This document shows, one piece after another, positions 1 to 64,000 of a stretch of 64,000 bases of DNA. The stretch's first letter is position 1; every line of letters begins with the position of its first letter. The notes under the pieces were generated by a model, which saw nothing but the letters and a program-made list of their open reading frames with translations, was not told the origin of the DNA and made no database searches. The translations under genes were made by a program, and so were the position numbers. This DNA comes from Corynebacterium mustelae (lineage in GTDB: Bacteria > Actinomycetota > Actinomycetes > Mycobacteriales > Mycobacteriaceae), in NCBI RefSeq assembly GCF_001020985.1, contig NZ_CP011542.1, positions 1,054,001 to 1,118,000 on the forward strand. The letters run 5' to 3'.

Positions 1-146
1 GCGACTACGCTAACCAGCAGGCGGTGTGGCGCCGGATCGAGATGGTACCAGGCGTGGAATTGTCCAAGCCTCAACCGCTGATTGCCAAGTTAGATCCGGA
101 ATTGGCCGAGACCGGTCCCACCTGGGCACCCGTCGAAAAGCAGTAA
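1..146 (+). CDS. metG: Methionine-tRNA ligase, C-terminal end (partial)
   Basis: The reading frame is already open at the window edge and ends at the TAA at 144-146. Only 47 C-terminal codons are visible, ending in APVEKQ. The segment containing IAKLDPEL resembles the end of actinobacterial methionyl-tRNA synthetases, and the gene order metG-tatD-rpf2 is characteristic of corynebacteria. The enzyme charges tRNA-Met in the cytoplasm, but no catalytic motif lies inside the window, so the call depends on the tail and the neighbours. The tatD start codon follows after one base, which suggests co-transcription. Confidence 0.6.
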
Positions 147-147
147 C

Positions 148-990
148 ATGGCGAAGAAAAAACCTAGGCCAAAGCCCAGCGCCGCGCAGACGATCCCGCA
201 GCTTATCGACGCCCATACGCACCTCGCCTCGTGTGGTGCAGTATCTGCCGCCGAGGTTGCGGCGATCGTCGATCGTGCGGCGGCAGCTGGAGTGACAAAT
301 ATTTGTACGGTGGGTGATGGGTTGGCGGAGGCGGAATTGGCGTTAGCCGCAGCTCAGGTAAACCCGGCGGTGGTTGCGGCCTGTGCTATCCACCCGACCC
401 GAGCTGGCGAATTAGATGATGCCGCTCGCAGCCGGTTACGCGAAATGGCAGCTGATCCGAAATGCGTTGCTATTGGTGAAACCGGGCTGGATACCTATTG
501 GATAACTCACGCGCCCGAGACGACGGCACCGCTTGGTGTGCAGGAAGAGGCGCTGCGCTGGCATATCGATCTGGCGGTCGAGGCAGATAAGGCATTGATG
601 ATCCATAACCGTGACGCTGATGCTGAGCTTTTTGCTGTGCTTGCCGACGCCCCTACGCCGCGAGATACGATTTTGCACTGTTTTTCCTCGCCGATGCAGT
701 ATGCGCGGATGGCGCTGGATAGAGGATATATCTTGAGTTTTGCGGGTAATGTCACTTTCAAACGCAACGCTGAGCTTCGTGAGATCGCAGCTTTGGCTCC
801 GATAGAGCAAATCCTCATCGAAACAGACGCGCCGTATATGACACCGGAGCCATTTCGAGGCAGCCGGAATGAGCCACAGTTTATCGGCTACACCGCGTTG
901 TGTATCGCCAGGGAGCGGAAAATAGCGGTGGCGGAGTTAGCTGCGCAGCTTAATCGTAACTTCAATCGGGTGTATCAACTAGATGAATAA
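148..990 (+). CDS. tatD: TatD family metal-dependent hydrolase/DNase
   Basis: 280-residue protein of the TatD family, a TIM-barrel amidohydrolase-fold metal-dependent nuclease of the cytoplasm. Family landmarks are visible in order: the N-terminal metal motif DAHTHL near residue 22, AIGETGLD near residue 112, a mid-protein MIHNRDAD, the metal-ligand histidine in ILHCFS, and ETDAPYMTPEP towards the C-terminus. The length is slightly above the usual 255-265 residues because of a basic, Lys/Pro-rich N-terminal extension (MAKKKPRPK). The start lies one base after the metG stop, so it is probably translated from the same transcript. The physiological substrate is not evident from the sequence. Confidence 0.93.
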   Translation: MAKKKPRPKPSAAQTIPQLIDAHTHLASCGAVSAAEVAAIVDRAAAAGVTNICTVGDGLAEAELALAAAQVNPAVVAACAIHPTRAGELDDAARSRLREMAADPKCVAIGETGLDTYWITHAPETTAPLGVQEEALRWHIDLAVEADKALMIHNRDADAELFAVLADAPTPRDTILHCFSSPMQYARMALDRGYILSFAGNVTFKRNAELREIAALAPIEQILIETDAPYMTPEPFRGSRNEPQFIGYTALCIARERKIAVAELAAQLNRNFNRVYQLDE

Positions 991-1016
991 CATAAGCGTG
1001 CTTTTAAGTTATTTCT

Positions 1017-1032
1017 TGTGATGTTAATCGCA
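1017..1032 (+). promoter_or_regulatory. Candidate GlxR (CRP-type) site upstream of rpf2
   Basis: TGTGA-TGTTAA-TCGCA matches the corynebacterial GlxR/CRP consensus TGTGA-N6-TCACA at nine of ten half-site positions. It lies about 125 bp before the rpf2 start. As I recall, rpf2 of C. glutamicum is a GlxR target, which supports the reading. Binding here is inferred. Confidence 0.45.
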
Positions 1033-1154
1033 TCGAGCTGCGGAAATGTCTAAAAACATAGCATCTGAGCAGCTCTTATAGTGGACAAGCTTAAAATGTT
1101 GCCGTATTGTTATAAAAGTTGAATACTTGTCCGCTAATTTTTGAAAGTGAATAA

Positions 1155-2303
<1,149 letters not shown>

Positions 2304-2311
2304 GTCCTATT

Positions 2312-2351
2312 AGCCACAGTTGCTACGACTTGTCTTGTAGCGGCTGTGGCT
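2312..2351 (+). terminator. Hairpin terminator after rpf2
   Basis: AGCCACAG-N2-GCTAC pairs with GTAGC-N2-CTGTGGCT around an eight-base loop. It begins nine bases after the rpf2 stop and is followed by TCTTTGTTATTGG. It fits an intrinsic terminator with one internal mismatch pair. Confidence 0.7.
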
Positions 2352-2596
2352 TCTTTGTTATTGGTAAAACTTATTAAAAATTTTTCACTAATTTTCTCAC
2401 TTTACCGCCCTTGATGAAAGAATTTTAATTTAAATTACCCGGTAAATCCTTGTAGCAATTTTTGTGCAATGGGGTGTTTTCTGCTCTAATAATAATTAGT
2501 CAAAACTGTAGCGTCATTGCTAGTTTGGATTAAAAAAAGCCCAGCTTATAGGTTTCACTTTGCAATCGTTACTGTTTTGTGATTATTGTAGCGGCC

Positions 2597-3202
2597 ATGA
2601 GTACTTCAAAAAGCGCTAAGGTGCGCACGCTAGTAGCGGCGACCGCACTTGGTCTCATCAGTGTCCTTAATCCGGTTGCCGCAATTGAAGCCCAGGCACA
2701 ATCATCGTTCGGTGGTTTCACGGGCTCCGACGGTATCTCTGTCAATTCGCTCATGCCGGAGATTTCAATCCCGAATGCTCAGGTCAACTACTCGGTTGGT
2801 GCTGACATGTCGGCAAATCCACAAGTTGATCGCGCTTTGGTACGAGATGGCGGCTGGCGAGAAGCTGCCCGCAATCAGATCGCAAATGATGTGATTGCTT
2901 ACCGAGCCGTCATTGCAAAACCCTCCATTCGCGCAGCGCACTTGGATCGTTCGGCCCAGGACTGGGCAAATCACTTGGCAGCAACGGGTGCATTCCATCA
3001 CGGCACGCCAGGGGTGTGGAATTCCGAAAATATCGCAGCTGGTGGTGCCCCCAATACCATCGTCAATCGGTGGCATAACTCCCATGGGCACCGGGTAAAT
3101 CTGCAAAGTGCACACGGTTATGGTGATACGCCGCACTTTGGAGTGGGTGTGGCAGAACATCCGGTGTGGGGTGTTGTGTACGTGCTCCAATTTGCCAACT
3201 AG
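2597..3202 (+). CDS. Secreted CAP (SCP/PR-1-like) domain protein
   Basis: 201-residue exported protein. The ATG at 2597 gives a normal signal peptide (MSTSKSAKV, a hydrophobic stretch, then IEAQAQS); a GTG 18 bases upstream adds six residues and has no ribosome-binding site. The C-terminal 110 residues form a CAP domain: DWANHLAATG, the conserved His in FHHG, the Glu of SENIA, WHNSHGHR with its His, and a final HFGVGVA...YVLQFAN strand. Bacterial CAP proteins are secreted. Their biochemical role is unsettled, with lipid or metal binding suggested for eukaryotic members. It is monocistronic between rpf2 and the sialic acid operon. The AT-rich 290-bp upstream region should hold its promoter. 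Confidence 0.88.
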   Translation: MSTSKSAKVRTLVAATALGLISVLNPVAAIEAQAQSSFGGFTGSDGISVNSLMPEISIPNAQVNYSVGADMSANPQVDRALVRDGGWREAARNQIANDVIAYRAVIAKPSIRAAHLDRSAQDWANHLAATGAFHHGTPGVWNSENIAAGGAPNTIVNRWHNSHGHRVNLQSAHGYGDTPHFGVGVAEHPVWGVVYVLQFAN

Positions 3203-3258
3203 TGCACATTAAAAAGACTGCAAGTCCTAAGAGTTAACCCTTTCCTGTGGGAAAGTTA

Positions 3259-3286
3259 AGGCCTGGTACCACAAGTGCCAGGCCTT
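3259..3286 (+). terminator. Hairpin terminator after the CAP gene
   Basis: AGGCCTGG pairs perfectly with CCAGGCCT around TACCACAAGTG, followed by TTCGG. A smaller inverted repeat (CTTTCC/GGAAAG) precedes it at about 3239-3255. It separates the CAP gene from the sialic acid operon. Confidence 0.7.
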
Positions 3287-3419
3287 TCGGCGTATATATA
3301 AAGGGGTAAAAAAGGGGGTGTGGGCACAGTGATATTGAGATGTGTATTTTATGGTTCTGAACTGCAATAATGGCACTAGTTTGTGAGGTGGCTAACTGAT
3401 CAGGTTGAATTGTGATTGG

Positions 3420-3435
3420 TGTCCATTGTTTCACA
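3420..3435 (+). promoter_or_regulatory. Possible GlxR-like site before the sialic acid operon
   Basis: TGTCC-ATTGTT-TCACA has a perfect right half and a three-of-five left half compared with the GlxR consensus. It overlaps another TGTGA half-site at 3411. It lies about 90 bp before the binding-protein gene. Cyclic-AMP-dependent control of sialic acid use would make sense, but the match is imperfect. Confidence 0.25.
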
Positions 3436-3461
3436 CTGTGTCATTTAGTAAACTCACAGAC

Positions 3462-3476
3462 AAGACATCAGACGTC
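3462..3476 (+). promoter_or_regulatory. Candidate NanR operator, operon promoter
   Basis: AAGACATCAGACGTC lies 45 bp before the first gene of the sialic acid operon. Its first nine bases, AAGACATCA, recur at 10835 just upstream of nanR itself. A shared element at the operon promoter and at the regulator's own gene is what an autoregulated GntR repressor would need. The assignment is inferred from this coincidence. Confidence 0.4.
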
Positions 3477-3520
3477 CGACAACTCAACGCAAAGAGCGTA
3501 ACTCATTAGGAGGTTGGAAC

Positions 3521-5140
3521 ATGACGAATACCGCAGAAGGCATGAATCGCCGTGGTTTTCTCAAGATGGCTGGCGTATTCACCGCAGCCGCAGGAATCGC
3601 TGCCACTGTAAGTGCATGTGGCGGCGACAATAAGACCGGCGATGGCAAGGCTGATTCCTCAAAGTCTGCAACTGGCTCCGGCTCTAGCAACGAAATTACT
3701 GCTGGCATCTCCTATGAGCTTGGAACCAACGGCTACGACCCAATGACCACCACCTCGGCTTTGACCGTCGCAGCTAACTGGCACACCATGGAAGGTCTCT
3801 ATGAAATAGCGCCAACGCCAGACCGCACCGTCTACGCTGCGCTTGCTAAGGGTGAACCCACCAAGGTTGATGACACAACCGTCGAAGTGGCACTCCGTGA
3901 CGGCGCGGTATTCCACAATGGTGAAAAAGTTACCGCAGAAGACGTTGTTTTCTCCTTTGAACGGGTACTCAACCCAGATAACAACTCTCTTTACGCTTCC
4001 TTCATTCCATTCATTGACTCGGTAACGAAGAAAGACGACACCACCGTTACCTTCGCATTGAAGTATCCATTCAGCCTGATCAAGGAACGCTTGGCAACTG
4101 TCAAGATCGTGCCAAAGGCCGCAGTTGAGGCAGACGCCAAGGCTTTCGACGCCAACCCAGTAGGCACCGGTGCATGGAAGATGGTCGACAACGGTGCAGC
4201 ATCTTCTACCGTCGTATTTGAAAAGAACGCCGACTACACTGGTCCGAAACCTGCCAAGGCTGACAAGATGTCGTGGCGAATCCTTCCTGATGCTTCTACT
4301 CGCACCAACGCAATTGAATCGAAGTCGGTCCATGCGATCGATTCAGTTCCATACCTGTCTATCGACCAGGTGAAGGCAAGCTCCGACGTTGATTCAGTTC
4401 AGGGCTTCGGCTTGCTATTCGTCATGTTCAATAATGGCGCAGATTCTGCAATGAAGGAACTGAAGAACCGTCAAGGCATCATGTACTCCTTCGACATGGA
4501 TAAGGTCATCAAGACCGCGATGCTTGGACAAGCAACCGCAGCATCCTGCTTCGTTCAGGAAAACCATGCTTCCTATAAGAAGGCTTCTACCGTCTATGCC
4601 CTTGATATGGCGAAGGCCACTGAGCTCTTTAGTGCTACTGGCCTTAAAGACGTCAAAATGCTGGTAACCAACCACGACTGGGTAAAGCCATGTACCGCTG
4701 TGCTGAAGGAATCCATCGAAGCCGCAGGCGTGAAGGTTGATTTCACCGAAATGAAGTCTGCTGATCTGTATAACCAGATCGATGCATCCTCCGACTGGGA
4801 TATCGTCATCGCTCCTGGTGACCCCTCGGTATTCGGTGCAGACGCCGACCTACTGCTTCGGTGGTGGTATGCGGGCGATACCTGGACGGATTCCCGCATG
4901 CATTGGAAGGGATCTGACTCCTACAACAAGGTACAAACCTTGCTTGACGAGGCAGCTCGGTTGGAAGGTGCAGATCAGGAAGCTAAGTGGCACGAGATCT
5001 TCGACCTTATCTCCGACGAGGTTCCGCTCTACCCACTGTTCCACCGCAAGAACCCATCCGCGTGGAACTCTGAAGCACTTGACGGCTTTGAGCCTATCTC
5101 ATTAACCGGCCTGTCCTTCGTTGACGTCGGTCTGAAGTAA
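3521..5140 (+). CDS. siaE: Sialic acid ABC transporter, substrate-binding lipoprotein (SiaE-like)
   Basis: 539-residue solute-binding protein of the peptide/nickel (SBP_5, DppA/OppA) family. An AGGAGG ribosome-binding site precedes the ATG. The N-terminus has a twin-arginine motif (NRRGFLK, residues 9-15), a hydrophobic stretch and a lipobox ending at Cys33 (VSAC), followed by a Gly/Ser/Lys linker. So it is probably exported folded by Tat and lipid-anchored outside the membrane. It heads an operon with permease, permease-ATPase fusion, ATPase and all nan/nag genes. The C. glutamicum equivalent SiaEFGI transports N-acetylneuraminate. Specificity is inferred from this context; by fold alone it could bind peptides. 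Confidence 0.85.
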   Translation: MTNTAEGMNRRGFLKMAGVFTAAAGIAATVSACGGDNKTGDGKADSSKSATGSGSSNEITAGISYELGTNGYDPMTTTSALTVAANWHTMEGLYEIAPTPDRTVYAALAKGEPTKVDDTTVEVALRDGAVFHNGEKVTAEDVVFSFERVLNPDNNSLYASFIPFIDSVTKKDDTTVTFALKYPFSLIKERLATVKIVPKAAVEADAKAFDANPVGTGAWKMVDNGAASSTVVFEKNADYTGPKPAKADKMSWRILPDASTRTNAIESKSVHAIDSVPYLSIDQVKASSDVDSVQGFGLLFVMFNNGADSAMKELKNRQGIMYSFDMDKVIKTAMLGQATAASCFVQENHASYKKASTVYALDMAKATELFSATGLKDVKMLVTNHDWVKPCTAVLKESIEAAGVKVDFTEMKSADLYNQIDASSDWDIVIAPGDPSVFGADADLLLRWWYAGDTWTDSRMHWKGSDSYNKVQTLLDEAARLEGADQEAKWHEIFDLISDEVPLYPLFHRKNPSAWNSEALDGFEPISLTGLSFVDVGLK

Positions 5141-5315
5141 GGCGACCGCCGGGCGGCGCTGCATTACCATGAGCGCCGCCCACTCTACTTGCACAGGGGG
5201 ATTTTCCTAAGACTTCCGGGGGAATATAACTACACAACTTCAGTTCATTAGTGAACCTTTTAAAACCGACTGTACAAACCAAAAGCTTCATTTCTTGCGA
5301 AGGGAGCATTTCGCT

Positions 5316-6281
5316 GTGTCAAATCTCATCCGACTGATCGGAAGAAGACTGGTGGCACTCCCCATCATGGTATTGGGTGTGACTTTCTTAGTGTTCTTCG
5401 TCATGTCATTCTCGCCCGCTGACCCGGCTCGGCTGGCCTTAGGTGAATCCGCAACCAAGGAGGCTATTGACCAATACCGGGAAGAACACGGTCTCAACGA
5501 TCCGCTCTTAGTACGGTACTTCCAATTCTTGCTGGGATTGCTTCGTTTCGATTTAGGGACTTCCAAAGGCAACACTGACGTTACTGAATTGGTTGCGGCG
5601 GCGTTTCCTATTACGTTGCAGCTGACGTTTGTTGGTTTGATCATCGCTATGGTGATTTCCTTTACCCTCGGTGTGATCGCTGCGCTGTATCGGGATGGCT
5701 GGCCAGACCAGTTGATTCGGGTTCTATCGATTGCATCGTTAGCCACGCCATCGTTCTGGTTGGCTATCTTGCTCATTCAAGCCTTCGGCACGGTTCCATC
5801 GGGTACCGGCTGGTTCCCGGCCTTGATTTCAGGTTGGGTGCCGTTTTCTGAAGATCCGGCTACCTATATCAACAACATGTTCTTGCCTTCCTTCGCTTTG
5901 GCAGTTCCGGTTGCAGGTTCTCTGACTCGCGTGGTTCGTACCGCAATGGTCGAGGAATTAGATAAGGACTATGTTCGTACGGCAATTGGTGCGGGAATTC
6001 CGAAGCCCGTTGTCATTGGGCGCAATGTATTACGTAATGCACTCATCACCCCGATTACCGTATTAGGCCTGCGGGTGGGCTACCTTATGGGTGGCGCGGT
6101 GGTCATCGAGATCATCTTTAATATCCAGGCGATGGGTCAGCTGATTCTTGACGGCGTGACTCGTAACGACGTGTTCTTGGTGCAGGGCGTTACGCTGACG
6201 GTTTCTATCGCTTTCATTCTTATCAACATCATCGTTGACCTGCTGTATGTATTGGTCAACCCGCGGATTAGGAGCATCTAA
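5316..6281 (+). CDS. siaF: Sialic acid ABC transporter, permease (SiaF-like)
   Basis: 321-residue inner-membrane permease of the DppB/OppB type with about six transmembrane segments. The N-terminus (LIRLIGRRLVALPIMVLG) and the cytoplasmic loop with VRTAIGAGIPKPVVIGRNVLRNA (the EAA coupling loop) are typical. I chose GTG at 5316 because GAAGGGA lies ten bases upstream; a TTG 21 bases earlier would place that site inside the gene. It pairs with the DppC-like half of the next gene to form the channel. Its stop overlaps the next start by one base (TAATG), indicating translational coupling. A 175-bp gap separates it from the binding-protein gene. Confidence 0.88.
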   Translation: MSNLIRLIGRRLVALPIMVLGVTFLVFFVMSFSPADPARLALGESATKEAIDQYREEHGLNDPLLVRYFQFLLGLLRFDLGTSKGNTDVTELVAAAFPITLQLTFVGLIIAMVISFTLGVIAALYRDGWPDQLIRVLSIASLATPSFWLAILLIQAFGTVPSGTGWFPALISGWVPFSEDPATYINNMFLPSFALAVPVAGSLTRVVRTAMVEELDKDYVRTAIGAGIPKPVVIGRNVLRNALITPITVLGLRVGYLMGGAVVIEIIFNIQAMGQLILDGVTRNDVFLVQGVTLTVSIAFILINIIVDLLYVLVNPRIRSI

Positions 6282-8308
6282 TGATTCGGCGGAAAATGAC
6301 AGAAAAGCTTAGCGTGCCGGGGCTTCGATTCAATAAGTCGAAGATGTCCGTCGGATCGCGGATTGCCATTGGCGTGCTGTTTATAGTGGTGCTGCTTGCG
6401 ATTTTCGCTCCGGTGATTTCCAAGTTTGACCCTCTAGCAACATCTCTTCCGCTTGATCCAGAAATATATCCGGTGCCAGAGGATGGGCTGCTCAACCCTT
6501 CGGTGGCTCCTGATTCAACGTTCTGGTTTGGCACAGATGGCACTGGCCGGGATATCTTTTCCCGGGTAGCCTATGGTGCACGGTATTCACTGGCCATTGG
6601 TTTACTTTCCACCGCGATGGCATTGGCTATTGCAGCGGTTTTGGGTTCGATCGCGGCAACCGCTGGCAAGGTTGTCTCCGAAGTCCTCATGCGCATCTTG
6701 GACATCATCATGTCCTTCCCTGGCATTGCGCTGGTGGCGGTGTTCGTTGCATCGCTGGGTAAGTCGGTTGGCGTGATTGTTTTTGCTATCGGCTTCCTTT
6801 ATATTCCTCAGCTCTCGCGTATTGTTCGTGCGAATGTTCTGAGCCAATTCGGTGAAGATTACGTCTCAGCTACCAAAGTTATGGGTGCGAGAACCTGGTG
6901 GATTTTGTTCAAACATGTGGCTAGAAACTGTATAGCTCCAATCATGGTTTTTGCCACGGTATTGGTTGCTGATGCCATTGTGCTGGAAGCATCCCTGTCG
7001 TTTATCCAAGCTGGTGTTCAGCCTCCTAATCCGTCCTGGGGCAATATCTTGGCTGACGGAAAGCAGTTGCTGACCACCGGTCGTTGGTGGCCAACGTTCT
7101 TCCCTGGGCTCATGATTTTGATTACCACTTTGTCGTTGAACGTTTTGTCTGAAGGGCTGACCGACGCGCTAGCTGCGCCACGGGCCCGGACGAACATGAA
7201 TGCTGCGAAGCCGACTGCCGCTGAGATTGAAAAGACAAATGAGAAGATCGTCGCGGAGTATGTCCGTCAGGAAGATTCTTTGGCTGAGCGACTCAATGCC
7301 CTACGGGTTTCGGAAATGAACCGAAATGACCGGTTGGTGCTTTCGGAGGAGAATCTAGCTCTGGCTCCGTTATTGGAGGTAAAGAATCTCTCCATTAAAT
7401 TCCCGGCAGCCCACGGTGATGTCGCCATCGTTGATAACGTGAGTTTCTCGGTACGTCCAGGTGAAACCATGGGCTTGGTGGGTGAATCTGGTTGCGGTAA
7501 GTCGATTACCGCGATGACCATCATGGGATTGTTGCCGGACACCGCTGAGATAACGGGCGAGATTAATTTTAATGGCAAGCAATTGGTGGGGATAGACCCC
7601 AAGGAGCACAACGAATTGCGTGGTCATGAGATTGCCATGATTTACCAGGATGCGCTCTCCTCACTGAATCCTTCCATGTTGATTTCTGCCCAAATGAAAC
7701 AGCTGACCAAGCGAGGTGGCACCCGTAGTGCCGAAGAACTCTTGGAACTGGTGGGATTGGATCCGGTTCGCACCCTCAAGTCTTACCCACACGAATTGTC
7801 TGGCGGACAGCGACAGCGCGTGTTGATTGCTATGGCGCTTACTCGCGATCCGAAGTTGGTGATCGCAGACGAGCCAACCACGGCGCTGGACGTGACGGTG
7901 CAAAAGCAAGTTATCGACTTGCTGCACGAGTTACAACAGAAGCTGGGTTTCGCCATGGTGTTCGTTTCTCACGACTTGGCCCTTGTCGCATCGGTATCAC
8001 ACCGGGTGACGGTCATGTACGCGGGGCAGATCGTGGAGCAGGCTCCTACGGCGGAGTTGATGATGAATCCGACCCACGAATACACCAAGGGTTTGTTGGG
8101 CGCGGTGTTGTCCATCGAATCCGGTGCAGGGCATTTGCATCAAGTTCCAGGAACCGTGCCAAGCCCGCGGGAATTTGTCGATGGCGATCGGTTCGCGCCG
8201 AGGTCTTCCCACCCAACTGTTGGTTTGCATACTCCAACAGTGATGGTGGAAGTGGGGCCGGAGCATTGGTACGCCGAGCTGCCTGAGTTCGTCGAAAAGC
8301 ATACGTAA
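6281..8308 (+). CDS. siaG: Fused ABC permease-ATPase (DppC-DppD fusion, SiaG-like)
   Basis: 675-residue fusion. Residues about 1-300 are a DppC-type permease: a transmembrane segment near residue 28, a periplasmic WFGTDGTGRDIFSRV motif near 86, and a C-terminal membrane bundle. After a charged linker (about 300-360) comes a DppD-type ATPase: Walker A GESGCGKS, Q-loop YQDALSS, signature LSGGQRQR, Walker B LVIADEP, switch SHDLA, and the family C-terminal tail ending in a P-x-x-EFV region. These two activities are usually separate proteins. The same fusion is annotated in the C. glutamicum sialic acid transporter, so this is a lineage trait rather than an assembly artefact. RBS GGAG lies at 6270-6274. 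Confidence 0.9.
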   Translation: MIRRKMTEKLSVPGLRFNKSKMSVGSRIAIGVLFIVVLLAIFAPVISKFDPLATSLPLDPEIYPVPEDGLLNPSVAPDSTFWFGTDGTGRDIFSRVAYGARYSLAIGLLSTAMALAIAAVLGSIAATAGKVVSEVLMRILDIIMSFPGIALVAVFVASLGKSVGVIVFAIGFLYIPQLSRIVRANVLSQFGEDYVSATKVMGARTWWILFKHVARNCIAPIMVFATVLVADAIVLEASLSFIQAGVQPPNPSWGNILADGKQLLTTGRWWPTFFPGLMILITTLSLNVLSEGLTDALAAPRARTNMNAAKPTAAEIEKTNEKIVAEYVRQEDSLAERLNALRVSEMNRNDRLVLSEENLALAPLLEVKNLSIKFPAAHGDVAIVDNVSFSVRPGETMGLVGESGCGKSITAMTIMGLLPDTAEITGEINFNGKQLVGIDPKEHNELRGHEIAMIYQDALSSLNPSMLISAQMKQLTKRGGTRSAEELLELVGLDPVRTLKSYPHELSGGQRQRVLIAMALTRDPKLVIADEPTTALDVTVQKQVIDLLHELQQKLGFAMVFVSHDLALVASVSHRVTVMYAGQIVEQAPTAELMMNPTHEYTKGLLGAVLSIESGAGHLHQVPGTVPSPREFVDGDRFAPRSSHPTVGLHTPTVMVEVGPEHWYAELPEFVEKHT

Positions 8309-8327
8309 GCGAAAACGAGGTAGAACA

Positions 8328-9161
8328 ATGACTAATGCTAGTACTGCTACGAGCCATGATGTTCCCGTCATTGAACTAAAAAATGTGCACGTTATCCACA
8401 CGTCACGCACGGGTAAGCTATTCCGCCCGGACAAAGTTCATGCTGTCAATGACGTCAGTATGAAGGTTTTCAAAGGTAAAACCCTGGGCATCGTGGGTGA
8501 GTCTGGTTGTGGTAAATCAACCACAGCGCGGGTCATGGTGGGGCTGCAAAAACCCACCAAGGGTGAAGTTCTATTTCGGGGCGAGCAGGCAAAATTTAAC
8601 GCATCGGGCCGCAAAGAGATTGGACGTGCAGTTTCTGTCGTGTTCCAAGACCCTGCGACTGCACTTAATCCGCGAATGATTGTGCGCGATGCTTTGACAG
8701 ACCCATTGCGGATTCATGGTATCGGAACGCCGCAATCGCGGGTTGAGCGGGTCAAGGAGTTGCTTGATCTTGTTGGCCTCCCGCAATCTGCTCTGGAAGT
8801 GTTACCGCGACAGATCTCCGGCGGTCAGCGCCAGCGTGTCGCTATAGCGCGTGCCTTGGTCTTGGAGCCAGACATCATCATCGCGGATGAACCAACCTCA
8901 GCGCTTGATGTTTCGGTTCGTGCCCAGGTGCTTAATCTGCTAACCGATTTGAAAGAAAAACTAGGTCTGGGCCTGGTATTCATCTCACATGACATTAATA
9001 CGGTTCGGTTTATTTCGGATCGGATCGCGGTGATGAATAAAGGCAAAGTGGTCGAAGAGCAAAGCACACATGATATTTTCACGAATGCTAAGGACGACTA
9101 CACCCGGATGCTGCTGTCGGCGGTTCCATCTCTAGTACAAGAGCCACACAGCGCATTTTAA
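8328..9161 (+). CDS. siaI: Sialic acid ABC transporter, second ATPase (SiaI-like, DppF type)
   Basis: 277-residue cytoplasmic ATPase of the DppF/OppF type that pairs with the ATPase half of the preceding fusion. Visible motifs are Walker A GESGCGKST near residue 58, Q-loop VFQDPATALNPR, signature ISGGQRQR, Walker B IIIADEPTSALD and switch ISHDIN. It is slightly shorter than many DppF proteins because the C-terminal extension is reduced. It starts 19 bases after the fusion gene with GAGGTAGAA as ribosome-binding site, and nanA follows after 40 bases, so import and catabolism share a transcript. Confidence 0.88.
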   Translation: MTNASTATSHDVPVIELKNVHVIHTSRTGKLFRPDKVHAVNDVSMKVFKGKTLGIVGESGCGKSTTARVMVGLQKPTKGEVLFRGEQAKFNASGRKEIGRAVSVVFQDPATALNPRMIVRDALTDPLRIHGIGTPQSRVERVKELLDLVGLPQSALEVLPRQISGGQRQRVAIARALVLEPDIIIADEPTSALDVSVRAQVLNLLTDLKEKLGLGLVFISHDINTVRFISDRIAVMNKGKVVEEQSTHDIFTNAKDDYTRMLLSAVPSLVQEPHSAF

Positions 9162-9201
9162 GCTTCACACGTTTGTTCACTAACTTATGAAAGGTTCATT
9201 C

Positions 9202-10122
9202 ATGTCTACGGATTTCCGTGGGGTCATTCCACCTGTTGTTACTCCATTAACCGAAACAGGGGAGTTTGACCGCGACAGTTACAAGCGGCTGATCGACAAG
9301 CTTGTCGACGCCGGGGTGTCCGGGCTCTTTGTTCTTGGCTCCTCCGGCGAGGTGGTTTTCTCCACCGATGCCCGTCGGCGGGAAATCATCGCGGCTGCAG
9401 TGGAATTCGCCGCTGGCCGGGTACCGGTCATGGTGGGCTGCATCGACACCGAAACGCTACGGGTGATTGAGCACGCAAAAGTGGCCCAGGAGCTCGGAGC
9501 TGATGCGATTGTTGTTACCGCCCCGTTCTATGCGCTTCAGGGATTGGAAGAAATAGAACGACATTTCCGCATGGTTAAGCAAGCAGTGGACCTGCCACTT
9601 TTCGCTTACGATATTCCGGTATGCGTACACACGAAGCTTCCAGGCTCGTTGCTGGTGAAACTCGGTACCGAAGGGGTTCTTGCTGGTGTCAAGGACTCTT
9701 CCGGTGATGATGTTGCGTTCCGCTTCCTGTGCCAGGACAATGAAAAAGCGGGGCATCCGCTCACCATTCTCACCGGCCATGAGGTTGTGGTCGATGGGGC
9801 ATATCTTTCAGGTGCGGACGGTTGCGTGCCGGGGTTGGGCAACGTCGATCCGGTTGGCTACGTCAAACAGTGGCAGGCATACCAAGCTGGCGATTGGGAA
9901 ACAGTGCGCAGTGAGCAAGACCGGTTAGCTGAGCTTATGCGCATCGTGTTCGCTCCAGAAGACATTCAGGGTTTTGGTGCTGGCGTAGGGTCGTTCAAGA
10001 CCGCATTGATGGTACAGGGGGTTTTTGCTTCCAATACCATGCCTGCCCCGGTTCGCACCTTAGAAGGCGAGACCGTCGACCGCATCGCGGACATTCTGCG
10101 CGCGACAGGCGTGCTGGATTAA
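9202..10122 (+). CDS. nanA: N-acetylneuraminate lyase
   Basis: 306-residue class I aldolase of the NAL/DHDPS family. It should cleave N-acetylneuraminate into N-acetylmannosamine and pyruvate. The sequence shows the GSSGE substrate-carboxylate motif near residue 46, the catalytic tyrosine in FAYDIPV and the Schiff-base lysine in GVKDSSGD. By sequence alone dihydrodipicolinate synthase is possible, but its place between a sialic acid transporter and nanE settles the call. I chose ATG 9202 because GAAAGG lies seven bases upstream; the ATG at 9187 overlaps that site and has none of its own. Confidence 0.88.
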   Translation: MSTDFRGVIPPVVTPLTETGEFDRDSYKRLIDKLVDAGVSGLFVLGSSGEVVFSTDARRREIIAAAVEFAAGRVPVMVGCIDTETLRVIEHAKVAQELGADAIVVTAPFYALQGLEEIERHFRMVKQAVDLPLFAYDIPVCVHTKLPGSLLVKLGTEGVLAGVKDSSGDDVAFRFLCQDNEKAGHPLTILTGHEVVVDGAYLSGADGCVPGLGNVDPVGYVKQWQAYQAGDWETVRSEQDRLAELMRIVFAPEDIQGFGAGVGSFKTALMVQGVFASNTMPAPVRTLEGETVDRIADILRATGVLD

Positions 10123-10141
10123 CGGATAGGAAAGTGAAGCA

Positions 10142-10825
10142 ATGAGCACCGATCTTTCGAGTATCATCGCCCAGACCAAAGGGTTGATTGTCAGCTGCCA
10201 GGCATATCCCGGCGAACCACTACGCACACCAGAGGTTACCGCCCGGATGTGTCAGGCGGTAGTCGAAGGAGGTGCCGTTGCGGTTCGGGTACAAGGGGTG
10301 GTAGACATTGCCGCTGCCCGGCAAGCTGTGGAAACCCCCGTAATCGGCCTCATCAAATATGGGCATGACGGAGTGTACATCACACCGTCGGTGGCGCATG
10401 CTCGTGCGTGCGCCATGGCGGGGGCTTCCGTTGTTGCTATCGACGCAACTTCTCGCCCCCGCTTGGGCGGTACTTTTGCTGATGCATGTCGCGCGATTCA
10501 TGAGGAATTTCCGGGTGTTGCGGTGATGGCGGACTGCGGCAGTCTTGATGATGCCCTGGCCGCTGAGGAAGCGGGCGCCGATTTTATCGGAACCACCTTG
10601 GCTGGCTATACCGGGGATCGGCCAAAAACACCGGGACCCGATTTCGAACTTATCGACGCCGTATGCGAGCGAATTTCCGCCCCAATTATTGTGGAAGGAC
10701 GGATTCACACAGTGGCGGATATCGCTGAAGTTTTCACCCGCCCTATCCACGCTGCCTGTGTCGGAACCGCTATAACCCACCCCACATCTATCACTCGCTG
10801 GTTTAACGAGGCCATTTCACGCTAA
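10142..10825 (+). CDS. nanE: N-acetylmannosamine-6-phosphate 2-epimerase
   Basis: 227-residue TIM-barrel enzyme of the NanE family. It converts N-acetylmannosamine-6-phosphate to N-acetylglucosamine-6-phosphate. Family features are the N-terminal LIVSCQAYPGEPL, GGAVAVRVQG, the active-site lysine in GLIKYGHDG, ADCGSLDDA, GTTLAGYTGD and the phosphate-binding IVEGRIHT near residue 185. It lies 20 bases after nanA. The product feeds NagA at the end of the operon. Confidence 0.92.
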   Translation: MSTDLSSIIAQTKGLIVSCQAYPGEPLRTPEVTARMCQAVVEGGAVAVRVQGVVDIAAARQAVETPVIGLIKYGHDGVYITPSVAHARACAMAGASVVAIDATSRPRLGGTFADACRAIHEEFPGVAVMADCGSLDDALAAEEAGADFIGTTLAGYTGDRPKTPGPDFELIDAVCERISAPIIVEGRIHTVADIAEVFTRPIHAACVGTAITHPTSITRWFNEAISR

Positions 10826-10834
10826 CCTCAAAAG

Positions 10835-10849
10835 AAGACATCATATCGG
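10835..10849 (+). promoter_or_regulatory. Candidate NanR operator upstream of nanR
   Basis: AAGACATCATATCGG sits in the 53-bp gap between nanE and nanR and repeats the AAGACATCA core found at 3462 before the operon. This suggests an internal autoregulated promoter for nanR. No biochemical support is available from the sequence. Confidence 0.35.
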
Positions 10850-10878
10850 TACGGTTCGGTTTTAAGGATGATGAAAAG

Positions 10879-11577
10879 ATGACTAAAGCACTGGCGCAAA
10901 GCACCACTCAATCTGCCGTCGAAGGCATCGAAAAATACATCCGAGACCACCGGCTGCAAATCGGCGACGTCTTGCCAAGCGAGACCGTGCTGTGCCAAGA
11001 ATTGGATTGCTCTAGGTCCTCAGTTCGGGAGGCCATGCGTACTCTTCAATCCCTTGACATCGTAGAAATTCGCCGGGGACAGGGAACTTTCATCTCCAAA
11101 ATGTCCCTGTCGCCACTGGTACGTGGCATGGTGTTGCGGGTAACGTTAGATACCGCGCATTCGGCGGCACACCTACTTGAAGTAGTAGATACCAGGCAAG
11201 CCTTCGAGGTCTCCGTGGCCGAAGAATTGATGCGTGTTCATACCGCCGAAACGATCGGTGAGCTCATGGGGATCGTTGCCAATATGCGTTCGTCTTTTGA
11301 GGATCACGGGAATTTCGCCAAGGAAGATCAGCAGTTCCATTCCTTGTTGCTGAAGCCGATCAGCAATGCGTTTATTCGGGAATTATCCGAAGCACTGTGG
11401 CTGATTCATTCAGAAGTGGTTCCGATGTTGAATATTTCGGTATCAGCCGACGTGGAACGCACCATTGAAACCCACGGCGACATTGTGCGTGCCTTACATT
11501 CGCAAGATGTAGAGGCATTCCGGGCCGCTGTGCACAACCACTACACGCCACTGCGTGAGGCAGTAGCGAAGCTATAA
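10879..11577 (+). CDS. nanR: GntR/FadR-family transcriptional regulator, probable NanR
   Basis: 232-residue regulator. The N-terminal winged helix (residues about 5-75) contains the GntR signature: IGDVLPSETVLCQELDCSRS followed by VREAMRTLQSL and the wing RRGQGTFI. The C-terminal part is an all-helical FadR-type (FCD) ligand domain with D-x-R in VVDTRQAFE, the metal-ligand His in QFHSLL and H-x-H-like residues near the end. It lies inside the nan operon, so the effector is probably a sialic acid intermediate, as known for C. glutamicum NanR. A repeated AAGACATCA element upstream of the operon and of this gene is a candidate operator. Confidence 0.82.
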   Translation: MTKALAQSTTQSAVEGIEKYIRDHRLQIGDVLPSETVLCQELDCSRSSVREAMRTLQSLDIVEIRRGQGTFISKMSLSPLVRGMVLRVTLDTAHSAAHLLEVVDTRQAFEVSVAEELMRVHTAETIGELMGIVANMRSSFEDHGNFAKEDQQFHSLLLKPISNAFIRELSEALWLIHSEVVPMLNISVSADVERTIETHGDIVRALHSQDVEAFRAAVHNHYTPLREAVAKL

Positions 11578-11596
11578 CAAGAACTTCAGGTCAAAC

Positions 11597-12487
11597 ATGG
11601 TCACTATTGCCGTCGACATCGGTGGCACCAAAATTGCCACTGGCATTGTCCAAGACTCACAACCAACAATTGTTCATAATCGACAGGTACGCCCCACCCG
11701 AGCCAAGGAAGGCGGGGAAGTGGTGGTGGCCGAAACTATTGCAGCTATTACCGAACAGCAAGAATTTGCCCGCACAAAGGGGTGGGAAGTCCAACGGATC
11801 GGAGTTGGCGCCCCGGGGGTTGTCGGTGATGGGGTTATTCTTCACTCTGGTGTCACCATGCCTAACTGGCAGGGCACCGACGTTCAGGATCGGATTCAAT
11901 CCATTTGTGGCCTGCCCACCGCCGTTAACAATGATGTTCGGGTGATGGGCCTAGGCGAAGCCGTCTACGGTATCGGCGCCGATAAAGAAGTGTTGTTTGT
12001 TTCCATCGGCACAGGAATCGGCGGAGCGATCGTTCGTTCTGGTCAACTGATAGATTCGCCGCATTTCAGTCGTGGCGAGATCGCATATTTATTAGGGCCA
12101 ACGCCAGATGGCGGTTGCGATCGTATTGAAAACGTCGGTTCCGGCCCAGCTATGGCTAAAGCCTACGGGACTGACCGGTTGGAAGACGTCATGGCGGATT
12201 ACCGGTCCGGTGTCTCAGCTGCTATTTCTACCATCACCGATGCCATGCGGTGTGTTGGTGCGGCGTTAGGTGGTTTCATCACTGCTTACGACGTTGACGC
12301 GGTGGTCGTGGGCGGGGGAGTAGGTACCTTGCCGGAAATCCTAGAGCCGTTTGCAGCCGGCATTCATTCCCAACTGCTTAATTCCCATTCATCAGTAACC
12401 TGCACGCAAGCAACGCTAGGAACCAACGCTCCCCTGGTAGGGGCAGCGCACTTGGCACGCAACGTGCTGTCGAAAGAACTCTCATGA
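11597..12487 (+). CDS. nanK: N-acetylmannosamine kinase (ROK family)
   Basis: 296-residue sugar kinase of the ROK family that should phosphorylate N-acetylmannosamine to the 6-phosphate. The ATP motif DIGGTKIATG is at residues 5-14, GVGAPGVV follows near 75, and SIGTGIGGAI near 137. The region where ROK kinases normally carry a zinc-binding C-x-C-G-x(2)-G-C-x-E cluster reads DGGCDRIENVGSG, so most of the zinc cysteines are missing. Context (nanE upstream, nagA downstream) identifies the substrate. Its stop overlaps the nagA start by four bases (ATGA), implying coupled translation. Confidence 0.85.
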   Translation: MVTIAVDIGGTKIATGIVQDSQPTIVHNRQVRPTRAKEGGEVVVAETIAAITEQQEFARTKGWEVQRIGVGAPGVVGDGVILHSGVTMPNWQGTDVQDRIQSICGLPTAVNNDVRVMGLGEAVYGIGADKEVLFVSIGTGIGGAIVRSGQLIDSPHFSRGEIAYLLGPTPDGGCDRIENVGSGPAMAKAYGTDRLEDVMADYRSGVSAAISTITDAMRCVGAALGGFITAYDVDAVVVGGGVGTLPEILEPFAAGIHSQLLNSHSSVTCTQATLGTNAPLVGAAHLARNVLSKELS

Positions 12488-13635
12488 CTACTATCACTGG
12501 CAAGATTGTCCGGCGCGGATACCCGGAACCCACGCCAGCAACACTGACTATATCGGGCGGAAAGATTACGGAAATTACTGAATTAGCCGCTGATACAGAG
12601 CATGACAACCTGCCGATTATTTTCCCTGGCTTCACCGATATCCATAACCATGGTGGCGCTGGTGAATCATTTCCCAATTCTGATCGTGAAGGATGCCGCC
12701 GCGCAGCCCGACATCACCTCGCGTTTGGCACGACTCAATTGCTCGCTTCGCTAGTTTCTGCACCAAGGGAGGTGTTGCTGCGACAAACCGACATTTTGGC
12801 AGGTCTTGCCGAGGAAGGCGAAATTGTTGGGGTGCACATGGAAGGCCCGTTTGTTAATCACAGTAGATGTGGGGCTCAGGACCCAGCCGCTATTATCCCA
12901 GGCGATCCCGAATTGTTGGAGAAGGTAGCACGAGCTGGCCGGGGGTTTTTGCGGTCGGTCACCTTCGCGCCCGAAACCGACAATGCGTTAGAGCTTATCG
13001 ACGTCTGCGCCGACTACAACATCATCGCATCGTTGGGACACACTGACGCTAGTGTGGATCTCACCTGGCAGGTGATAGAGCATGCGATTGCAAAAGGCGT
13101 GACAGTAACCGCTACCCATTTGTTTAACGCAATGCCACAGATTCATCACCGGCAACCGGGAGCCGCGGCGGCATTACTTGATGCTGCGGCGCGGGGTAAG
13201 GCTGTGGTGGAGTTGGTGGCCGATGGGGTGCATTTGCATGATGGGATCGTCGAAATGGTGCGCAACTGCGCCCCGGAAAATTCAATGTTCATTACGGATG
13301 CAATGGCAGCCGCGGGAATGACTGACGGTGATTATCAGTTAGGGGCGCTAGCGGTTACCGTGGCTGATGGTGTGGCACGACTGAGCGATGGGGGCGCCAT
13401 AGCGGGCGGTACCTCCACTATTTATGACCAGCTGCGGCGGCATACCACCAACGGTTGGGCGTTAAGCGACATGGTGGGTCTGGTCAGTTCTACGGCTGCT
13501 GACCTATTGGGACTTAATGCTGGTGATATTGCGGTTGGAAAAGACGCCAATGTTGTCGTCATGGAAGAGGATTTAACGCTGCGTGAAGTGTATCGGCGCG
13601 GCGAACTTATAGAGGCATTACCTAATGAAAGGTGA
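12484..13635 (+). CDS. nagA: N-acetylglucosamine-6-phosphate deacetylase
   Basis: 383-residue amidohydrolase-fold enzyme that removes acetate from N-acetylglucosamine-6-phosphate. The metal and catalytic residues are visible: DIHNHGGAG near residue 52, the Glu of HMEGPFV, the histidines in SLGHTDAS and ATHLFNAM, and the catalytic Asp in FITDAMAAAGM. A small beta-sandwich is built from the N- and C-termini, ending in VYRRGELIEA. The gene overlaps nanK by four bases and is followed by nagB after nine bases. Confidence 0.94.
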   Translation: MTTITGKIVRRGYPEPTPATLTISGGKITEITELAADTEHDNLPIIFPGFTDIHNHGGAGESFPNSDREGCRRAARHHLAFGTTQLLASLVSAPREVLLRQTDILAGLAEEGEIVGVHMEGPFVNHSRCGAQDPAAIIPGDPELLEKVARAGRGFLRSVTFAPETDNALELIDVCADYNIIASLGHTDASVDLTWQVIEHAIAKGVTVTATHLFNAMPQIHHRQPGAAAALLDAAARGKAVVELVADGVHLHDGIVEMVRNCAPENSMFITDAMAAAGMTDGDYQLGALAVTVADGVARLSDGGAIAGGTSTIYDQLRRHTTNGWALSDMVGLVSSTAADLLGLNAGDIAVGKDANVVVMEEDLTLREVYRRGELIEALPNER

Positions 13636-13644
13636 GAAAATCAC

Positions 13645-14424
13645 ATGGAAATAATCATCGCCCAGGATGGGGCTGCTGTTGCGCAGTTCGCTGCCAATAT
13701 CTTCGAAAAATACATCCGAGGTGGAAAAACGTTGGGGCTAGCCACCGGATCAACACCGGTTGCCATGTACCAAGAACTCATCCGGCGGCATAACGAAGAG
13801 GGCTTGAGTTTTAGCGACTGCACTGCCTTCCTGTTGGATGAATATGTCGGATTGGCTAAAGAACACGAACAAAGCTATTACGCCACCATCCGGAGGGAAC
13901 TAACCAGTCACGTTGATATTGATGACGCAAAGGTGTTTAGCCCGGACGGCACCAATCCGGATCCGACTGCTATTGCCGCAGCGGGCCAAGCCTACGATGC
14001 TGCGATTCGGGATGCTGGGGGTATCGACATCCAATTGCTGGGGATCGGCACCGATGGTCATATCGGTTTCAACGAGCCTGGTTCCTCGCTCAGTTCTCGT
14101 ACTCGGATGAAAATTCTCCATCCACAAACCATCGCCGATAATTCCCGGTTTTTTGGCTCGGCTGAAGATGTGCCGGTTCGGGTTCTCACCCAGGGCTTGG
14201 GCACCATCGGTGAAGCCGGACACCTGCTCTTGCTGGCAACTGGCGAGAATAAGGCCGATGCGATTGCGGCAACAGTTGAAGGTGCGGTATCAGCACACTG
14301 CCCAGCCTCAATTTTGCAGCTACATCAGCACGCAACCGTGATTTGTGATGAAGCAGCCGCTGCCAAACTTAAGCACAAGGAGTACTATCGCTTCGCGTTT
14401 GAAAACAATCCGGCCTGGCGGTAG
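13645..14424 (+). CDS. nagB: Glucosamine-6-phosphate deaminase
   Basis: 259-residue isomerase/deaminase converting glucosamine-6-phosphate to fructose-6-phosphate and ammonia, the last step of the pathway encoded here. Family motifs are [12 protein letters not shown] near residue 33, FLLDEYVGL near residue 68, and the active-site [14 protein letters not shown] with its Asp, His and Glu. The length matches short bacterial NagB proteins. AAAGGTGAG, overlapping the end of nagA, serves as ribosome-binding site. A hairpin follows at 14445-14487. Confidence 0.95.
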
Positions 14425-14444
14425 TTCGATCCGTCAGTAGCTTT

Positions 14445-14487
14445 GGTAGGGTGCCCTCTTCCCGTGCTAAGCACTAGGGCACCGACC
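14445..14487 (+). terminator. Weak hairpin after nagB
   Basis: GTGCCCT pairs with AGGGCAC, with flanking GGT/ACC pairing interrupted by mismatches. There is no T-run afterwards. It may mark the end of the sialic acid operon, but it is a poor intrinsic terminator. Confidence 0.3.
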
Positions 14488-14623
14488 AATCCCATGGCCC
14501 TTTGATACGGGTTTATGATTGATAGATAAAATTCTGATAGGTGCATTTCACCAGCGGATATTCTGAATACAAAGTGTTATCAAGACATGCTGGGGATAAT
14601 ACCCATCGTTCGTGGTTGGCGGG

Positions 14624-14629
14624 TAAATT
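14624..14629 (+). promoter_or_regulatory. Candidate -10 box for a leaderless ksgA transcript
   Basis: TAAATT fits the actinobacterial -10 pattern TANANT and lies eight bases before the ksgA ATG. No Shine-Dalgarno sequence is visible between them. This spacing would place the transcription start at or next to the A of ATG. Confidence 0.35.
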
Positions 14630-14637
14630 AGACTCTC

Positions 14638-15489
14638 ATGGACAATATACAATTATTGGGACCGGCCGACATTCGGGCGTTGGCGGAGACATTAGATGTC
14701 ACGCCCACCAAAAAGCTCGGCCAAAATTTTCTCCATGATCCCAATACTGTCCGGATGATTATTGCCGCCGCTGAATTAGATGATGAAACCCGTAGCCACA
14801 TCGTCGAAATTGGTCCTGGACTCGGGTCGCTCACGCTAGGGTTAATAGAAAAATCCCCTAAAGTAACGGCAGTGGAGATCGACCATCGATTAGCTGCACA
14901 GTTACCGCAAACCGTCGAAAAGCACGCGCCCGACTACGTCGATCGACTGAGTGTTATCGAACGCAATGCCTTAGACATCACAGCCGAGGACATCGAAAAC
15001 CCCACTGCGTTGGTAGCTAACCTGCCATATAATGTCTCCGTACCAGTACTTCTGCACTTTTTAGAAACTTTTCCCACCATCGTACGAGTATTGGTGATGG
15101 TGCAAGCCGAAGTCGCTGACCGGCTAGCTGCGCAACCAGGAAATAAAATCTATGGCGTCCCCAGCGTCAAAGCGGCCTTCTACGGGGACGTGCGCAAAGC
15201 CGGCGCGATTGGCAAGAACGTCTTCTGGCCCGCGCCGAAAATCGATTCCGGACTGGTACGCATCGACTGCGTGCGGCCGTATCCAGCCGAGTTGAAGGCA
15301 CGCGTGTTTCCGCTTATCGACGCCGCCTTCCTGCAACGACGCAAAACGCTGCGCGCGGCGCTCACCGGTGTGTATGGCTCCGGAGCTGCCGCCGAAGAGG
15401 CGCTAATTGCTGCCGGAATTAACCCCACTCTACGAGGCGAAACACTCACCATTGCCGACTACATCCGACTAGCACAAGGGCATCCATAA
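14638..15489 (+). CDS. rsmA: 16S rRNA (adenine1518-N6/adenine1519-N6)-dimethyltransferase
   Basis: 283-residue methyltransferase (RsmA/KsgA) that dimethylates two adenines near the 3' end of 16S rRNA during small-subunit assembly. Visible features are [13 protein letters not shown] near residue 23, the SAM-binding [11 protein letters not shown], and the catalytic NLPYNVSVP. The C-terminal domain carries [10 protein letters not shown]. It lies directly before ispE, an order usual in actinobacteria. It has no clear ribosome-binding site and may be expressed from a leaderless transcript. Confidence 0.95.
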
Positions 15490-15494
15490 AAATC

Positions 15495-16400
15495 ATGTAC
15501 CCCCCAACCACTGTTACCGCCTACGCTCACGGGAAAATCAATCTACACCTTGGCGTCGGATCGTTACGCAGCGACGGTTACCACGACCTGGTGACGATTT
15601 TTCAGTCTGTTGATCGACACGACGTAGTCACTTTAGAGGTTATGGACGGCTTGCCAGGTGAAATCCTGGAATTAACCTGCGCCACTCGTGGCGTTCCCAC
15701 CGATGAAACCAATTTAGCGTGGCGGGCGGTGGCTGCTGTTTTTGCCGCTGCGCCGGATCCGGCGGCGCTGCCTGCAGTATGCATCGACATTACGAAAAAG
15801 ATTCCTACCGCGGGTGGCATGGCGGGCGGCAGTGCTGACGCGGCTGCCGCGTTGCTTGCGGCAAACCACCTGATCGGCGCCCCGCTGACAAAGGAAGAGC
15901 TATTAAAACTTGCTGCTGATTTGGGTAGCGATGTGCCATTTACCCTGCTTGGCGGCACTGCGATCGGTACCGGGCGCGGCGAAAACCTCACCACGGTGTT
16001 AAACCGTGCCACCTTGCATTGGGTATTGGCTTTTTCCTCAGCTGGTTTAAGCACCCCCGATGTCTTCCGTACCTTGGATAATCTAGGGCATACCCCGCAC
16101 CTAGATTCCACCGAATTGCAACAGGCGCTGGCCGCAGGTAACCCAGAAACCATCGCGGGACTACTTCATAACGATTTACAGCCCGCTGCAATCAGTCTGC
16201 AACCAGAAATTCGCACGACGCTGCGGCTGGGCGAAGAAGCGGGTGCGTTGGCTGGCATCGTGTCAGGATCGGGTCCTACCTGCGCGTTTTTATGTGCCGA
16301 TGCGCAATCAGCTCAGGAGGTAGCCGCAGAATTATCGCTGCATAGTGCCGTGGCGGTGACAACCAGCCCGGCTAAGGGTGCTTATTTGGAAGGGCACTAG
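15495..16400 (+). CDS. ispE: 4-diphosphocytidyl-2-C-methyl-D-erythritol kinase
   Basis: 301-residue GHMP kinase of the non-mevalonate isoprenoid pathway. It phosphorylates the 2-hydroxyl of CDP-methylerythritol. Motifs: N-terminal AHGKINLHL with the substrate Lys, the glycine-rich ATP loop PTAGGMAGGSADAAA near residue 105, DLGSDVPF with the catalytic Asp, and SGSGPTCAF near the C-terminus. The start is six bases after the rsmA stop, so the two are probably co-transcribed. The next 660 bp carry no convincing gene. Confidence 0.95.
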   Translation: MYPPTTVTAYAHGKINLHLGVGSLRSDGYHDLVTIFQSVDRHDVVTLEVMDGLPGEILELTCATRGVPTDETNLAWRAVAAVFAAAPDPAALPAVCIDITKKIPTAGGMAGGSADAAAALLAANHLIGAPLTKEELLKLAADLGSDVPFTLLGGTAIGTGRGENLTTVLNRATLHWVLAFSSAGLSTPDVFRTLDNLGHTPHLDSTELQQALAAGNPETIAGLLHNDLQPAAISLQPEIRTTLRLGEEAGALAGIVSGSGPTCAFLCADAQSAQEVAAELSLHSAVAVTTSPAKGAYLEGH

Positions 16401-17063
16401 CAGGTTCAAGGAAAAGAAAACTGCAAGTAATTTTCTATCTTGGTGTTTTATAGTCCTGATTATTTACGTGGGTCCTTTCGCAATTTGTAACTAACCGAAA
16501 AGACACAATCGATCGGCACCAGTTTTTATGTCATTCTTCTATTGCGCGAACAACCATTACTCCTGTAACCGATAAATAGCAGAGTCAGTTGTATCTATGG
16601 TGAGAAATACCCACTAATAGTTTTGGCACTTATCGAGGTTTTCTCGCTGGGGTGTTTTATTGAATTTTGTGTGGTGGATATTTGTGTCAGCGACGGGTGT
16701 TCGTGTAGCGGAAGTAATATTTTCACCGTGATGCCGAGTTTGTTGCCCTGCGAGGGTATTTTTGGCGAGAAAACCTCTTTCAATTTATGGGAAAGGAGCA
16801 TAGACGACATCTAGCATTTCTGAATATATTTGTTGCAAGTTGGTCAAATTCGCTACGAGCTACATGTCGTCATGCAAAAGTTCTTATATGTCCCCCGCCT
16901 AGCAAACGCAACGATACTCGTGCCGTTCCCCAGCGCCACCGTAACCACAGCTAAAAATTCACGCATAGTTCCCCGGCGAGAAAACCCTATTGACCGTGAG
17001 GAATGCTTAGGTAAAATTAAAACTGCTACTTTCCTCCGTTTTGGAATGAAATAAGGCGTTTGC
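16401..17063 (+). other. Gene-poor gap between ispE and the ABC exporter
   Basis: About 660 bp, more AT-rich than its surroundings. Short open frames exist (16623-16814 and 16830-17054 on the plus strand, 16853-17083 on the minus strand), but none has a good ribosome-binding site, a signal peptide or a family pattern. In particular no lactococcin-972-like precursor with a signal peptide and Trp/Tyr-rich mature part was found. The promoter of the exporter pair must lie here. The gap interrupts the usual ispE to ABC-F order and may mark where the exporter was inserted. Confidence 0.5.
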
Positions 17064-19064
17064 ATGACTTCGCAACTATACAATCACAAACTGTTTCGGC
17101 TCATCTGCATAGCGGCGGTGGTGTGCTTTAGCGTCATTTCTGCTTTTTGGTCGTGTTTATTAGCATTTAGCAATGCCACCCCGCGCACTACTGCGGCGCT
17201 ACAAATCGCTTCCGTTGATGCGGAAACGTCATCCGCTGAGATTTTTGCGGCTCTTCAACAACTTAGTGATGAGCACGGATACGATATTTCCGTGTTGGCG
17301 GCGCAGGATCTTGGTGGTGAATTCGCGCTTTATACTACCAACGGGCAATCCAGCTATGACGGAATCTGGCCTGGCCAAAAGCTGGTTGTTTTACCTTTGG
17401 AACAACTCCCAGCGCAAGACCCTAGGGTGACCTATGTTGTGGAAGGCCCATCAGAATTTCACGAGCTAGTGCACAATGAACTTTCGTCCCTAGGTGCCAC
17501 GGTTAAGTTTATTGACAATCAAGAGTGGAGCTTTTTACTTGGCGGTGACCTGGGCAAGTTTCTAGCACTTGGCGTGGGAACCGTGATTTGTGCTGCCTTC
17601 TTCTTGGCGTTTGCGCATGCCAAGGGCAGCGGTATTGCACGGCTGCACGGGCAGGGAATTATCCGAATAGTCTTGAGGATTTTTGCCCCAATTCTGGTAG
17701 CGACGGTGCTGGTGCTTGCCGTTTCAACCGGGATTATTGGCATCTGGCGTGGGTTTGACATTGGCTATCAATTCGGACGTTACGTTCTGGTTTTTAGTTG
17801 TGTGTTGCTTAGCGCAATAGCGCTCACCCTCGTTCTTAGCATGGGATTGCTCTCCCTAACCCCGATCACGCCGCTGCTCAAAGGGCGGCTCAAGGCCGGT
17901 CCCGTTTTGGGGTTTGCCGCAGTTCTTAGAATCCTGATGGTGGGAATTTGCTTGTCGTGGGCTTCGCTTGCGATCGCCTATAACACGGAATACCGGTTGC
18001 AGATGGAAGATTTCAAGGCCTGGCAGCAGCACCCTCCAAGCTACAAAACCTATGTGAATGGGGCTCTTGACGCCGACACTGTGCGTGACGCTGTTGCCCC
18101 TATTTCCCAGCAGCTTCGTGCGATGTCTGCAGCTGGCGAATTGTACTATCACAATTTTCAGGTGAAACAGGCAAGAGGAGAAAACCAGTTATCTGCAGCG
18201 GATCTCAGTGCCGATGACGTATTTGATTCCATCACGTATAACCGCACTACGGCAGTAAAATCGCTTCCGACCGAGATCTTGTCCGCGATAGACACACACC
18301 CGGCTGATTCCATCGTCGTCATAGCACCACCGACGCAACCGCAGGCATTGGAAGATGTTCGCGCACATATCCCCTTGTGTGATGAACAACCCTCCGTGTG
18401 CGTCATGGAGACTGTTAACCAGGACTATAACGCTTTTAGCTGGCAAGCTGGGGAAGGTGTTTACCAGCCGCGAGCAGTGTTGATTTCACCAGTGGTGATA
18501 GTGGTTCCCGATGATCTTCGGGGGATCTCCGATTACAATGTCAGCGCCGGGTTGACCAATAATTCCATTAGCTTTCAATCGCTTGCGCAGCTCAAGCAGT
18601 TCACCGCCAGTGACGAACTACTGAAGAATCATTTCTACCAAGCAGTACCATTGGTGCAGAAATGGAAAGAAAACCACGATGATCTGGCAATTTCTCGGTC
18701 CATGAGCTTCGTTGGGCTGATCTCAAGCCTGGTATTGATCTGCATTTTCGGCTTCGCCTACGGCGGCCTTTTGGTACTCAGTTACGCCCAACGAGCCCGC
18801 AACTATCGTATTTTTGGGCTACCGCCATCTCGTTTCTACCGAAAGGTGGCATGGTGGGATCTGGCAGTGATTATAGGTTCCGCGTTATTGCTGTTGCAGA
18901 AAATAATTGCTTATCGACGCTTCGCCGCCACGCCAGCGGGCATCTTTATGCCGGATATTTTAGCTTCCTATGTGTTAAGCCCGTGGGTGGTTGCCGCGAT
19001 CGGTAGTAGCATTGCCACATCAGCTGCCTTGAGTATCTACACAATTTCTAGGAAACTGTCATGA
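17064..19064 (+). CDS. Bacteriocin-associated integral membrane protein (lactococcin-972 type)
   Basis: 666-residue membrane protein with about seven transmembrane segments: one near residues 10-32, four between about 170 and 315, and two or three between about 555 and 665. Two large extracytoplasmic domains (about 35-165 and 315-550) separate them; this resembles the MacB/FtsX plan. Length and topology match the bacteriocin-associated seven-TM proteins found beside lactococcin-972-like peptides and their ABC ATPase. The stop overlaps the ATPase start (ATGA), so the two form one exporter or immunity complex. No bacteriocin gene is recognisable nearby. An alternative is a generic FtsX-type exporter. 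Confidence 0.65.
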   Translation: MTSQLYNHKLFRLICIAAVVCFSVISAFWSCLLAFSNATPRTTAALQIASVDAETSSAEIFAALQQLSDEHGYDISVLAAQDLGGEFALYTTNGQSSYDGIWPGQKLVVLPLEQLPAQDPRVTYVVEGPSEFHELVHNELSSLGATVKFIDNQEWSFLLGGDLGKFLALGVGTVICAAFFLAFAHAKGSGIARLHGQGIIRIVLRIFAPILVATVLVLAVSTGIIGIWRGFDIGYQFGRYVLVFSCVLLSAIALTLVLSMGLLSLTPITPLLKGRLKAGPVLGFAAVLRILMVGICLSWASLAIAYNTEYRLQMEDFKAWQQHPPSYKTYVNGALDADTVRDAVAPISQQLRAMSAAGELYYHNFQVKQARGENQLSAADLSADDVFDSITYNRTTAVKSLPTEILSAIDTHPADSIVVIAPPTQPQALEDVRAHIPLCDEQPSVCVMETVNQDYNAFSWQAGEGVYQPRAVLISPVVIVVPDDLRGISDYNVSAGLTNNSISFQSLAQLKQFTASDELLKNHFYQAVPLVQKWKENHDDLAISRSMSFVGLISSLVLICIFGFAYGGLLVLSYAQRARNYRIFGLPPSRFYRKVAWWDLAVIIGSALLLLQKIIAYRRFAATPAGIFMPDILASYVLSPWVVAAIGSSIATSAALSIYTISRKLS

Positions 19065-19702
19065 TTACTGCCACTGATCTGAATAAAGCCTTCGACCGCA
19101 AAACCCTATGGGAAAACTTGAGTTTCACGGCGCTTAATGGGCAGCTGACGGCACTGACGGGCCCGTCTGGTTGTGGGAAAACCACCTTGCTGAATTGCTT
19201 AGGCACGCTCGATAAACCCGACAGCGGTTCAATTTTGGTTGAGGGGCGTGAGGTCACTACCATGAACGCTCGAAAGACCCGTAAGTTTCGAGCTACGCAT
19301 TTGGGCTATGTCGCCCAAGACTACGCACTTATGGACAATGAAACCGTCGCTGCCAATATTGCAGTTGCTATCCCACTAGATCAATTACATAAAAGGAAAC
19401 AACTGATCGCGAGTGCACTCAAAAAGGTTGGTTTGGCCGGATATGAGAAGTATCCCGCGCATTCGCTTTCCGGTGGGGAACAACAACGCGTGAGTATCGC
19501 TCGGTTGTATGTCCGTAAGCCCTCGCTGATCTTGTGTGATGAGCCCACCGGTTCACTCGATCAAGCAAATGCCGCAATCATCATCAACGCGTTACGGGAG
19601 CAAGCCGACGCTGGTGCCACCGTAGTGATTTCTACTCACGACCCGAAAGTGATGGATCTGTGCGATAACCACATCAAACTAGCAAAGAAACACAGGTCTT
19701 AA
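19061..19702 (+). CDS. ABC transporter ATPase, MacB/LolD-like (putative bacteriocin export/immunity)
   Basis: 213-residue ATPase. Walker [10 protein letters not shown] is near residue 35, the Q-loop region YVAQDYALM near 83, signature [10 protein letters not shown] near 137, Walker [13 protein letters not shown] near 158 and the switch His in ISTHDP. The short length and the T-G-S-L-D D-loop are typical of MacB/LolD-type ATPases, which drive FtsX-fold permeases. It is translationally coupled to the preceding seven-TM protein by a four-base overlap. Substrate unknown; the lactococcin-972 exporter group is the closest match I can name. Confidence 0.78.
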
Positions 19703-19877
19703 TATTCGCATCACGTGGTGGTGGCTACCCCAAGTCCAAGGGGCGTATTTGCCTGACCTCCGCCCTAGCTGGTACTAGGGTGAGCTCCGAGTATGGTGAC
19801 CTGGTGGTTTTATGGTGTGGACGTAACTTTTCCGTATGAGCTTTTCTTAAGTATTTCACCGGGCAATGGCTGTTAGT

Positions 19878-19906
19878 CCGGTGGTCACACCGGCACTCGA
19901 CTTTTT
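19878..19906 (+). terminator. Possible terminator of the exporter pair
   Basis: CCGGTG-GTCA-CACCGG forms a six-base perfect stem with a four-base loop, and CACTCGACTTTTT follows. It is 176 bp after the ATPase stop, which is far for a terminator. Confidence 0.35.
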
Positions 19907-20102
19907 CGTCTTTTAGGCCACGAAGCCGACCATCACGCCACGAATAGGTCGAGCTGTCCCGTTAGGAGTCCGCACCGGTTACCCATCACGTGGCAGTTGT
20001 GCGATGCTTGAGTCCCGAATCTATGCACTGACAGCATGGAAGCGGAGGTTGTAGAAATAACGAGAGTGAGTGTGTCACAATAAGACGGCACACCAGAGCT
20101 TT

Positions 20103-20131
20103 GCGGTGGATAAGGAGTGATTATCCACCGC
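20103..20131 (+). promoter_or_regulatory. Perfect 11-bp stem-loop in the ABC-F leader
   Basis: GCGGTGGATAA and TTATCCACCGC are exact reverse complements around the seven-base loop GGAGTGA. The hairpin ends 68 bp before the ABC-F start codon. No T-run follows, so it is not a classical terminator. It could be a leader attenuator or a palindromic operator. Confidence 0.4.
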
Positions 20132-20199
20132 TTACACTGAAATATTCACTGTGCGTTTTTATCTCGCTACACTTACAATTTTTTAATGAGAAAACCTCA

Positions 20200-21981
20200 A
20201 TGGCCAATCTGATCAATCTGGAAAACGTCTCTAAATCCTTTGGTTTAAAAACCCTTCTTGATGGGGTAAGCCTTGGTATTCAAACCGGTGATCGAATCGG
20301 GGTGGTGGGCATCAACGGTGGTGGGAAGACCACGTTGTTGGAGGTGCTCACGGGGATTGAGCCGCCGGATTCTGGTCGAGTGAGCCATAATAAGCAATTG
20401 CGGATGGCGGTGGTGACGCAACGGATCAATCTCTCTGATTCGGATACGGTCGCAGACGTCGTTTTGGCTCCGCTTGGGGTGCCAACCTTCGAGTGGGCAG
20501 CGAATGCACGGGTGCGGGAAGTGCTTACTGGGCTTGGAATTATAGATCTGGGGTTGGATACTCAGGTTGGGCAGTTATCGGGTGGTGAACGTCGTCGGGT
20601 GAATCTAGCGGCGGCGCTGGTTAAAGAACTGGACTTGGTGGTGCTGGATGAGCCTACCAACCATCTTGACATTGAGGGGGTGCAGTGGCTGGCAGATTAC
20701 CTGTTGGCTCGTAAGATCGCACTTGTGGTGGTCACACACGATCGGTGGTTTTTGGATACCGTTGCCACTACCACGTGGGAAGTGCATGATGGCCAGGTTG
20801 ACACCTACGAAGGTGGCTATAACGATTGGATCTTTGCCCGAACCGAACGCGCCCGTCAAGCTGATGCTGCTGAACAGCGGCGTCAGAATCTTGCTCGTAA
20901 GGAACTAGCCTGGTTGCGGCGTGGTGCGCCAGCACGTACATCGAAACCACGGTATCGGATTGCGGCTGCTGAGGCGTTGATCGCCGATGTTCCGGAGCCG
21001 CGCAATAAGGTTGAGTTGCTGGCGTTTGCGAAACAACGCCAAGGCAAAGTGGTGGTGGAGCTGGAGGATGCCCGCATAGAAACCCCGGATGGGCGGATGC
21101 TTGTCGACGATCTGACGTGGCGGTTGGCGCCGGGTGAGCGGATTGGTTTGGTGGGGGTTAATGGTTCCGGGAAGACGACTGTGCTGCGGTGCCTGGCGGG
21201 GGAGTACCCGCTTAGTGCCGGGAAGCGGATTGAGGGGCGCACGGTTCGGTTGGGCTGGTTGCGTCAGGAATTAGATGATCTTGATCCGCAGATGACGGTG
21301 CTTGCAGCGGTTGAAGATGTAGCGCATTATGTGCAACTGGGCAAGAAAGAACTGTCAGCTTCGCAGCTGGCCGAGCGATTGGGCTTTAGCGCTAAACGGC
21401 AGCGCACGCCAGTGGGTGACTTATCTGGTGGCGAGCGGCGCCGGTTGCAACTTACTCGGGTGCTCATGTCCGAGCCTAATCTTTTGCTTCTCGACGAGCC
21501 CACCAACGATCTGGATATTGATACGCTGCAAGAATTGGAATCCTTGTTGGATAACTGGGCGGGCACGTTGGTAGTTATCTCCCACGACCGGTATTTGATT
21601 GAGCGTATTGCGGATTCCACCTGGGCACTTTTTGGCGACGGGACGCTTAGCAATTTGCCTGGCGGTATTGATGAGTACCTGAAGCGTCGACAAGCATTAG
21701 CCAAGGCGGACACACCGAGAAAACAACCGCAACCAGATACCCCGAAAGCGTCCGGACGTGACTTCGCGGCTACCCGTAAGTTGCAGAAGGAACTCAATTC
21801 GATCGAGCGTAAATTGGATAATCGGCGGGAACAGGTAGCGGAGTTGGAAACCCAGATGGCTGCGGCAGCCATGGATGTTGCGCTTTTGACCGAGCTCAAT
21901 GACAAAGTGCAACAGTTGCAAGCAGAAATCTCCGATTTGGAGTTGCGGTGGTTGGAATTGGGGGAGGAACTAGAAAGCTAA
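20200..21981 (+). CDS. uup: ABC-F family ATPase, Uup-like
   Basis: 593-residue duplicated ATPase without membrane segments. First nucleotide-binding domain: Walker A GINGGGKTT, signature LSGGERRRV, Walker B LVVLDEPTNHLD. Second domain from about residue 310: GVNGSGKTT, LSGGERRRLQ, LLLLDEPTNDLD. The linker between them holds the ARTSKPRYR-type helix, and a C-terminal coiled coil (about 525-590, rich in Glu/Leu/Arg) is typical of Uup. ABC-F proteins bind the ribosome or nucleic acids. ATG 20200 is chosen because homologues begin with M-A-N-L-I-N-L; a TTG 99 bases upstream adds an unlikely extension through the leader hairpin. Confidence 0.87.
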   Translation: MANLINLENVSKSFGLKTLLDGVSLGIQTGDRIGVVGINGGGKTTLLEVLTGIEPPDSGRVSHNKQLRMAVVTQRINLSDSDTVADVVLAPLGVPTFEWAANARVREVLTGLGIIDLGLDTQVGQLSGGERRRVNLAAALVKELDLVVLDEPTNHLDIEGVQWLADYLLARKIALVVVTHDRWFLDTVATTTWEVHDGQVDTYEGGYNDWIFARTERARQADAAEQRRQNLARKELAWLRRGAPARTSKPRYRIAAAEALIADVPEPRNKVELLAFAKQRQGKVVVELEDARIETPDGRMLVDDLTWRLAPGERIGLVGVNGSGKTTVLRCLAGEYPLSAGKRIEGRTVRLGWLRQELDDLDPQMTVLAAVEDVAHYVQLGKKELSASQLAERLGFSAKRQRTPVGDLSGGERRRLQLTRVLMSEPNLLLLDEPTNDLDIDTLQELESLLDNWAGTLVVISHDRYLIERIADSTWALFGDGTLSNLPGGIDEYLKRRQALAKADTPRKQPQPDTPKASGRDFAATRKLQKELNSIERKLDNRREQVAELETQMAAAAMDVALLTELNDKVQQLQAEISDLELRWLELGEELES

Positions 21982-22002
21982 GTGCGACTAGAATGAGGAC
22001 TC

Positions 22003-22338
22003 ATGATTTTAATTAATGTGAAATTCACTGCCCGCCCGGAATATGCAGCGTCATTTCTTGACACTATTCAGTGGTACACGGATGCCACTCGTGCTGAGGA
22101 AGGCAACTTATTCTTTGATTGGTACGTTGATCCCGCTGATCCGCAACAATTTATTTTGATCGAAGGCTTTGCCGACGACGGCGCAGAGGCGCATGTGTCC
22201 TCTGAACATTTCCGCAGGGCCTGTGAAGAGCTGCCGAAATTACTGGTTGAAACCCCAGAAATCATCAATACCCTCATCCCAGGTAAAACGCATTGGGATC
22301 GGATGGCGGAGTTTAAAGTCGAGTCGACGACGAGTTAA
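22003..22338 (+). CDS. Putative quinol monooxygenase (ABM domain)
   Basis: 111-residue single-domain protein of the antibiotic biosynthesis monooxygenase (YgiN/ABM) family, a dimeric ferredoxin-like fold. The pattern ILINVKFTARPEYA, then EEGNLFFDWYVDPADPQQFILIEGF, then HVSSEHFR is characteristic, including the conserved His of HVSSEHF. Family members oxidise quinols or small aromatics, and some bind haem. Which applies here cannot be read from the sequence. TGAGGAC precedes the start; the gene lies 21 bases after the ABC-F stop and is probably co-transcribed with it. Confidence 0.82.
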   Translation: MILINVKFTARPEYAASFLDTIQWYTDATRAEEGNLFFDWYVDPADPQQFILIEGFADDGAEAHVSSEHFRRACEELPKLLVETPEIINTLIPGKTHWDRMAEFKVESTTS

Positions 22339-22416
22339 CAATCTCGTGTAACGGTGCGATTAGTTTCGACACAAATAAAGTGCAATCTTGTAAGAACAAC
22401 TTTTTAAGGAGAGAGC

Positions 22417-22425
22417 ATGATGTAA
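22417..22425 (+). other. Two-codon mini-ORF with strong ribosome-binding site
   Basis: TTAAGGAGAGAGC-ATG-ATG-TAA: a strong Shine-Dalgarno (AAGGAGAG) is followed at normal spacing by ATG ATG and an immediate stop. It lies about 110 bp upstream of the ECF sigma gene. It may be a regulatory minimal ORF or the remains of a decayed gene start. Confidence 0.3.
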
Positions 22426-22531
22426 TGCGTTGAGTCGTCGTTTCTGGCTAGACCACCACTATGCACGATGAGGCTGGTAGCCACCTACATACAAAACGCC
22501 GATGATTGATAGTTTTAGCGCAAGGAGAGTT

Positions 22532-23038
22532 GTGTTCAATCGGACTTCGGATAGTCGAGCACAGTTTGAGGCTACGTACCACGAAGATTATCCCCGGGTG
22601 CTTGCTTATCTACGGCGTCGCAGTGATTGTGACCAAGCAACGGAATTAGCTGCTGAGGTTTTCCTTCGTGCGTGGACAAAATGGGATTCTGCTGGCAATC
22701 CTCCGTTACCGTGGCTGTATGGGATTGCACGAAATGTACTTTTAGAGTTTTATCGAGGACGAGGTCGCGATCAGGATTTACACCTTAAAGTGGCACAACG
22801 TAGGAACTTAGTCGTTGTCGGAATGGATGATGCTGTAGCTGCGAAAATCGATATTCGCGCGGCAATGGCTGGGCTTGCTGAAGCAGACCAAGAAATTCTT
22901 AGATTGCATACCTGGGAGGATTTGAATCCCAAAGAAATTGCACAAGTTTTAGACATATCACCCGAGAATGCGCGGGTGCGCCTTCATCGTGCGCGGCACC
23001 GCCTTGCAGAAAAAATCAAGGAGCCTGTCGATGGATAG
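22532..23038 (+). CDS. ECF-type RNA polymerase sigma factor
   Basis: 168-residue sigma-70 family protein of the extracytoplasmic-function type. Region 2 lies at about residues 10-75 (FEATYHEDYPRVLAYL, ATELAAEVFLRAWTKW, PWLYGIARNVL). Region 4 lies at the C-terminus (LHTWEDLNPKEIAQVLDISPENARVRLHRARHRL, with the helix-turn-helix). I prefer the GTG at 22532 because AAGGAG ends four bases before it; an ATG at 22502 adds ten residues but has no ribosome-binding site. It overlaps the next gene by eight bases, so the downstream membrane protein is its likely regulatory partner. Confidence 0.87.
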   Translation: MFNRTSDSRAQFEATYHEDYPRVLAYLRRRSDCDQATELAAEVFLRAWTKWDSAGNPPLPWLYGIARNVLLEFYRGRGRDQDLHLKVAQRRNLVVVGMDDAVAAKIDIRAAMAGLAEADQEILRLHTWEDLNPKEIAQVLDISPENARVRLHRARHRLAEKIKEPVDG

Positions 23039-24164
23039 CCAAGACAAAATACTAGAACAATTGCGATCAATCAATCCGGTGCCGTCAATTGAACTCAGCG
23101 AAGAGGATATCCGGGTCAAGCAGTCAACGCTCAATCAAATATTAGCAACCGATACAACGCCTTCGCGTAGATTCGCCACCACTAATCAGTGGCTATCAAT
23201 GGCCGCGGCGGTCGCTGTCTTCGCAGGTGGAGCGGCTTTCGTTCTCAACTTAACTCCGGTTACCCAACAAGGGCGAGAAGACTCGGTCGTGTTTGCTGAA
23301 CCAGATTCCGCTCATGGTCTACCGGATGCTGTGGATGATTTTAAAGGCGTGCACTACCTCACCAGGGAAGATGCTGATAGCTTAGGGAAAGTAACCACGA
23401 CAGTCCGAGCAGATGGCAATGGGCAGGTAGTTGTGGACGAGATACAAAGCTCCGGTAGCTTAAAAGGTGCGTTGAAAACATACCATGAGAACCCGGTTCC
23501 GAACATGGTGGTGCCGGAAATCACTGAACCTTCCGAACTTGCCGCATTAGCTGCGGAAATTCAGCCGGAATCGCCGACCAAGGGGGCGCTTCATCTGATG
23601 TTGACTCCTGGGGTAACCAAACAACAACGACAAGTGCTCTACGAGTTTTTGATTCAACAAGAGGGCAACACTGTTCAGAAACAACCAAAAGATACCGAAA
23701 CCGGGAAGGTCGTATCAGTTACTCGGGAATCTGAAAAGCTTAGTTTCGACATCTTGGCGGATTCTGGCCAGGTGATCCGGGTGCAAGGTTTGATGGGCGA
23801 GGGGATTACCACAACGGTTCTTAAAGCGGGATCATTTGATTGCGTTGCCGTTGACGCAACGAACCCACCAGCCGAAATCGACCTTAGCTGCGGTGACGGC
23901 AATTACCGGCTTGATAGCATCCGCTGGGATTCCTGGGGTAAAGAAAACGTCACTGGTTCCGCTATCGCCCATGTCAACGACTGCACGCCCTCATGCGCGG
24001 ATGGAACTATTCAAGAAACAGATGTATCTATTGCTGCGCGGGAAATCCACAGCTGTGGTTTAAACATGAAGACATATTCCATTTTGGATATTAGCTACCC
24101 CAAGCCGTGGCGATATGCACCGCAACATGAAACTTTTTCCGTTGAATGTCTCGAAGAATACTAA
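23031..24164 (+). CDS. Membrane-anchored sigma-factor partner (CU044_5270-like)
   Basis: 377-residue protein. A short cytoplasmic N-terminus (residues 1-52, with ELSEEDIRVKQSTLNQIL) is followed by one transmembrane segment (about 54-75) and a long extracytoplasmic domain. That domain has about seven cysteines near its C-terminus (FDCVAVD, DLSCGDG, NDCTPSCADG, HSCGLN, VECLEEY), which may form disulfides. Size, topology and position after an ECF sigma match the CU044_5270 family often paired with such sigmas in actinobacteria. It overlaps the sigma gene by eight bases (ATGGATAG), with AAGGAG before its start. An anti-sigma role is inferred; no zinc-binding anti-sigma motif is present. Confidence 0.68.
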   Translation: MDSQDKILEQLRSINPVPSIELSEEDIRVKQSTLNQILATDTTPSRRFATTNQWLSMAAAVAVFAGGAAFVLNLTPVTQQGREDSVVFAEPDSAHGLPDAVDDFKGVHYLTREDADSLGKVTTTVRADGNGQVVVDEIQSSGSLKGALKTYHENPVPNMVVPEITEPSELAALAAEIQPESPTKGALHLMLTPGVTKQQRQVLYEFLIQQEGNTVQKQPKDTETGKVVSVTRESEKLSFDILADSGQVIRVQGLMGEGITTTVLKAGSFDCVAVDATNPPAEIDLSCGDGNYRLDSIRWDSWGKENVTGSAIAHVNDCTPSCADGTIQETDVSIAAREIHSCGLNMKTYSILDISYPKPWRYAPQHETFSVECLEEY

Positions 24165-24209
24165 CTAATATTCTTGTATCGCCTACCATCAAGAACTACA
24201 TTTAATACC

Positions 24210-25076
24210 ATGGCGAAAGAGAAAAAAGCGAAGAAGAAGCCAGCATCAAAGCATCCAAAACCAGCGAAGTTATCGAAAAAAGCCTATGAAACCGAATTGA
24301 AACGGTTGCAGGCAGAGCTGGTTGACATGCAGCAGTGGGTCGTGGAGACTGGCGCTCGACTCGTGATTATCATGGAAGGACGCGACGCCGCTGGCAAGGG
24401 GTCAGCCATCAAGCGTATAACCCAGTATTTAAATCCGCGTACTTGTCGCATTGAAGCGTTACCTACACCTAGCTCACGTGAAAAGGGACAATGGTATTTT
24501 CAGCGATATATTGAGCGTCTGCCTACCAAAGGTGAGATAGTCATCTTTGACCGTTCATGGTACAACCGCGCTGGTGTCGAACGGGTGATGGGTTTTTGTA
24601 CTTCCCAGGAATATCGCCGGTTTTTGCACCAAGCCCCGATTTTTGAGCGGCTCCTCGTTGAAGATGGCATTATGTTGCGGAAATACTGGTTCTCAGTATC
24701 TGATGATGAACAGATTGCTCGTTTCAAATCTCGTCGCAATGACCCCCTGCGGCGGTGGAAACTGTCACCCATGGATTTGCAGTCCATAACGCGCTGGGAA
24801 GATTATTCGCGGGCAAAAGACGAGATGTTTATCCACACCGATATCCCTTCAGCGCCGTGGTATACGGTGGAATCTGAGGATAAGAAACGTTCTAGGATCA
24901 ACGTCATTTCTCACCTGCTATCGACGATCCCGTATGAGAAAATCGACCGACCGCTTCCAGAGATCCCCAATAGGCCAAGTTCCGAGACTGGCTACGAGCG
25001 ACCACCGCGTTCAGACTTCCGCTATGTGCCGGATGTTGCTGCGGAGCTGGAGCTGAAGAAAAACCGAGATAAATAG
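24210..25076 (+). CDS. ppk2: Polyphosphate kinase 2
   Basis: 288-residue cytoplasmic kinase of the PPK2 family, which transfers phosphate between polyphosphate and nucleoside diphosphates. Walker A is GRDAAGKGSAIKR near residue 60; Walker B and lid are IVIFDRSWYNRAGVERVMGF near 115-135; RRNDPLRRWKLSPMD is the conserved lid segment. A Lys-rich N-terminal tail (MAKEKKAKKK) precedes the core. The single-domain form corresponds to class I PPK2, as in C. glutamicum Ppk2A/B. The start at 24210 is the first ATG consistent with this tail. A two-sided hairpin follows at 25090-25119. Confidence 0.93.
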   Translation: MAKEKKAKKKPASKHPKPAKLSKKAYETELKRLQAELVDMQQWVVETGARLVIIMEGRDAAGKGSAIKRITQYLNPRTCRIEALPTPSSREKGQWYFQRYIERLPTKGEIVIFDRSWYNRAGVERVMGFCTSQEYRRFLHQAPIFERLLVEDGIMLRKYWFSVSDDEQIARFKSRRNDPLRRWKLSPMDLQSITRWEDYSRAKDEMFIHTDIPSAPWYTVESEDKKRSRINVISHLLSTIPYEKIDRPLPEIPNRPSSETGYERPPRSDFRYVPDVAAELELKKNRDK

Positions 25077-25089
25077 CCAGCGCCGGAAA

Positions 25090-25119
25090 CCGGGCGTTGC
25101 TGTTGTGAGTAACGCCCGG
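25090..25119. terminator. Shared terminator between convergent ppk2 and HAD gene
   Basis: CCGGGCGTT and AACGCCCGG form a nine-base perfect stem between the two stop codons of convergent genes. The loop is 12 bases. It could terminate transcription from both sides, although T-runs are short. Confidence 0.55.
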
Positions 25120-25124
25120 ATTAA

Positions 25125-25925
25125 CTATGCACCAGCAAGAAGGTTCTGAAGTTCGGTGATCACACCGTTGTCGGTGTTTGCGGGGGCAAGAAAATCTGCC
25201 GCCGCGATGATGTCTGGGTGTGCATTCGCCATAGCGTAGGAGCGGCCAGCGGCTTTGATCAGTTCGGTGTCGTTGAGGTAGTCGCCGAACGCTACGGTTT
25301 GCGACATCGGAATACCGAGAGCTGCGGCTAGCTTTTCAAATGCGATGCCTTTGTTCGCGGCGGGATTGTACATGTCTATCCAGTGCTTACCTGACACCGC
25401 TACCGTTAAATCATGGGCCACGTCACGCATGATGGGGGCTGCAACGTGTTCGGCGTCGTCGAAGATTAACAATGCGATTTTAATAACGTCGTCGGTTACA
25501 TATTCTCTAAGGTCTGAGACGGCTGACAATCTGGCATAGTAAGGCTCACACTGGTCCAGAAACGGCCGGTCAGTTCTGGTGACAAAGGCGCCATCGGTGC
25601 GGCAGAGCACCAGACCCCAGTCACGCGAATTGTCGGAAGACACTGCACTTACTACTGCACCGGCAGATTCCGGATTGATCGTCGTGGTGGAAATAATTTC
25701 CCCCTCGTGGTACACGATAGTGCCATTTTCTGCGATGATCGACACTGGGAAACCGGCTGGTGCGAATTGATCGATGAGGGTGTATAGCTGCCTACCAGAA
25801 GCCGGTGCGAAATGCACTCCCTCGTTATGCATTTGCTCAAGAACGGGCCAAAAATCTTCAGGTATGCGGCGTTGGCCATCCAGTAGTGTTCCGTCCATGT
25901 CGCTGGCCACTAACCGGTAATGCAT
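25125..25925 (-). CDS. Cof-type HAD-superfamily phosphatase
   Basis: 266-residue hydrolase of the Cof/YidA subclass (C2B cap). Motif I DMDGTLLDGQRRIP is at residues 9-22, with the nucleophile and acid aspartates. Motif II is the Ser in FAPASGRQ, motif III the Lys in NKGIAFEKL, and motif IV the GDYLNDTELI acidic pair. Such enzymes dephosphorylate sugar phosphates or flavin and pyridoxal phosphates. The substrate is not deducible. An AAGGAT ribosome-binding site precedes the ATG. It is divergent from the next gene downstream in coordinates. Confidence 0.9.
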   Translation of the reverse strand: MHYRLVASDMDGTLLDGQRRIPEDFWPVLEQMHNEGVHFAPASGRQLYTLIDQFAPAGFPVSIIAENGTIVYHEGEIISTTTINPESAGAVVSAVSSDNSRDWGLVLCRTDGAFVTRTDRPFLDQCEPYYARLSAVSDLREYVTDDVIKIALLIFDDAEHVAAPIMRDVAHDLTVAVSGKHWIDMYNPAANKGIAFEKLAAALGIPMSQTVAFGDYLNDTELIKAAGRSYAMANAHPDIIAAADFLAPANTDNGVITELQNLLAGA

Positions 25926-26035
25926 GTGTTGTTATCCTTTTGAATTGTTTTGATTATTTTTAGGTTTAGGCTCCGGTTCAAGATTACAGGTATAAATTGC
26001 TGCACAAGGAATAGTGATATGGAACACTGGTTTGC

Positions 26036-27085
26036 ATGACTGAAAATTACATTCTCAGCCGAGTGGAACGCAGTACCGGAATTTTTGAATTAAACCGGCC
26101 TCGGGCCCTTAATTCGCTTAACCCGGAGATGATCGACATCATTGATAACCACTTAAAACAGTGGGCGGCAGATGATACTGTGACTCAGGTTATCGTCTAT
26201 TCCAATTCGGAAAAAGGTTTTTGTGCTGGGGGCGACGTTCGATTTGCTCGGGAAGTTGTTATTAATGGTACGCCGGAATTGGCCGATAAGTTCTTCGCCA
26301 TTGAATACAACATGAATGGTGACCTCGCGCATTTTCCCAAACCGTATATTGCCATTATTGATGGGGTGGCTATGGGAGGCGGGCTTGGTATTTCTGCTCA
26401 TGGCAGCCACCGAGTCATCACCGAAAACGCATTCGCGGCTATGCCGGAAATGGCTATCGGTTACATCCCGGACGTCGGGTTACCATACATGCTGCAACGT
26501 ATGGTGGGTGAGCGCGGTGTGGCTTCACCCGCGTTGGCTTTATTTTTGGTGCTCACCGGTTGGCGGTTAAGTCCCGCCGACATGATGTGGTCGGGGCTTG
26601 CCACTCATTTTGTGCCACACGCACATATAGCGAAATTCCACGAACAGGTCATCACTGATGGTATTGATGCAGCGGTGGAGCGGTTCGCTTCAGAAATCCC
26701 GGAGAAGTCGAAACTTGCAGAGCTTTTCGACGACATCGAGGCGACGTTTAACTTTGCTAGCTGGGCAGAAATTGAAGCGGCACTTGCGGAGCACCCCAAT
26801 CGTGATTTTGTTGCTATTGTGCGTGAGCACATCGAAAATTCCAGCCCATCTGCGATTGTTGCCGCTACCGAACTGATGGCGGCAGCGGCGAAATGCGGCG
26901 ATATTCGTCAGGAATTGGCCCTGGAAACCGCCCTGGGTGAAGTGATCCGACGGGAACCGGATTTTGCCGAAGGCATCCGGGCGGTTTTGGTGGATAAGTG
27001 TCGGAATCCACACTTTAGTCCCGCGACGTTTGCCGAGGTAGACCCTGGCAAATACCGGGCGATACTGAAGCCATTAACCCCGTAA
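26036..27085 (+). CDS. Enoyl-CoA hydratase/isomerase family protein, 3-hydroxyisobutyryl-CoA hydrolase-like
   Basis: 349-residue crotonase-fold protein. N-terminal LNRPRALNSLN, oxyanion-hole segments GFCAGGDVR and AMGGGLGISAHGSHR, and active-site PEMAIGYIPDVG place it in the long HIBCH-like branch, which hydrolyses 3-hydroxyisobutyryl-CoA in valine breakdown. It lacks the GGSY element that follows PDVG in the second copy at 35820 and reads GLPYM instead, so its substrate may differ. It is monocistronic, convergent with the DUF6882-like gene, and shares 12 bases with its 3' end. Confidence 0.8.
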   Translation: MTENYILSRVERSTGIFELNRPRALNSLNPEMIDIIDNHLKQWAADDTVTQVIVYSNSEKGFCAGGDVRFAREVVINGTPELADKFFAIEYNMNGDLAHFPKPYIAIIDGVAMGGGLGISAHGSHRVITENAFAAMPEMAIGYIPDVGLPYMLQRMVGERGVASPALALFLVLTGWRLSPADMMWSGLATHFVPHAHIAKFHEQVITDGIDAAVERFASEIPEKSKLAELFDDIEATFNFASWAEIEAALAEHPNRDFVAIVREHIENSSPSAIVAATELMAAAAKCGDIRQELALETALGEVIRREPDFAEGIRAVLVDKCRNPHFSPATFAEVDPGKYRAILKPLTP

Positions 27086-28129
27086 TTGCTGGTAGCTGGC
27101 AACAGCGCGATCACGGTCGATATGAGGCGGTGCTGGGATAGCTAATACCGCCTCTGTTGCTTCGACAGTTTTCGCCGGCAGCCGTAGGGTAGGGCCATCG
27201 GCGAGAACCAGCGCGGTGGTGTCGTCGTCAAGCTGAACGAAAACATGCGTCCAATGTCGCAGAATGCGCTTCGCGGCGCAATCTAACCCCAGCTCGGCTG
27301 CATCAGACACAGGGATTTCTGGTCGAAGGAACTCCGATACTCCGTTTTCCACCGCAAATTGGCGAAGCACTGGAACATTGGCCCACCGGAAAACCTTATC
27401 GGTGATTGTGCCGACTAAAATACCGTGGGCAGTTACAGAATCGTTGATGATCAATGAGTTAGTTTCCGGCTGAAAAGCGACCAGCGGGGAGGGGTAATTA
27501 CCGTCAAAGAACAGTTGATGCTCAGCGGAGAAATAGAATGCGTCAGCAACTACATCGGCAAAGGACAGCGGTCCGATAACCCGGCGCGCTGTAAGATCGA
27601 CGACAGTTCCGTCCTCAAATGTGATTGTGTTTTCATCAACATGGATGCTGAGTTGATTGACTGCGCTAAAAGCTAAAATGGCCCGTTGGATATCCATAGT
27701 TTCGGGCATCGTGGCTAAACCCACGCATAATGCGGTGCGTGGATGCAGGGCAGGAAATTCGTTCCGATCAATCAACACCACATCGGTAGCTCCGTCTGCG
27801 CGGGGCACTAAAAAGCTTGGGCCGTTGTTATGTAGTGTCCGCGCGGCGGTGATCATGTCATCACTCGGCCAGGTTCCCAGGAAACCAAACTGGGGTTCGG
27901 TGATCCACGACCATGTGGTGCGGTCGGCGTCGATGTGTGCGACTATCTGGGCATCAAAAACTTGTGTTTCTTTGCCGTAGTGAAGGACCACCTCGTAGCT
28001 ATCACCCTGTGGGTTGTATTCTACTTCCGTGATGTTGCCTCGCAGCCGGAACATATCATCAATGCCTGCTTGAGTGATAAAGCCATCGGTAACAACATCA
28101 CTCAATGACAAAGGCGCACTTAGAAACAC
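27074..28129 (-). CDS. DUF6882-like protein of unknown function
   Basis: 351-residue protein without signal peptide or membrane segment. It appears to contain two related halves: an N-terminal half with the W-S-W core (TTWSWITEPQFGFLGTW) and a C-terminal half with FRWANVPVLRQFAV followed by FLRPEIPVSDAAELGLDCAAKRI. This resembles the DUF6882 family, common in actinobacteria and of unknown role. The start is a GTG with a weak ribosome-binding site, so the N-terminus is uncertain. It lies 38 bases after a TetR gene on the same strand and is probably controlled by it. Its 3' end overlaps the convergent gene by 12 bases. Confidence 0.6.
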   Translation of the reverse strand: MFLSAPLSLSDVVTDGFITQAGIDDMFRLRGNITEVEYNPQGDSYEVVLHYGKETQVFDAQIVAHIDADRTTWSWITEPQFGFLGTWPSDDMITAARTLHNNGPSFLVPRADGATDVVLIDRNEFPALHPRTALCVGLATMPETMDIQRAILAFSAVNQLSIHVDENTITFEDGTVVDLTARRVIGPLSFADVVADAFYFSAEHQLFFDGNYPSPLVAFQPETNSLIINDSVTAHGILVGTITDKVFRWANVPVLRQFAVENGVSEFLRPEIPVSDAAELGLDCAAKRILRHWTHVFVQLDDDTTALVLADGPTLRLPAKTVEATEAVLAIPAPPHIDRDRAVASYQQLRG

Positions 28130-28167
28130 CGGAGATCACCATAACCTTTCCCTATTGGGTTTTAAGT

Positions 28168-28749
28168 TTAGCGCCGCAACTGGGCGAATGCCTCATGGAC
28201 AAGGGAAATAGCCTTTTGCTTCCCCTCGTCGTGATGGTACGAATAATAGAAATCCAACGCTAACTTGGCGGTGCTGGCCGCTGCAGTTAATTGCACCCGT
28301 ACCCCCAACGGGCTCAATTCCGGATACAATGCTTGGGTTTTTTCCAAAACCCGCTGTTGTAATTCTCTGACACCATCGAAGCGTCGTTCCTTATTATAAA
28401 CGTCGAACTGTTCGCGCATGAGTTTCAACGAGAAAAAAGATTCAAGATCTTCATCAGCCACTTCTAAGTGTTTAACCACGGCTTCTTCGACGGCATCAAT
28501 GAGATTGTCACGTTGCGCTAGGCCAGTGATGGTGTCAATTAGGTTATCGACGCATAAAATCGCAAATTCGATAATGGCGTCGTCTTTGGAGTCGAAATAA
28601 TTATGGAAAGTGCGTTGGGACACTCCCACTTTCATGGTGATCGCGGCGATGCTCATGGCTTCTACTCCGCGATCCCTAGCAATTTCTGCGGCGGCGCGTG
28701 CGAGTGCTTTGCGGGTTGCGGCTTTTTTAGCTTCTCGGATTTCTCCCAC
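28168..28749 (-). CDS. TetR/AcrR-family transcriptional regulator
   Basis: 193-residue one-component regulator. The N-terminal helix-turn-helix (about residues 8-55) reads ARAAAEIARDRGVEAMSIAAI followed by VGVSQRTFHNYFDSKDDAI, the TetR signature. The remaining helices form a ligand domain without a recognisable effector class. It precedes the DUF6882-like gene by 38 bases on the same strand, suggesting a two-gene unit. The intergenic segment upstream (28750-28944) contains no obvious perfect palindrome. Confidence 0.88.
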   Translation of the reverse strand: MGEIREAKKAATRKALARAAAEIARDRGVEAMSIAAITMKVGVSQRTFHNYFDSKDDAIIEFAILCVDNLIDTITGLAQRDNLIDAVEEAVVKHLEVADEDLESFFSLKLMREQFDVYNKERRFDGVRELQQRVLEKTQALYPELSPLGVRVQLTAAASTAKLALDFYYSYHHDEGKQKAISLVHEAFAQLRR

Positions 28750-28944
28750 GCGCTGGCTCCTTGGTTAATAATGAGAAGTGGTTTTTGGAACTAACGAAAA
28801 AAATGGTAATCGAAAGTTGCCTACTTATGGGGTGGTCAAGGCTTAAAAAATCCCACCGTGTCTATTTCAGCACCAAAGTGTAGCTTTTGTGCTTTTGTTA
28901 TTGGTGTTCGGGGGTGGGGGATGGGGTACAACTAGCACTATTTC

Positions 28945-29580
28945 TTAAAAGTCGGGACCAAGCGGGAATCCGATGGCGCTCGCCTCTGCTTTAAGCATTG
29001 CCCAGTCATCAAAATCCGGCGCCAATTGGGTAACCTGTGCTCGGCTGAGTGGGTGGTGGGCATAAATGCTGGCAATGACATCAAGTGCGCCGGGTTGTTC
29101 GAGCCCGGGTTGCTCGTCATAATAATCCACCGCCCAGTCACGATAGGTGGTCGGATCGCCGTCGAAAAAGCCCAACCAGAAATCGCTGATCCCCGCTTCT
29201 GCTTCTCGGCCGCGCCACTTTCCGTCGTGTAACGAGTAGAAACAGAACGAACTACCAATAGTGGCGACTGGCTTACCAAAATAGAACTCAGAGAAGCATT
29301 CCGGAACATCAACGCCGACTAGGTGGCTGGTGGCTGCGGATGCCTCATTTATGCAAAAGCCATTGATGGCTACTCCTTCCGGCTGGAATGCGATCAGCAG
29401 GCTGTCCCCCTGGCCGTCGCGGCCCTCCGCCGATTGCTCGTTATCGGACCAGTCTGGGTTGATGGAAAAATAGCGATCCGACCATTCGGGGCTATTAATA
29501 GTTTCTACTATCGATAACGCTTGGGCACGCTTATACAGTTCGGAGGTGGTGAGTTGGGATAATACTGGCGGAATAGGCAT
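28945..29580 (-). CDS. Uncharacterised acidic protein, partner of SUKH-like gene
   Basis: 211-residue soluble protein, rich in Asp, Glu, Trp and Tyr, with no signal peptide. I do not recognise the family. Features seen are an N-terminal helix region (LTTSELYKRAQAL), a central strand-rich part (LIAFQPEGVAINGFCINE) and a C-terminal WAMLKAEASAIGFPLGPDF. The start ATG at 29580 is preceded by AGGAGG at normal spacing; longer upstream starts have no such site. It lies 19 bases after the SUKH-like gene on the same strand, so the two are co-expressed and may work together, possibly as immunity proteins. Confidence 0.6.
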   Translation of the reverse strand: MPIPPVLSQLTTSELYKRAQALSIVETINSPEWSDRYFSINPDWSDNEQSAEGRDGQGDSLLIAFQPEGVAINGFCINEASAATSHLVGVDVPECFSEFYFGKPVATIGSSFCFYSLHDGKWRGREAEAGISDFWLGFFDGDPTTYRDWAVDYYDEQPGLEQPGALDVIASIYAHHPLSRAQVTQLAPDFDDWAMLKAEASAIGFPLGPDF

Positions 29581-29599
29581 TAGGTTTCGCCTCCTGGGG

Positions 29600-30319
29600 C
29601 TAGCTGGGTGGCACTGACAAAAGCTCATGATAATGCCGCACGCAGATATCCAGGAATGCCGTGAATGTCGACGCGTATACGACACCCGCAATGGGGTTGA
29701 TTATCTGGCCACACACCCCACCTGGGCCGGGGTGAAAATCAATGAACAGTTCCGTGGCGACACCATCGGATCCAAACCACAACCAATCTGAGATCAGAAC
29801 AGTCGGATCGATGCGCGGATCGAAACGTTCCGGCAGATTGCCGTCGAAAAGCTCCGCAATAGTTCCCGCCGATTTTTCACCCCGGGATTGGGGATGAGAG
29901 AAATCGGCGCCGTCGATTACTGCCCAACTGGGAAGTAAATTTGCCGAGTTAGCGGTCGGCCACCGAAAAAGCGGAAGCCCAGGCTCTAAGGTCGATGGTG
30001 GCGGCCACGTGCCATCAACGTGGCGGTATATGTCAAGCAGACCTGGTGGTGCGAGCGGGTAGCGGTTTAAAATCACCGCTAGATTTGTCGTGGTGGCCGG
30101 TGGTGGTAATTTCATTTCCTCGCCGTTGTGGCACCTGGCGGCGTACGCCAAACCGTAGCGTAGAAGGGGTGGAGTGGGAGAATACATGGTGGGAGAAAGA
30201 AAAATGAGCGCTGTTTGTAGCGCCGATAGGTGGTGCTGTTTTCTGGTGGCTTCACTAACCGTCACGACACCTGCCTTTAAAAAAGCACTAAGCCGCCCCG
30301 CCAGCGTAACTGCGTCCAC
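29600..30319 (-). CDS. SMI1/KNR4 (SUKH)-like protein
   Basis: 239-residue soluble protein. The middle and end resemble SUKH/SMI1-KNR4 proteins: PLAPPGLLDIYRHVDGTWPP, later DWLWFGSDGVATELFIDFHPGPGG and GQIINP. In bacteria many SUKH proteins are immunity proteins against contact-dependent or polymorphic toxins. No toxin gene with a recognisable delivery domain is present nearby. The start is a GTG with a poor ribosome-binding site; an internal ATG at about residue 69 (MKLPPPATT) would leave a normal-length SUKH domain and is a plausible alternative. Confidence 0.5.
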   Translation of the reverse strand: MDAVTLAGRLSAFLKAGVVTVSEATRKQHHLSALQTALIFLSPTMYSPTPPLLRYGLAYAARCHNGEEMKLPPPATTTNLAVILNRYPLAPPGLLDIYRHVDGTWPPPSTLEPGLPLFRWPTANSANLLPSWAVIDGADFSHPQSRGEKSAGTIAELFDGNLPERFDPRIDPTVLISDWLWFGSDGVATELFIDFHPGPGGVCGQIINPIAGVVYASTFTAFLDICVRHYHELLSVPPS

Positions 30320-30370
30320 AGCTTAAGAGTGGGTGTTTTAGGCGAAGCGGCGTAACGTGAGAGAATCTAG

Positions 30371-31801
30371 CTAGAGTTCCTTTTGATCAATACGCTTCGG
30401 TAAAACGATGGGGCGAGCGCCAGCTACTTCCTCAACGATGCGCACTACCTGGTTGGAATAGCCAAACTCATTGTCGTACCAGACGTAGAGCACCAGGTGA
30501 TTTCCGTTGGCGATGGTAGCTAAGCCATCAACGATGCCAGCGTGGGTGGTGCCTACGAAGTCGGTGGACACAACCTCCGGGGACTGGATATAGGAAATTT
30601 GCTGCCGTAAGTTGGAGAAAAGTGCCACCCGGTCCATTAATGCGTTTACTTCATCGCGAGTGACTTCTTTTTCCAAAGTGAGGTTGAGTACTGCCATGGA
30701 TACGTCTGGGGTAGGTACCCGAATGGCATTGCCGGTCAGTTTGCCTTCCAGTTCTGGTAGGGCCTTAGCCACTGCCTTTGCTGCACCGGTTTCGGTAAGC
30801 ACCATATTCAAGCCTGCTGCCCGGCCGCGCCGCTCCCCTTTGTGGAAATTGTCAATCAGGTTTTGGTCATTAGTGAACGAATGTACGGTTTCCACGTGTC
30901 CGTATTTCACGCCATAGTGATCGTTGAGTACCTTCAGCACAGGAGTGATGGCGTTGGTGGTGCATGAAGCGGCGGTGATGATCTGATCAGCATCAGTGAT
31001 GTCATCGTGGTTGATGCCATACACTACGTTTTTCAAATCACCCTTGCCGGGTGCGGTGAGGATCACCCGGGCGACACCTGTGGATTTCAGATGTTGGCTA
31101 AGGCCTTCCCGATCACGCCACCGGCCGGTGTTGTCGACAACGATGGCGTCGGAGATTCCGTAGGAGGTGTAATCAACGGTTGCTGGGTCATCGGAATAGA
31201 TCACCTGAATCTTGGTGCCGTTGGCCCAAATGACATTGTTTTCTTCATCAACGGTAATGGTGCCGTTGAACGCACCATGCACCGAGTCGCGACGCAATAG
31301 GGAAGCACGTTTCTGGAGGTCGTTATCGCCGTTTTTCCGCACGACAACAGCGCGTAGCTTAACGGAACCATAGGCAGCTTCCCGGGAAATAAGGATACGT
31401 GCCAAAAGCCGACCGATACGGCCAAAACCATAGAGAACAACGTCACGAGACTCTGGCGTGGAATTACCGTCAATAACATCTGCCAATTCGGTGCGGAGGA
31501 ACTGGGAGATGTCGCCACCGGTTTCAGCGTACTTTACCGCCAGGCTGCCAAGGTCAATGGAGGCGGACCCGAGATTTAGCTCAGATAGTGCTTGCAGAAT
31601 GGGCAGGGTGTCGCTGGGGGAGAGCTCAGTATCGGTTGCAAGCCGGGAGTAGCGGTGCGCTTTGATGATGTCGATATCGGTGACGTCGATAAGCAGCCGA
31701 CCAAAGATGGAGGTTACAACGTTATTGGTGCGATGTAGCGTGTGAATCAGCGGTAGCATCTGTTGCGCCGATTCGAGTTTTTCATTCCAGTCCTGAGCCA
31801 T
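30371..31801 (-). CDS. gapB: Glyceraldehyde-3-phosphate dehydrogenase, GapB type
   Basis: 476-residue enzyme. About 125 N-terminal residues of helical extension precede the Rossmann motif GFGRIGRLLA; the catalytic cysteine is in AASCTTNAI and the C-terminal WYDNEFGYSNQVV is canonical. The length and extension match C. glutamicum GapB, an NADP-preferring enzyme used mainly in gluconeogenesis. I place the start at ATG 31801 (MAQDWNEKL) because AAGGAA lies upstream at normal spacing and homologues begin there. The open frame continues about 98 codons further without support. A divergent membrane protein gene begins 470 bp away. Confidence 0.93.
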   Translation of the reverse strand: MAQDWNEKLESAQQMLPLIHTLHRTNNVVTSIFGRLLIDVTDIDIIKAHRYSRLATDTELSPSDTLPILQALSELNLGSASIDLGSLAVKYAETGGDISQFLRTELADVIDGNSTPESRDVVLYGFGRIGRLLARILISREAAYGSVKLRAVVVRKNGDNDLQKRASLLRRDSVHGAFNGTITVDEENNVIWANGTKIQVIYSDDPATVDYTSYGISDAIVVDNTGRWRDREGLSQHLKSTGVARVILTAPGKGDLKNVVYGINHDDITDADQIITAASCTTNAITPVLKVLNDHYGVKYGHVETVHSFTNDQNLIDNFHKGERRGRAAGLNMVLTETGAAKAVAKALPELEGKLTGNAIRVPTPDVSMAVLNLTLEKEVTRDEVNALMDRVALFSNLRQQISYIQSPEVVSTDFVGTTHAGIVDGLATIANGNHLVLYVWYDNEFGYSNQVVRIVEEVAGARPIVLPKRIDQKEL

Positions 31802-32272
31802 GGGGGAGTTTTTCCTTGCAGCGTAAAAATGTGGATAGGTGAGAATCAGGTGTGGACTTAAAACAGTGCAAAAGTCCAGTGCAGGTGCGACGGTGTGTGT
31901 CACACGTACCCCCAAGATATTAGTGCACTTTAAGGTTTCTATGTTTGAAATGGGGGTATTAGTTTTTCCATTTATTAATGCGATCCATCTTTTTCCAATG
32001 CAGACACGGGTAAGGGCAAGCTGTATTGGGACACATGGTGTCACCCCAGTTGCTTTTCGACGACCAACGGTGCGGTGATCTGCGGTGCTGGTCATGAATG
32101 CAAGACTATCTTTTGCCGGTTATGTAGTGGCGTGGTACTGGCAGCTACACTATGGGATACGTCAATGATGTTTCACGCTTGATGCAAGAAGTGGCTGAAT
32201 TGTGGCTGGCGCGATGGTGGTAGGAAAATACGATCGCGAACTGATTAAGAGAAAGTGTAAGGATTAGCTTGT
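31802..32272. other. Divergent promoter region gapB / membrane protein
   Basis: About 470 bp with no supportable gene. It contains two short palindromes: GTGTG-T-CACAC at 31896-31906 and GACAC-ATG-GTGTC at 32030-32042. They are possible operators for gapB, since both lie within 250 bp of its start. No hairpin terminator was seen. Confidence 0.45.
31896..31906. promoter_or_regulatory. Short palindrome upstream of gapB
   Basis: GTGTGTCACAC is a perfect five-base inverted repeat with a single central base, about 95 bp before the gapB start codon. It resembles half-sites of CRP-type regulators but with the wrong spacing for GlxR. Confidence 0.25.
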
Positions 32273-32926
32273 ATGTGGCATGCGGTGACCTACGCCCTGT
32301 TGGATTCTATTAATGTACTGCTCATCGGGGTCATCGTTGCTATCGGTGTTATGTTGCCATCCTCGGCACGCTATGGCCGAATAGCGTTTCTACTGGTGCT
32401 AGGCGATTGGCTGGGGGTTTTTCTGCTGGCCTTGTTCACAATGTTTGTGTTTGACGGTATTGGAGAACCCATCAAACACCTGGTGGAATCATCCGCATTC
32501 GGCATCATTTTGATCCTGGTGGGTGTGGCAAGTGCTGTTCTTAGCTGGCGGGGCGGGGATTCCTCGGCACTAATGGCAAAGCTGCTTCCGCCGCTGCAGC
32601 GTCCAACGATTAAGACATTCGGTGCGGGTTTGATTCTGGGGCTGGCTCAATCAGCGACGTCTGCGCCCTTTTTCGCGGGTATTGCGGTGCTCAGTGCCGG
32701 TGATTTTTCGGTCGCGGTTCGCTATGTGGGGATGATCTTCTATGCCAGTCTGGCATTATCTCTTCCGGCCGCGACCGCGGTGGCCGTTGGAATGGTGCGT
32801 AGCGCGCCTGAAAGTGGATTGGGGCGAGTATTTGAACGGGTGCGTAACCACAAGAAACAAGCCAACGCGGTGGCTGGATACCTCGTGGCGGTTGTTCTTA
32901 TCGTGATGGGTATCCTGCATCTGTAG
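32273..32926 (+). CDS. Integral membrane protein, GAP/LysE-like, function unknown
   Basis: 217-residue membrane protein with about six transmembrane segments: residues about 6-28, 38-60, 75-95, 120-140, 148-172 and 195-216. Small residues dominate the helices (LLIGVIVAIGVML, FGIILILVGVASAVL). The helical pattern with a GLILGLAQSATSAPFF segment recalls the GAP (SapB/LysE-like) transporter fold. It is not close enough to name a substrate. It is divergent from gapB and not clearly in an operon with the thiolase 98 bp downstream. Confidence 0.65.
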   Translation: MWHAVTYALLDSINVLLIGVIVAIGVMLPSSARYGRIAFLLVLGDWLGVFLLALFTMFVFDGIGEPIKHLVESSAFGIILILVGVASAVLSWRGGDSSALMAKLLPPLQRPTIKTFGAGLILGLAQSATSAPFFAGIAVLSAGDFSVAVRYVGMIFYASLALSLPAATAVAVGMVRSAPESGLGRVFERVRNHKKQANAVAGYLVAVVLIVMGILHL

Positions 32927-32951
32927 ATTGAAAAACTGTTCTTAAAAAACA

Positions 32952-32965
32952 GTGGCGCGCGCCAC
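32952..32965. promoter_or_regulatory. Perfect 14-bp palindrome upstream of the thiolase gene
   Basis: GTGGCGCGCGCCAC is self-complementary and lies 60 bp before the thiolase ATG. The word GTGGCGCGC recurs at 33015-33023, overlapping the ribosome-binding region. It may be an operator or a short hairpin. Confidence 0.35.
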
Positions 32966-33024
32966 ACTACAACTGTACGATAAGGGAAAAATTCGTACAG
33001 ATTAAAGATTGTGAGGTGGCGCGC

Positions 33025-34200
33025 ATGACGCACCAAGGTTCTGATGTTGTAATCGTAGGGGCGGCACGAACCCCATTTGGGAAGTTGCTGGGTGGACTAT
33101 CGGATATCCCGGCCACACAGCTCGGCGCTATCGCTATCCGTGGCGCCTTGGAACAGGCGAAGGTGCCAGGGGATAAGGTCGACGCGGTGATCATGGGGCA
33201 AGTTCTCCAGGCGGGGGTGGGGCAAAATCCGGCTAAGCAGGCAGCACTTGGCGCGGGAATCCAGGAAGAGGCACACACCTTAACTATTAACAAGGTGTGT
33301 CTTTCCGGGCTGACTGCTGTTATCGACGCAGCCCGGCTACTTCGGACCGGCGAAGCTCAGGTAGTAGTTGCAGGTGGAATGGAATCCATGTCGCTTGCCC
33401 CGCACTTACTTGTAGGGGCCAGGCGGGGATATAAGTATGGGTCAGCGGCAACCGAAGATCACATGGCCTTCGATGCACTATCGGCCGCTGGTAGTGGCGA
33501 GTCCATGGGGGCGCTTACTGAATCCTTTAGTCTGACATATCCCCTGGATCGGCAGGAACAGGATGAATGTGCGGCCCGCTCGCATCAACGCGCACACGCT
33601 GCGCATGAAGCGGGGCTATTTGATGCTGAGATCGTTCCGGTACGGACTAAAGCGGGTGAACTGCGTGCCGACGAAGGTGTACGACCCGACTCATCCGTTT
33701 TAAGCCTAAGCGGTTTGCGGCCAGCTTTTACTCCAGACGGGACGATCACCGCCGGAAACTCATCTCAGATCACCGACGGTGCCGCAGCGTGTGTGTTAAC
33801 CACTAGGGGCATGGCCGAAAAAACCGGCTGGCCGATATTGGCGACAGTGCGCGCGCCGGGCCAGATCGCTGGGCCGGATCATTCTTTACAGGCCAAGCCA
33901 GCACGTGCCCTTGAAGTGGCCCTGGCGCGGCAGGGGTGGGATATTGCCGACCTGGATGTAGTGGAGATTAATGAGGCCTTTGCTGCGGTGGCGATTTACA
34001 GTGCGAAGGAATTGGGAATTGATGTGGAAACTATTAATACGGAGGGGGGAGCGATTGCGTTGGGGCATCCGGTCGGCGCTTCGGGGGCTCGGTTGGTTGT
34101 TCATGCAGCTCACATGTTGCATCAAAAGCGCGGCACTAAGGCGGGGTTGGCATTGTGTGGGGGTGGTGGGCAAGGGGAAGCCTTGCTGTTAGAGGCATAA
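33025..34200 (+). CDS. Acetyl-CoA acetyltransferase (thiolase)
   Basis: 391-residue thiolase. The nucleophilic cysteine is in NKVCLSGL near residue 90. The C-terminal catalytic motifs NEAFA, GGAIALGHPVGASGAR and CGGGGQGEA are complete. It can cleave acetoacetyl-CoA or 2-methylacetoacetyl-CoA to acetyl-CoA plus acetyl- or propionyl-CoA. Its position in front of mmsA and the branched-chain genes favours the isoleucine-type reaction, but the sequence does not decide this. ATG 33025 is preferred over GTG 33016 because GAGGTGG lies six bases upstream of it. Confidence 0.9.
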   Translation: MTHQGSDVVIVGAARTPFGKLLGGLSDIPATQLGAIAIRGALEQAKVPGDKVDAVIMGQVLQAGVGQNPAKQAALGAGIQEEAHTLTINKVCLSGLTAVIDAARLLRTGEAQVVVAGGMESMSLAPHLLVGARRGYKYGSAATEDHMAFDALSAAGSGESMGALTESFSLTYPLDRQEQDECAARSHQRAHAAHEAGLFDAEIVPVRTKAGELRADEGVRPDSSVLSLSGLRPAFTPDGTITAGNSSQITDGAAACVLTTRGMAEKTGWPILATVRAPGQIAGPDHSLQAKPARALEVALARQGWDIADLDVVEINEAFAAVAIYSAKELGIDVETINTEGGAIALGHPVGASGARLVVHAAHMLHQKRGTKAGLALCGGGGQGEALLLEA

Positions 34201-34226
34201 ATATATGTTTTTTCGAAAACTCTAGT

Positions 34227-34242
34227 ATTTCAACTTTGAAAT
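34227..34242. promoter_or_regulatory. 16-bp palindrome upstream of mmsA
   Basis: ATTTCAACTTTGAAAT: seven-base arms (ATTTCAA/TTGAAAT) around CT, 75 bp before the mmsA start. Related 16-mers occur upstream of the acyl-CoA synthetase (42477-42492, 13 of 16 identical) and the Pat-type acetyltransferase (49839-49854, 12 of 16). It is a candidate operator of a shared regulator. Confidence 0.45.
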
Positions 34243-34317
34243 AGTTATACTGTGACTCAGGTCGCAAGACATTGTTATCTGAAACACATAATCTGGCTTA
34301 AAATTTGGAGGTTTTCC

Positions 34318-35823
34318 ATGACCCGTGAAGTCCACCACTATATCGGCGGTGACACCGTATCCGGCACGTCAAACCGCTTCGGTGATGTCTACAACCCAGC
34401 GGAGGGGGCAGTGCAGGCGCGGGTGGCATTGGCTACCCGCGACGAGGTGACCAAGGCGATTGATGTTGCCGCAGCCGCACAGCCAAAGTGGGCAGCAACT
34501 AACCCGCAACGCCGGGCACGCATCCTCGGAAAATTTGTCGAACTTATCCGGGAAAACATGGATGAACTGGCAGCTTTACTTTCCTCAGAGCACGGCAAAG
34601 TATTGGCCGACGCCAAGGGTGACATCGAACGTGGTTTGGACGTTTTGGAATTCGCGATGGGCGCACCGCATCTGCTCAAGGGTGAATACTCCGATTCGGT
34701 GGGCACCGGAATTGACACGTATTCCATGCGCCAGCCGCTTGGCGTTGTAGCTGGCATCACACCGTTCAATTTCCCAGCGATGATTCCATTGTGGAAGCTT
34801 GGCCCCGCGATCGCAGCTGGCAACGCGTTTATTCTCAAGCCGTCAGAGCGCTGCCCAAGCGTTCCGTTCCGGTTGGCGGAATTAGCTTCCGAAGCGGGGC
34901 TGCCCGATGGCATTTTCAACGTGGTAAATGGCGACCGTACCGCAGTTGATGCGCTGATGGAAGACCCTCGGGTACGCGCCTATGGCTTTGTTGGTTCCAC
35001 ACCAATTGCGCAGTCAATCTTCTCCCGGGCAGCAGAACTTGGCAAGCGGGCGCAATGCTTCGGTGGCGCAAAGAACCACTGCATTATCATGCCAGATGCT
35101 GATCTCGACCAGGTCGCTGACGCATTAGTCGGTGCAGCTTACGGTTCTGCTGGCGAGCGATGCATGGCACTATCGGTGGCATTGCCGGTAGGAAAAGAGA
35201 CCGCAGACGTACTCGTCGAAAAGCTCACAGAGCGCATCGCCAACCTCAAGGTCGGCGCATACGACGACCCGAACGCCGACTACGGCCCGCTGGTTGGCCG
35301 CGACGCCCTCGACCGGGTACGTCGCTACATCGGCGAAGGCGTTGACGCCGGCGCTGAACTTGTCGTCGATGGCCGTGACTTGGTAGTACCAGGACATGAG
35401 GCGGGCTTCTTCATCGGCCCAAGCCTGTTCGATAACGTAACCGCCGATATGTCCATCTACACCGACGAAATCTTCGGCCCAGTGTTGTGTATCGTCCGCG
35501 TATCCGACTACGAAGAAGCCCTCAAGCTGGTCAACGACCACGAGTACGGCAATGGTGTGGCGATCATGACCAATAACGGTGGTGCCGCCCGCGACTTCGC
35601 CGCCCGGGTGCAGGTCGGCATGGTGGGTATCAACGTCCCCATCCCGGTGCCGATCGGCTACTACACCTTCGGTGGCTGGAAGGCATCCGGCTTCGGCGAC
35701 CTCAACCAGCACGGTCCGGACGCGTTCCGCTTTTACACCAAGACCAAAACTGTCACCGAACGATGGCCTTCCGAACCGTCCACCGGCGCGAAGTTCATCA
35801 TGCCGCTAGGTGACCAATCATGA
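34318..35823 (+). CDS. mmsA: Methylmalonate-semialdehyde dehydrogenase (acylating)
   Basis: 501-residue CoA-acylating aldehyde dehydrogenase that oxidises methylmalonate semialdehyde to propionyl-CoA, late in valine breakdown. Family-specific signatures are TPFNFPAMIPLWK, GSTPIAQSIFSRAAELGKRAQ, GGAKNH and the catalytic cysteine in GERCMALS; it ends with F-Y-T-K-T-K-T-V-T-x-R-W. ATG 34318 is chosen because GGAGG lies seven bases upstream; a GTG 66 bases earlier gives a non-conserved extension. Its stop overlaps the next start by four bases (ATGA). A palindromic element lies 75 bp upstream. Confidence 0.95.
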   Translation: MTREVHHYIGGDTVSGTSNRFGDVYNPAEGAVQARVALATRDEVTKAIDVAAAAQPKWAATNPQRRARILGKFVELIRENMDELAALLSSEHGKVLADAKGDIERGLDVLEFAMGAPHLLKGEYSDSVGTGIDTYSMRQPLGVVAGITPFNFPAMIPLWKLGPAIAAGNAFILKPSERCPSVPFRLAELASEAGLPDGIFNVVNGDRTAVDALMEDPRVRAYGFVGSTPIAQSIFSRAAELGKRAQCFGGAKNHCIIMPDADLDQVADALVGAAYGSAGERCMALSVALPVGKETADVLVEKLTERIANLKVGAYDDPNADYGPLVGRDALDRVRRYIGEGVDAGAELVVDGRDLVVPGHEAGFFIGPSLFDNVTADMSIYTDEIFGPVLCIVRVSDYEEALKLVNDHEYGNGVAIMTNNGGAARDFAARVQVGMVGINVPIPVPIGYYTFGGWKASGFGDLNQHGPDAFRFYTKTKTVTERWPSEPSTGAKFIMPLGDQS

Positions 35824-36863
35824 CCGATGCCCCAGAAGTCTTAACCGAAATTCGGGGTAAAGCGGGAATCATCATCCTCAACCGACCCAAGGCCATGAAC
35901 GCACTCAACCACAACATGGTGGGGCTCATGGCGAAGGCTCTGAAGGATTACGAGGACAACGACGCCGTTGAACTTGTAATCCTTCAGGGGGCGGGGGAGC
36001 GAGGACTGTGCGCTGGCGGCGACATCATAGCCTTATATAACGATGCTCGTAATGACGGAGTTGAGGGCGCGAAGTTCTGGTACGACGAATACCACCTCAA
36101 CCTCGCGATTTCCGAATACCCCAAGCCGTATGTGGCACTCATGGCCGGAATTGTCCTCGGCGGTGGCATTGGGGTCTCAGCTCATGGTTCCCACCGGATC
36201 GTTACCGATAACACTCGGGTGGGTATGCCAGAAACCGGCATTGGATTCGTACCCGATGTGGGTGGTTCGTACCTTTTGTCGCATGCCCCGGATAACCTGG
36301 GCATCCATTTGGGGCTCACCGGAATTCACGTTGGTGCACCGGAAGCAATCGCAGCAGAAATGGCGGATTACTACGTTCCGCAGGATGATCTCCCGGCGCT
36401 CGTCGATAAGCTGTGCGAAACCGGTTCCCCGGATGTTATCGCGGAATTTGCCCGCCCGGCAGGTGAAGCCTTTGACGGCAACCTATCGGAGATCACGGCC
36501 GCCTACCAGGCAGATTCCGTGGCCGAAATCCTCGAACATCTAGATGCCACAGATTCCGACTGGGCACGCGATGCCGCAAACCGGATTCGCCGCAACAGCC
36601 CAACTGCGGTGAAAGTCACCTTAGAATCCATCCGGCGCGCAGCGACCATGAGTCTTGCCGAAGCCTTGGAAGAAGAATATCGGGTCTCGAACAACATGCA
36701 CCGGGAACCTGATTTCGTCGAAGGAGTGCGCGCCCAAGTGGTGGATAAAGACCGTAACCCCACATGGAATCCGGCCACACTTGATGACGTCAGCGACGAA
36801 AGCGTGGCGGCAATCATAGGTAATCTTCGCGACAACAGAATTCCGCCGCTGAACCTGACCTAG
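35820..36863 (+). CDS. 3-hydroxyisobutyryl-CoA hydrolase
   Basis: 347-residue crotonase-fold enzyme of the HIBCH branch, releasing CoA from 3-hydroxyisobutyryl-CoA in valine catabolism. Seen: ILNRPKAMNALN near residue 19, GLCAGGDI, LGGGIGVSAHGSHR, and PETGIGFVPDVGGSYLLS with the catalytic Glu and Asp. The C-terminal part carries the family's REPDFVEGVRAQVVDKDRNPTW. It is translationally coupled to mmsA and followed by mmsB after 41 bases. It is the canonical copy compared with the divergent paralogue at 26036-27085. Confidence 0.88.
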   Translation: MTDAPEVLTEIRGKAGIIILNRPKAMNALNHNMVGLMAKALKDYEDNDAVELVILQGAGERGLCAGGDIIALYNDARNDGVEGAKFWYDEYHLNLAISEYPKPYVALMAGIVLGGGIGVSAHGSHRIVTDNTRVGMPETGIGFVPDVGGSYLLSHAPDNLGIHLGLTGIHVGAPEAIAAEMADYYVPQDDLPALVDKLCETGSPDVIAEFARPAGEAFDGNLSEITAAYQADSVAEILEHLDATDSDWARDAANRIRRNSPTAVKVTLESIRRAATMSLAEALEEEYRVSNNMHREPDFVEGVRAQVVDKDRNPTWNPATLDDVSDESVAAIIGNLRDNRIPPLNLT

Positions 36864-36904
36864 CGATAGGCGAACCAGCAAGCAACTACAGATAAGGAAA
36901 AAGT

Positions 36905-37801
36905 ATGGCTAAAAACATAGCTTTCATCGGCCTGGGAAACATGGGTGGCCCAATGGCAGGAAACCTAGTCAAGGCTGGCTATACGGTCTACGGTTTCGAC
37001 CCCGTCGAAGCTGCCCGCGATGCCGCTGAAGCTGCTGGTGTGATCCCCTGCACCACCGGCGTGGAAGCAGTGGCAGAAGCCGACGTTGTGATAACCATGC
37101 TGCCTAACGGCAACATCCTCAAAGCCGCTTACAGTGGTGACGACGGTTTCCTTAAAGCCGCACCTGTCGGGACACTCTTTATAGATTGCTCCACCGTGGA
37201 TGTTGCCGACGCGAGGGAAGCCTCACAGATGGCTGCGGACGCAGGCCACCGGCCAGGCATCGACGCCCCAGTGTCGGGCGGTATTGTCGGGGCACAGAAT
37301 GCCACCTTAACCTTCATGGTTGGGGCAAGCGACGAAGGATTTGTCGCTGCGAAACCAGTGTTAGAGGCGATGGGTAAAAACATCATCCATTGCGGTGAAT
37401 CGGGCGCGGGTCAAGCGGTAAAAATCTGCAATAACATGGTGCTGGCCATTTCCATGATCGGGGTGTCAGAGGCATTTGTCTTGGCAGAATCCCTTGGCGT
37501 GGATCCCCAAGTATTCTTCGACGTCGCATCCACCGCAACCGCAAGCTGCTGGGCGCTTAATACAAACTGCCCAGTGCCGGGGCCGGTACCCACCAGCCCC
37601 GCGAACCGGGATTTCCAACCTGGTTTTGCCGGTGCATTGATGTCCAAGGATTTGGGATTAGCGGCAAACGCCATTTCGCAAACCGGCACGGATGCAAAGA
37701 TGGGTAATCTGGCAGTGGAAATATATAAAGCGTTTGCCGACGGTGAGGGTGCCGCTAAAGATTTCTCTGGCATCATCAACACCATTCGGGAAAACTCTTA
37801 A
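36905..37801 (+). CDS. mmsB: 3-hydroxyisobutyrate dehydrogenase
   Basis: 298-residue NAD-dependent beta-hydroxyacid dehydrogenase that oxidises 3-hydroxyisobutyrate to methylmalonate semialdehyde, the substrate of mmsA. The N-terminal Rossmann motif GLGNMGGPMAGNL is at residues 9-21; DAPVSGGIVGAQ is the substrate-binding segment near 120; the catalytic lysine is in GQAVKICNN near 172. It ends in DFSGIINTIRENS, typical of MmsB. AAGGAAAAAGT precedes the start. Confidence 0.95.
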   Translation: MAKNIAFIGLGNMGGPMAGNLVKAGYTVYGFDPVEAARDAAEAAGVIPCTTGVEAVAEADVVITMLPNGNILKAAYSGDDGFLKAAPVGTLFIDCSTVDVADAREASQMAADAGHRPGIDAPVSGGIVGAQNATLTFMVGASDEGFVAAKPVLEAMGKNIIHCGESGAGQAVKICNNMVLAISMIGVSEAFVLAESLGVDPQVFFDVASTATASCWALNTNCPVPGPVPTSPANRDFQPGFAGALMSKDLGLAANAISQTGTDAKMGNLAVEIYKAFADGEGAAKDFSGIINTIRENS

Positions 37802-37820
37802 AAGATAAGGTAGAAAACCG

Positions 37821-38597
37821 ATGAGCGATTATGAGAATATCCTCGTTGAAACCCGGGGCCGGGTCGGGATTATCACCCTTAACCGGCCGAAAGCCCTCAA
37901 CGCCCTCAACGACGCCACAATGCACGAGGTAGTTGCCGCCGCCCGCGCATTCGATACCGACATCAACATCGGATGCGTGGTGCTCACCGGCAGTGAAAAA
38001 GCCTTCGCCGCCGGTGCTGACATCAAAGAAATGTCGGAAAAAACCGCCACTGAAATGTATATGTCCAACTGGTTTAAAGGCTGGGAAGACCTCACCCGGC
38101 TGCGCACCCCGATCATTGCTGCCGTCAGTGGCTATGCGCTCGGCGGTGGTTGCGAACTGGCTATGATGTGCGATTTCATTATCGCCTCAGAAAGCGCAAA
38201 ATTCGGCCAGCCGGAAATTAACCTGGGCGTCATCCCTGGAATGGGCGGCTCGCAACGGCTCACCCGCGCAATCGGTAAATCCAAAGCCATGGAAATGTGT
38301 CTGACTGGGCGAATGATGGGCGCAGATGAAGCTGAACGTTCCGGCCTGGTCGCCCGAGTAGTTCCGAATGAAGAATTGCTTGACGACGCCCTCACCACCG
38401 CCGAACTCATTGCATCCAAATCAAAGGTTGCGGCGATCATGGTGAAAGAAGTGGTCAACGCCGCTTTTGAAACTACGTTGGCGCAGGGCATCGATTTTGA
38501 ACGTCGGGTATTCCACTCCGGATTCTCATCTCATGACCAGAAGGAAGGAATGGCTGCCTTCGTGGACAAACGGGACCCGAATTTCACCCATAGCTAA
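37821..38597 (+). CDS. echA: Enoyl-CoA hydratase
   Basis: 258-residue crotonase. [12 protein letters not shown] near residue 19, [12 protein letters not shown] (oxyanion hole), [15 protein letters not shown] with the first catalytic Glu, and [17 protein letters not shown] with the second define a short-chain enoyl-CoA hydratase. In this cluster it would hydrate methacrylyl-CoA or tiglyl-CoA. It is the last gene of the mmsA operon, 20 bases after mmsB, with AAGGTAGAAAA as ribosome-binding site. A two-sided terminator follows. Confidence 0.93.
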
Positions 38598-38602
38598 ACC
38601 CT

Positions 38603-38652
38603 AATACATAGGCCACCACAGGTATTCACATGTTTGTGGTGGCTTTTGTATT
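38603..38652. terminator. Bidirectional terminator between echA and the MFS gene
   Basis: GCCACCACA pairs with TGTGGTGGC, extended by AATACA/TGTATT flanks, between two convergent genes. TTTTGTATT follows on the plus strand and AATACA-rich sequence on the other side. Confidence 0.7.
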
Positions 38653-38698
38653 CTTGGACAACGCCTAGCTGGATTCTGGTGTAAGTGTCGATTAACGG

Positions 38699-39949
38699 TT
38701 ACTGATTGCCCTGATGTGTGGTGCCAGATGGGATTTCTCGAAGAACAGGAAGGTAACGAACCGCTGGGGTGGCCAAGAACCCGATGACGGCTATGGTGAA
38801 AACGGCTGCGAAACAATAGAAAGAAACCGCGGGTGAATAGATTTCAATGAGGATGCCAGAAATCCACATCCCTAGGGGCATAAAACCCATTGCGGTAACG
38901 ACCATGATGGCAGTGGCTTTGCCCACATAGTGGTGCGGAACCGCGATGACAAAATATCCACTGAGCACCGCATTAAAACATGGCAATGCTAAGGCAAAAC
39001 ACCCAAATACCCCTGCGGCAGGTAGCCAACCATCAAGCCAGGGGGCAATAAGAAAAACCATGGCAAAAATAACGGCGCAGCAACACAGAATTACACCCCC
39101 GCGGACACGAGCGACGATCGCGGTTGCGATAAAAGAACCCAGCAATCCACATAAGCCATAGCTAGATTGAAACCACCCTAGCTGAGTGCTGCCGGTTGGA
39201 TTGTGGGCGATCATCACATATACAGAATTGAGACTGCCTGACATTGCGAAATTTAAAATGGGTGTAAACCAGACAACCGTGCACAGCAGTGGATTGGATT
39301 TAATCCAGGTAATGACAACACGATAGTTACCTGTTGTGTCCAGTTCTAAATCATGAACCTGCGGTACGTGGACATAGGGAATGGAACGAAACATCCATGC
39401 AGCGAAAATATAGGTGATTAGGTCGAAACCGAAAGCTGCCGCTTTTTCGCGCGCGTATAACACTGCACCAACCAATGGGCCGCCCACAGTTCCAATGGAA
39501 TAGCGCGTCTGATTAATAGCCATTGCTGTTCCTAGAAGTTCCGGCGGGATCATTCGTTTTATTACGGCACGTTCCGCAGGGGCGAAAAGCGCAGTGGCAC
39601 TGCCCAACAGGAATGAAATCGCACATAAAAATCCCGCTGGTATAGTGCCAAGGAAATAATGCAGGCAGACAGCAGCCGTGGTGGTGATAAGCCCACACCA
39701 AACGGAGACGAAAATCGCCGATAGTGGATTGATTTTATCGATCCATGCACCAGCCGGAACTGACACCAATAAGGTGGCGATGACGCTAAGACTACTCACG
39801 GTTGCTGCAAGCGACGCGGAGCCAGTTGTGTCAAAGGTGTAGATAAAAAGCGCGAACGTAGAAACGCTGGAACCTAAAGTGCTGGCTGTTTGGCCAGCCA
39901 TAAGGCGTCGATAAGCAGGAAACGCGAAAAGGTGTTTCCTAGACGCCAT
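38699..39949 (-). CDS. Major facilitator superfamily exporter
   Basis: 416-residue membrane protein with about 12 transmembrane segments. The N-terminal AYRRLMAGQTASTLGSS and the cytoplasmic loop PAGAWIDKINP are typical of the MFS_3 (drug/siderophore exporter) branch. The start is ATG 39949, one base after the stop of the MarR gene on the same strand, so the pair is co-translated. A MarR-regulated MFS gene usually means export of a drug-like or aromatic compound. The substrate is unknown. The pair sits inside the branched-chain catabolic region but shows no functional link with it. Confidence 0.85.
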   Translation of the reverse strand: MASRKHLFAFPAYRRLMAGQTASTLGSSVSTFALFIYTFDTTGSASLAATVSSLSVIATLLVSVPAGAWIDKINPLSAIFVSVWCGLITTTAAVCLHYFLGTIPAGFLCAISFLLGSATALFAPAERAVIKRMIPPELLGTAMAINQTRYSIGTVGGPLVGAVLYAREKAAAFGFDLITYIFAAWMFRSIPYVHVPQVHDLELDTTGNYRVVITWIKSNPLLCTVVWFTPILNFAMSGSLNSVYVMIAHNPTGSTQLGWFQSSYGLCGLLGSFIATAIVARVRGGVILCCCAVIFAMVFLIAPWLDGWLPAAGVFGCFALALPCFNAVLSGYFVIAVPHHYVGKATAIMVVTAMGFMPLGMWISGILIEIYSPAVSFYCFAAVFTIAVIGFLATPAVRYLPVLREIPSGTTHQGNQ

Positions 39950-39950
39950 G

Positions 39951-40460
39951 TCACTTTTCGATGTTTTCGCCCAGCGCGTCCCGCAATGTGTTGCAGAGGG
40001 CGAATAGCTGGTCGCAGTCGTCAGAATCAAGCCCGAAGTCCGTGAAGAACTTGTTTAACTCAGGCGTGGCGGCGTTGACCAGGGTAATACCTTGATCGGT
40101 GATCGATACAAGGGTGCCCCGTCCGTCGTTGGGATCAGGGATGCGTTTTACTAAACCTTCCTTTTCCAACCGTCCCACGGTGTGCGTCACTGAGGCGGGC
40201 GGCACGTTGAGCCGGGTGCTTGCTTTTGACATGGGCAAAGCACCGGTGCGAGAGAACATTAGTAAGGCTAGCAACTCATAGCGGGAAAAACTGATACCAA
40301 ACGGCTCAAGGATTTCTTCAGCACGATGCCGCAGCAACTGGGCTACCCGAATGGTGGCAGTGATGGTGGCCATGCCAGAGGCGGCATCCGCCCAGCCGTG
40401 GGCCTGCCAATTGCGTTTTGCTTCGGCAATGGAATCTATGGGGGAACGAGGCGTTGGCAT
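39951..40460 (-). CDS. MarR-family transcriptional regulator
   Basis: 169-residue winged-helix regulator. Recognition helix and wing are visible: LPMSKASTRLNVPPASVTHTVGRLEKEGLVKRIPDPNDGRGTLVSITDQG, with the conserved D-x-R-x(2) wing. The first 30 residues (PIDSIAEAKRNWQAHGW) are typical of actinobacterial MarR proteins that regulate an adjacent transporter. It immediately precedes the MFS gene. Operators were not identified in the 160 bp upstream. Confidence 0.9.
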   Translation of the reverse strand: MPTPRSPIDSIAEAKRNWQAHGWADAASGMATITATIRVAQLLRHRAEEILEPFGISFSRYELLALLMFSRTGALPMSKASTRLNVPPASVTHTVGRLEKEGLVKRIPDPNDGRGTLVSITDQGITLVNAATPELNKFFTDFGLDSDDCDQLFALCNTLRDALGENIEK

Positions 40461-40561
40461 TGTAGTCTCCGCTGCTCACTAATGATTGTAAAGTGGTGTA
40501 AAAAATTCTAAACCATGAAATTGAATGCACTAAACCGATAACAGTCGGTGATAGTGAAAAA

Positions 40562-40606
40562 TCACCTCTTCTCGCGCCACTAGCGTTATGGTGGAGAAAG
40601 AGGTGA
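40562..40606 (-). terminator. Hairpin after the acyl-CoA synthetase gene
   Basis: TCACCTCTT pairs with AAGAGGTGA, with further imperfect pairing inside (CTC/GAG, GCCAC/GGTGG). It lies 15 bases beyond the stop codon of the minus-strand synthetase gene. Confidence 0.5.
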
Positions 40607-40621
40607 GGGGGACTGACTGGC

Positions 40622-42364
40622 TTAACCCTTCAGCGATGGGAAGTCGGCGTCACAGAATTCCGCGCCGACCTTTGCGGCATCTGGGTCATTAGCGTGGATT
40701 TCGATTTCCCGCTTGCGCAGATCAACGCGGCGGATCTTTCCGGACACAGTCTTAGGCAGGTCATGGAACTCCAAACGGCGAATGCGCTTATACGGTGCGA
40801 GTGCTTCGCGGCAGTGCTTGAGAATCGACTCAGCGGTTTCAGCAGTCGGTTCAAAACCGGCTGCCAGCACCACATATGCCTTAGGGACGGCGAGACGAAT
40901 TGGGTCGGGCGACGGCACCACGGCGACCTCGGCCACGGCTTCGTGCTCAATGACTGCGGATTCCAACTCAAAGGGGGACAGTCGGTAATCGGAAGCTTTG
41001 AATACATCGTCGCCGCGGCCGATGTACGTGATGTACCCGTCTTCGTCCTGCTCCGCGATATCGCCGGAGTGGTAGAAACCATCCCGGAATGTATCAGCGT
41101 TTTTCTCTGGATCACCGAAATAACCGGGAGTGAGACCGACTGGGCGTGGATCAATGCGCATACAGATCTCGCCGTGGTTGGATACTTCACCGGTGACCGG
41201 ATCAACCAAGACAACATCCATGCCTGGAAGTGGACGGCCCATCGAACCTGGTTTGACGGGCTGGCCTGGAGTGTTGGCAATCTGGACCGAGGATTCAGTT
41301 TGGCCGAAACCATCCCTGATGGTGGTTCCCCACGCCTTTTCAACCTGGGCGATCATTTCCGGATTGAGGGGTTCACCAGCCGCCACCAGCTTTGTAGGCG
41401 GTTTCTGTAGCCGGGAAAGGTCGGCCTGTGCAAGCATGCGCCACACCGTTGGTGGGGCGCAGAACGAGGTAACGCCTTCAGCATCCATGGTCGCCATCAG
41501 CGCAGCGGCGTCGAAACGCGCATAGTTGTAGAGGAACACGGTTGCACCTGCGATCCACGGGGCAAAGAAGTTTGACCATGCATGCTTGGCCCAGCCTGGT
41601 GCGGCCACATTCAAATGCACATCGCCTGGAGCCAACCCGATCCAATACATGGTTGTGAGATGACCTACTGGATAGGACGTGTGGGTGTGCTCCACCAGTT
41701 TTGCCTTGGACGTAGTGCCGGAGGTGAAATACAGCAACAGGGTTTCGTTAGCATCCGTTTCCTGGGTCGGGATGTAGGTTTCACTCGCGTTGTAGGAATC
41801 GGAGTACCGCAAGGTTGGGTGGGCATCTTGGGCATTTGGATCGTCACCGACCTGGATCACAGTAAAATCACCGGTGACGGCCTCGAATTTGGCGGCGTCG
41901 TCGCCGTTAGCAATGACCCAAGAAATATCTGCACGTTCGGTACGGTCCTGGAGGTCTGCTTCACCAAGCATGGCGGTGGCTGGGTTGAGGACAAAACCTG
42001 CTTTGATGCACGCCAACATGGATTCCCACAGCTCCACTTGGTTATTGAGCATGAGCATTACCCGATCGCCGCGTTCTACGCCTACTTCGGTGAGCCAATT
42101 GGCAAGCTGTGACGAGCGGCGTGACAGTTCGGCAAAGGTCCGGCGGGTTTGACTACCGTCGATTTCACAAATGACCAGAGCTTCGCGATCCCGATATGCT
42201 TCATCGGTGCCGAGGTAGTCGAACCAATCCAGTGCGAAGTTAAATTTTTCAAATCGGGGCCACTCGAATCCTGCGCGGGCGGCATCGTAATCTTCTCGGT
42301 TTTTAACGAGGAAGTCGCGAGCGGCTTTGAATTGTTCGGTGTTGGTTGTGGTTGCGTCAGTCAT
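40622..42364 (-). CDS. Acyl-CoA synthetase (AMP-forming), medium/branched-chain type
   Basis: 580-residue ANL-family ligase that activates a carboxylic acid through an acyl-adenylate. Motifs: phosphate loop YFTSGTTSKAKLVEH near residue 205, GFGQTESSV, YHSGDIAEQDEDG, GRGDDVFKASDYRLSP (hinge), and the catalytic lysine in PKTVSGKIRRVDLR near the C-terminus. The last motif is also the classical site inactivated by Pat-type lysine acetylation. The ATG at 42364 has AAGGAGGG upstream. It resembles medium-chain or acetyl/propionyl-type synthetases; the substrate is inferred as a short or branched acid from its neighbours. Confidence 0.87.
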   Translation of the reverse strand: MTDATTTNTEQFKAARDFLVKNREDYDAARAGFEWPRFEKFNFALDWFDYLGTDEAYRDREALVICEIDGSQTRRTFAELSRRSSQLANWLTEVGVERGDRVMLMLNNQVELWESMLACIKAGFVLNPATAMLGEADLQDRTERADISWVIANGDDAAKFEAVTGDFTVIQVGDDPNAQDAHPTLRYSDSYNASETYIPTQETDANETLLLYFTSGTTSKAKLVEHTHTSYPVGHLTTMYWIGLAPGDVHLNVAAPGWAKHAWSNFFAPWIAGATVFLYNYARFDAAALMATMDAEGVTSFCAPPTVWRMLAQADLSRLQKPPTKLVAAGEPLNPEMIAQVEKAWGTTIRDGFGQTESSVQIANTPGQPVKPGSMGRPLPGMDVVLVDPVTGEVSNHGEICMRIDPRPVGLTPGYFGDPEKNADTFRDGFYHSGDIAEQDEDGYITYIGRGDDVFKASDYRLSPFELESAVIEHEAVAEVAVVPSPDPIRLAVPKAYVVLAAGFEPTAETAESILKHCREALAPYKRIRRLEFHDLPKTVSGKIRRVDLRKREIEIHANDPDAAKVGAEFCDADFPSLKG

Positions 42365-42476
42365 GTGGACTAAGACCCTCCTTGTGTGGTCAATTATTGG
42401 CCCGAGGCTAGAGCTAAAAATTGTGTGTGCTATGTCAGCCATAGCCAATAATGTGGCGTGCGTCTCACTTGACTAT

Positions 42477-42492
42477 AGTTAAACTTCGAAAT
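42477..42492. promoter_or_regulatory. 16-bp element upstream of the acyl-CoA synthetase
   Basis: AGTTAAACTTCGAAAT matches the palindrome before mmsA at 13 of 16 positions, including the shared run AACTT-Y-GAAAT. It lies about 115 bp before the start codon of the minus-strand gene. Confidence 0.4.
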
Positions 42493-42599
42493 AAATGGGA
42501 GGGTTTTTGTCGGATTTTTTACACTTTTTTCTTAACCGCTGGTGATATGGCGGGCTAAGGGCATGATGTGGCCATATCGTCCGGAGTTTTTAAGGTGTA

Positions 42600-43208
42600 T
42601 TAGTTGCCCGTTAGTCCATGAAGTAACAGGGTGCCGAACTGCCGATAAGCCTGGTGGGCGTCGATTAATTCCGAAAATACCCCCTGCTGGATTTGTTCGA
42701 GACCGGTGGCAATAAGGGCCGCAATGAAATCGGGATTTTCTGTATTAAAATCCCCGGTGGCGATTCCTTTCTCGATGAGATCGGCAATCTTTCTTGTTGC
42801 GGCTTTGGTGTTTGTGTCGTAGATTTCCCTGGCCACCGCCTCTTTAGCTAAATCCCGCATGAAGGCTGCACTCGCTGGTTCCAGCGCATTGCCAATCGCG
42901 TGAAAGTAGTTTTCAAGTGCGGATTTGGGTGACTTGTAGTTGCGCAGCGCTAGATCTGTGCGGCGAGTTACTTCCCGGAAGAAGCTAATAAGAATCCGTC
43001 GAATCACTTCATCTCGGCTACGTCCCAATGAGTAAATGGTCGATTTGGAGCAGTGAAATTTTTTCGTGGCACCATCAATGGTGAAGGTTTCAAAGCCGTC
43101 GGAAAGGAATGATTGAAGAATATCGCTAAATAGTGCCCGTTGTCTGGGGGTGAGGGTGGCGGGTGAATTGTCTGTATTTGAAGTTTCAAGCTGGGTTTTT
43201 GCGGTCAT
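42600..43208 (-). CDS. TetR/AcrR-family transcriptional regulator
   Basis: 202-residue regulator. N-terminal helix-turn-helix: LTPRQRALFSDILQSFLSDG then FTIDGATKKFHCSKSTIYSLGRSRDEVI, a TetR-type recognition helix with a small deviation (YSLG instead of Y-x-H/Y-F). The C-terminal helices carry the ligand pocket. It lies between the acyl-CoA synthetase (same strand, 235 bp on) and the divergent acyl-CoA dehydrogenase. A perfect inverted repeat at 43262-43284 lies 54 bp before its start, a good candidate for its own operator. An acyl-CoA effector would be typical. Confidence 0.82.
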   Translation of the reverse strand: MTAKTQLETSNTDNSPATLTPRQRALFSDILQSFLSDGFETFTIDGATKKFHCSKSTIYSLGRSRDEVIRRILISFFREVTRRTDLALRNYKSPKSALENYFHAIGNALEPASAAFMRDLAKEAVAREIYDTNTKAATRKIADLIEKGIATGDFNTENPDFIAALIATGLEQIQQGVFSELIDAHQAYRQFGTLLLHGLTGN

Positions 43209-43261
43209 TGCTTCATTGTCGCATGGGGTAAATGTGAAAGAAAATTACAAAAAGTAGTGAC

Positions 43262-43284
43262 GTGTACCATAGTTATCGGTACAC
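43262..43284. promoter_or_regulatory. Perfect inverted repeat in the TetR/acyl-CoA dehydrogenase divergent region
   Basis: GTGTACC-N9-GGTACAC, seven-base arms without mismatch. It sits 54 bp before the TetR start and 179 bp before the dehydrogenase start. Such symmetry and position suit a TetR-family operator controlling both directions. Confidence 0.5.
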
Positions 43285-43462
43285 TTGCACCCATAATCGT
43301 ACTGCCGATGGGGTTGATTATTTTCTTCAGAGAGCATGGACCTGCGGCCCTCACCGACCGCTATGACACTAGAGCTTTCGGAGAACTCCCCACACGTATG
43401 GCGTGATTTCTTTATTTCCATAAACCACCCCATCTACCACAGAGTAAGGATTTTTTAAGCTC

Positions 43463-44671
43463 ATGGCACCGATACTTTCCACCAGTCTTCCCGGCTGCGA
43501 GTACCTCGATAGCATTCCGTTCCCCCACGCAGATTTTTTCGGTGTAGCCGACCGGCTTACTCCAGAAGAACAGGAAAAGCTGCAGGAAATCCATACCTTC
43601 TTACAAACCGAAATCCGGCCCGTTGCAGGCGAATACTGGGACCGGGAAGAATTTCCGTTCCACCTTTTGGAAAAACTCGCCGACCTTGGTTTAGGGGAAT
43701 TGGAATTTTCCGGCTATTCCCGCCTTTTCAAAGGCCTCGTTTACGCCGAAGTAACCCGGGCAGATGTGTCGCTTTCGGCGCTGGTGGGAATCCACAATGA
43801 ACTGGTTCTGGAACTGGTCCACAACCTAGGTTCGGATGAACACCGCGACAGGTGGATTGCGGGTTTAAGAAAGTTCAAGAAGATTGGCTGCTTCGCGCTC
43901 ACGGAACCAGACCACGGTTCTGATATTGCCGGTGGATTGGCCACCACTGCGACCCGCACAGACGAAGGTTGGGTAATCAACGGTAAGAAACGGTGGATTG
44001 GTGGCGGAACTTTCGCTGACTTTGCCATCGTTTTCGCTCGTGACGTTGCCGATGGCGAAGTGAAAGGTTTCATCGTTGAACTGGACCGACCTGGGGTAAC
44101 CAAAGAGAAAATCGCCCGGAAAATGGGGCTCCGCATTATGCAAAATGCCGACCTTGGGTTCAATGATGTCGTCATTCCGCACGACAATCTGCTGCCTGGA
44201 GCGGAGTCTTTCAAAGCAACGAACACTTACCTGAAAAACTCCCGCGCCTGGGTGGGGTGGCAAGGTGCTGGCATTCAATTAGGGATTTTCGATAAAGCCC
44301 GCGAGTTCGCCCTAAAACGTGAACAGTTTGGAAAACCAATCGCGAAATTCCAATTGATCCAAGAGGCCCTTTCGAAGATCCTCGGCAACGCCACCGCATC
44401 TTTAAGCATGATGGCGCAGCTGGCATGGGTGCAGTCCGAAGGCAGGTTGGAAATGCCCTATGCGGCTTTGGCGAAAGCCACCACGACCAGATTGGCCCGC
44501 GAATCAGCCGCAGCGGGTCGTGCTATTGGTGGCGGTGACGGCATTTTAACCCAAAACGATCTGTCCAAAATGCTCAATGACGTGGAGATTCTCTTCACCT
44601 ACGAAGGCACCTACGAAATTAATTCCCTCATCGTCGGCCGGGCGATCACCGGTCAGTCGGCATTCGTTTAA
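43463..44671 (+). CDS. Acyl-CoA dehydrogenase, glutaryl-CoA dehydrogenase-like branch
   Basis: 402-residue FAD enzyme. Acyl-CoA dehydrogenase signatures: CFALTEPDHGSDIAGG (FAD/substrate), INGKKRWIGGG, QFGKPIAKFQLIQ and the C-terminal catalytic glutamate in FTYEGTYEINSLIVGRAITG. The last motif resembles glutaryl-CoA and short-chain dehydrogenases. It would introduce the 2,3 double bond in a short or branched acyl-CoA. Context with mmsA and hydratase genes suggests isobutyryl- or 2-methylbutyryl-CoA. It has an AAGGA ribosome-binding site with long spacing, and the SDR gene follows after 19 bases. Confidence 0.88.
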   Translation: MAPILSTSLPGCEYLDSIPFPHADFFGVADRLTPEEQEKLQEIHTFLQTEIRPVAGEYWDREEFPFHLLEKLADLGLGELEFSGYSRLFKGLVYAEVTRADVSLSALVGIHNELVLELVHNLGSDEHRDRWIAGLRKFKKIGCFALTEPDHGSDIAGGLATTATRTDEGWVINGKKRWIGGGTFADFAIVFARDVADGEVKGFIVELDRPGVTKEKIARKMGLRIMQNADLGFNDVVIPHDNLLPGAESFKATNTYLKNSRAWVGWQGAGIQLGIFDKAREFALKREQFGKPIAKFQLIQEALSKILGNATASLSMMAQLAWVQSEGRLEMPYAALAKATTTRLARESAAAGRAIGGGDGILTQNDLSKMLNDVEILFTYEGTYEINSLIVGRAITGQSAFV

Positions 44672-44690
44672 AAAAGAAAAGGTCTTTGAC

Positions 44691-45467
44691 ATGAAAGTTA
44701 CTGATGGAAATTTCTCCGCAGTGGTCACCGGTGGTGCATCGGGTTTGGGCGCTGCCACTGCTCGTATGCTTGCCGACGCCGGGGTCACCGTTCTAGCCTT
44801 CGACTTAGAGTCTAGCATCGCCAAAGCGCGCGAAACCGGCACCGCCAAGGAGTCGATTACCTACCTGCCTATCGACGTCACCGATTTCGAACAGGTCAAG
44901 GCGGGTGTGGAACAAGCCGCCGCACTCGCACCACTTCGGGTGGCAGTCAACTGCGCCGGAATCTGCCCATCCATGCGAATCGTCGGCCGCAACGGCTCCC
45001 ACGATCCGAAATTGTTCGCCACCACTATAAATGTCAACTTGATCGGCACCTTCAACGTGTTAAACGCGGCCGCCGGGGTAATGTCCAGCCAAGAACCTGT
45101 CGACGCCGATGGGCAACGCGGCGTGATCATTAATACCGCATCCGTCGCGGCATTTGAGGGGCAGATCGGCCAGGCCGCCTATGCGGCGTCGAAAGGCGGG
45201 GTGCATTCCCTCGCCATCTGTGCTGCCCGGGATCTTGCCGGGGTAGGGGTGCGGGTAGTCGCCATCGCGCCGGGCATTGTGGAAACCCCCATGATGGCGT
45301 CCATTTCCGACGAATACCGCACCGAACTGGAAAACTTGGTGCAATTCCCGAAGCGCATGGCCAAGCCGGAGGAATACGCGGCTCTGGTTGCCGCCATCGT
45401 TGACAACGGCTACCTCAACGGCGAAACCATCCGCATTGATGGCGCGCTGCGCATGCCGCCGAGGTGA
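44691..45467 (+). CDS. Short-chain dehydrogenase, 3-hydroxyacyl-CoA dehydrogenase type
   Basis: 258-residue SDR of the HSD17B10 (type II 3-hydroxyacyl-CoA dehydrogenase) branch. NAD-binding TGGASGLGAATARML is at residues 13-27, NCAGIC near 86, the catalytic Ser in NTASVAAFEG and YAASKGG with Tyr and Lys near 164, and IAPGIVETPM. It can oxidise 2-methyl-3-hydroxybutyryl-CoA in isoleucine breakdown. ATG 44691 starts the conserved protein; the open frame extends back into the dehydrogenase gene without meaning. A very stable terminator follows. Confidence 0.88.
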   Translation: MKVTDGNFSAVVTGGASGLGAATARMLADAGVTVLAFDLESSIAKARETGTAKESITYLPIDVTDFEQVKAGVEQAAALAPLRVAVNCAGICPSMRIVGRNGSHDPKLFATTINVNLIGTFNVLNAAAGVMSSQEPVDADGQRGVIINTASVAAFEGQIGQAAYAASKGGVHSLAICAARDLAGVGVRVVAIAPGIVETPMMASISDEYRTELENLVQFPKRMAKPEEYAALVAAIVDNGYLNGETIRIDGALRMPPR

Positions 45468-45468
45468 A

Positions 45469-45519
45469 AATACAAAATACCGGCCATCTGTGAAACACGG
45501 ATGGCCGGTATTTTGTATT
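45469..45519. terminator. Long bidirectional terminator hairpin
   Basis: AATACAAAATACCGGCCATC... pairs with its reverse complement over about 23 bp, with one G-T pair and a three-base loop (AAA). It ends in TATTTTGTATT on the plus strand and in an equivalent T-rich tail on the minus strand. It lies between the SDR gene and the convergent small membrane protein, whose stop codon it touches. Confidence 0.85.
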
Positions 45520-45745
45520 AAGGCTTGTCGTCGCGCGACCTGCTGTAGACACCCATGACAAAGAGAATGAGTGTGCCTAACGCAACTAAATTCCCAAACT
45601 GTTCCCAATCGAACGTGTCATTGACACCAACCAGTTTCAGGACATACATATAAGCAACCATGCCAATAACCAACGTTGCCCACCGGAATAATAGGCTCTT
45701 CCACGAAACATTAATCGTCCACGACGATGAGTGATTCTCAGCCAT
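45518..45745 (-). CDS. Small two-helix membrane protein
   Basis: 75-residue protein with two predicted transmembrane helices: about residues 18-41 (LLFRWATLVIGMVAYMYVL) and 49-67 (NLVALGTLILFVMGVY), and a charged tail SRSRDDKP. No family is recognised. The start ATG is preceded by TTAGGAGAC. It is followed on its strand by the long terminator, and stands alone between two catabolic units. Confidence 0.6.
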   Translation of the reverse strand: MAENHSSSWTINVSWKSLLFRWATLVIGMVAYMYVLKLVGVNDTFDWEQFGNLVALGTLILFVMGVYSRSRDDKP

Positions 45746-45851
45746 ACTTATGTCTCCTAATTACAGTGGTAACACCCCAGTGCCGCCAGTCTAGCGAAAG
45801 TTATACGCCACGCCGCCGCTTCCTGTGGCGTCGATAAGTAAAAACTTTCGG

Positions 45852-47015
45852 TTAGGTCGCGTGACCCCGGTAGGGCTCCAACCCCCAATACGGGAAAATC
45901 GACTTCGACGTGGCTACCATCGGCGCGCAGGCCGTATTCGTCATGATGCGTTCGGGGCGAAAATCCGCCAACCCTGCTTCCGCAGCCACATCACCTAAGG
46001 TCATATCGGAAGCGCAGCGGGCACGGTCCTGCCAGTTTGGCGGCAGTTTTGCGTGTAAGTCAAGCTCGGCACCCGCGACAGTAGCCAAGACCTGGGTCCA
46101 CGCACGCGCCACCGAATCCCGATAGTAACCCCCACCACCAATTGCCACCCACTTGCCGCATGCGAATTTCTCCGCCCACCGGGCAACACTGCGATACGCC
46201 AGCGTCATGGCGTTGATGGACAAATCCAGATCAGCAAGTGGGTCGTTAACATGTGGATCAGCCCCATGCTGTGAAATGATGATTTCCGGACGAAACCGCT
46301 GCAACAGCGGTGGAATGATCCCATGCACCGCCTGCAGCCACTCAATATCCGTGACATGGCGGGGCAGTGCGATATTAATCGCAGTGCCAGCCGCTTCACT
46401 ACCACCGATATCGTGGGCAAAACCTGTGTGCGGAAACAGATACAACCCGGACTCATGCACGGAAAACGTCAATACACGTGGATCATTCCAAAACATTTCC
46501 TCAACGCCGTCGCCGTGGTGGGCATCCAAATCGATATAAGCTACCCGAGAGGCACCATTATCCAACAACCACTGGATCGCGGCACCCGCATCGTTATACA
46601 TGCAAAAACCACGCTGGGCATGCGCACTAGCATGGTGTAATCCACCCGAGAGATTCACGGCACGGCTATGGCTTCCCAACCACACCGCCTGGGTGGCGGC
46701 AACAGTGGCGCCGACCACCCGAGCCGCCACTTTCGGCAACTCCGGCACCACCGGGTGCTCGTGGTCACCGATACCCGCCTCGGGGTGCGGCTCGCCTGAC
46801 TGTAGCGCCGCAATGTAGTCGTCAGAATGCACTAACCGGACGTATTCGTCGCAATCACCGGGTGGTTCGACAATATCGAATAGATCTAACACCCCGAAGT
46901 GCTCCGAAAGCTCCATGGCAAGCCGCACCCGATCCGGACCCATCGGGTGGTCGTCACCAAAGGAATATTCCAATAACTCAGCGGTATGAACTAAAAGCGG
47001 TTTCGGTGACGTCAT
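45852..47015 (-). CDS. acuC: AcuC-type protein deacetylase (histone deacetylase family)
   Basis: 387-residue zinc-dependent deacetylase of the class I HDAC/AcuC family. The catalytic His pair is in SGGLHHASAHAQRGFCMYND, the zinc-binding Asp and His in YIDLDAHHGDGVEEMF, a second zinc Asp in QHGADPHVNDPL, and the transition-state Tyr in GGGGYYRDS. In Bacillus, AcuC removes acetyl groups from acetyl-CoA synthetase. I chose ATG 47015 because GAGGAGG lies six bases upstream; an ATG at 47021 abuts that site. It follows the Pat-type acetyltransferase gene on the same strand, giving a likely acetylation/deacetylation pair. Confidence 0.9.
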   Translation of the reverse strand: MTSPKPLLVHTAELLEYSFGDDHPMGPDRVRLAMELSEHFGVLDLFDIVEPPGDCDEYVRLVHSDDYIAALQSGEPHPEAGIGDHEHPVVPELPKVAARVVGATVAATQAVWLGSHSRAVNLSGGLHHASAHAQRGFCMYNDAGAAIQWLLDNGASRVAYIDLDAHHGDGVEEMFWNDPRVLTFSVHESGLYLFPHTGFAHDIGGSEAAGTAINIALPRHVTDIEWLQAVHGIIPPLLQRFRPEIIISQHGADPHVNDPLADLDLSINAMTLAYRSVARWAEKFACGKWVAIGGGGYYRDSVARAWTQVLATVAGAELDLHAKLPPNWQDRARCASDMTLGDVAAEAGLADFRPERIMTNTACAPMVATSKSIFPYWGLEPYRGHAT

Positions 47016-47139
47016 GGTCATCCTCCTCACACCTTTTGGCAGATTCTGTGGTTTTGGTAGTGTGAACGCCGTCAGGTTTGTGCTTAAAAACCCAGGGCTT
47101 AAAAAGTTGGTAGAGATAATTAACCGAAAAACAACCCGG

Positions 47140-49782
47140 CTACAAGGAACGCGTAAGCGGATCGCGTTCAGCAGCAAGCGGTGCCACCCGAAGCCTGGCA
47201 CCTACTATCGCAGTATCATCGATACCTGCAATCACTGGATTTAATTCCACCTCCACGATCGAAGCAATATCGTCTTTGAGCTGGGAAACCTTCATAATGA
47301 CCTGTTCCAAGGTGTCTAATCGGCTTGGTTTCGTCCCTCGATAGCCATGCAACAGTGGTGCAGCAGACAACCCGTCCAGCATGCTACGGGCGTCGATTCG
47401 GCGAACTGGCGGCACCCGCCACGACAAGTCCCCCAACAAGTCAGTGGAAATACCGGCGATTCCAGCCGAGATCATTGGGCCCAATACTGGGTCTTCAATT
47501 GCAGATATGGTCAGCGATGCGCCTGGTTTCACCGTGGGTTGAACGACCGGCAGCAATGCGGCGGGAGAATCATCCGTGGCATCGGCGACTCCAAGGTTAT
47601 GCGCCAAGTCTGTAAGCGACGCCCACGCTTGACGCATCATATCCGCATCGGCGATATGGCGAATAACGGCGTTTAATTCCGGCCGCCCCCGAACCACCGG
47701 ATGCACTGACTTCAACACCACATTCCAGCCATATTCCTCTGCAGCTTTGATTGCAGCATCCACCGAATTCACTGGCTGCCACGGCACGATATTGATTCCA
47801 TAAGCAGAAAGAATCTGTGATGTCTCTGCATCAGTTGCCCACCGACCATCAGGCGAATCAGCAACAATGCCAGCCACGATCTCTTTCACCTGCGCACTAT
47901 CACCGGTTCCTAATTCATCATCAGGATGAGGCCGAGCCGCAGCACGCAACCGTTCGTTATCGACAATCGCGGATACAGCTTCTAGCGCATCAGCGTAGGT
48001 GGTATACACCGGCAATTGCCCGAAGGTTTCTTCCTCATCAGCCACCGAAGGCGTAAACTCCCGAAAACCGACGAATGTCGCCATCAACGGTGTGCCAGTG
48101 CCGGCGGCAGCCAACGTGCTTAGGCCTTGCCAGGCACGTTCTAAAACCGGTTCGTTGATTTCCACAATGCCGGTGAACACCAGATCTGTCCGGGGATCAT
48201 CAAGAGCCGCCTCGGTTTGGTCGATAATGCCCAACGGGTCACCAGTGACGGTTATCGAGGTGGGGGAGAACCCGAACCGCTCTGCGGACTGTCGCATTTG
48301 TTCGCTAAGACCCGCCGAATTAGAAATCAAAGTAATACATCGCCCCTTGGGCACTGGCTGCCTAGCTAAGAACTGGGCGATGTCATACATTCCATCGCGC
48401 CGGGTGACAACCATGGCACCAGTTTCTCGGATTACTTTATCCAATGCATCAGGTGAGGCGGTGGTTAATCCTTCTAGCTCGTAATGGCGAGCAGATTTCA
48501 ACGCCCGCGATGGAATAAACACCACCACGTATTTTTCTAAGGCTAACCGGCGCAATACCCGAAAAAACTTTCGTGGGTTTCCAACAACATCAAGGGAGAG
48601 CAAACAAATCTTGGTGCGTTCGTCATCCGCCCAAAACTGGATCACGTCGTTGCCGGTCACATCGGCGAAGGAACCAGCCGAGATAAATGAACTAAGACCG
48701 CTGCCGCGACTAAGAGCGTGCGATAGCGTAAGCGTTGCCACCCCAGCGGATTGAGTGAACAATCCAATCGAGCCGCGTTTGGGCATCGGGGCAGGAGAAG
48801 CATTAAGTCGCACATTGGGATCAGTATTGATAAGCCCCAAGGCGGCTGGTCCTAAAGCGCGCAGGCCGTAGGATCTGGCCTGCTGGATGAAGTTAACTGT
48901 GTCTTCCCGGGAGACTTTGGGGTTGTGTCCTTGGGCTAAGAATACGACACCAACGGCGTTTTTTTCGGCGGCGGCTGCCAAAATGTCGTCGACATGGCTT
49001 GCGTCGTGGCTCATAACTACCAAGTCAATGTCGCCGACGATGGTGCGTAGGTGTTCAGCTGCTGTCATCGAATCGTGATCGTGGGTGGCGATGTGGATTT
49101 GCCCCGAGAACCTTGCGGAAACGATCTGTGGGACGATGCGCTGAAGATCGTCGACGTCGCCCACAATTGCCACGGATGTGGGGTTTAATAGTCGCCTAAT
49201 GGAGCTGGCTTCCGCGCGTAGCTCCCGGCGCTCCATTACTTCCTTCGAGGTAGCAGAGGCCTCGATGGGGAAATCGACGACGATAAAGCCGTCTTCCAAC
49301 TCGGGTTTAACCTCATAGCCAGCTCGGATGAACACTTGAACCATCGAGCGGTTCTCGGTCAGGATCTCCGCAAAGAACCGCTCGATTTCGCATTCCCGGC
49401 CAATCTGGGCCAGGTGCTCCAACAGGATATTGCCAGCCCCTCTACCATGATGATCGTCTTGGACTAGAAACGAAACATCTGCCACTCGGGCAGGCAAGAA
49501 TTGCTCGACGACTTCGTAGCGGGCGGTGGCGACGATTTTTTCGCGTTCTATTAGTACCAAAGTGACTGAGTTGTGAAAATCGATGTCTAGCCATTGCTTA
49601 AGATCATCATCAGACAGTGTGGGGTGAGTGGAGAAAAACCGCAGGTATTTTGATTTTGGTGAGACCCGGGCGTAAAACTTGATTATTTCCTCCCGGTCAT
49701 TAGGGCGGATGGGGCGTAAAGTCGCGATGCCACCGTCATTGAGGATGACGTCGGCTTCCCAGTGCTTGGGGGCGGTGGGCAT
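47140..49782 (-). CDS. GNAT-acyl-CoA synthetase fusion, Pat-type lysine acetyltransferase
   Basis: 880-residue multidomain protein. Residues about 1-175 are a GNAT domain (TLRPIRPNDREEI, ARVADVSFLVQDDHHGRGAG with the acetyl-CoA pyrophosphate loop, NRSMVQVFIRAGYE). Residues about 195-640 are a CoA-binding/ligase-CoA (ADP-forming synthetase alpha) part, and about 650-870 an ATP-grasp part (ILSAYGINIVPWQPV...VVLKSVHP). The S-H-T-G segment with the catalytic phospho-histidine of ADP-forming synthetases is not recognisable (HYELEGLTTASPDAL lies there), as in PatZ-type regulators. I infer protein lysine acetylation of acyl-CoA synthetases. acuC follows 124 bases on. Confidence 0.85.
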   Translation of the reverse strand: MPTAPKHWEADVILNDGGIATLRPIRPNDREEIIKFYARVSPKSKYLRFFSTHPTLSDDDLKQWLDIDFHNSVTLVLIEREKIVATARYEVVEQFLPARVADVSFLVQDDHHGRGAGNILLEHLAQIGRECEIERFFAEILTENRSMVQVFIRAGYEVKPELEDGFIVVDFPIEASATSKEVMERRELRAEASSIRRLLNPTSVAIVGDVDDLQRIVPQIVSARFSGQIHIATHDHDSMTAAEHLRTIVGDIDLVVMSHDASHVDDILAAAAEKNAVGVVFLAQGHNPKVSREDTVNFIQQARSYGLRALGPAALGLINTDPNVRLNASPAPMPKRGSIGLFTQSAGVATLTLSHALSRGSGLSSFISAGSFADVTGNDVIQFWADDERTKICLLSLDVVGNPRKFFRVLRRLALEKYVVVFIPSRALKSARHYELEGLTTASPDALDKVIRETGAMVVTRRDGMYDIAQFLARQPVPKGRCITLISNSAGLSEQMRQSAERFGFSPTSITVTGDPLGIIDQTEAALDDPRTDLVFTGIVEINEPVLERAWQGLSTLAAAGTGTPLMATFVGFREFTPSVADEEETFGQLPVYTTYADALEAVSAIVDNERLRAAARPHPDDELGTGDSAQVKEIVAGIVADSPDGRWATDAETSQILSAYGINIVPWQPVNSVDAAIKAAEEYGWNVVLKSVHPVVRGRPELNAVIRHIADADMMRQAWASLTDLAHNLGVADATDDSPAALLPVVQPTVKPGASLTISAIEDPVLGPMISAGIAGISTDLLGDLSWRVPPVRRIDARSMLDGLSAAPLLHGYRGTKPSRLDTLEQVIMKVSQLKDDIASIVEVELNPVIAGIDDTAIVGARLRVAPLAAERDPLTRSL

Positions 49783-49838
49783 AGGTAGATCACATCCTAC
49801 TGCTAGATTTTGTGATCTATACTACATTCTCTAAAAGT

Positions 49839-49854
49839 ATTTCGGTGTTGAAAT
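49839..49854. promoter_or_regulatory. 16-bp element upstream of the Pat-type gene
   Basis: ATTTCGGTGTTGAAAT has arms ATTTC/GAAAT and matches the mmsA-upstream palindrome at 12 of 16 positions. It lies 57 bp before the start of the minus-strand gene. Confidence 0.3.
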
Positions 49855-50024
49855 AACTTAGGAATTTTCTAAATTTATTCAACGGGTGGCAGGTGTATCG
49901 ACGGGGGTAAAAAACTTGCTGTAAATCTGCGTTTTCCGCTGTTTGGGGGCTATTTTATAACAAAGCGGCATACTTTTGATTTTCAAGTTCCTAGTGCTGT
50001 CAGTTTTATGACAAAGTAAGGGGC

Positions 50025-50552
50025 ATGATTCGCCGTTTATTCACCGCAGCCACATTGGCTGTAGCCGTAGCATTTAGTGGCGCTCCACTTGCCGCCGCGC
50101 AACCGCTGCCTGGAAGCAGCACTGTTCAGTTTGTACTTCCTAATGATGTTTTGGCTTTCGCGGATCAACATCACATTGTGGTGCCAGAGCAACTTCGCCC
50201 TGACGATACTCCAGTGTTAACCTCCGACTTGCGGGCACGATTGAAGTCTGCCACCGAGAAACACCTCACCCAGTCTGGGCATAAACTAGATCTTCATGCG
50301 CAGGCGATTGCTCAGGAATGGGCTCAGCAGGCGGTTAGCGGTCAGGTGGTTTTCTACGGAAACGCTGGTGACGGAGTTACTCACCTGGATAAAGGAAGCG
50401 GAAACGTTTACAAGATGACCCCAGCTGAGGCAGAAGCTCACATTGCATGGCTCAGCCGAACCCCGAATGATTTGCCAGGCGGTAAGCACTTTGGTGTTGC
50501 AACGGCTGCTAAAAGTGGGCATGTTTATTTGGTGGAGTACTTCCTGAACTAA
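50025..50552 (+). CDS. Secreted CAP-like protein, degenerate
   Basis: 175-residue exported protein. Signal peptide: MIRRLFTAATLAVAVAFSG with probable cleavage after AAAQ near residue 26. The C-terminal half aligns loosely with the CAP protein at 2597-3202: a helix AIAQEWAQQ corresponds to its DWANHLA, and the final HFGVATAAKSGHVYLVEYFLN to HFGVGVA...YVLQFAN. The S-E-N-I-A and G-H-R elements with the metal-site residues are missing. So it looks like a CAP derivative that lost the canonical pocket. No cysteines. It is monocistronic and ends in a strong terminator. Confidence 0.65.
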   Translation: MIRRLFTAATLAVAVAFSGAPLAAAQPLPGSSTVQFVLPNDVLAFADQHHIVVPEQLRPDDTPVLTSDLRARLKSATEKHLTQSGHKLDLHAQAIAQEWAQQAVSGQVVFYGNAGDGVTHLDKGSGNVYKMTPAEAEAHIAWLSRTPNDLPGGKHFGVATAAKSGHVYLVEYFLN

Positions 50553-50565
50553 AGACGTCACGACG

Positions 50566-50603
50566 AAATGGTGGTTCCTTTGTGTAAAAGGAGCCACCAT
50601 TTT
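50566..50603 (+). terminator. Hairpin terminator after the CAP-like gene
   Basis: AAATGGTGG-x-TCCTTT pairs with AAAGGA-x-CCACCATTT, one mismatch, loop of about five bases, then TTGCTG. It begins 14 bases after the stop codon. Confidence 0.75.
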
Positions 50604-50725
50604 GCTGTTGACCCTATCCGGGTGGGAAAGCTGCACGATTGTGACATAGTTTCCGGCAAATCGCTGTAACTAACCACCATTTATAAAATTGCTTGGTTAC
50701 ACTTTTAGCTTGCACAACCCAAGTT

Positions 50726-50734
50726 TGATAATCA
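50726..50734. promoter_or_regulatory. Short palindrome, possible Fur/Zur-type half element
   Basis: TGATAATCA (four-base arms around one base) upstream of the orphan surface-repeat gene. TGATAAT also occurs at 54842-54848, 100 bp before the main surface-repeat operon. Fur/Zur boxes are AT-rich palindromes of this style but longer, so this is only a lead. Confidence 0.2.
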
Positions 50735-50864
50735 TCTATTCCAATCGGAAAGCGGCCTTGCTGCATGGCTGGCTCGTCGTGACGCAAGCCGGAGCGAACG
50801 CTGCGGTCGGTAAACGGGGCCACGACATATGCCGAATGGGACGGGGAGGAAAGGCGCTTAACAC

Positions 50865-51788
50865 ATGCGAAAGCCACTGATCGTGCCGGTTGCGGTCATC
50901 ACAGCAACCGGGATGGCATTCCCACCAGTAAGCCAGGCAGATCCCACTGCCGGGCAACCAGAGAGGGTGTGCGCTAATAAGATGCTTCTGCACGAAGGCA
51001 CCACTGCGTTGCGAGTGGAGCGTATCGACGATAGCTTTACCCTGAAACTGCAAGACGAAACTTCGCATTACCACCCTGAAACCCAAATGCGGGAAGTAGA
51101 AGATGTGGTTATCGGTATTAAAGACAACAGTTACCTTGAGCGCACTGAAATGGAATTAGGTGACTCGAATCTGGATTTTCTGGGACCCGTGGGGGGACGG
51201 TTCTACAAAATGAGTGACGGGACGGGTGGTCGGGTTCACGTTGAATTTGATACCACCGCCTTGGATTTTGCCCAGCACAATAACAAGGTCACGACCCATC
51301 TTGATCCAGTTTCCATGCCAACCGATACGTCTTTCGGCATCTACTTGTATATCTCGTCTCGGGTGGAGCGGGAAGTACTCGTTGACTCGTTGCGAAGCGA
51401 CTACAGTTTCGACACGAAAAAGCCAGACCAGAATTCCTTTGCCTGGGGGTTCTCGAAGCCCGGTGTCTATACATTTGACGCGTACTACAGTGCTGGAACC
51501 CCGACGGGTGGCAAGATTCAAAGCCCGAAGAAGCGGCTTACGATCGTCGTTGGCGACGAGTACTTTAATAGGTGCAAGCAGGTAGCACTTCCGGAATCGG
51601 AGGCTAATAATCCGGTGCCAACGGAGACCACCCAGCCGAATTTCAACACGGACACAATCAATCCCAGCCAACCGGATACGCCGAAGGCGAAGGATAAATC
51701 TTCGTCCCAGGCATTGGCCAAAATCTTTGGCGTCCTCGGCGGCGCTTTAACCACGGTGTGGGAGTTTATCCGCAAGGTTTTTGCCTAG
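50865..51788 (+). CDS. Secreted surface-repeat protein, His-less paralogue
   Basis: 307-residue protein with a signal peptide (MRKPLIVPVAVITATGMAFP, cleavage near SQAD) and a C-terminal hydrophobic segment (about residues 285-303) after a Pro/Thr/Lys-rich stalk. The body is clearly paralogous to the C-terminal domain of the 54942 protein: LDFLGPVGGRFYKM matches LDFLVPVGEKFYHL, HLDPVSMPTDTSFGI matches HLEPITMPNDAIFGV, and WGFSKPGVYTFDAYY matches WAFTKPGVYRFKTFY. The H-A-H before the Trp is replaced by QNSFA, so the proposed metal ligands are absent. It stands apart from the ABC operon, separated by prfC. Confidence 0.72.
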   Translation: MRKPLIVPVAVITATGMAFPPVSQADPTAGQPERVCANKMLLHEGTTALRVERIDDSFTLKLQDETSHYHPETQMREVEDVVIGIKDNSYLERTEMELGDSNLDFLGPVGGRFYKMSDGTGGRVHVEFDTTALDFAQHNNKVTTHLDPVSMPTDTSFGIYLYISSRVEREVLVDSLRSDYSFDTKKPDQNSFAWGFSKPGVYTFDAYYSAGTPTGGKIQSPKKRLTIVVGDEYFNRCKQVALPESEANNPVPTETTQPNFNTDTINPSQPDTPKAKDKSSSQALAKIFGVLGGALTTVWEFIRKVFA

Positions 51789-51867
51789 TTTCCCGCCTGT
51801 TTTCACAGAGTGCGTAACTGCTTAGAATCTGTATAAGTGCAGCCGCTGCCCCAGATACCTCATGAAG

Positions 51868-51895
51868 CTTGACGGCCAGGCCGCTGGCTGTCAAG
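51868..51895. terminator. Two-sided hairpin between the surface-repeat gene and prfC
   Basis: CTTGACGGCCAG and CTGGCTGTCAAG pair over 12 bases with one mismatch around GCCG, between two convergent genes. Confidence 0.55.
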
Positions 51896-51914
51896 CATAA
51901 CAGCGTCCCGGTGA

Positions 51915-53546
51915 TCAGTCCGCCACCATGGGGAATAGTTCAAATTCAGGGTGTTCTTTCTCAATGAACGCCAATTTCCACTTGTCGCCAAACAGTGCGA
52001 CCAATTCACCATCGGCGCGGGTGAAGATTTCTACGCCGCGCTGTTTACCCAATTCCGGTGCGGTTGCTGCGGTAGTGCGGCGAGCCACTGAATAGGGGAT
52101 GGGATCGGCTACAGTTTCGACGTTATATTCGTTTTCCATGCGGGCCATCATGACTTCAAACTGCATGGGACCCACAGCGGCCATGACAGGTGCGGCATCG
52201 CCACGTGCATCGTTGCGCAGGATTTGTACCACGCCCTCAGCGGCAAGTTGATCCAAGGCCTTGCGGAATTGCTTGTACTTGCCCAGGCTTTTTGCCCGCA
52301 ATGTGCGGAAATGTTCCGGAGCGAATTGCGGCATGGGTGGGAACTGAACTTTTCGTCCGGCATAGATGGTGTCGCCTGGTGCGAGTGAACCGGCATTGAC
52401 CAACCCCACAATATCGCCAGGGAAGGCGGTTTCGACGGTCGACCGGGTGCGGCCGAACACGGTCAGTGCGTATTTCGTGGAGAAACTGCGGCCAGATTGG
52501 GCGTGAGTCACCTGCATTCCTCGGTCGAATTCTCCGGATACAATGCGCATAAATGCCAAGGAATCGCGGTGGTTTTTGTCCATGCCTGCTTGAACTTTGA
52601 ATACCACGCCGGAAAAGTCAGCGTTGATGTCGCGGTGGGAATCGATAGCGCTGGTCGCCTGCGCCACGGCAGTCGGGTCTGAGTCGCGGCCAGCTGGAGC
52701 TGGGGCGAGTGCGCACAACGTATCGAGGATTTGGTGGACACCGAAGTTAAGCATCGCGGAGGCGAAAATTAACGGCGATGTGGTGCATTCGAGGAAGAGT
52801 TCTTGGTCGTGGAGTGCCCCGTCGGCGGCGAGTAACTCGACTTCTTCCGCGGCAGTGTCCCACACATCTGATTCTTTCGATTGTGCTTCTTCCGGACTGT
52901 AGTGTTCCTCTGGTGCGATGGTCGAGCCGCCTGCTGTGCGTAAGAAGTGGATGTATTCTTCCGCTTCGCCGTCGTCATTGATGCGGGCTAATCCCCGGAA
53001 GTCGCCAGCTTCGCCAACTGGCCAGAAAAGCGGGGTGGGTTGCAGTCCGATTTCGGTGACAATTTCGTCGACAAGCTCTAGCGGGCTGCGCCCAGGGCGG
53101 TCCCACTTGTTAATAACGGTGATGATGGGAAGTCCGCGTGCCTTACATACTCGAAAGAGTTTTAAGGTTTGGGGCTCTAGGCCTTTAGCCGCGTCGATAA
53201 GCATAACCGCTGCATCGACGGCGGTAAGTACTCGGTAGGTGTCTTCAGAAAAATCAGCGTGGCCTGGGGTGTCCACAAGGTTGATCATGTAGGGTTCGCC
53301 TTGATGCCCATCAGGTGCATATTCGAATTGCAGTGCGGAGGAAGCGATCGAGATTCCCCGGTCTTTTTCCATTTCCATCCAGTCGGAAACGGTGGCTTTT
53401 CGTCCAGCTTTACCGTGGACAGCGCCAGCTTCGGAAATGACATGGGCGTGTAATGCGAGCGCTTCGGTCAGAGTGGATTTACCAGCATCAGGGTGGGCGA
53501 TGACAGCAAAAGTGCGACGACGGGCGGCCTCGGCGGTTGTGGACAT
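51915..53546 (-). CDS. prfC: Peptide chain release factor 3
   Basis: 543-residue translational GTPase that recycles RF1/RF2 after termination. GTPase motifs: G1 AHPDAGKSTLTEAL near residue 18, a switch region with EKDRGISI, G3 DTPGHADFSEDTYR, G4 NKWDRPGR. The C-terminal domains include FQVMM-like QFEVMMARMENEYNV and the terminal KLAFIEKEHPEFEL. The length matches RF3 (about 530-545) and is clearly shorter than EF-G. It is monocistronic. Confidence 0.95.
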   Translation of the reverse strand: MSTTAEAARRRTFAVIAHPDAGKSTLTEALALHAHVISEAGAVHGKAGRKATVSDWMEMEKDRGISIASSALQFEYAPDGHQGEPYMINLVDTPGHADFSEDTYRVLTAVDAAVMLIDAAKGLEPQTLKLFRVCKARGLPIITVINKWDRPGRSPLELVDEIVTEIGLQPTPLFWPVGEAGDFRGLARINDDGEAEEYIHFLRTAGGSTIAPEEHYSPEEAQSKESDVWDTAAEEVELLAADGALHDQELFLECTTSPLIFASAMLNFGVHQILDTLCALAPAPAGRDSDPTAVAQATSAIDSHRDINADFSGVVFKVQAGMDKNHRDSLAFMRIVSGEFDRGMQVTHAQSGRSFSTKYALTVFGRTRSTVETAFPGDIVGLVNAGSLAPGDTIYAGRKVQFPPMPQFAPEHFRTLRAKSLGKYKQFRKALDQLAAEGVVQILRNDARGDAAPVMAAVGPMQFEVMMARMENEYNVETVADPIPYSVARRTTAATAPELGKQRGVEIFTRADGELVALFGDKWKLAFIEKEHPEFELFPMVAD

Positions 53547-53737
53547 GGGTTCCTTTCAAAGATCAGTGCTTTCTACACAATAGTGCATTGCCAGATCATC
53601 GGTTATGTCCGTAAAAGAATGCCTAGATGGTGGAAGCACGTGAGCTTTTCGACGCTTAAGGGCGCCGCGGGTTGCAGGGAAAGCGAATAAACCAACGCTG
53701 ATTGTGTGGATAAGGATAGCTTTAACCAGCCATTGTT

Positions 53738-54586
53738 TTAAGTTTCGGTGTCGGCTTTCCACTCGATGCCCAACATTTTGGAACATACTTCGAAATGACG
53801 TTGCGCCAGACCAGGTTTTTTCGCTGTGAGGCTAACGCGGCCCGGCTTGCGGTTATCGGAATAGTATTCGCCGGATTTCCACATGATTCCGGGTGTGCCG
53901 TCAATGAAATACGCGAGGTTCTCGCCGCCTTGTTCAGCCGAGGAGCCAATCGAGGACATGATGGGGGAAGAATAGAATTTTCGGAAGATAGTATGGGACT
54001 CAAGAGAAAAATTCGTAGCGACGACCCCAGGATGAAATGCCACGGAATTAAGCCCTAGTGAGTTATAGCGACGGTGTAATTCTTGGGTGAATAATATGTT
54101 GGCTAATTTGGCGTTTGCGTAACTAAAACCGCTATTGAAGTTGCGTAGGCCATTGAGGTCGGTCAGATCAAGTTTTGCCATGACGTTGGCTCGTGATGAG
54201 GTGGAGACCACCGATGCACCCGATTTAATCAGGGTATCGAGCAGTTGCCAGGTGAGCACCATGGGGGCAAGGTGGTTGACTTGGAATGTCAATTCAAATC
54301 CGTCACGGGTGAGTGTCGGCCCGTCGAAAAGCCCACCTGCATTGTTCGCCAACACGTCGATTCTGTCGGTTAGTCCTCGAATGTCGCTGGCAAGAGCTAT
54401 AACGTCCGCAAGATCAGCGAAATCGGCGGTTAACCCAATCGCTGATAATTCTGCAGCGATCGCTTCGGTCCGCTGTTTATTGCGGCCGACCAGAATGAGC
54501 CGGTCTTTGGGGTGGGCGTGAGCTATATGCCGCGCTGCGGCGGCACCAATTCCAGCGGATGCTCCGGTTATGACAATTGTTCGCAT
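53738..54586 (-). CDS. Short-chain dehydrogenase/reductase (retinol dehydrogenase-like)
   Basis: 282-residue SDR. NAD(P)-binding TGASAGIGAAAARHIA begins at residue 7, VGRNKQRTEAIAAEL follows, NNAGGLFDG near 85, and the active-site Tyr and Lys in FSYANAKLANILFTQEL near 155. The arrangement Y-x-x-x-K with S-Y-A-N-A-K and a long C-terminal part resembles actinobacterial retinol-dehydrogenase/protochlorophyllide-reductase-like SDRs. The substrate is unknown. ATG 54586 is the first start that fits the SDR fold; the open frame runs 75 bases further upstream. Confidence 0.85.
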   Translation of the reverse strand: MRTIVITGASAGIGAAAARHIAHAHPKDRLILVGRNKQRTEAIAAELSAIGLTADFADLADVIALASDIRGLTDRIDVLANNAGGLFDGPTLTRDGFELTFQVNHLAPMVLTWQLLDTLIKSGASVVSTSSRANVMAKLDLTDLNGLRNFNSGFSYANAKLANILFTQELHRRYNSLGLNSVAFHPGVVATNFSLESHTIFRKFYSSPIMSSIGSSAEQGGENLAYFIDGTPGIMWKSGEYYSDNRKPGRVSLTAKKPGLAQRHFEVCSKMLGIEWKADTET

Positions 54587-54941
54587 GGGTATCAGTGTAC
54601 GGCCACCACCGGAAAAGATGCAGAGATTTGTACCCATGTCTGCGCTAAAGAACGGCGACACAACTGGCCAATGGAAACCTGAAATCGAGATAGGTGAATA
54701 TCAAGTAGCGTTTAAGTTAATGAAAGGATTCTGGAATTGTTGTCGGCGGTATGACGCTAGGGTACCCCTTGTTGGGGGAGGGGTTTAAAGTCGAAAGTGC
54801 TGGAAATACTGGGGAAATTCGAGTGCGGTTGTGGGCTTAGATGATAATTAATCCGATTCTTTGCAAATGAAAATCAGTAGCTTTAAGGTATTGAGAGTTC
54901 TTAATTGGATTGATTTTCAATTGCTTTTGGGAGGCAAAAGA
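54587..54941 (+). other. Upstream region of the surface-repeat/metal ABC operon
   Basis: About 355 bp between the divergent SDR gene and the operon, without a supportable gene. It is AT-rich towards its end. TGATAAT lies at 54842-54848, and TGAAAATCA at about 54868 is the reverse complement of TGATTTTCA at about 54911. These are possible half-sites of a Zur/Fur-type metalloregulator but are not arranged as one compact palindrome. Confidence 0.4.
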
Positions 54942-57254
54942 ATGTCCCGCTCAATAACAAAAATAATGGCCGCATTAACAGTCAGCGCGGTGATTTTTCC
55001 TAGCGCGGCTCACGCGGGCCCGGACGACGGTAAAACCGTGATCACCAGAACCCATGTTGACTCGCCAAAAACGTTTTGGGATCCCGCAACAAAAACCTTT
55101 GACCAAAAAACCTCTGCTGGTAACGACGTTCTCCATGAGTTCGATTCCTCGGTGATTTATTTAGGCAAAGGCTGGAGTCGACGAGGTAAAAACCAATACC
55201 AATTCACCATTCCCGATGATGGTCACCTCACCGAAGTCGGTGCCCCAGGCGACGTTTTTTATGCAGGACCGAGCAATGTTATTGGGCCTTACCCGCTATG
55301 GTGGGGGTTTGGGGCCGGGAGCCTTCCGCTTAACGATTTTCAAAATGACAACGTGGTGCTTGAGCTTGTCGACGTAGACGGCCCTGGTGAAGTTCATTTT
55401 TTCACCCACTACGACAATTACCCAGCGGGGTTACGGAAATTCTTAGGGTCGACCGCCCAAAGCACACGCATCTGGCCCTTGACTAGCGGAGATCATACGC
55501 ATAACACTATTTTATTCACCAAACCTGGTCGGCATATTATCACCTATCGGACGATAGCCAAGCTCAAGGACGGAACCACTGTCGAATCCGGAGAAAAGCG
55601 GCAAACCGTCCAAGTAGGAGGTACCGAGCCACGCAAGGAAGCGTCGCAAAGCTTGGAAGAACGCTACGCGGCCGCCCCAGAAGGAAACCTTGCCGAAGCC
55701 GGATATGAGCTAAGCATCGCCCCCTATAAACCCGCCCAACCCAAGGAAGGTGACAAAAACCTGGAATTGGTCAAGTTCCAGGCTAAAGACACCAGCGTTA
55801 GCGGCACCCTAACACTGCTTAACGACGGCTACCATCTTGCCGACATCGACGTTGTCAACGGATACGCGGAATGGCCAGACCTGTTTGGTGCTAAAACGTC
55901 CATGCTGCAGGCGGTATTCATTCCGGCTACTGAATCCGGTGCGCGTTGGATTTCACCTGTGATTTCACGCAGCTTTCTAAGCAGCCACACAGTTTCTTCC
56001 GAGCAGAACCCAGGACAGCTTGTTGCACCGACCAAGAACCCGGCAAACGTAAGGTTCTCTTCACCTGCAAGCCTGGAAAAAGACGCGACGGTCTCGGTAG
56101 AAATCGACGATGTGCCTGGCTCAAGCGATTTTGCGAAACTAACAGTCACTGTTGATGATCCCAGTTTCACCGGTCTGCTACGAGGCGGCTTTGCTGACAA
56201 ATACACCGATACAGTGACGACAGATCCCGCGGAGGCACCCATTCTTAACGGACGTGCAGAATTCTTCGTAGAACGCGAGAGCATTGCAGGCCGTTACCCC
56301 AAACTTAAGATTATTCCGCACCCCACGCACAACGCTCTCACTGCAACGATTGCACCCGAGCAACAGATTCCGGAAGCAGGAAGTTTAACGCTGCCATCAG
56401 GCACGATAACCCGCGCACCTAAATCTGCTGATACGAGCCCAAATGATCCGTCAAACCAATCACACCGATGCGGTGAGCAGTGGCTTCTAGCTTCCGGGCA
56501 CACCGACCTTGAAGCCCGACGCGACGGCGATGCTTTCACGATGACCTTGTTGGACCAAACCAACACCGAGGGCTTTGAGACATACCGCCGAAAGGTCAGC
56601 GATGTAATCAACGTAGTTCGTGATAATGCGCTAAGTAAGCGGGAAAAAGGACTAGCGAAACCTGAGCTTGATTTCCTTGTTCCAGTTGGTGAGAAGTTCT
56701 ATCATCTGCCACAAAATTCCAAGCAGGATATTTTGTGGCCAGGGTACAACACTGAACGGTTAAATTACGAGGAATTTTCCGGTTCTGTTGATCTACACCT
56801 GGAACCAATCACCATGCCTAACGATGCCATATTCGGTGTCTTTAGTGAAAACGGATTGGCAGGGGATATTAAAGTTCTTGCCAATTCGGCAGCAAAGGAT
56901 CACGTAATCGAAACGGACCTCGCCACACACGCGCATGTCGGTTGGGCGTTTACCAAACCTGGTGTTTATCGGTTCAAAACCTTCTACAAGGCGACCATGA
57001 AGGACGGCACCGATGTGTCTTCCGCACCAGAAACCATGACCTTCGTGGTTGGTGCACAGCCTGGTACTGAATGCCAGCAGTTGGATAACTCCCAGACCCC
57101 GCCCGCAAATGACGGCTCTGCGAAATTGAAAGGCGGACATATTGCCGCAATTGTGGCGGCGATTATCGGTGTGATTGCCGCAGTCGCTGCCGCGGTTCTC
57201 AGTGGTCCAGCACGGAACATGCTGCAATCAGCCTTAGCCCGGCTGCGGTTTTAA
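54942..57254 (+). CDS. Large surface-anchored repeat protein (choice-of-anchor M type)
   Basis: 770-residue exported protein. The ATG at 54942 has GGGAGGC upstream and starts a signal peptide (MSRSITKIMAALTVSAVIF...AHA). It has two surface-repeat domains: the first peaks at TSGDHTHNTILFTKPGRHIITYR near residue 183, the second at THAHVGWAFTKPGVYRFKTFY near residue 661, each followed by a strand ending in VVG/VQVG. The roughly 300 residues between look like beta-rich Ig-type modules. A C-terminal transmembrane helix (about 733-755) is followed by a short basic tail. I infer a membrane-tethered extracellular metal-binding protein and first gene of the operon. Confidence 0.75.
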   Translation: MSRSITKIMAALTVSAVIFPSAAHAGPDDGKTVITRTHVDSPKTFWDPATKTFDQKTSAGNDVLHEFDSSVIYLGKGWSRRGKNQYQFTIPDDGHLTEVGAPGDVFYAGPSNVIGPYPLWWGFGAGSLPLNDFQNDNVVLELVDVDGPGEVHFFTHYDNYPAGLRKFLGSTAQSTRIWPLTSGDHTHNTILFTKPGRHIITYRTIAKLKDGTTVESGEKRQTVQVGGTEPRKEASQSLEERYAAAPEGNLAEAGYELSIAPYKPAQPKEGDKNLELVKFQAKDTSVSGTLTLLNDGYHLADIDVVNGYAEWPDLFGAKTSMLQAVFIPATESGARWISPVISRSFLSSHTVSSEQNPGQLVAPTKNPANVRFSSPASLEKDATVSVEIDDVPGSSDFAKLTVTVDDPSFTGLLRGGFADKYTDTVTTDPAEAPILNGRAEFFVERESIAGRYPKLKIIPHPTHNALTATIAPEQQIPEAGSLTLPSGTITRAPKSADTSPNDPSNQSHRCGEQWLLASGHTDLEARRDGDAFTMTLLDQTNTEGFETYRRKVSDVINVVRDNALSKREKGLAKPELDFLVPVGEKFYHLPQNSKQDILWPGYNTERLNYEEFSGSVDLHLEPITMPNDAIFGVFSENGLAGDIKVLANSAAKDHVIETDLATHAHVGWAFTKPGVYRFKTFYKATMKDGTDVSSAPETMTFVVGAQPGTECQQLDNSQTPPANDGSAKLKGGHIAAIVAAIIGVIAAVAAAVLSGPARNMLQSALARLRF

Positions 57255-57314
57255 ACACACAAAAACTTCCAGCGTTCTTGTTGGCCAAACCATTCATTTC
57301 CATGAGGAGGAAAA

Positions 57315-58100
57315 ATGAAACTTCGTACTCGACTAACAGCAACAGTTGCCGCTGTTGCGACCGCTGCGGCGCTTAGCACCTCAGGTGTGGCACATGCCCA
57401 GGAAACGACACTAAGCAAAGGGCACGTGGATGTTTTTCATGTGTCGGCCACCGATGATGGTGGGCTTAAGCTGAATATGAAAGAAGACATCACCGGGATA
57501 GCTGTCGAACGTGATGCAGAATCAGCAGTCCTGGAGGCAAACTCCCGCGCATGGACCGCTGAGACGAAGAACCTTGACTTTGTTGGCAAAGAGGCCGTCT
57601 ACTTGCCACTATCCCAAGCTGAAAATCCCGAGGTTTTGTTCCCCGGCTGGGACACCACCAAGGTGCGAACCAAGAACTTCAAGGAAATCGATCTGAAGAT
57701 CAAGGAATTTTCCGGACCGGGCGAGTTGTATCTGTTTAATCGTGATGGCGGTAAAGCCAACCCTGTTGCTGCCGATGGAAACTACAAGATCGCCAGCGGC
57801 TCCGTGATTCCGGTTAAATTCCCAACTCACGCGCACGCCGGTTGGGTGTTTACAAAGCCTGGTACCTACACCATGAAGGTTGAAGCGACCGGAAACGGAA
57901 AAACCAGCAACACTGCAACCTACACTTTCAAAGTTGCGGAGAAGGAAAAATCTGGAGCTGCCCCGGCTCCTGCTCCGGGTGATACATCGAAGCCTTCCTC
58001 CATCAGCACTGGTGGCATCATCGGAATCGTCATCGCTGTACTGGGCGTGCTCGGTGCTGCGATCGCAGCGTTGATGGGTGGGAAACTACCCCGATTCTAA
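57315..58100 (+). CDS. Surface-anchored repeat protein, single domain
   Basis: 261-residue exported protein with GAGGAGG before the start and a signal peptide ending near AHAQE. One surface-repeat domain spans about residues 33-210: SKGHVDVFHVS at its start, FVGKEAVYLPLSQ, LFPGWDTT, EFSGPGELYLF, then THAHAGWVFTKPGTYTMKVEAT near 169-190. A Pro/Ala linker precedes a C-terminal transmembrane helix (about 230-253). TIGRFAM describes such actinobacterial surface-anchored domains beside metal ABC transporters. It lies 60 bp after the 770-residue protein gene; a hairpin follows. Confidence 0.8.
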   Translation: MKLRTRLTATVAAVATAAALSTSGVAHAQETTLSKGHVDVFHVSATDDGGLKLNMKEDITGIAVERDAESAVLEANSRAWTAETKNLDFVGKEAVYLPLSQAENPEVLFPGWDTTKVRTKNFKEIDLKIKEFSGPGELYLFNRDGGKANPVAADGNYKIASGSVIPVKFPTHAHAGWVFTKPGTYTMKVEATGNGKTSNTATYTFKVAEKEKSGAAPAPAPGDTSKPSSISTGGIIGIVIAVLGVLGAAIAALMGGKLPRF

Positions 58101-58115
58101 TCACCACACTTTTGC

Positions 58116-58144
58116 TTCGTCGCCGCTTGATAGGCGGTGACGAA
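58116..58144 (+). terminator. Internal hairpin in the surface-repeat operon
   Basis: TTCGTCGCCGC pairs with GCGGTGACGAA over 11 bases with one mismatch and a seven-base loop. No long T-run follows (AACTCACC). It may attenuate transcription into the downstream transporter genes or stabilise the upstream mRNA. Confidence 0.45.
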
Positions 58145-58183
58145 AACTCACCCCGTTAGTATTTTGTTGGGAATATTTTTCAC

Positions 58184-60013
58184 ATGTTTATAGCGAAAAA
58201 CCCCACCATAACGGTTAACTCGCAAGGCGCACCTTGTACCGCAGCCAGCCAATACCCGTTGCGGCAAGCGTGTGCCGTTGCGGCCGTTATGGGACTATTT
58301 CTGTTATCGCTCTTTGTACCTGCGGTTTCGCAGAATTTACGCTTAAGCGACGGACATGTTGATGCTTTCACCGTGATCGTTGAGGACGGTGATCTGAAAT
58401 TAGTATTGAAGGAAGACATCACCGGCAGTGGGGTGCATCGTGCCCCGGAATCCGTGGTGCTAGTCGTATCAGATAGCGCATATAGCGATGCCACCTCTGC
58501 GGTACCTGCGATCGGTGGCGCAAGTTATTATCTCCCTCAGGCTCAACAATCTGGGCTGCTATGGCCAGGTTGGGACACGTTGGGGGCGCAAGCAATCGCC
58601 CAAAACATCGATTTGAATTTTGAATCGGTATCCGGGCCGGGTGAGGTCTTCGTATTTGAAAACAGCGGTGGTGGAGTGCAATCTGTCACCTCAGATGGTT
58701 CGTTTAGCTTATCCAGCGGATCGGTGATTAACCAGCCATTTCCAGCGCACCGACATGTTCACTGGGCTTTTACCCAGCCCGGAACGTATACGATGCAGGT
58801 ATCTGCCGCGAGCGGTTCCCGTACAAGCAATACCGCCACCTACACCTGGGAAGTAGGAAGCGCCACACCTGGTGGAAATCCGGACAATGCATCCACAGGT
58901 ACTGGTAATGCACCCAATACCGCGCAGCAACCAGCTGCCCCTGGGAACCGACATAATCCAACCCCATCCCAAGGGCAAGCGACCGGCGGTGCAACCGCAC
59001 AACCTGGGCGAACCGGCGGTACAGCCACAGTCGGTGGCGGTGCTTCGAGTACAGGTGGCGTGGCAACTGGTGGCGCAGTAGCGGGTGCGGCAACTGGTGG
59101 CGGTGCTAGCGGGGGCAGTTGCAGCCCAGCTGTAATTCCCATGATGAAGGATGACCGGACTGTCCCAGCGACCTGGCGAAATCTCAGCGAGATTCAATTT
59201 GAACTCGGTGGTGCCGCGAAGAAAGATTTACCTGTCGCGATCGGGCCAGTGCCGAAAGGGCCAGTGTGGATGATCGGTTCTACTCAGGAACCAAACGTTC
59301 CGTGGGTGGGCGCCAATTCCCAGCACCCCAGCATGTTAGAGCACACTCAGGGGTCCGTGACGTGGGAACTGGTTGGGTTCTCTGGGCCCGGTCCGATGGT
59401 TGTCTATAGTCAGGGCGGTTTAGGCCAAGTAGTGGGTCAAGAATGGTTCCGGGGTGCGAATAACCAAGCGCAAGGTAGTTATACCATTGGTGCGAATGCC
59501 CATGTTCACCCCAATTGGGTGTTTGGGGCACCAGGCGTCTACCACGTATCCATTCGACAAACCACCACCTTGAAATCTGGCGAGAAAGTCGCTGGAACTG
59601 GCACGGTGGTGTTTAAAGTTGGCAGTGGTAGCCAAAGCGGACACTTTGACTTAGGTGCGGCAATCGACCCAGCAGGCGGCAACTGCGATCCAGGCTTAGT
59701 CGCCGCACAAGGCATCGCGCCTGCATCCCAAGCTACAGGCGGTGAAGCTGTTACTGATAATTCTCTGAGCGGCGAAGTCGCCGATGCGGCGGGTGGGATT
59801 ACCGCTGTGGGTAAAAACGCTGCCGCAGCATCAGAAGCCGACGAACCCGCCATAACCTTGGCGGCACAAATCGTCCAGACCTTACCTTATGTGATTTTAG
59901 GCTTGGGGCTGTTCGTTCTTGGTGCGGGAACCAGTAACCTCAGTGCGGCGGTACAGCGTCGAAAAGCGGCTAGCACAAGCACGGCGGACGCAACTGCCAA
60001 GGATGCGTCATGA
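58184..60013 (+). CDS. Surface-anchored repeat protein, two domains with Gly-rich linker
   Basis: 609-residue exported protein. A long N-terminus (about 24 residues) precedes the hydrophobic signal segment (AVAAVMGLFLLSLFVP). Domain 1 begins at LSDGHVDAF and contains FPAHRHVHWAFTQPGTY near residue 189. A Gly/Thr/Ala-Pro-rich linker covers about 226-315. Domain 2 contains NAHVHPNWVFGAPGVYHV near residue 438. A single cysteine pair is possible (GSCSPAV, GNCDPG). A C-terminal transmembrane helix (about 564-590) is followed by a basic tail. It overlaps the binding-protein gene by four bases (ATGA). It likely presents two metal-binding domains outside the membrane. Confidence 0.78.
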   Translation: MFIAKNPTITVNSQGAPCTAASQYPLRQACAVAAVMGLFLLSLFVPAVSQNLRLSDGHVDAFTVIVEDGDLKLVLKEDITGSGVHRAPESVVLVVSDSAYSDATSAVPAIGGASYYLPQAQQSGLLWPGWDTLGAQAIAQNIDLNFESVSGPGEVFVFENSGGGVQSVTSDGSFSLSSGSVINQPFPAHRHVHWAFTQPGTYTMQVSAASGSRTSNTATYTWEVGSATPGGNPDNASTGTGNAPNTAQQPAAPGNRHNPTPSQGQATGGATAQPGRTGGTATVGGGASSTGGVATGGAVAGAATGGGASGGSCSPAVIPMMKDDRTVPATWRNLSEIQFELGGAAKKDLPVAIGPVPKGPVWMIGSTQEPNVPWVGANSQHPSMLEHTQGSVTWELVGFSGPGPMVVYSQGGLGQVVGQEWFRGANNQAQGSYTIGANAHVHPNWVFGAPGVYHVSIRQTTTLKSGEKVAGTGTVVFKVGSGSQSGHFDLGAAIDPAGGNCDPGLVAAQGIAPASQATGGEAVTDNSLSGEVADAAGGITAVGKNAAAASEADEPAITLAAQIVQTLPYVILGLGLFVLGAGTSNLSAAVQRRKAASTSTADATAKDAS

Positions 60014-61629
60014 ATCGGCGAACCCGAGGCAGACGAGTGATCGCCCAGATACATGTCAGCTTCGCACTTGGGCTCGCCGGAATTACCGTGGCCAGTTGCG
60101 CAGCAGACGCGGTACCGTCATCGGTTGCTGGTGCCCCTAATAGCAACGACAACGTGATCGACATTGTCGCCACTACGCCGATCATTGCGGATCTTGCCCG
60201 AAACGTTGCAGGCGATCGCGCTCGTGTTACCTCAGTGATGCCGCTTGGCTCCGATCCCCACAGCTACGAGCCGGGATTACGTAGCGTTCGCAACATTGCA
60301 AACGCGGACATAATTTTCAGCAACGGTCTCCTGCTGGAACAACAATCCCTGCTGCGTACCGCTCAAGAATCCCGGCTTCAAGACGTACCGTTCGTGGAAT
60401 TAGCTGATGCATCACCTCGCCACGGTGGTGAGTTGATTCCGCTGGTGGAAAACATCGCATTGGATACTGTGTGGTTGGGGATGCGCATTGCAGGCGACGG
60501 TGCGCAACTCGGGGCCCAAAAAACCAGCGGAGTGGACATGCACCTGAAAGCCGCGTCCGGCCCCGGCGATGCCGCAGCATATGTCACATCAACGTTCGGT
60601 TCCCCGGAGGTACTCTTTAACACAAGAGACGGCATTGACTTAGCCGACAGCACTATCCTGCCTGTCGACGCACACACTCACGTATCCTGGGCGTTTAGCA
60701 AACCCGGCGAATACCAGTTGACCTTTGGCGCAACGCTTGACACCCCCACTGGCCCGGTTGCGATCGATGATGCAACGATCACCGTCGCCGTAGGTGTGGA
60801 CCCCCACGCGATTGCAGCGAAACGCAACGCGCACATCATCGACTCTGGGCACGTGGATGTCACTGCGGACATTACACAGAAACGAATGCTTTTACGCGGC
60901 GACGCCCCTACCGGCACCGATACCTCATATAACTATGAACCAGAGGCCACCGTCGTTGTGGTGCCACCTAGCGTTTTACAAACCATTCCCGGTGAACCAG
61001 CGTTTAGATTCCTCGGCACCCCTGGATCAGAAGTTTACCTGCTGCCACAGGCAGTATTAGGAAAACACGTCCATGGCGAAGTAGACCCACACCTGTGGCA
61101 CTCGGTGAAAAATACCATCGCTATGGTGCGGGTCATCCAAGACGAACTTATCGCCATCGACCCCGGTGGTCGCGCCGATTATGTGGCCAACGCCAATGAG
61201 TACGTTGAAAAGCTCGACAACCTCGACCGCGATATACGGGCAAAAATTGCGCAGATTCCGCCGCAGCGTCGGCATCTAGTGACAACTCACGACGGCTACG
61301 CCTACCTAGGCGAGGATTACGACATTAATATTGCAGGATTTGTTACACCCAACCCAGCCATTGAACCGTCACCGCGCGACGTGATTGCGTTAACCCGGAC
61401 GCTAGAAAACCTACATGTTCCAGCCGTATTCTTAGAACCGAAACTGGCTGGTCGCGTTGGGGTGCTATCGGAGACAGCGCAGCGGTTGGGGATCGTAATC
61501 TGCACGATTCGTGGTGACACCCTTGATGAGCACGTGCCGACGTATGTGAAGCTGATGCGCACCAATGTTGACGAACTTGCCCGGTGTTTGGGGAAACCAG
61601 AAAGCCAAAGCATACAATCCGCAGAGTAA
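60010..61629 (+). CDS. Metal ABC transporter binding protein with inserted surface-repeat segments
   Basis: 539-residue ZnuA/TroA-type lipoprotein; the lipobox Cys is in TVASCAAD near residue 37. Lobe 1 has IVATTPIIADLARNVAG and the metal His in LGSDPHSYEP (about 84). At about residues 140-350 the binding protein is interrupted by surface-repeat sequence: first the domain's C-terminal part with AHTHVSWAFSKPGEY, then its N-terminal part DSGHVDVTAD...EVYLLPQA. The cluster A-I fold then resumes: GEVDPHLWH (metal His), TTHDGYAYLGEDY (His) and RGDTLDE (Asp). The normal family is about 300 residues. It matches the TIGRFAM anchored-repeat ABC transporter substrate-binding family. Zinc or manganese is inferred. 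Confidence 0.85.
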   Translation: MNRRTRGRRVIAQIHVSFALGLAGITVASCAADAVPSSVAGAPNSNDNVIDIVATTPIIADLARNVAGDRARVTSVMPLGSDPHSYEPGLRSVRNIANADIIFSNGLLLEQQSLLRTAQESRLQDVPFVELADASPRHGGELIPLVENIALDTVWLGMRIAGDGAQLGAQKTSGVDMHLKAASGPGDAAAYVTSTFGSPEVLFNTRDGIDLADSTILPVDAHTHVSWAFSKPGEYQLTFGATLDTPTGPVAIDDATITVAVGVDPHAIAAKRNAHIIDSGHVDVTADITQKRMLLRGDAPTGTDTSYNYEPEATVVVVPPSVLQTIPGEPAFRFLGTPGSEVYLLPQAVLGKHVHGEVDPHLWHSVKNTIAMVRVIQDELIAIDPGGRADYVANANEYVEKLDNLDRDIRAKIAQIPPQRRHLVTTHDGYAYLGEDYDINIAGFVTPNPAIEPSPRDVIALTRTLENLHVPAVFLEPKLAGRVGVLSETAQRLGIVICTIRGDTLDEHVPTYVKLMRTNVDELARCLGKPESQSIQSAE

Positions 61630-61721
61630 ACCGAGAAACGCTGAAAACCAGCTGGTGCTTTACGGGCCGACATCCGCTAGCGAACGTTACAACTTAAACC
61701 AACAGAACAAGAGGAAATGCA

Positions 61722-62666
61722 ATGATGAGGAAACTCACCCGACGAACCCCGCTCCGATCAGTCGCAGCCGTCGTGCTGGCGGCTGCCTGTCTTGCTACCA
61801 GCGCCGTGCCGGTTGCCGCAGGCGATCTCAATCAGGTTGTCAGTGCCGATGAAGCTATCGCCCCGGCCGGTGAGCTTATTGAATTTCGCTCCGGGCATGC
61901 CGATATCGGGCCGCTGATGGCGCCGAAGAAGGACGCTTCCGATGCGCCATTTTCCACCTATATTCGGGACGATTCCAGCGCCCCACCTGTGTGGCGCAGC
62001 CCAGAAGACGTGCTATTCGTGGTGGGGGACAACGCCAAACAAACCCTGCCAGAATCCGAAGACTTTGCATTCACCGGCGCGGCGCCAGGGGCATCGGTAT
62101 GGGTTGTTCCGCAGGTGGAACAGGTTGGTGTGCCGTGGGTGGGGTGGAATACCCAATCGCCAGCTTTTGTGGAGGCGATCACCGGCGGGATAACCATGAG
62201 CTTTATTGGGCATAGCGGGCCGGGGCAGTTCACGTTATTCCTGCAAAACGGTGGTTTTGAAAAGCCGCAACTGCTGTGGACTTCGGCTGATAAAACCGCC
62301 CAAGACATCTATGTCGATGCCAACACACATACCCACGCAAACTGGGTGTTCACGGAGCCGGGAATTCACCAGGTAGCGGTGAAGATAACTGCCGAATTGA
62401 AAGACGGTGGTGTGAAGGAGGACACAGAGATTTTAAGTTTCGCTGTGGGGGAAGAAGCGGACCTTCCTGCTGCCCAAGCGGTCACCTGGGATGGGGATTT
62501 TTTGGCCAAGGGTGATGAAAGCGGCGTGGCTGCCGTAGGTACCGTCGATCGTGCGGGAGAAAACCAAGCTGTGTTGTGGGCAATCATCGCCATAGTGGCG
62601 GTGCTAGTGATCGGCTCCATCATCGTGGTTATCAGGGCACTTGGTCGGCCGCGGGGTGAGAAGTGA
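61722..62666 (+). CDS. Surface-anchored repeat protein associated with the ABC transporter
   Basis: 314-residue exported protein. A Tat-neutral signal peptide (RTPLRSVAAVVLAAACLATSAVPVAA) is followed by one surface-repeat domain: FRSGHADIGPLM at the start, ASVWVVPQVEQVGVPWVGWNTQ, then NTHTHANWVFTEPGIHQVAVKI near residue 202. A C-terminal transmembrane helix covers about 284-303, with a basic end GRPRGEK. Its closest relatives by pattern are the ABC-transporter-associated repeat proteins. AGAGGA lies eight bases before the start. Its stop overlaps the GTG start of the ATPase gene. Confidence 0.8.
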   Translation: MMRKLTRRTPLRSVAAVVLAAACLATSAVPVAAGDLNQVVSADEAIAPAGELIEFRSGHADIGPLMAPKKDASDAPFSTYIRDDSSAPPVWRSPEDVLFVVGDNAKQTLPESEDFAFTGAAPGASVWVVPQVEQVGVPWVGWNTQSPAFVEAITGGITMSFIGHSGPGQFTLFLQNGGFEKPQLLWTSADKTAQDIYVDANTHTHANWVFTEPGIHQVAVKITAELKDGGVKEDTEILSFAVGEEADLPAAQAVTWDGDFLAKGDESGVAAVGTVDRAGENQAVLWAIIAIVAVLVIGSIIVVIRALGRPRGEK

Positions 62667-63463
62667 CGATCGACGTGCAATCACAACCCCAGTCACAACA
62701 ACAGCCACGAACTGCGCTGTTAACCGCCACCGACGTATCGGTGACACTTTCGGGGCGTCGTATTTTTGACTCCCTTAGCTTTTCCATGTCGGCCGGGGAA
62801 TTCGTCGGGCTTGTGGGGCCGAATGGTGCCGGAAAAACTACGTTTTTGCGAGCAATCTTAGGTCTAGTTCCAACGTCGTCTGGTGTGGTGGAAGTAGCAG
62901 GCAACAAAGGGCGTAAGCTGCGATCGGCGGTGGGTTACGTGCCACAACGGCACGAATTCGCCTGGGATTTTCCGATTTCAATTCGTGAATGTGTCGCAAA
63001 CGGCCGCACCGGTGTACTCGGATGGGTGCGCCGTCCGGGCCGCAGTGACTACGATGCAGTCGACGAGGCTATTGCCCGGGTGGGGTTGGAATCCCTCGCA
63101 TATCGCCCTATCGGCCAACTTTCGGGTGGTCAACGGCAACGCGTGCTGGTGGCGCGGGCGCTATCGACCAAACCGCAGGTTTTGCTTTTCGACGAACCCT
63201 TCACCGGTTTGGACATGCCGACCGCCGAACAATTAACCCGCCTGTTTTCCGACCTGGCGGATGCTGGCACCGCCATTATCATGTCAACCCATGACATTGG
63301 CGAAGCGCTGCATTCCTGCCACCGGCTGGTGCTGTTTAAAAACGGCATTCGTGCCGACGGTTCCCCTTCGGAATTAACGGACAAAACCCTATGGTGTGAC
63401 ACATTTGAGGTCGGCGAAAATTCGCCGCTGATAACCCTGGTGAGGGCACATACCCATGCTTGA
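62663..63463 (+). CDS. Metal ABC transporter ATPase (ZnuC/MntB type, anchored-repeat system)
   Basis: 266-residue ATPase. Walker A GPNGAGKTT is near residue 52, the Q-loop is in YVPQRHEFAWDFP near 94 with the F-P-I-S/V motif typical of zinc/manganese transporters, signature LSGGQRQRVL near 153, Walker B VLLFDEPFTGLD near 173 and the switch His in STHDIGEAL. The start is a GTG overlapping the previous stop (GTGA). It overlaps the permease gene by eight bases, so all three subunits and the surface protein are coupled. Confidence 0.9.
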   Translation: MTIDVQSQPQSQQQPRTALLTATDVSVTLSGRRIFDSLSFSMSAGEFVGLVGPNGAGKTTFLRAILGLVPTSSGVVEVAGNKGRKLRSAVGYVPQRHEFAWDFPISIRECVANGRTGVLGWVRRPGRSDYDAVDEAIARVGLESLAYRPIGQLSGGQRQRVLVARALSTKPQVLLFDEPFTGLDMPTAEQLTRLFSDLADAGTAIIMSTHDIGEALHSCHRLVLFKNGIRADGSPSELTDKTLWCDTFEVGENSPLITLVRAHTHA

Positions 63464-64000
63464 TATTTCTTTCATCGACTTCATCCACGATTTAACTAAC
63501 CCTGCCTTGGCCTTCTTACCTAAAGCCTTGCTGATGTCCGTCATGTCGGCGGTGGTCTGTGCCGTGGTGGGAACGTTTGTAGTGTTACGCGGCATGTCGT
63601 TTATCGGCGATGCCGTTGCCCATGCGGTTTTCCCGGGGCTGGCTATAGCATTCGCCCTCCAAATTTCGGTGCTGGTTGGTGGGGCGGTGGCCGGTGCGAC
63701 GGTTGCCCTGCTCATCGCGGTTTTCTCGCAGCGTCGACGCGTGAAGGAAGATGCCGTGATCGGTATTTTCTTCGCCGCGGCGTTCGCACTTGGTTTAGTG
63801 GTGATCTCCCGGATCCAGGGTTACACCGCCTCGTTAAATAACTTCCTCTTCGGTTCCATCACAGGTGTATCCACAACCGATTTGATCGTGGCTGGTGGGG
63901 TAGGGGTGCTGATTATCGGCGTGATCTTCCTGATCCTGCCGCAATTAACCGCCGTCGCTCTTGATCGGGAGACTGCCTTTGCCATGAACCTACCGGTTTT
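63456..64000 (+). CDS. Metal ABC transporter permease (ZnuB/ABC-3 type), partial
   Basis: The first 181 residues are in the window; the gene continues beyond it. The membrane helices and the family motif LRGMSFIGDAVAHAVFPGLA near residue 50 identify an ABC-3 family permease for zinc, manganese or iron. VKEDAVIGIFFAAAFALG and LFGSITGVS follow, as in ZnuB/MntC. It starts with ATG at 63456, sharing eight bases with the end of the ATPase gene. It completes the transporter with the binding protein and ATPase upstream. Confidence 0.9.
   Translation, partial: MLDISFIDFIHDLTNPALAFLPKALLMSVMSAVVCAVVGTFVVLRGMSFIGDAVAHAVFPGLAIAFALQISVLVGGAVAGATVALLIAVFSQRRRVKEDAVIGIFFAAAFALGLVVISRIQGYTASLNNFLFGSITGVSTTDLIVAGGVGVLIIGVIFLILPQLTAVALDRETAFAMNLPV

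Follow-up and report, generated by a model that had tools for sequence, protein, structure and literature searches.

What do the surface proteins encoded around a metal ABC transporter of Corynebacterium mustelae do, and why does the transporter's receptor share their domain? The window, a stretch of 64,000 nucleotides (NZ_CP011542.1, positions 1,054,001 to 1,118,000), contains five genes around the transporter that share a domain (NCBI 'choice-of-anchor M'/TIGR03769, here M domain), with seven copies in all. The genes, the copy number and the start position of 54942 given in the first-pass annotation were all confirmed. The mechanism had been considered undescribed, which is out of date: The cluster matches znuAECB-znuFG of Corynebacterium diphtheriae, a Zur-regulated system already described in studies of 2019 and 2025 with genetics, thermal-shift data and Zur regulation (PMC6711530, PMC12445094). 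The new point is that the presumed zinc domain occurs as several circular permutants, including one inside the receptor.

Composition of the cluster

The features are given in window positions unless stated otherwise.

54902..54922, +: predicted Zur operator 5' of gene 1 (matrix score 16.5 bits)
54942..57254, +: gene 1, exported, two M domains (aa 32-243 and about aa 508-706) and C-terminal helix; HxD 55053-55061 and 56499-56507, HxH 55494-55502 and 56928-56936
57315..58100, +: gene 2, exported, one M domain and C-terminal helix; HxD 57423-57431, HxH 57828-57836
58184 (predicted start)..60013, +: gene 3, TIGR03773 surface protein (285 bits, cut-off 190); domain 1 in normal order, aa 50-236
59120..59686, +: gene 3 domain 2, apparently circularly permuted; HxH 59501-59509, then HxD 59642-59650
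60010..61629, +: znuA, lipoprotein metal receptor with inserted M domain (TIGR03772)
60442..61059, +: M-domain insert of ZnuA, apparently circularly permuted; HxH 60673-60681, then HxD 60850-60858
61722..62666, +: znuE (gene 5), one normal M domain and C-terminal helix; HxD 61896-61904, HxH 62328-62336
62663..63463, +: znuC, ATP-binding subunit (TIGR03771, 335 bits, cut-off 269)
63456..64000, +: znuB, permease, continuing to 64349 beyond the window (TIGR03770, 413 bits for the full gene, cut-off 297)
64324-66018 (L009 14324-16018): M-domain gene 3' of znuB, beyond the window edge
50865..51788, +: M-domain paralogue upstream of the cluster, motif lost (NF038134, 61 bits, cut-off 55)
L010 9973-10848, minus: M-domain paralogue elsewhere in the genome, motif intact

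The search against TIGR03769 to TIGR03773 proposed by the first-pass annotation gave scores above cut-off for all models, for TIGR03770 on the full permease. Receptor, ATPase, permease and surface protein thereby exceed the curated cut-offs of the anchored-repeat ABC transporter models TIGR03770-TIGR03773, with ZnuA reaching 705 bits for TIGR03772 (NCBIfam, cut-off 350), and both TIGR03769 and NF038134 are above cut-off in all five M-domain proteins of the window cluster. Full-length TIGR03772 matches were found in 3 of 296 phylum-sample genomes; in 11 of the 14 sample genomes with a match to this model, it is confined to the C-terminal part. A plasmid search with ZnuA revealed no record covering 80% of the receptor, the ten matches listed being other metal receptors.

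The expectation of a C-terminal membrane helix instead of LPXTG was borne out. Genes 1, 2, 3 and 5 end in a hydrophobic stretch, weakest in gene 3, and a scan of the 80 C-terminal residues of eight M-domain proteins gave no LPXTG-like signal. Four sortase matches are present in the genome. The cluster extends beyond the five M-domain genes to which it had been confined, as a further one follows znuB.

Common to the window and C. diphtheriae are a homologous receptor, ZnuE, ATPase and permease, the HxD/HxH domains and Zur control, the latter predicted in the window. ZnuF (encoded after znuB) and ZnuG of C. diphtheriae have normal-order domains, and ZnuG carries LPDTG, whereas the window genes are devoid of LPXTG. 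The 12-kb C. diphtheriae stretch contains no counterpart of genes 1 and 2 before znuA, with CmrA and CmrA2 reported elsewhere in that genome, and no permuted, cysteine-flanked second domain like that of gene 3.

The M domain and its motif

The H-x-H pattern noted earlier is present in all copies but represents only half of the motif, its HxD partner having been overlooked. Each of the seven copies pairs HxH with a distant HxD. In five of them HxD precedes HxH by 131-147 residues, and in the ZnuA insert and the second domain of gene 3 it follows HxH. Together, HxD and HxH presumably form a zinc site, with four ligands per domain. Both are retained in 322 of 330 aligned M domains, a set biased toward intact copies by its collection with a motif-containing profile. 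In the paralogue 50865-51788 all four motif residues are changed (HxD to T-x-A, HxH to Q-x-S in the alignment with gene 1 domain 2), and the cysteines at aa 36 and 237 are retained. With the ZnuE-based profile, the weakest one-piece copy scored 36.4 bits (iE 1.4e-12). A PDB sequence search with the M domain revealed no solved structure, the hits being unrelated proteins both for ZnuE alone (E 0.9) and for the profile (E 0.2). In the fold comparison of ZnuA, the matches listed cover the receptor part.

Zinc-dependent thermal shifts were published for C. diphtheriae ZnuE, ZnuF and ZnuG, and ZnuE with its histidines is required for growth in low zinc (PMC6711530, PMC12445094). Since a His-to-Ala mutant of ZnuE was still shifted by zinc, the authors could not prove zinc binding by the motif.

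A permuted domain at about the loading loop of ZnuA

The sequence of ZnuA suggests that its M domain is circularly permuted and inserted approximately at the D-loop that loads the metal, shortly ahead of the second ligand, which is a new finding. The ZnuE profile matches the insert in two pieces of 47.9 and 24.6 bits, profile positions 130-245 at aa 152-270 being followed by 45-126 at aa 267-348. Rearranged to the standard order, the insert gives a single match of 82.6 bits, in comparison to 49.6 and 26.8 bits for the native halves. The C-half precedes the N-half in 114 of 121 ZnuA homologues and likewise in two more, beside an extra M domain. The motif order HxH, HxD, DPHxW is found in 117 of the 121, the other four lacking DPHxW; a stricter pattern fits 104, all with HxH first, and misses 17. 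The swapped order is shared by all 20 ZnuA proteins compared, from 19 named loci plus one genome resembling C. diphtheriae, and the NCBI model gives the same order in the distant genome G446. In C. diphtheriae ZnuA and in the C. diphtheriae-like genome L061, the motif is reversed as well. This 'reverse' motif can now be read as a circular permutation at the receptor loading loop.

Alternatively, the reversed motif of ZnuA and gene 3 might stem from a degenerate repeat or from two half-domains that are unrelated to each other. The halves of the ZnuA insert do score separately, the C-half alone is detected in 5 of 121 ZnuA homologues, the profile also aligns an upstream N-strand in 7 of 104 cysteine-pair proteins, and the evidence at hand consists of profile, model and co-variation. 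However, the two halves span their profile segments exactly once each, and the motif residues are invariant in both. In the predicted model of ZnuA the insert forms one confident all-beta block, with a block-mean pLDDT of about 91 over aa 151-340 and values below 50 at aa 147-150 and 350-355. Co-variation couples N-half residues 84-90 with C-half residues 228-236, and the stretch 120-135 is coupled to residue 60 as well as to residues 198-203. We consider unrelated halves or a repeat very unlikely and keep to the permutation.

From the alignment of Listeria MntA, residues 7-101 with ZnuA aa 44-133 and residues 108-286 with aa 349-525, it follows that the insertion puts about 215 residues in place of about 6 and ends about 12 residues before ligand H361. 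For AztC, zinc uptake from the chaperone AztD is reported to require the D-loop (117-133), which precedes His138 (PMC7463823). The AztC fold is among the top matches of ZnuA, and AztC is loaded with zinc via the D-loop before its second His ligand. AztD is described as a separate beta-propeller, whereas the presumed acceptor domain of ZnuA is built in approximately at the D-loop and is common to the surface proteins. Similar to ZnuA, streptococcal AdcA is a receptor with an extra zinc domain (ZinT-like), and the Pht proteins, which are surface zinc proteins, parallel those of the window; as far as the sources cover them, AdcA and Pht use domains different from M, and the extra domain of AdcA is C-terminal, not inserted.

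Further permuted forms

Two further new points emerge from sequence comparison: Gene 3 domain 2 appears to be permuted differently from the ZnuA insert, and relatives seem to have a third cut point. Cys313 and Cys501 are located at the two ends of gene 3 domain 2, gene 1 domain 2 is bordered by cysteines at aa 510 and 711, and in each M-domain arrangement cysteines flank the chain ends. Disulfides may connect them. Fourteen proteins at first classified as without this pair are another permutant, in which the pair is located elsewhere. Such naturally occurring permutants of a single domain could be used for studies of protein folding and of metal passage between proteins.

Zinc or manganese

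Zinc uptake is well supported as the function of the cluster. The coupling of a surface family to the transporter had been proposed for zinc or manganese; the family is probably metal-binding, and zinc is favoured, mainly by homology to C. diphtheriae and by the cleft ligands. ZnuA has the two-lobed cluster A-I fold, and its ligands H84, H361, H427 and D503 are invariant in 59 homologues. His427 aligns with a Glu of the manganese receptor PsaA, whose residues E205 and D280 are named in titles of the fold-comparison matches. The best NCBIfam model after TIGR03772 is AztC, which scores 193 bits and thereby stays under its cut-off of 350.

A manganese importer would agree with the sequence search of ZnuA against the PDB, in which manganese receptors (PsaA group, MntA) rank first, and with the manganese model that ranks second in NCBIfam for the ATPase. 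In the fold comparison zinc, manganese and iron receptors tie, MntC and YfeA being level with AztC. Against manganese stand the matches of receptor, ATPase and permease to the models of the anchored-repeat system, whose C. diphtheriae member is zinc-repressed, the His3-Asp cleft, in which a His replaces the Glu of PsaA, AztB as second-best model of the permease, and the Zur-like sites together with one Fur-family match in the genome. We regard manganese import as highly improbable and proceed with zinc.

Zur sites

With a matrix built from four C. glutamicum Zur sites, the site at 54902..54922 scored best among the 63,980 21-mers of the window; three unrelated places reach 14.2-14.9 bits. In the 150-bp leader of gene 1, 4 of 1000 shuffles attain 16.5 bits. 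A second Zur-like site (20.4 bits) is located at 64240, inside the 3' end of znuB beyond the window and 5' of the next gene. These new predicted boxes bear on the proposal of one operon: The genes are indeed clustered, but likely form two or more units under Zur control. Upstream of genes 2 to 7, no 150-bp leader gave a convincing Zur site; the top score was 5.2 bits, which 29 of 1000 shuffles attain. The leader of the paralogue 50865-51788 gave 8.1 bits (22 of 1000). A candidate at 58165, ahead of gene 3, ranked fifth in the window with 13.3 bits and was dropped, since it extends into the start codon and the corresponding leader of L011 has no such site.

Zinc relay or zinc store

Taken together, we judge it probable that the cluster is a Zur-controlled 'anchored-repeat' zinc importer with a homotypic relay from wall proteins via ZnuE to the ZnuA graft. 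The same M domain would serve at each station: The outer proteins (genes 1, 2, 3 and the gene after znuB) would capture zinc, ZnuE would carry it to the membrane, and the grafted ZnuA domain would take it and pass it to the cleft site over a short His-containing loop (aa 350-356), followed by import through ZnuCB. The hand-over from protein to protein and its direction are what we infer here. A named but little-explained surface family would turn into a testable zinc hand-over chain.

The published C. diphtheriae data bear on the surface relay already suggested by the first-pass annotation, and are compatible with it; deletion of znuF or znuG is, however, harmless with the transporter present, and that of znuA has a mild effect (PMC6711530, PMC12445094). 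The outer proteins might instead be zinc stores or sponges and not donors, the uptake path comprising ZnuE and ZnuA only. The reduced low-zinc growth caused by ZnuF and ZnuG without ZnuAECB, in strains of a species where both are dispensable with ZnuAECB, would also fit such a store or sponge. Yet the outer proteins are encoded in the same cluster with the same domain as the receptor, znuF and znuG are zinc-repressed, as would not be expected for a role in excess zinc, and C. diphtheriae without the znuF-445 operon shows a longer lag (PMC6711530, PMC12445094). We hold the store to be rather unlikely and prefer the relay.

More tentatively, and with less than even confidence, the homotypic relay might be extended to a zinc domain on wall, membrane and, permuted, at the receptor loading loop, in at least three permuted orders besides the normal one, with a disulfide closing the cut-made ends outside the receptor. 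If true, zinc would move between copies of one site, and the family would be a natural series of stapled circular permutants.

Two proteins were considered as fusions. P0027, a candidate ZnuE-ZnuA fusion, was rejected, since by eye this partial record is a TIGR03773-type wall protein with a normal-order domain running into ZnuA. P0107, one metagenome protein, is a natural ZnuA-ZnuE fusion.

Gene cluster and predicted regulation

Functionally, the cluster belongs to a type of zinc importer that has recently been characterised. It is composed as follows.

54942 onwards, + strand: co-directional run of seven genes (three exported M-domain proteins, ZnuA, ZnuE, ATPase, permease)
60010-61629, + strand: znuA, receptor
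Directly after the permease, beyond the window edge: an extra M-domain gene, found in flanking sequence

The first-pass annotation described seven domain copies in five genes, and seven TIGR03769 matches were indeed counted there. With one match each in the gene after znuB, an upstream paralogue (50865-51788) and one gene elsewhere, the 3.47 Mb genome of Corynebacterium sp. (G000) holds ten. Profile searches with the NCBI models for anchored-repeat systems, proposed earlier as a check, assigned the cluster proteins to such a system by the models' own criteria. Among the best named matches, ZnuA shares 86% identity with a Corynebacterium MAG and 73% with C. felinum. At E-values up to 1e-40, ZnuA has a match in 95 of 201 Corynebacterium genomes; in the phylum sample of 296 genomes, own genome counted, TIGR03772 scored above cut-off in 3 and NF038134, the second M-domain model, occurred in 4.

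In C. diphtheriae, znuAECB and znuF-445 form separate operons, both under repression by Zur (PMC6711530; PMC12445094). PMC12445094 names the HxD/HxH motif and remarks on its reverse orientation in ZnuA, reports that low-zinc growth requires ZnuE and its histidines and that ZnuF and ZnuG inhibit growth without the transporter, and describes ZnuF as reaching the cell wall independently of known sortases. With a matrix derived from four C. glutamicum sites, a Zur site is predicted at 54902-54922 (16.5 bits, top of 63,980 window positions; unrelated places reach up to 14.9) and another at 64240, just beyond the window and inside znuB (20.4 bits). Leader shuffles matched these scores in 4 of 1000 and 0 of 1000 cases, respectively. 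Both sites are retained in the near relative L011, and the loci L012, L015 and L026 carry predicted sites scoring 19.7-22.3 bits close to the open-frame start of gene 1. The site within znuB is similar to the C. diphtheriae znuF promoter, which sits inside dip0441. One Fur-family match was found in the own genome.

In 13 named loci (L013, L014, L016-L020, L022-L025, L028, L029) the M-domain protein just upstream of znuA has a C-terminal LA[DEQ]TG or LPDTG signal followed by a helix; in the window, L011, L012, L015 and L026 the sorting signal is absent and the helix retained, and no call of this kind was obtained for L021 and L027.

A permuted domain in the surface protein

Gene 3 (58184-60013) and its best-listed 120 homologues form a TIGR03773 set of 121 proteins, in 118 of which GHxD lies downstream of an HxH. 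A cysteine pair, one 122-138 residues before HxH and the other 10-26 after GHxD, occurs in 104 of the 118, rows that are not independent and collapse to 65 clusters at 90% identity and 37 at 70%. Neither cysteine stands at those positions in the other 14, and no protein has a single one. Among the 104, the domain stops at GHxD with no upstream N-strand aligned in 96, the profile also aligned an upstream stretch in 7, and an additional domain follows the permuted one in 1. Beyond the signal region gene 3 carries just two cysteines (313 and 501), and in 85 of the 104 proteins exactly two lie beyond residue 40; from this we infer a disulfide in domain 2 of gene 3.

Judged by profile order (~184-240, then ~50-184), the 14 proteins are another permuted arrangement; 11 of them are related to each other, P0348 being 81-86% identical to the other ten. 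Each of the 14 has a cysteine on each side of a permuted domain, and P0312 contains two such domains, the first lacking the pair. In the remaining 3 proteins of the set the domain is in normal order, with a cysteine at or next to each end. A quick tree of 102 hand-picked domains places the cysteine-stapled permutants in one group (SH-aLRT 95), which lies, together with the arrangement seen in the 14 proteins and the three normal domains, inside a larger one (SH-aLRT 99); the ZnuA permutants form a separate group (SH-aLRT 99).

A word search of the main text of PMC12445094 gave no mention of permutation or disulfide. The name 'choice-of-anchor M' occurs in four open-access papers. No open-access paper was found for TIGR03769 or joining circular permutation with a zinc receptor or surface protein, and the permuted domain as a structural twist was absent from the open-access papers searched. 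This twist makes the idea of a surface relay directly testable.

A presumed single site from two halves

Where all four motif columns were aligned (330 domains), HxD and HxH were both present in 322; in the other 8, HxD is partly or wholly missing, at least one of them being a misread permuted domain (L017). Co-variation (386 rows, effective 218) couples 150-165 to 204-218, and residues 84-90 of the N-half to 228-236 of the C-half. A common 120-135 stretch co-varies with residue 60, through one pair, and with residues 198-203. These couplings indirectly support adjacency of the two domain halves. The upstream paralogue (50865-51788) has all four residues of the motif substituted together, which makes it a natural ligand-free control. 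This paralogue still matches NF038134 and retains its end cysteines.

The metagenomic protein P0107 (782 aa) comprises ZnuA and ZnuE in one polypeptide with, by eye, no intervening membrane segment, and may be a natural fusion. In locus L010, four long plus-strand proteins with similar repeats (4656-13161) surround a lone M-domain gene on the opposite strand (9973-10848); the sole repeat protein tested (8099-9439) weakly matches YdcK/GlmU-type hexapeptide proteins.
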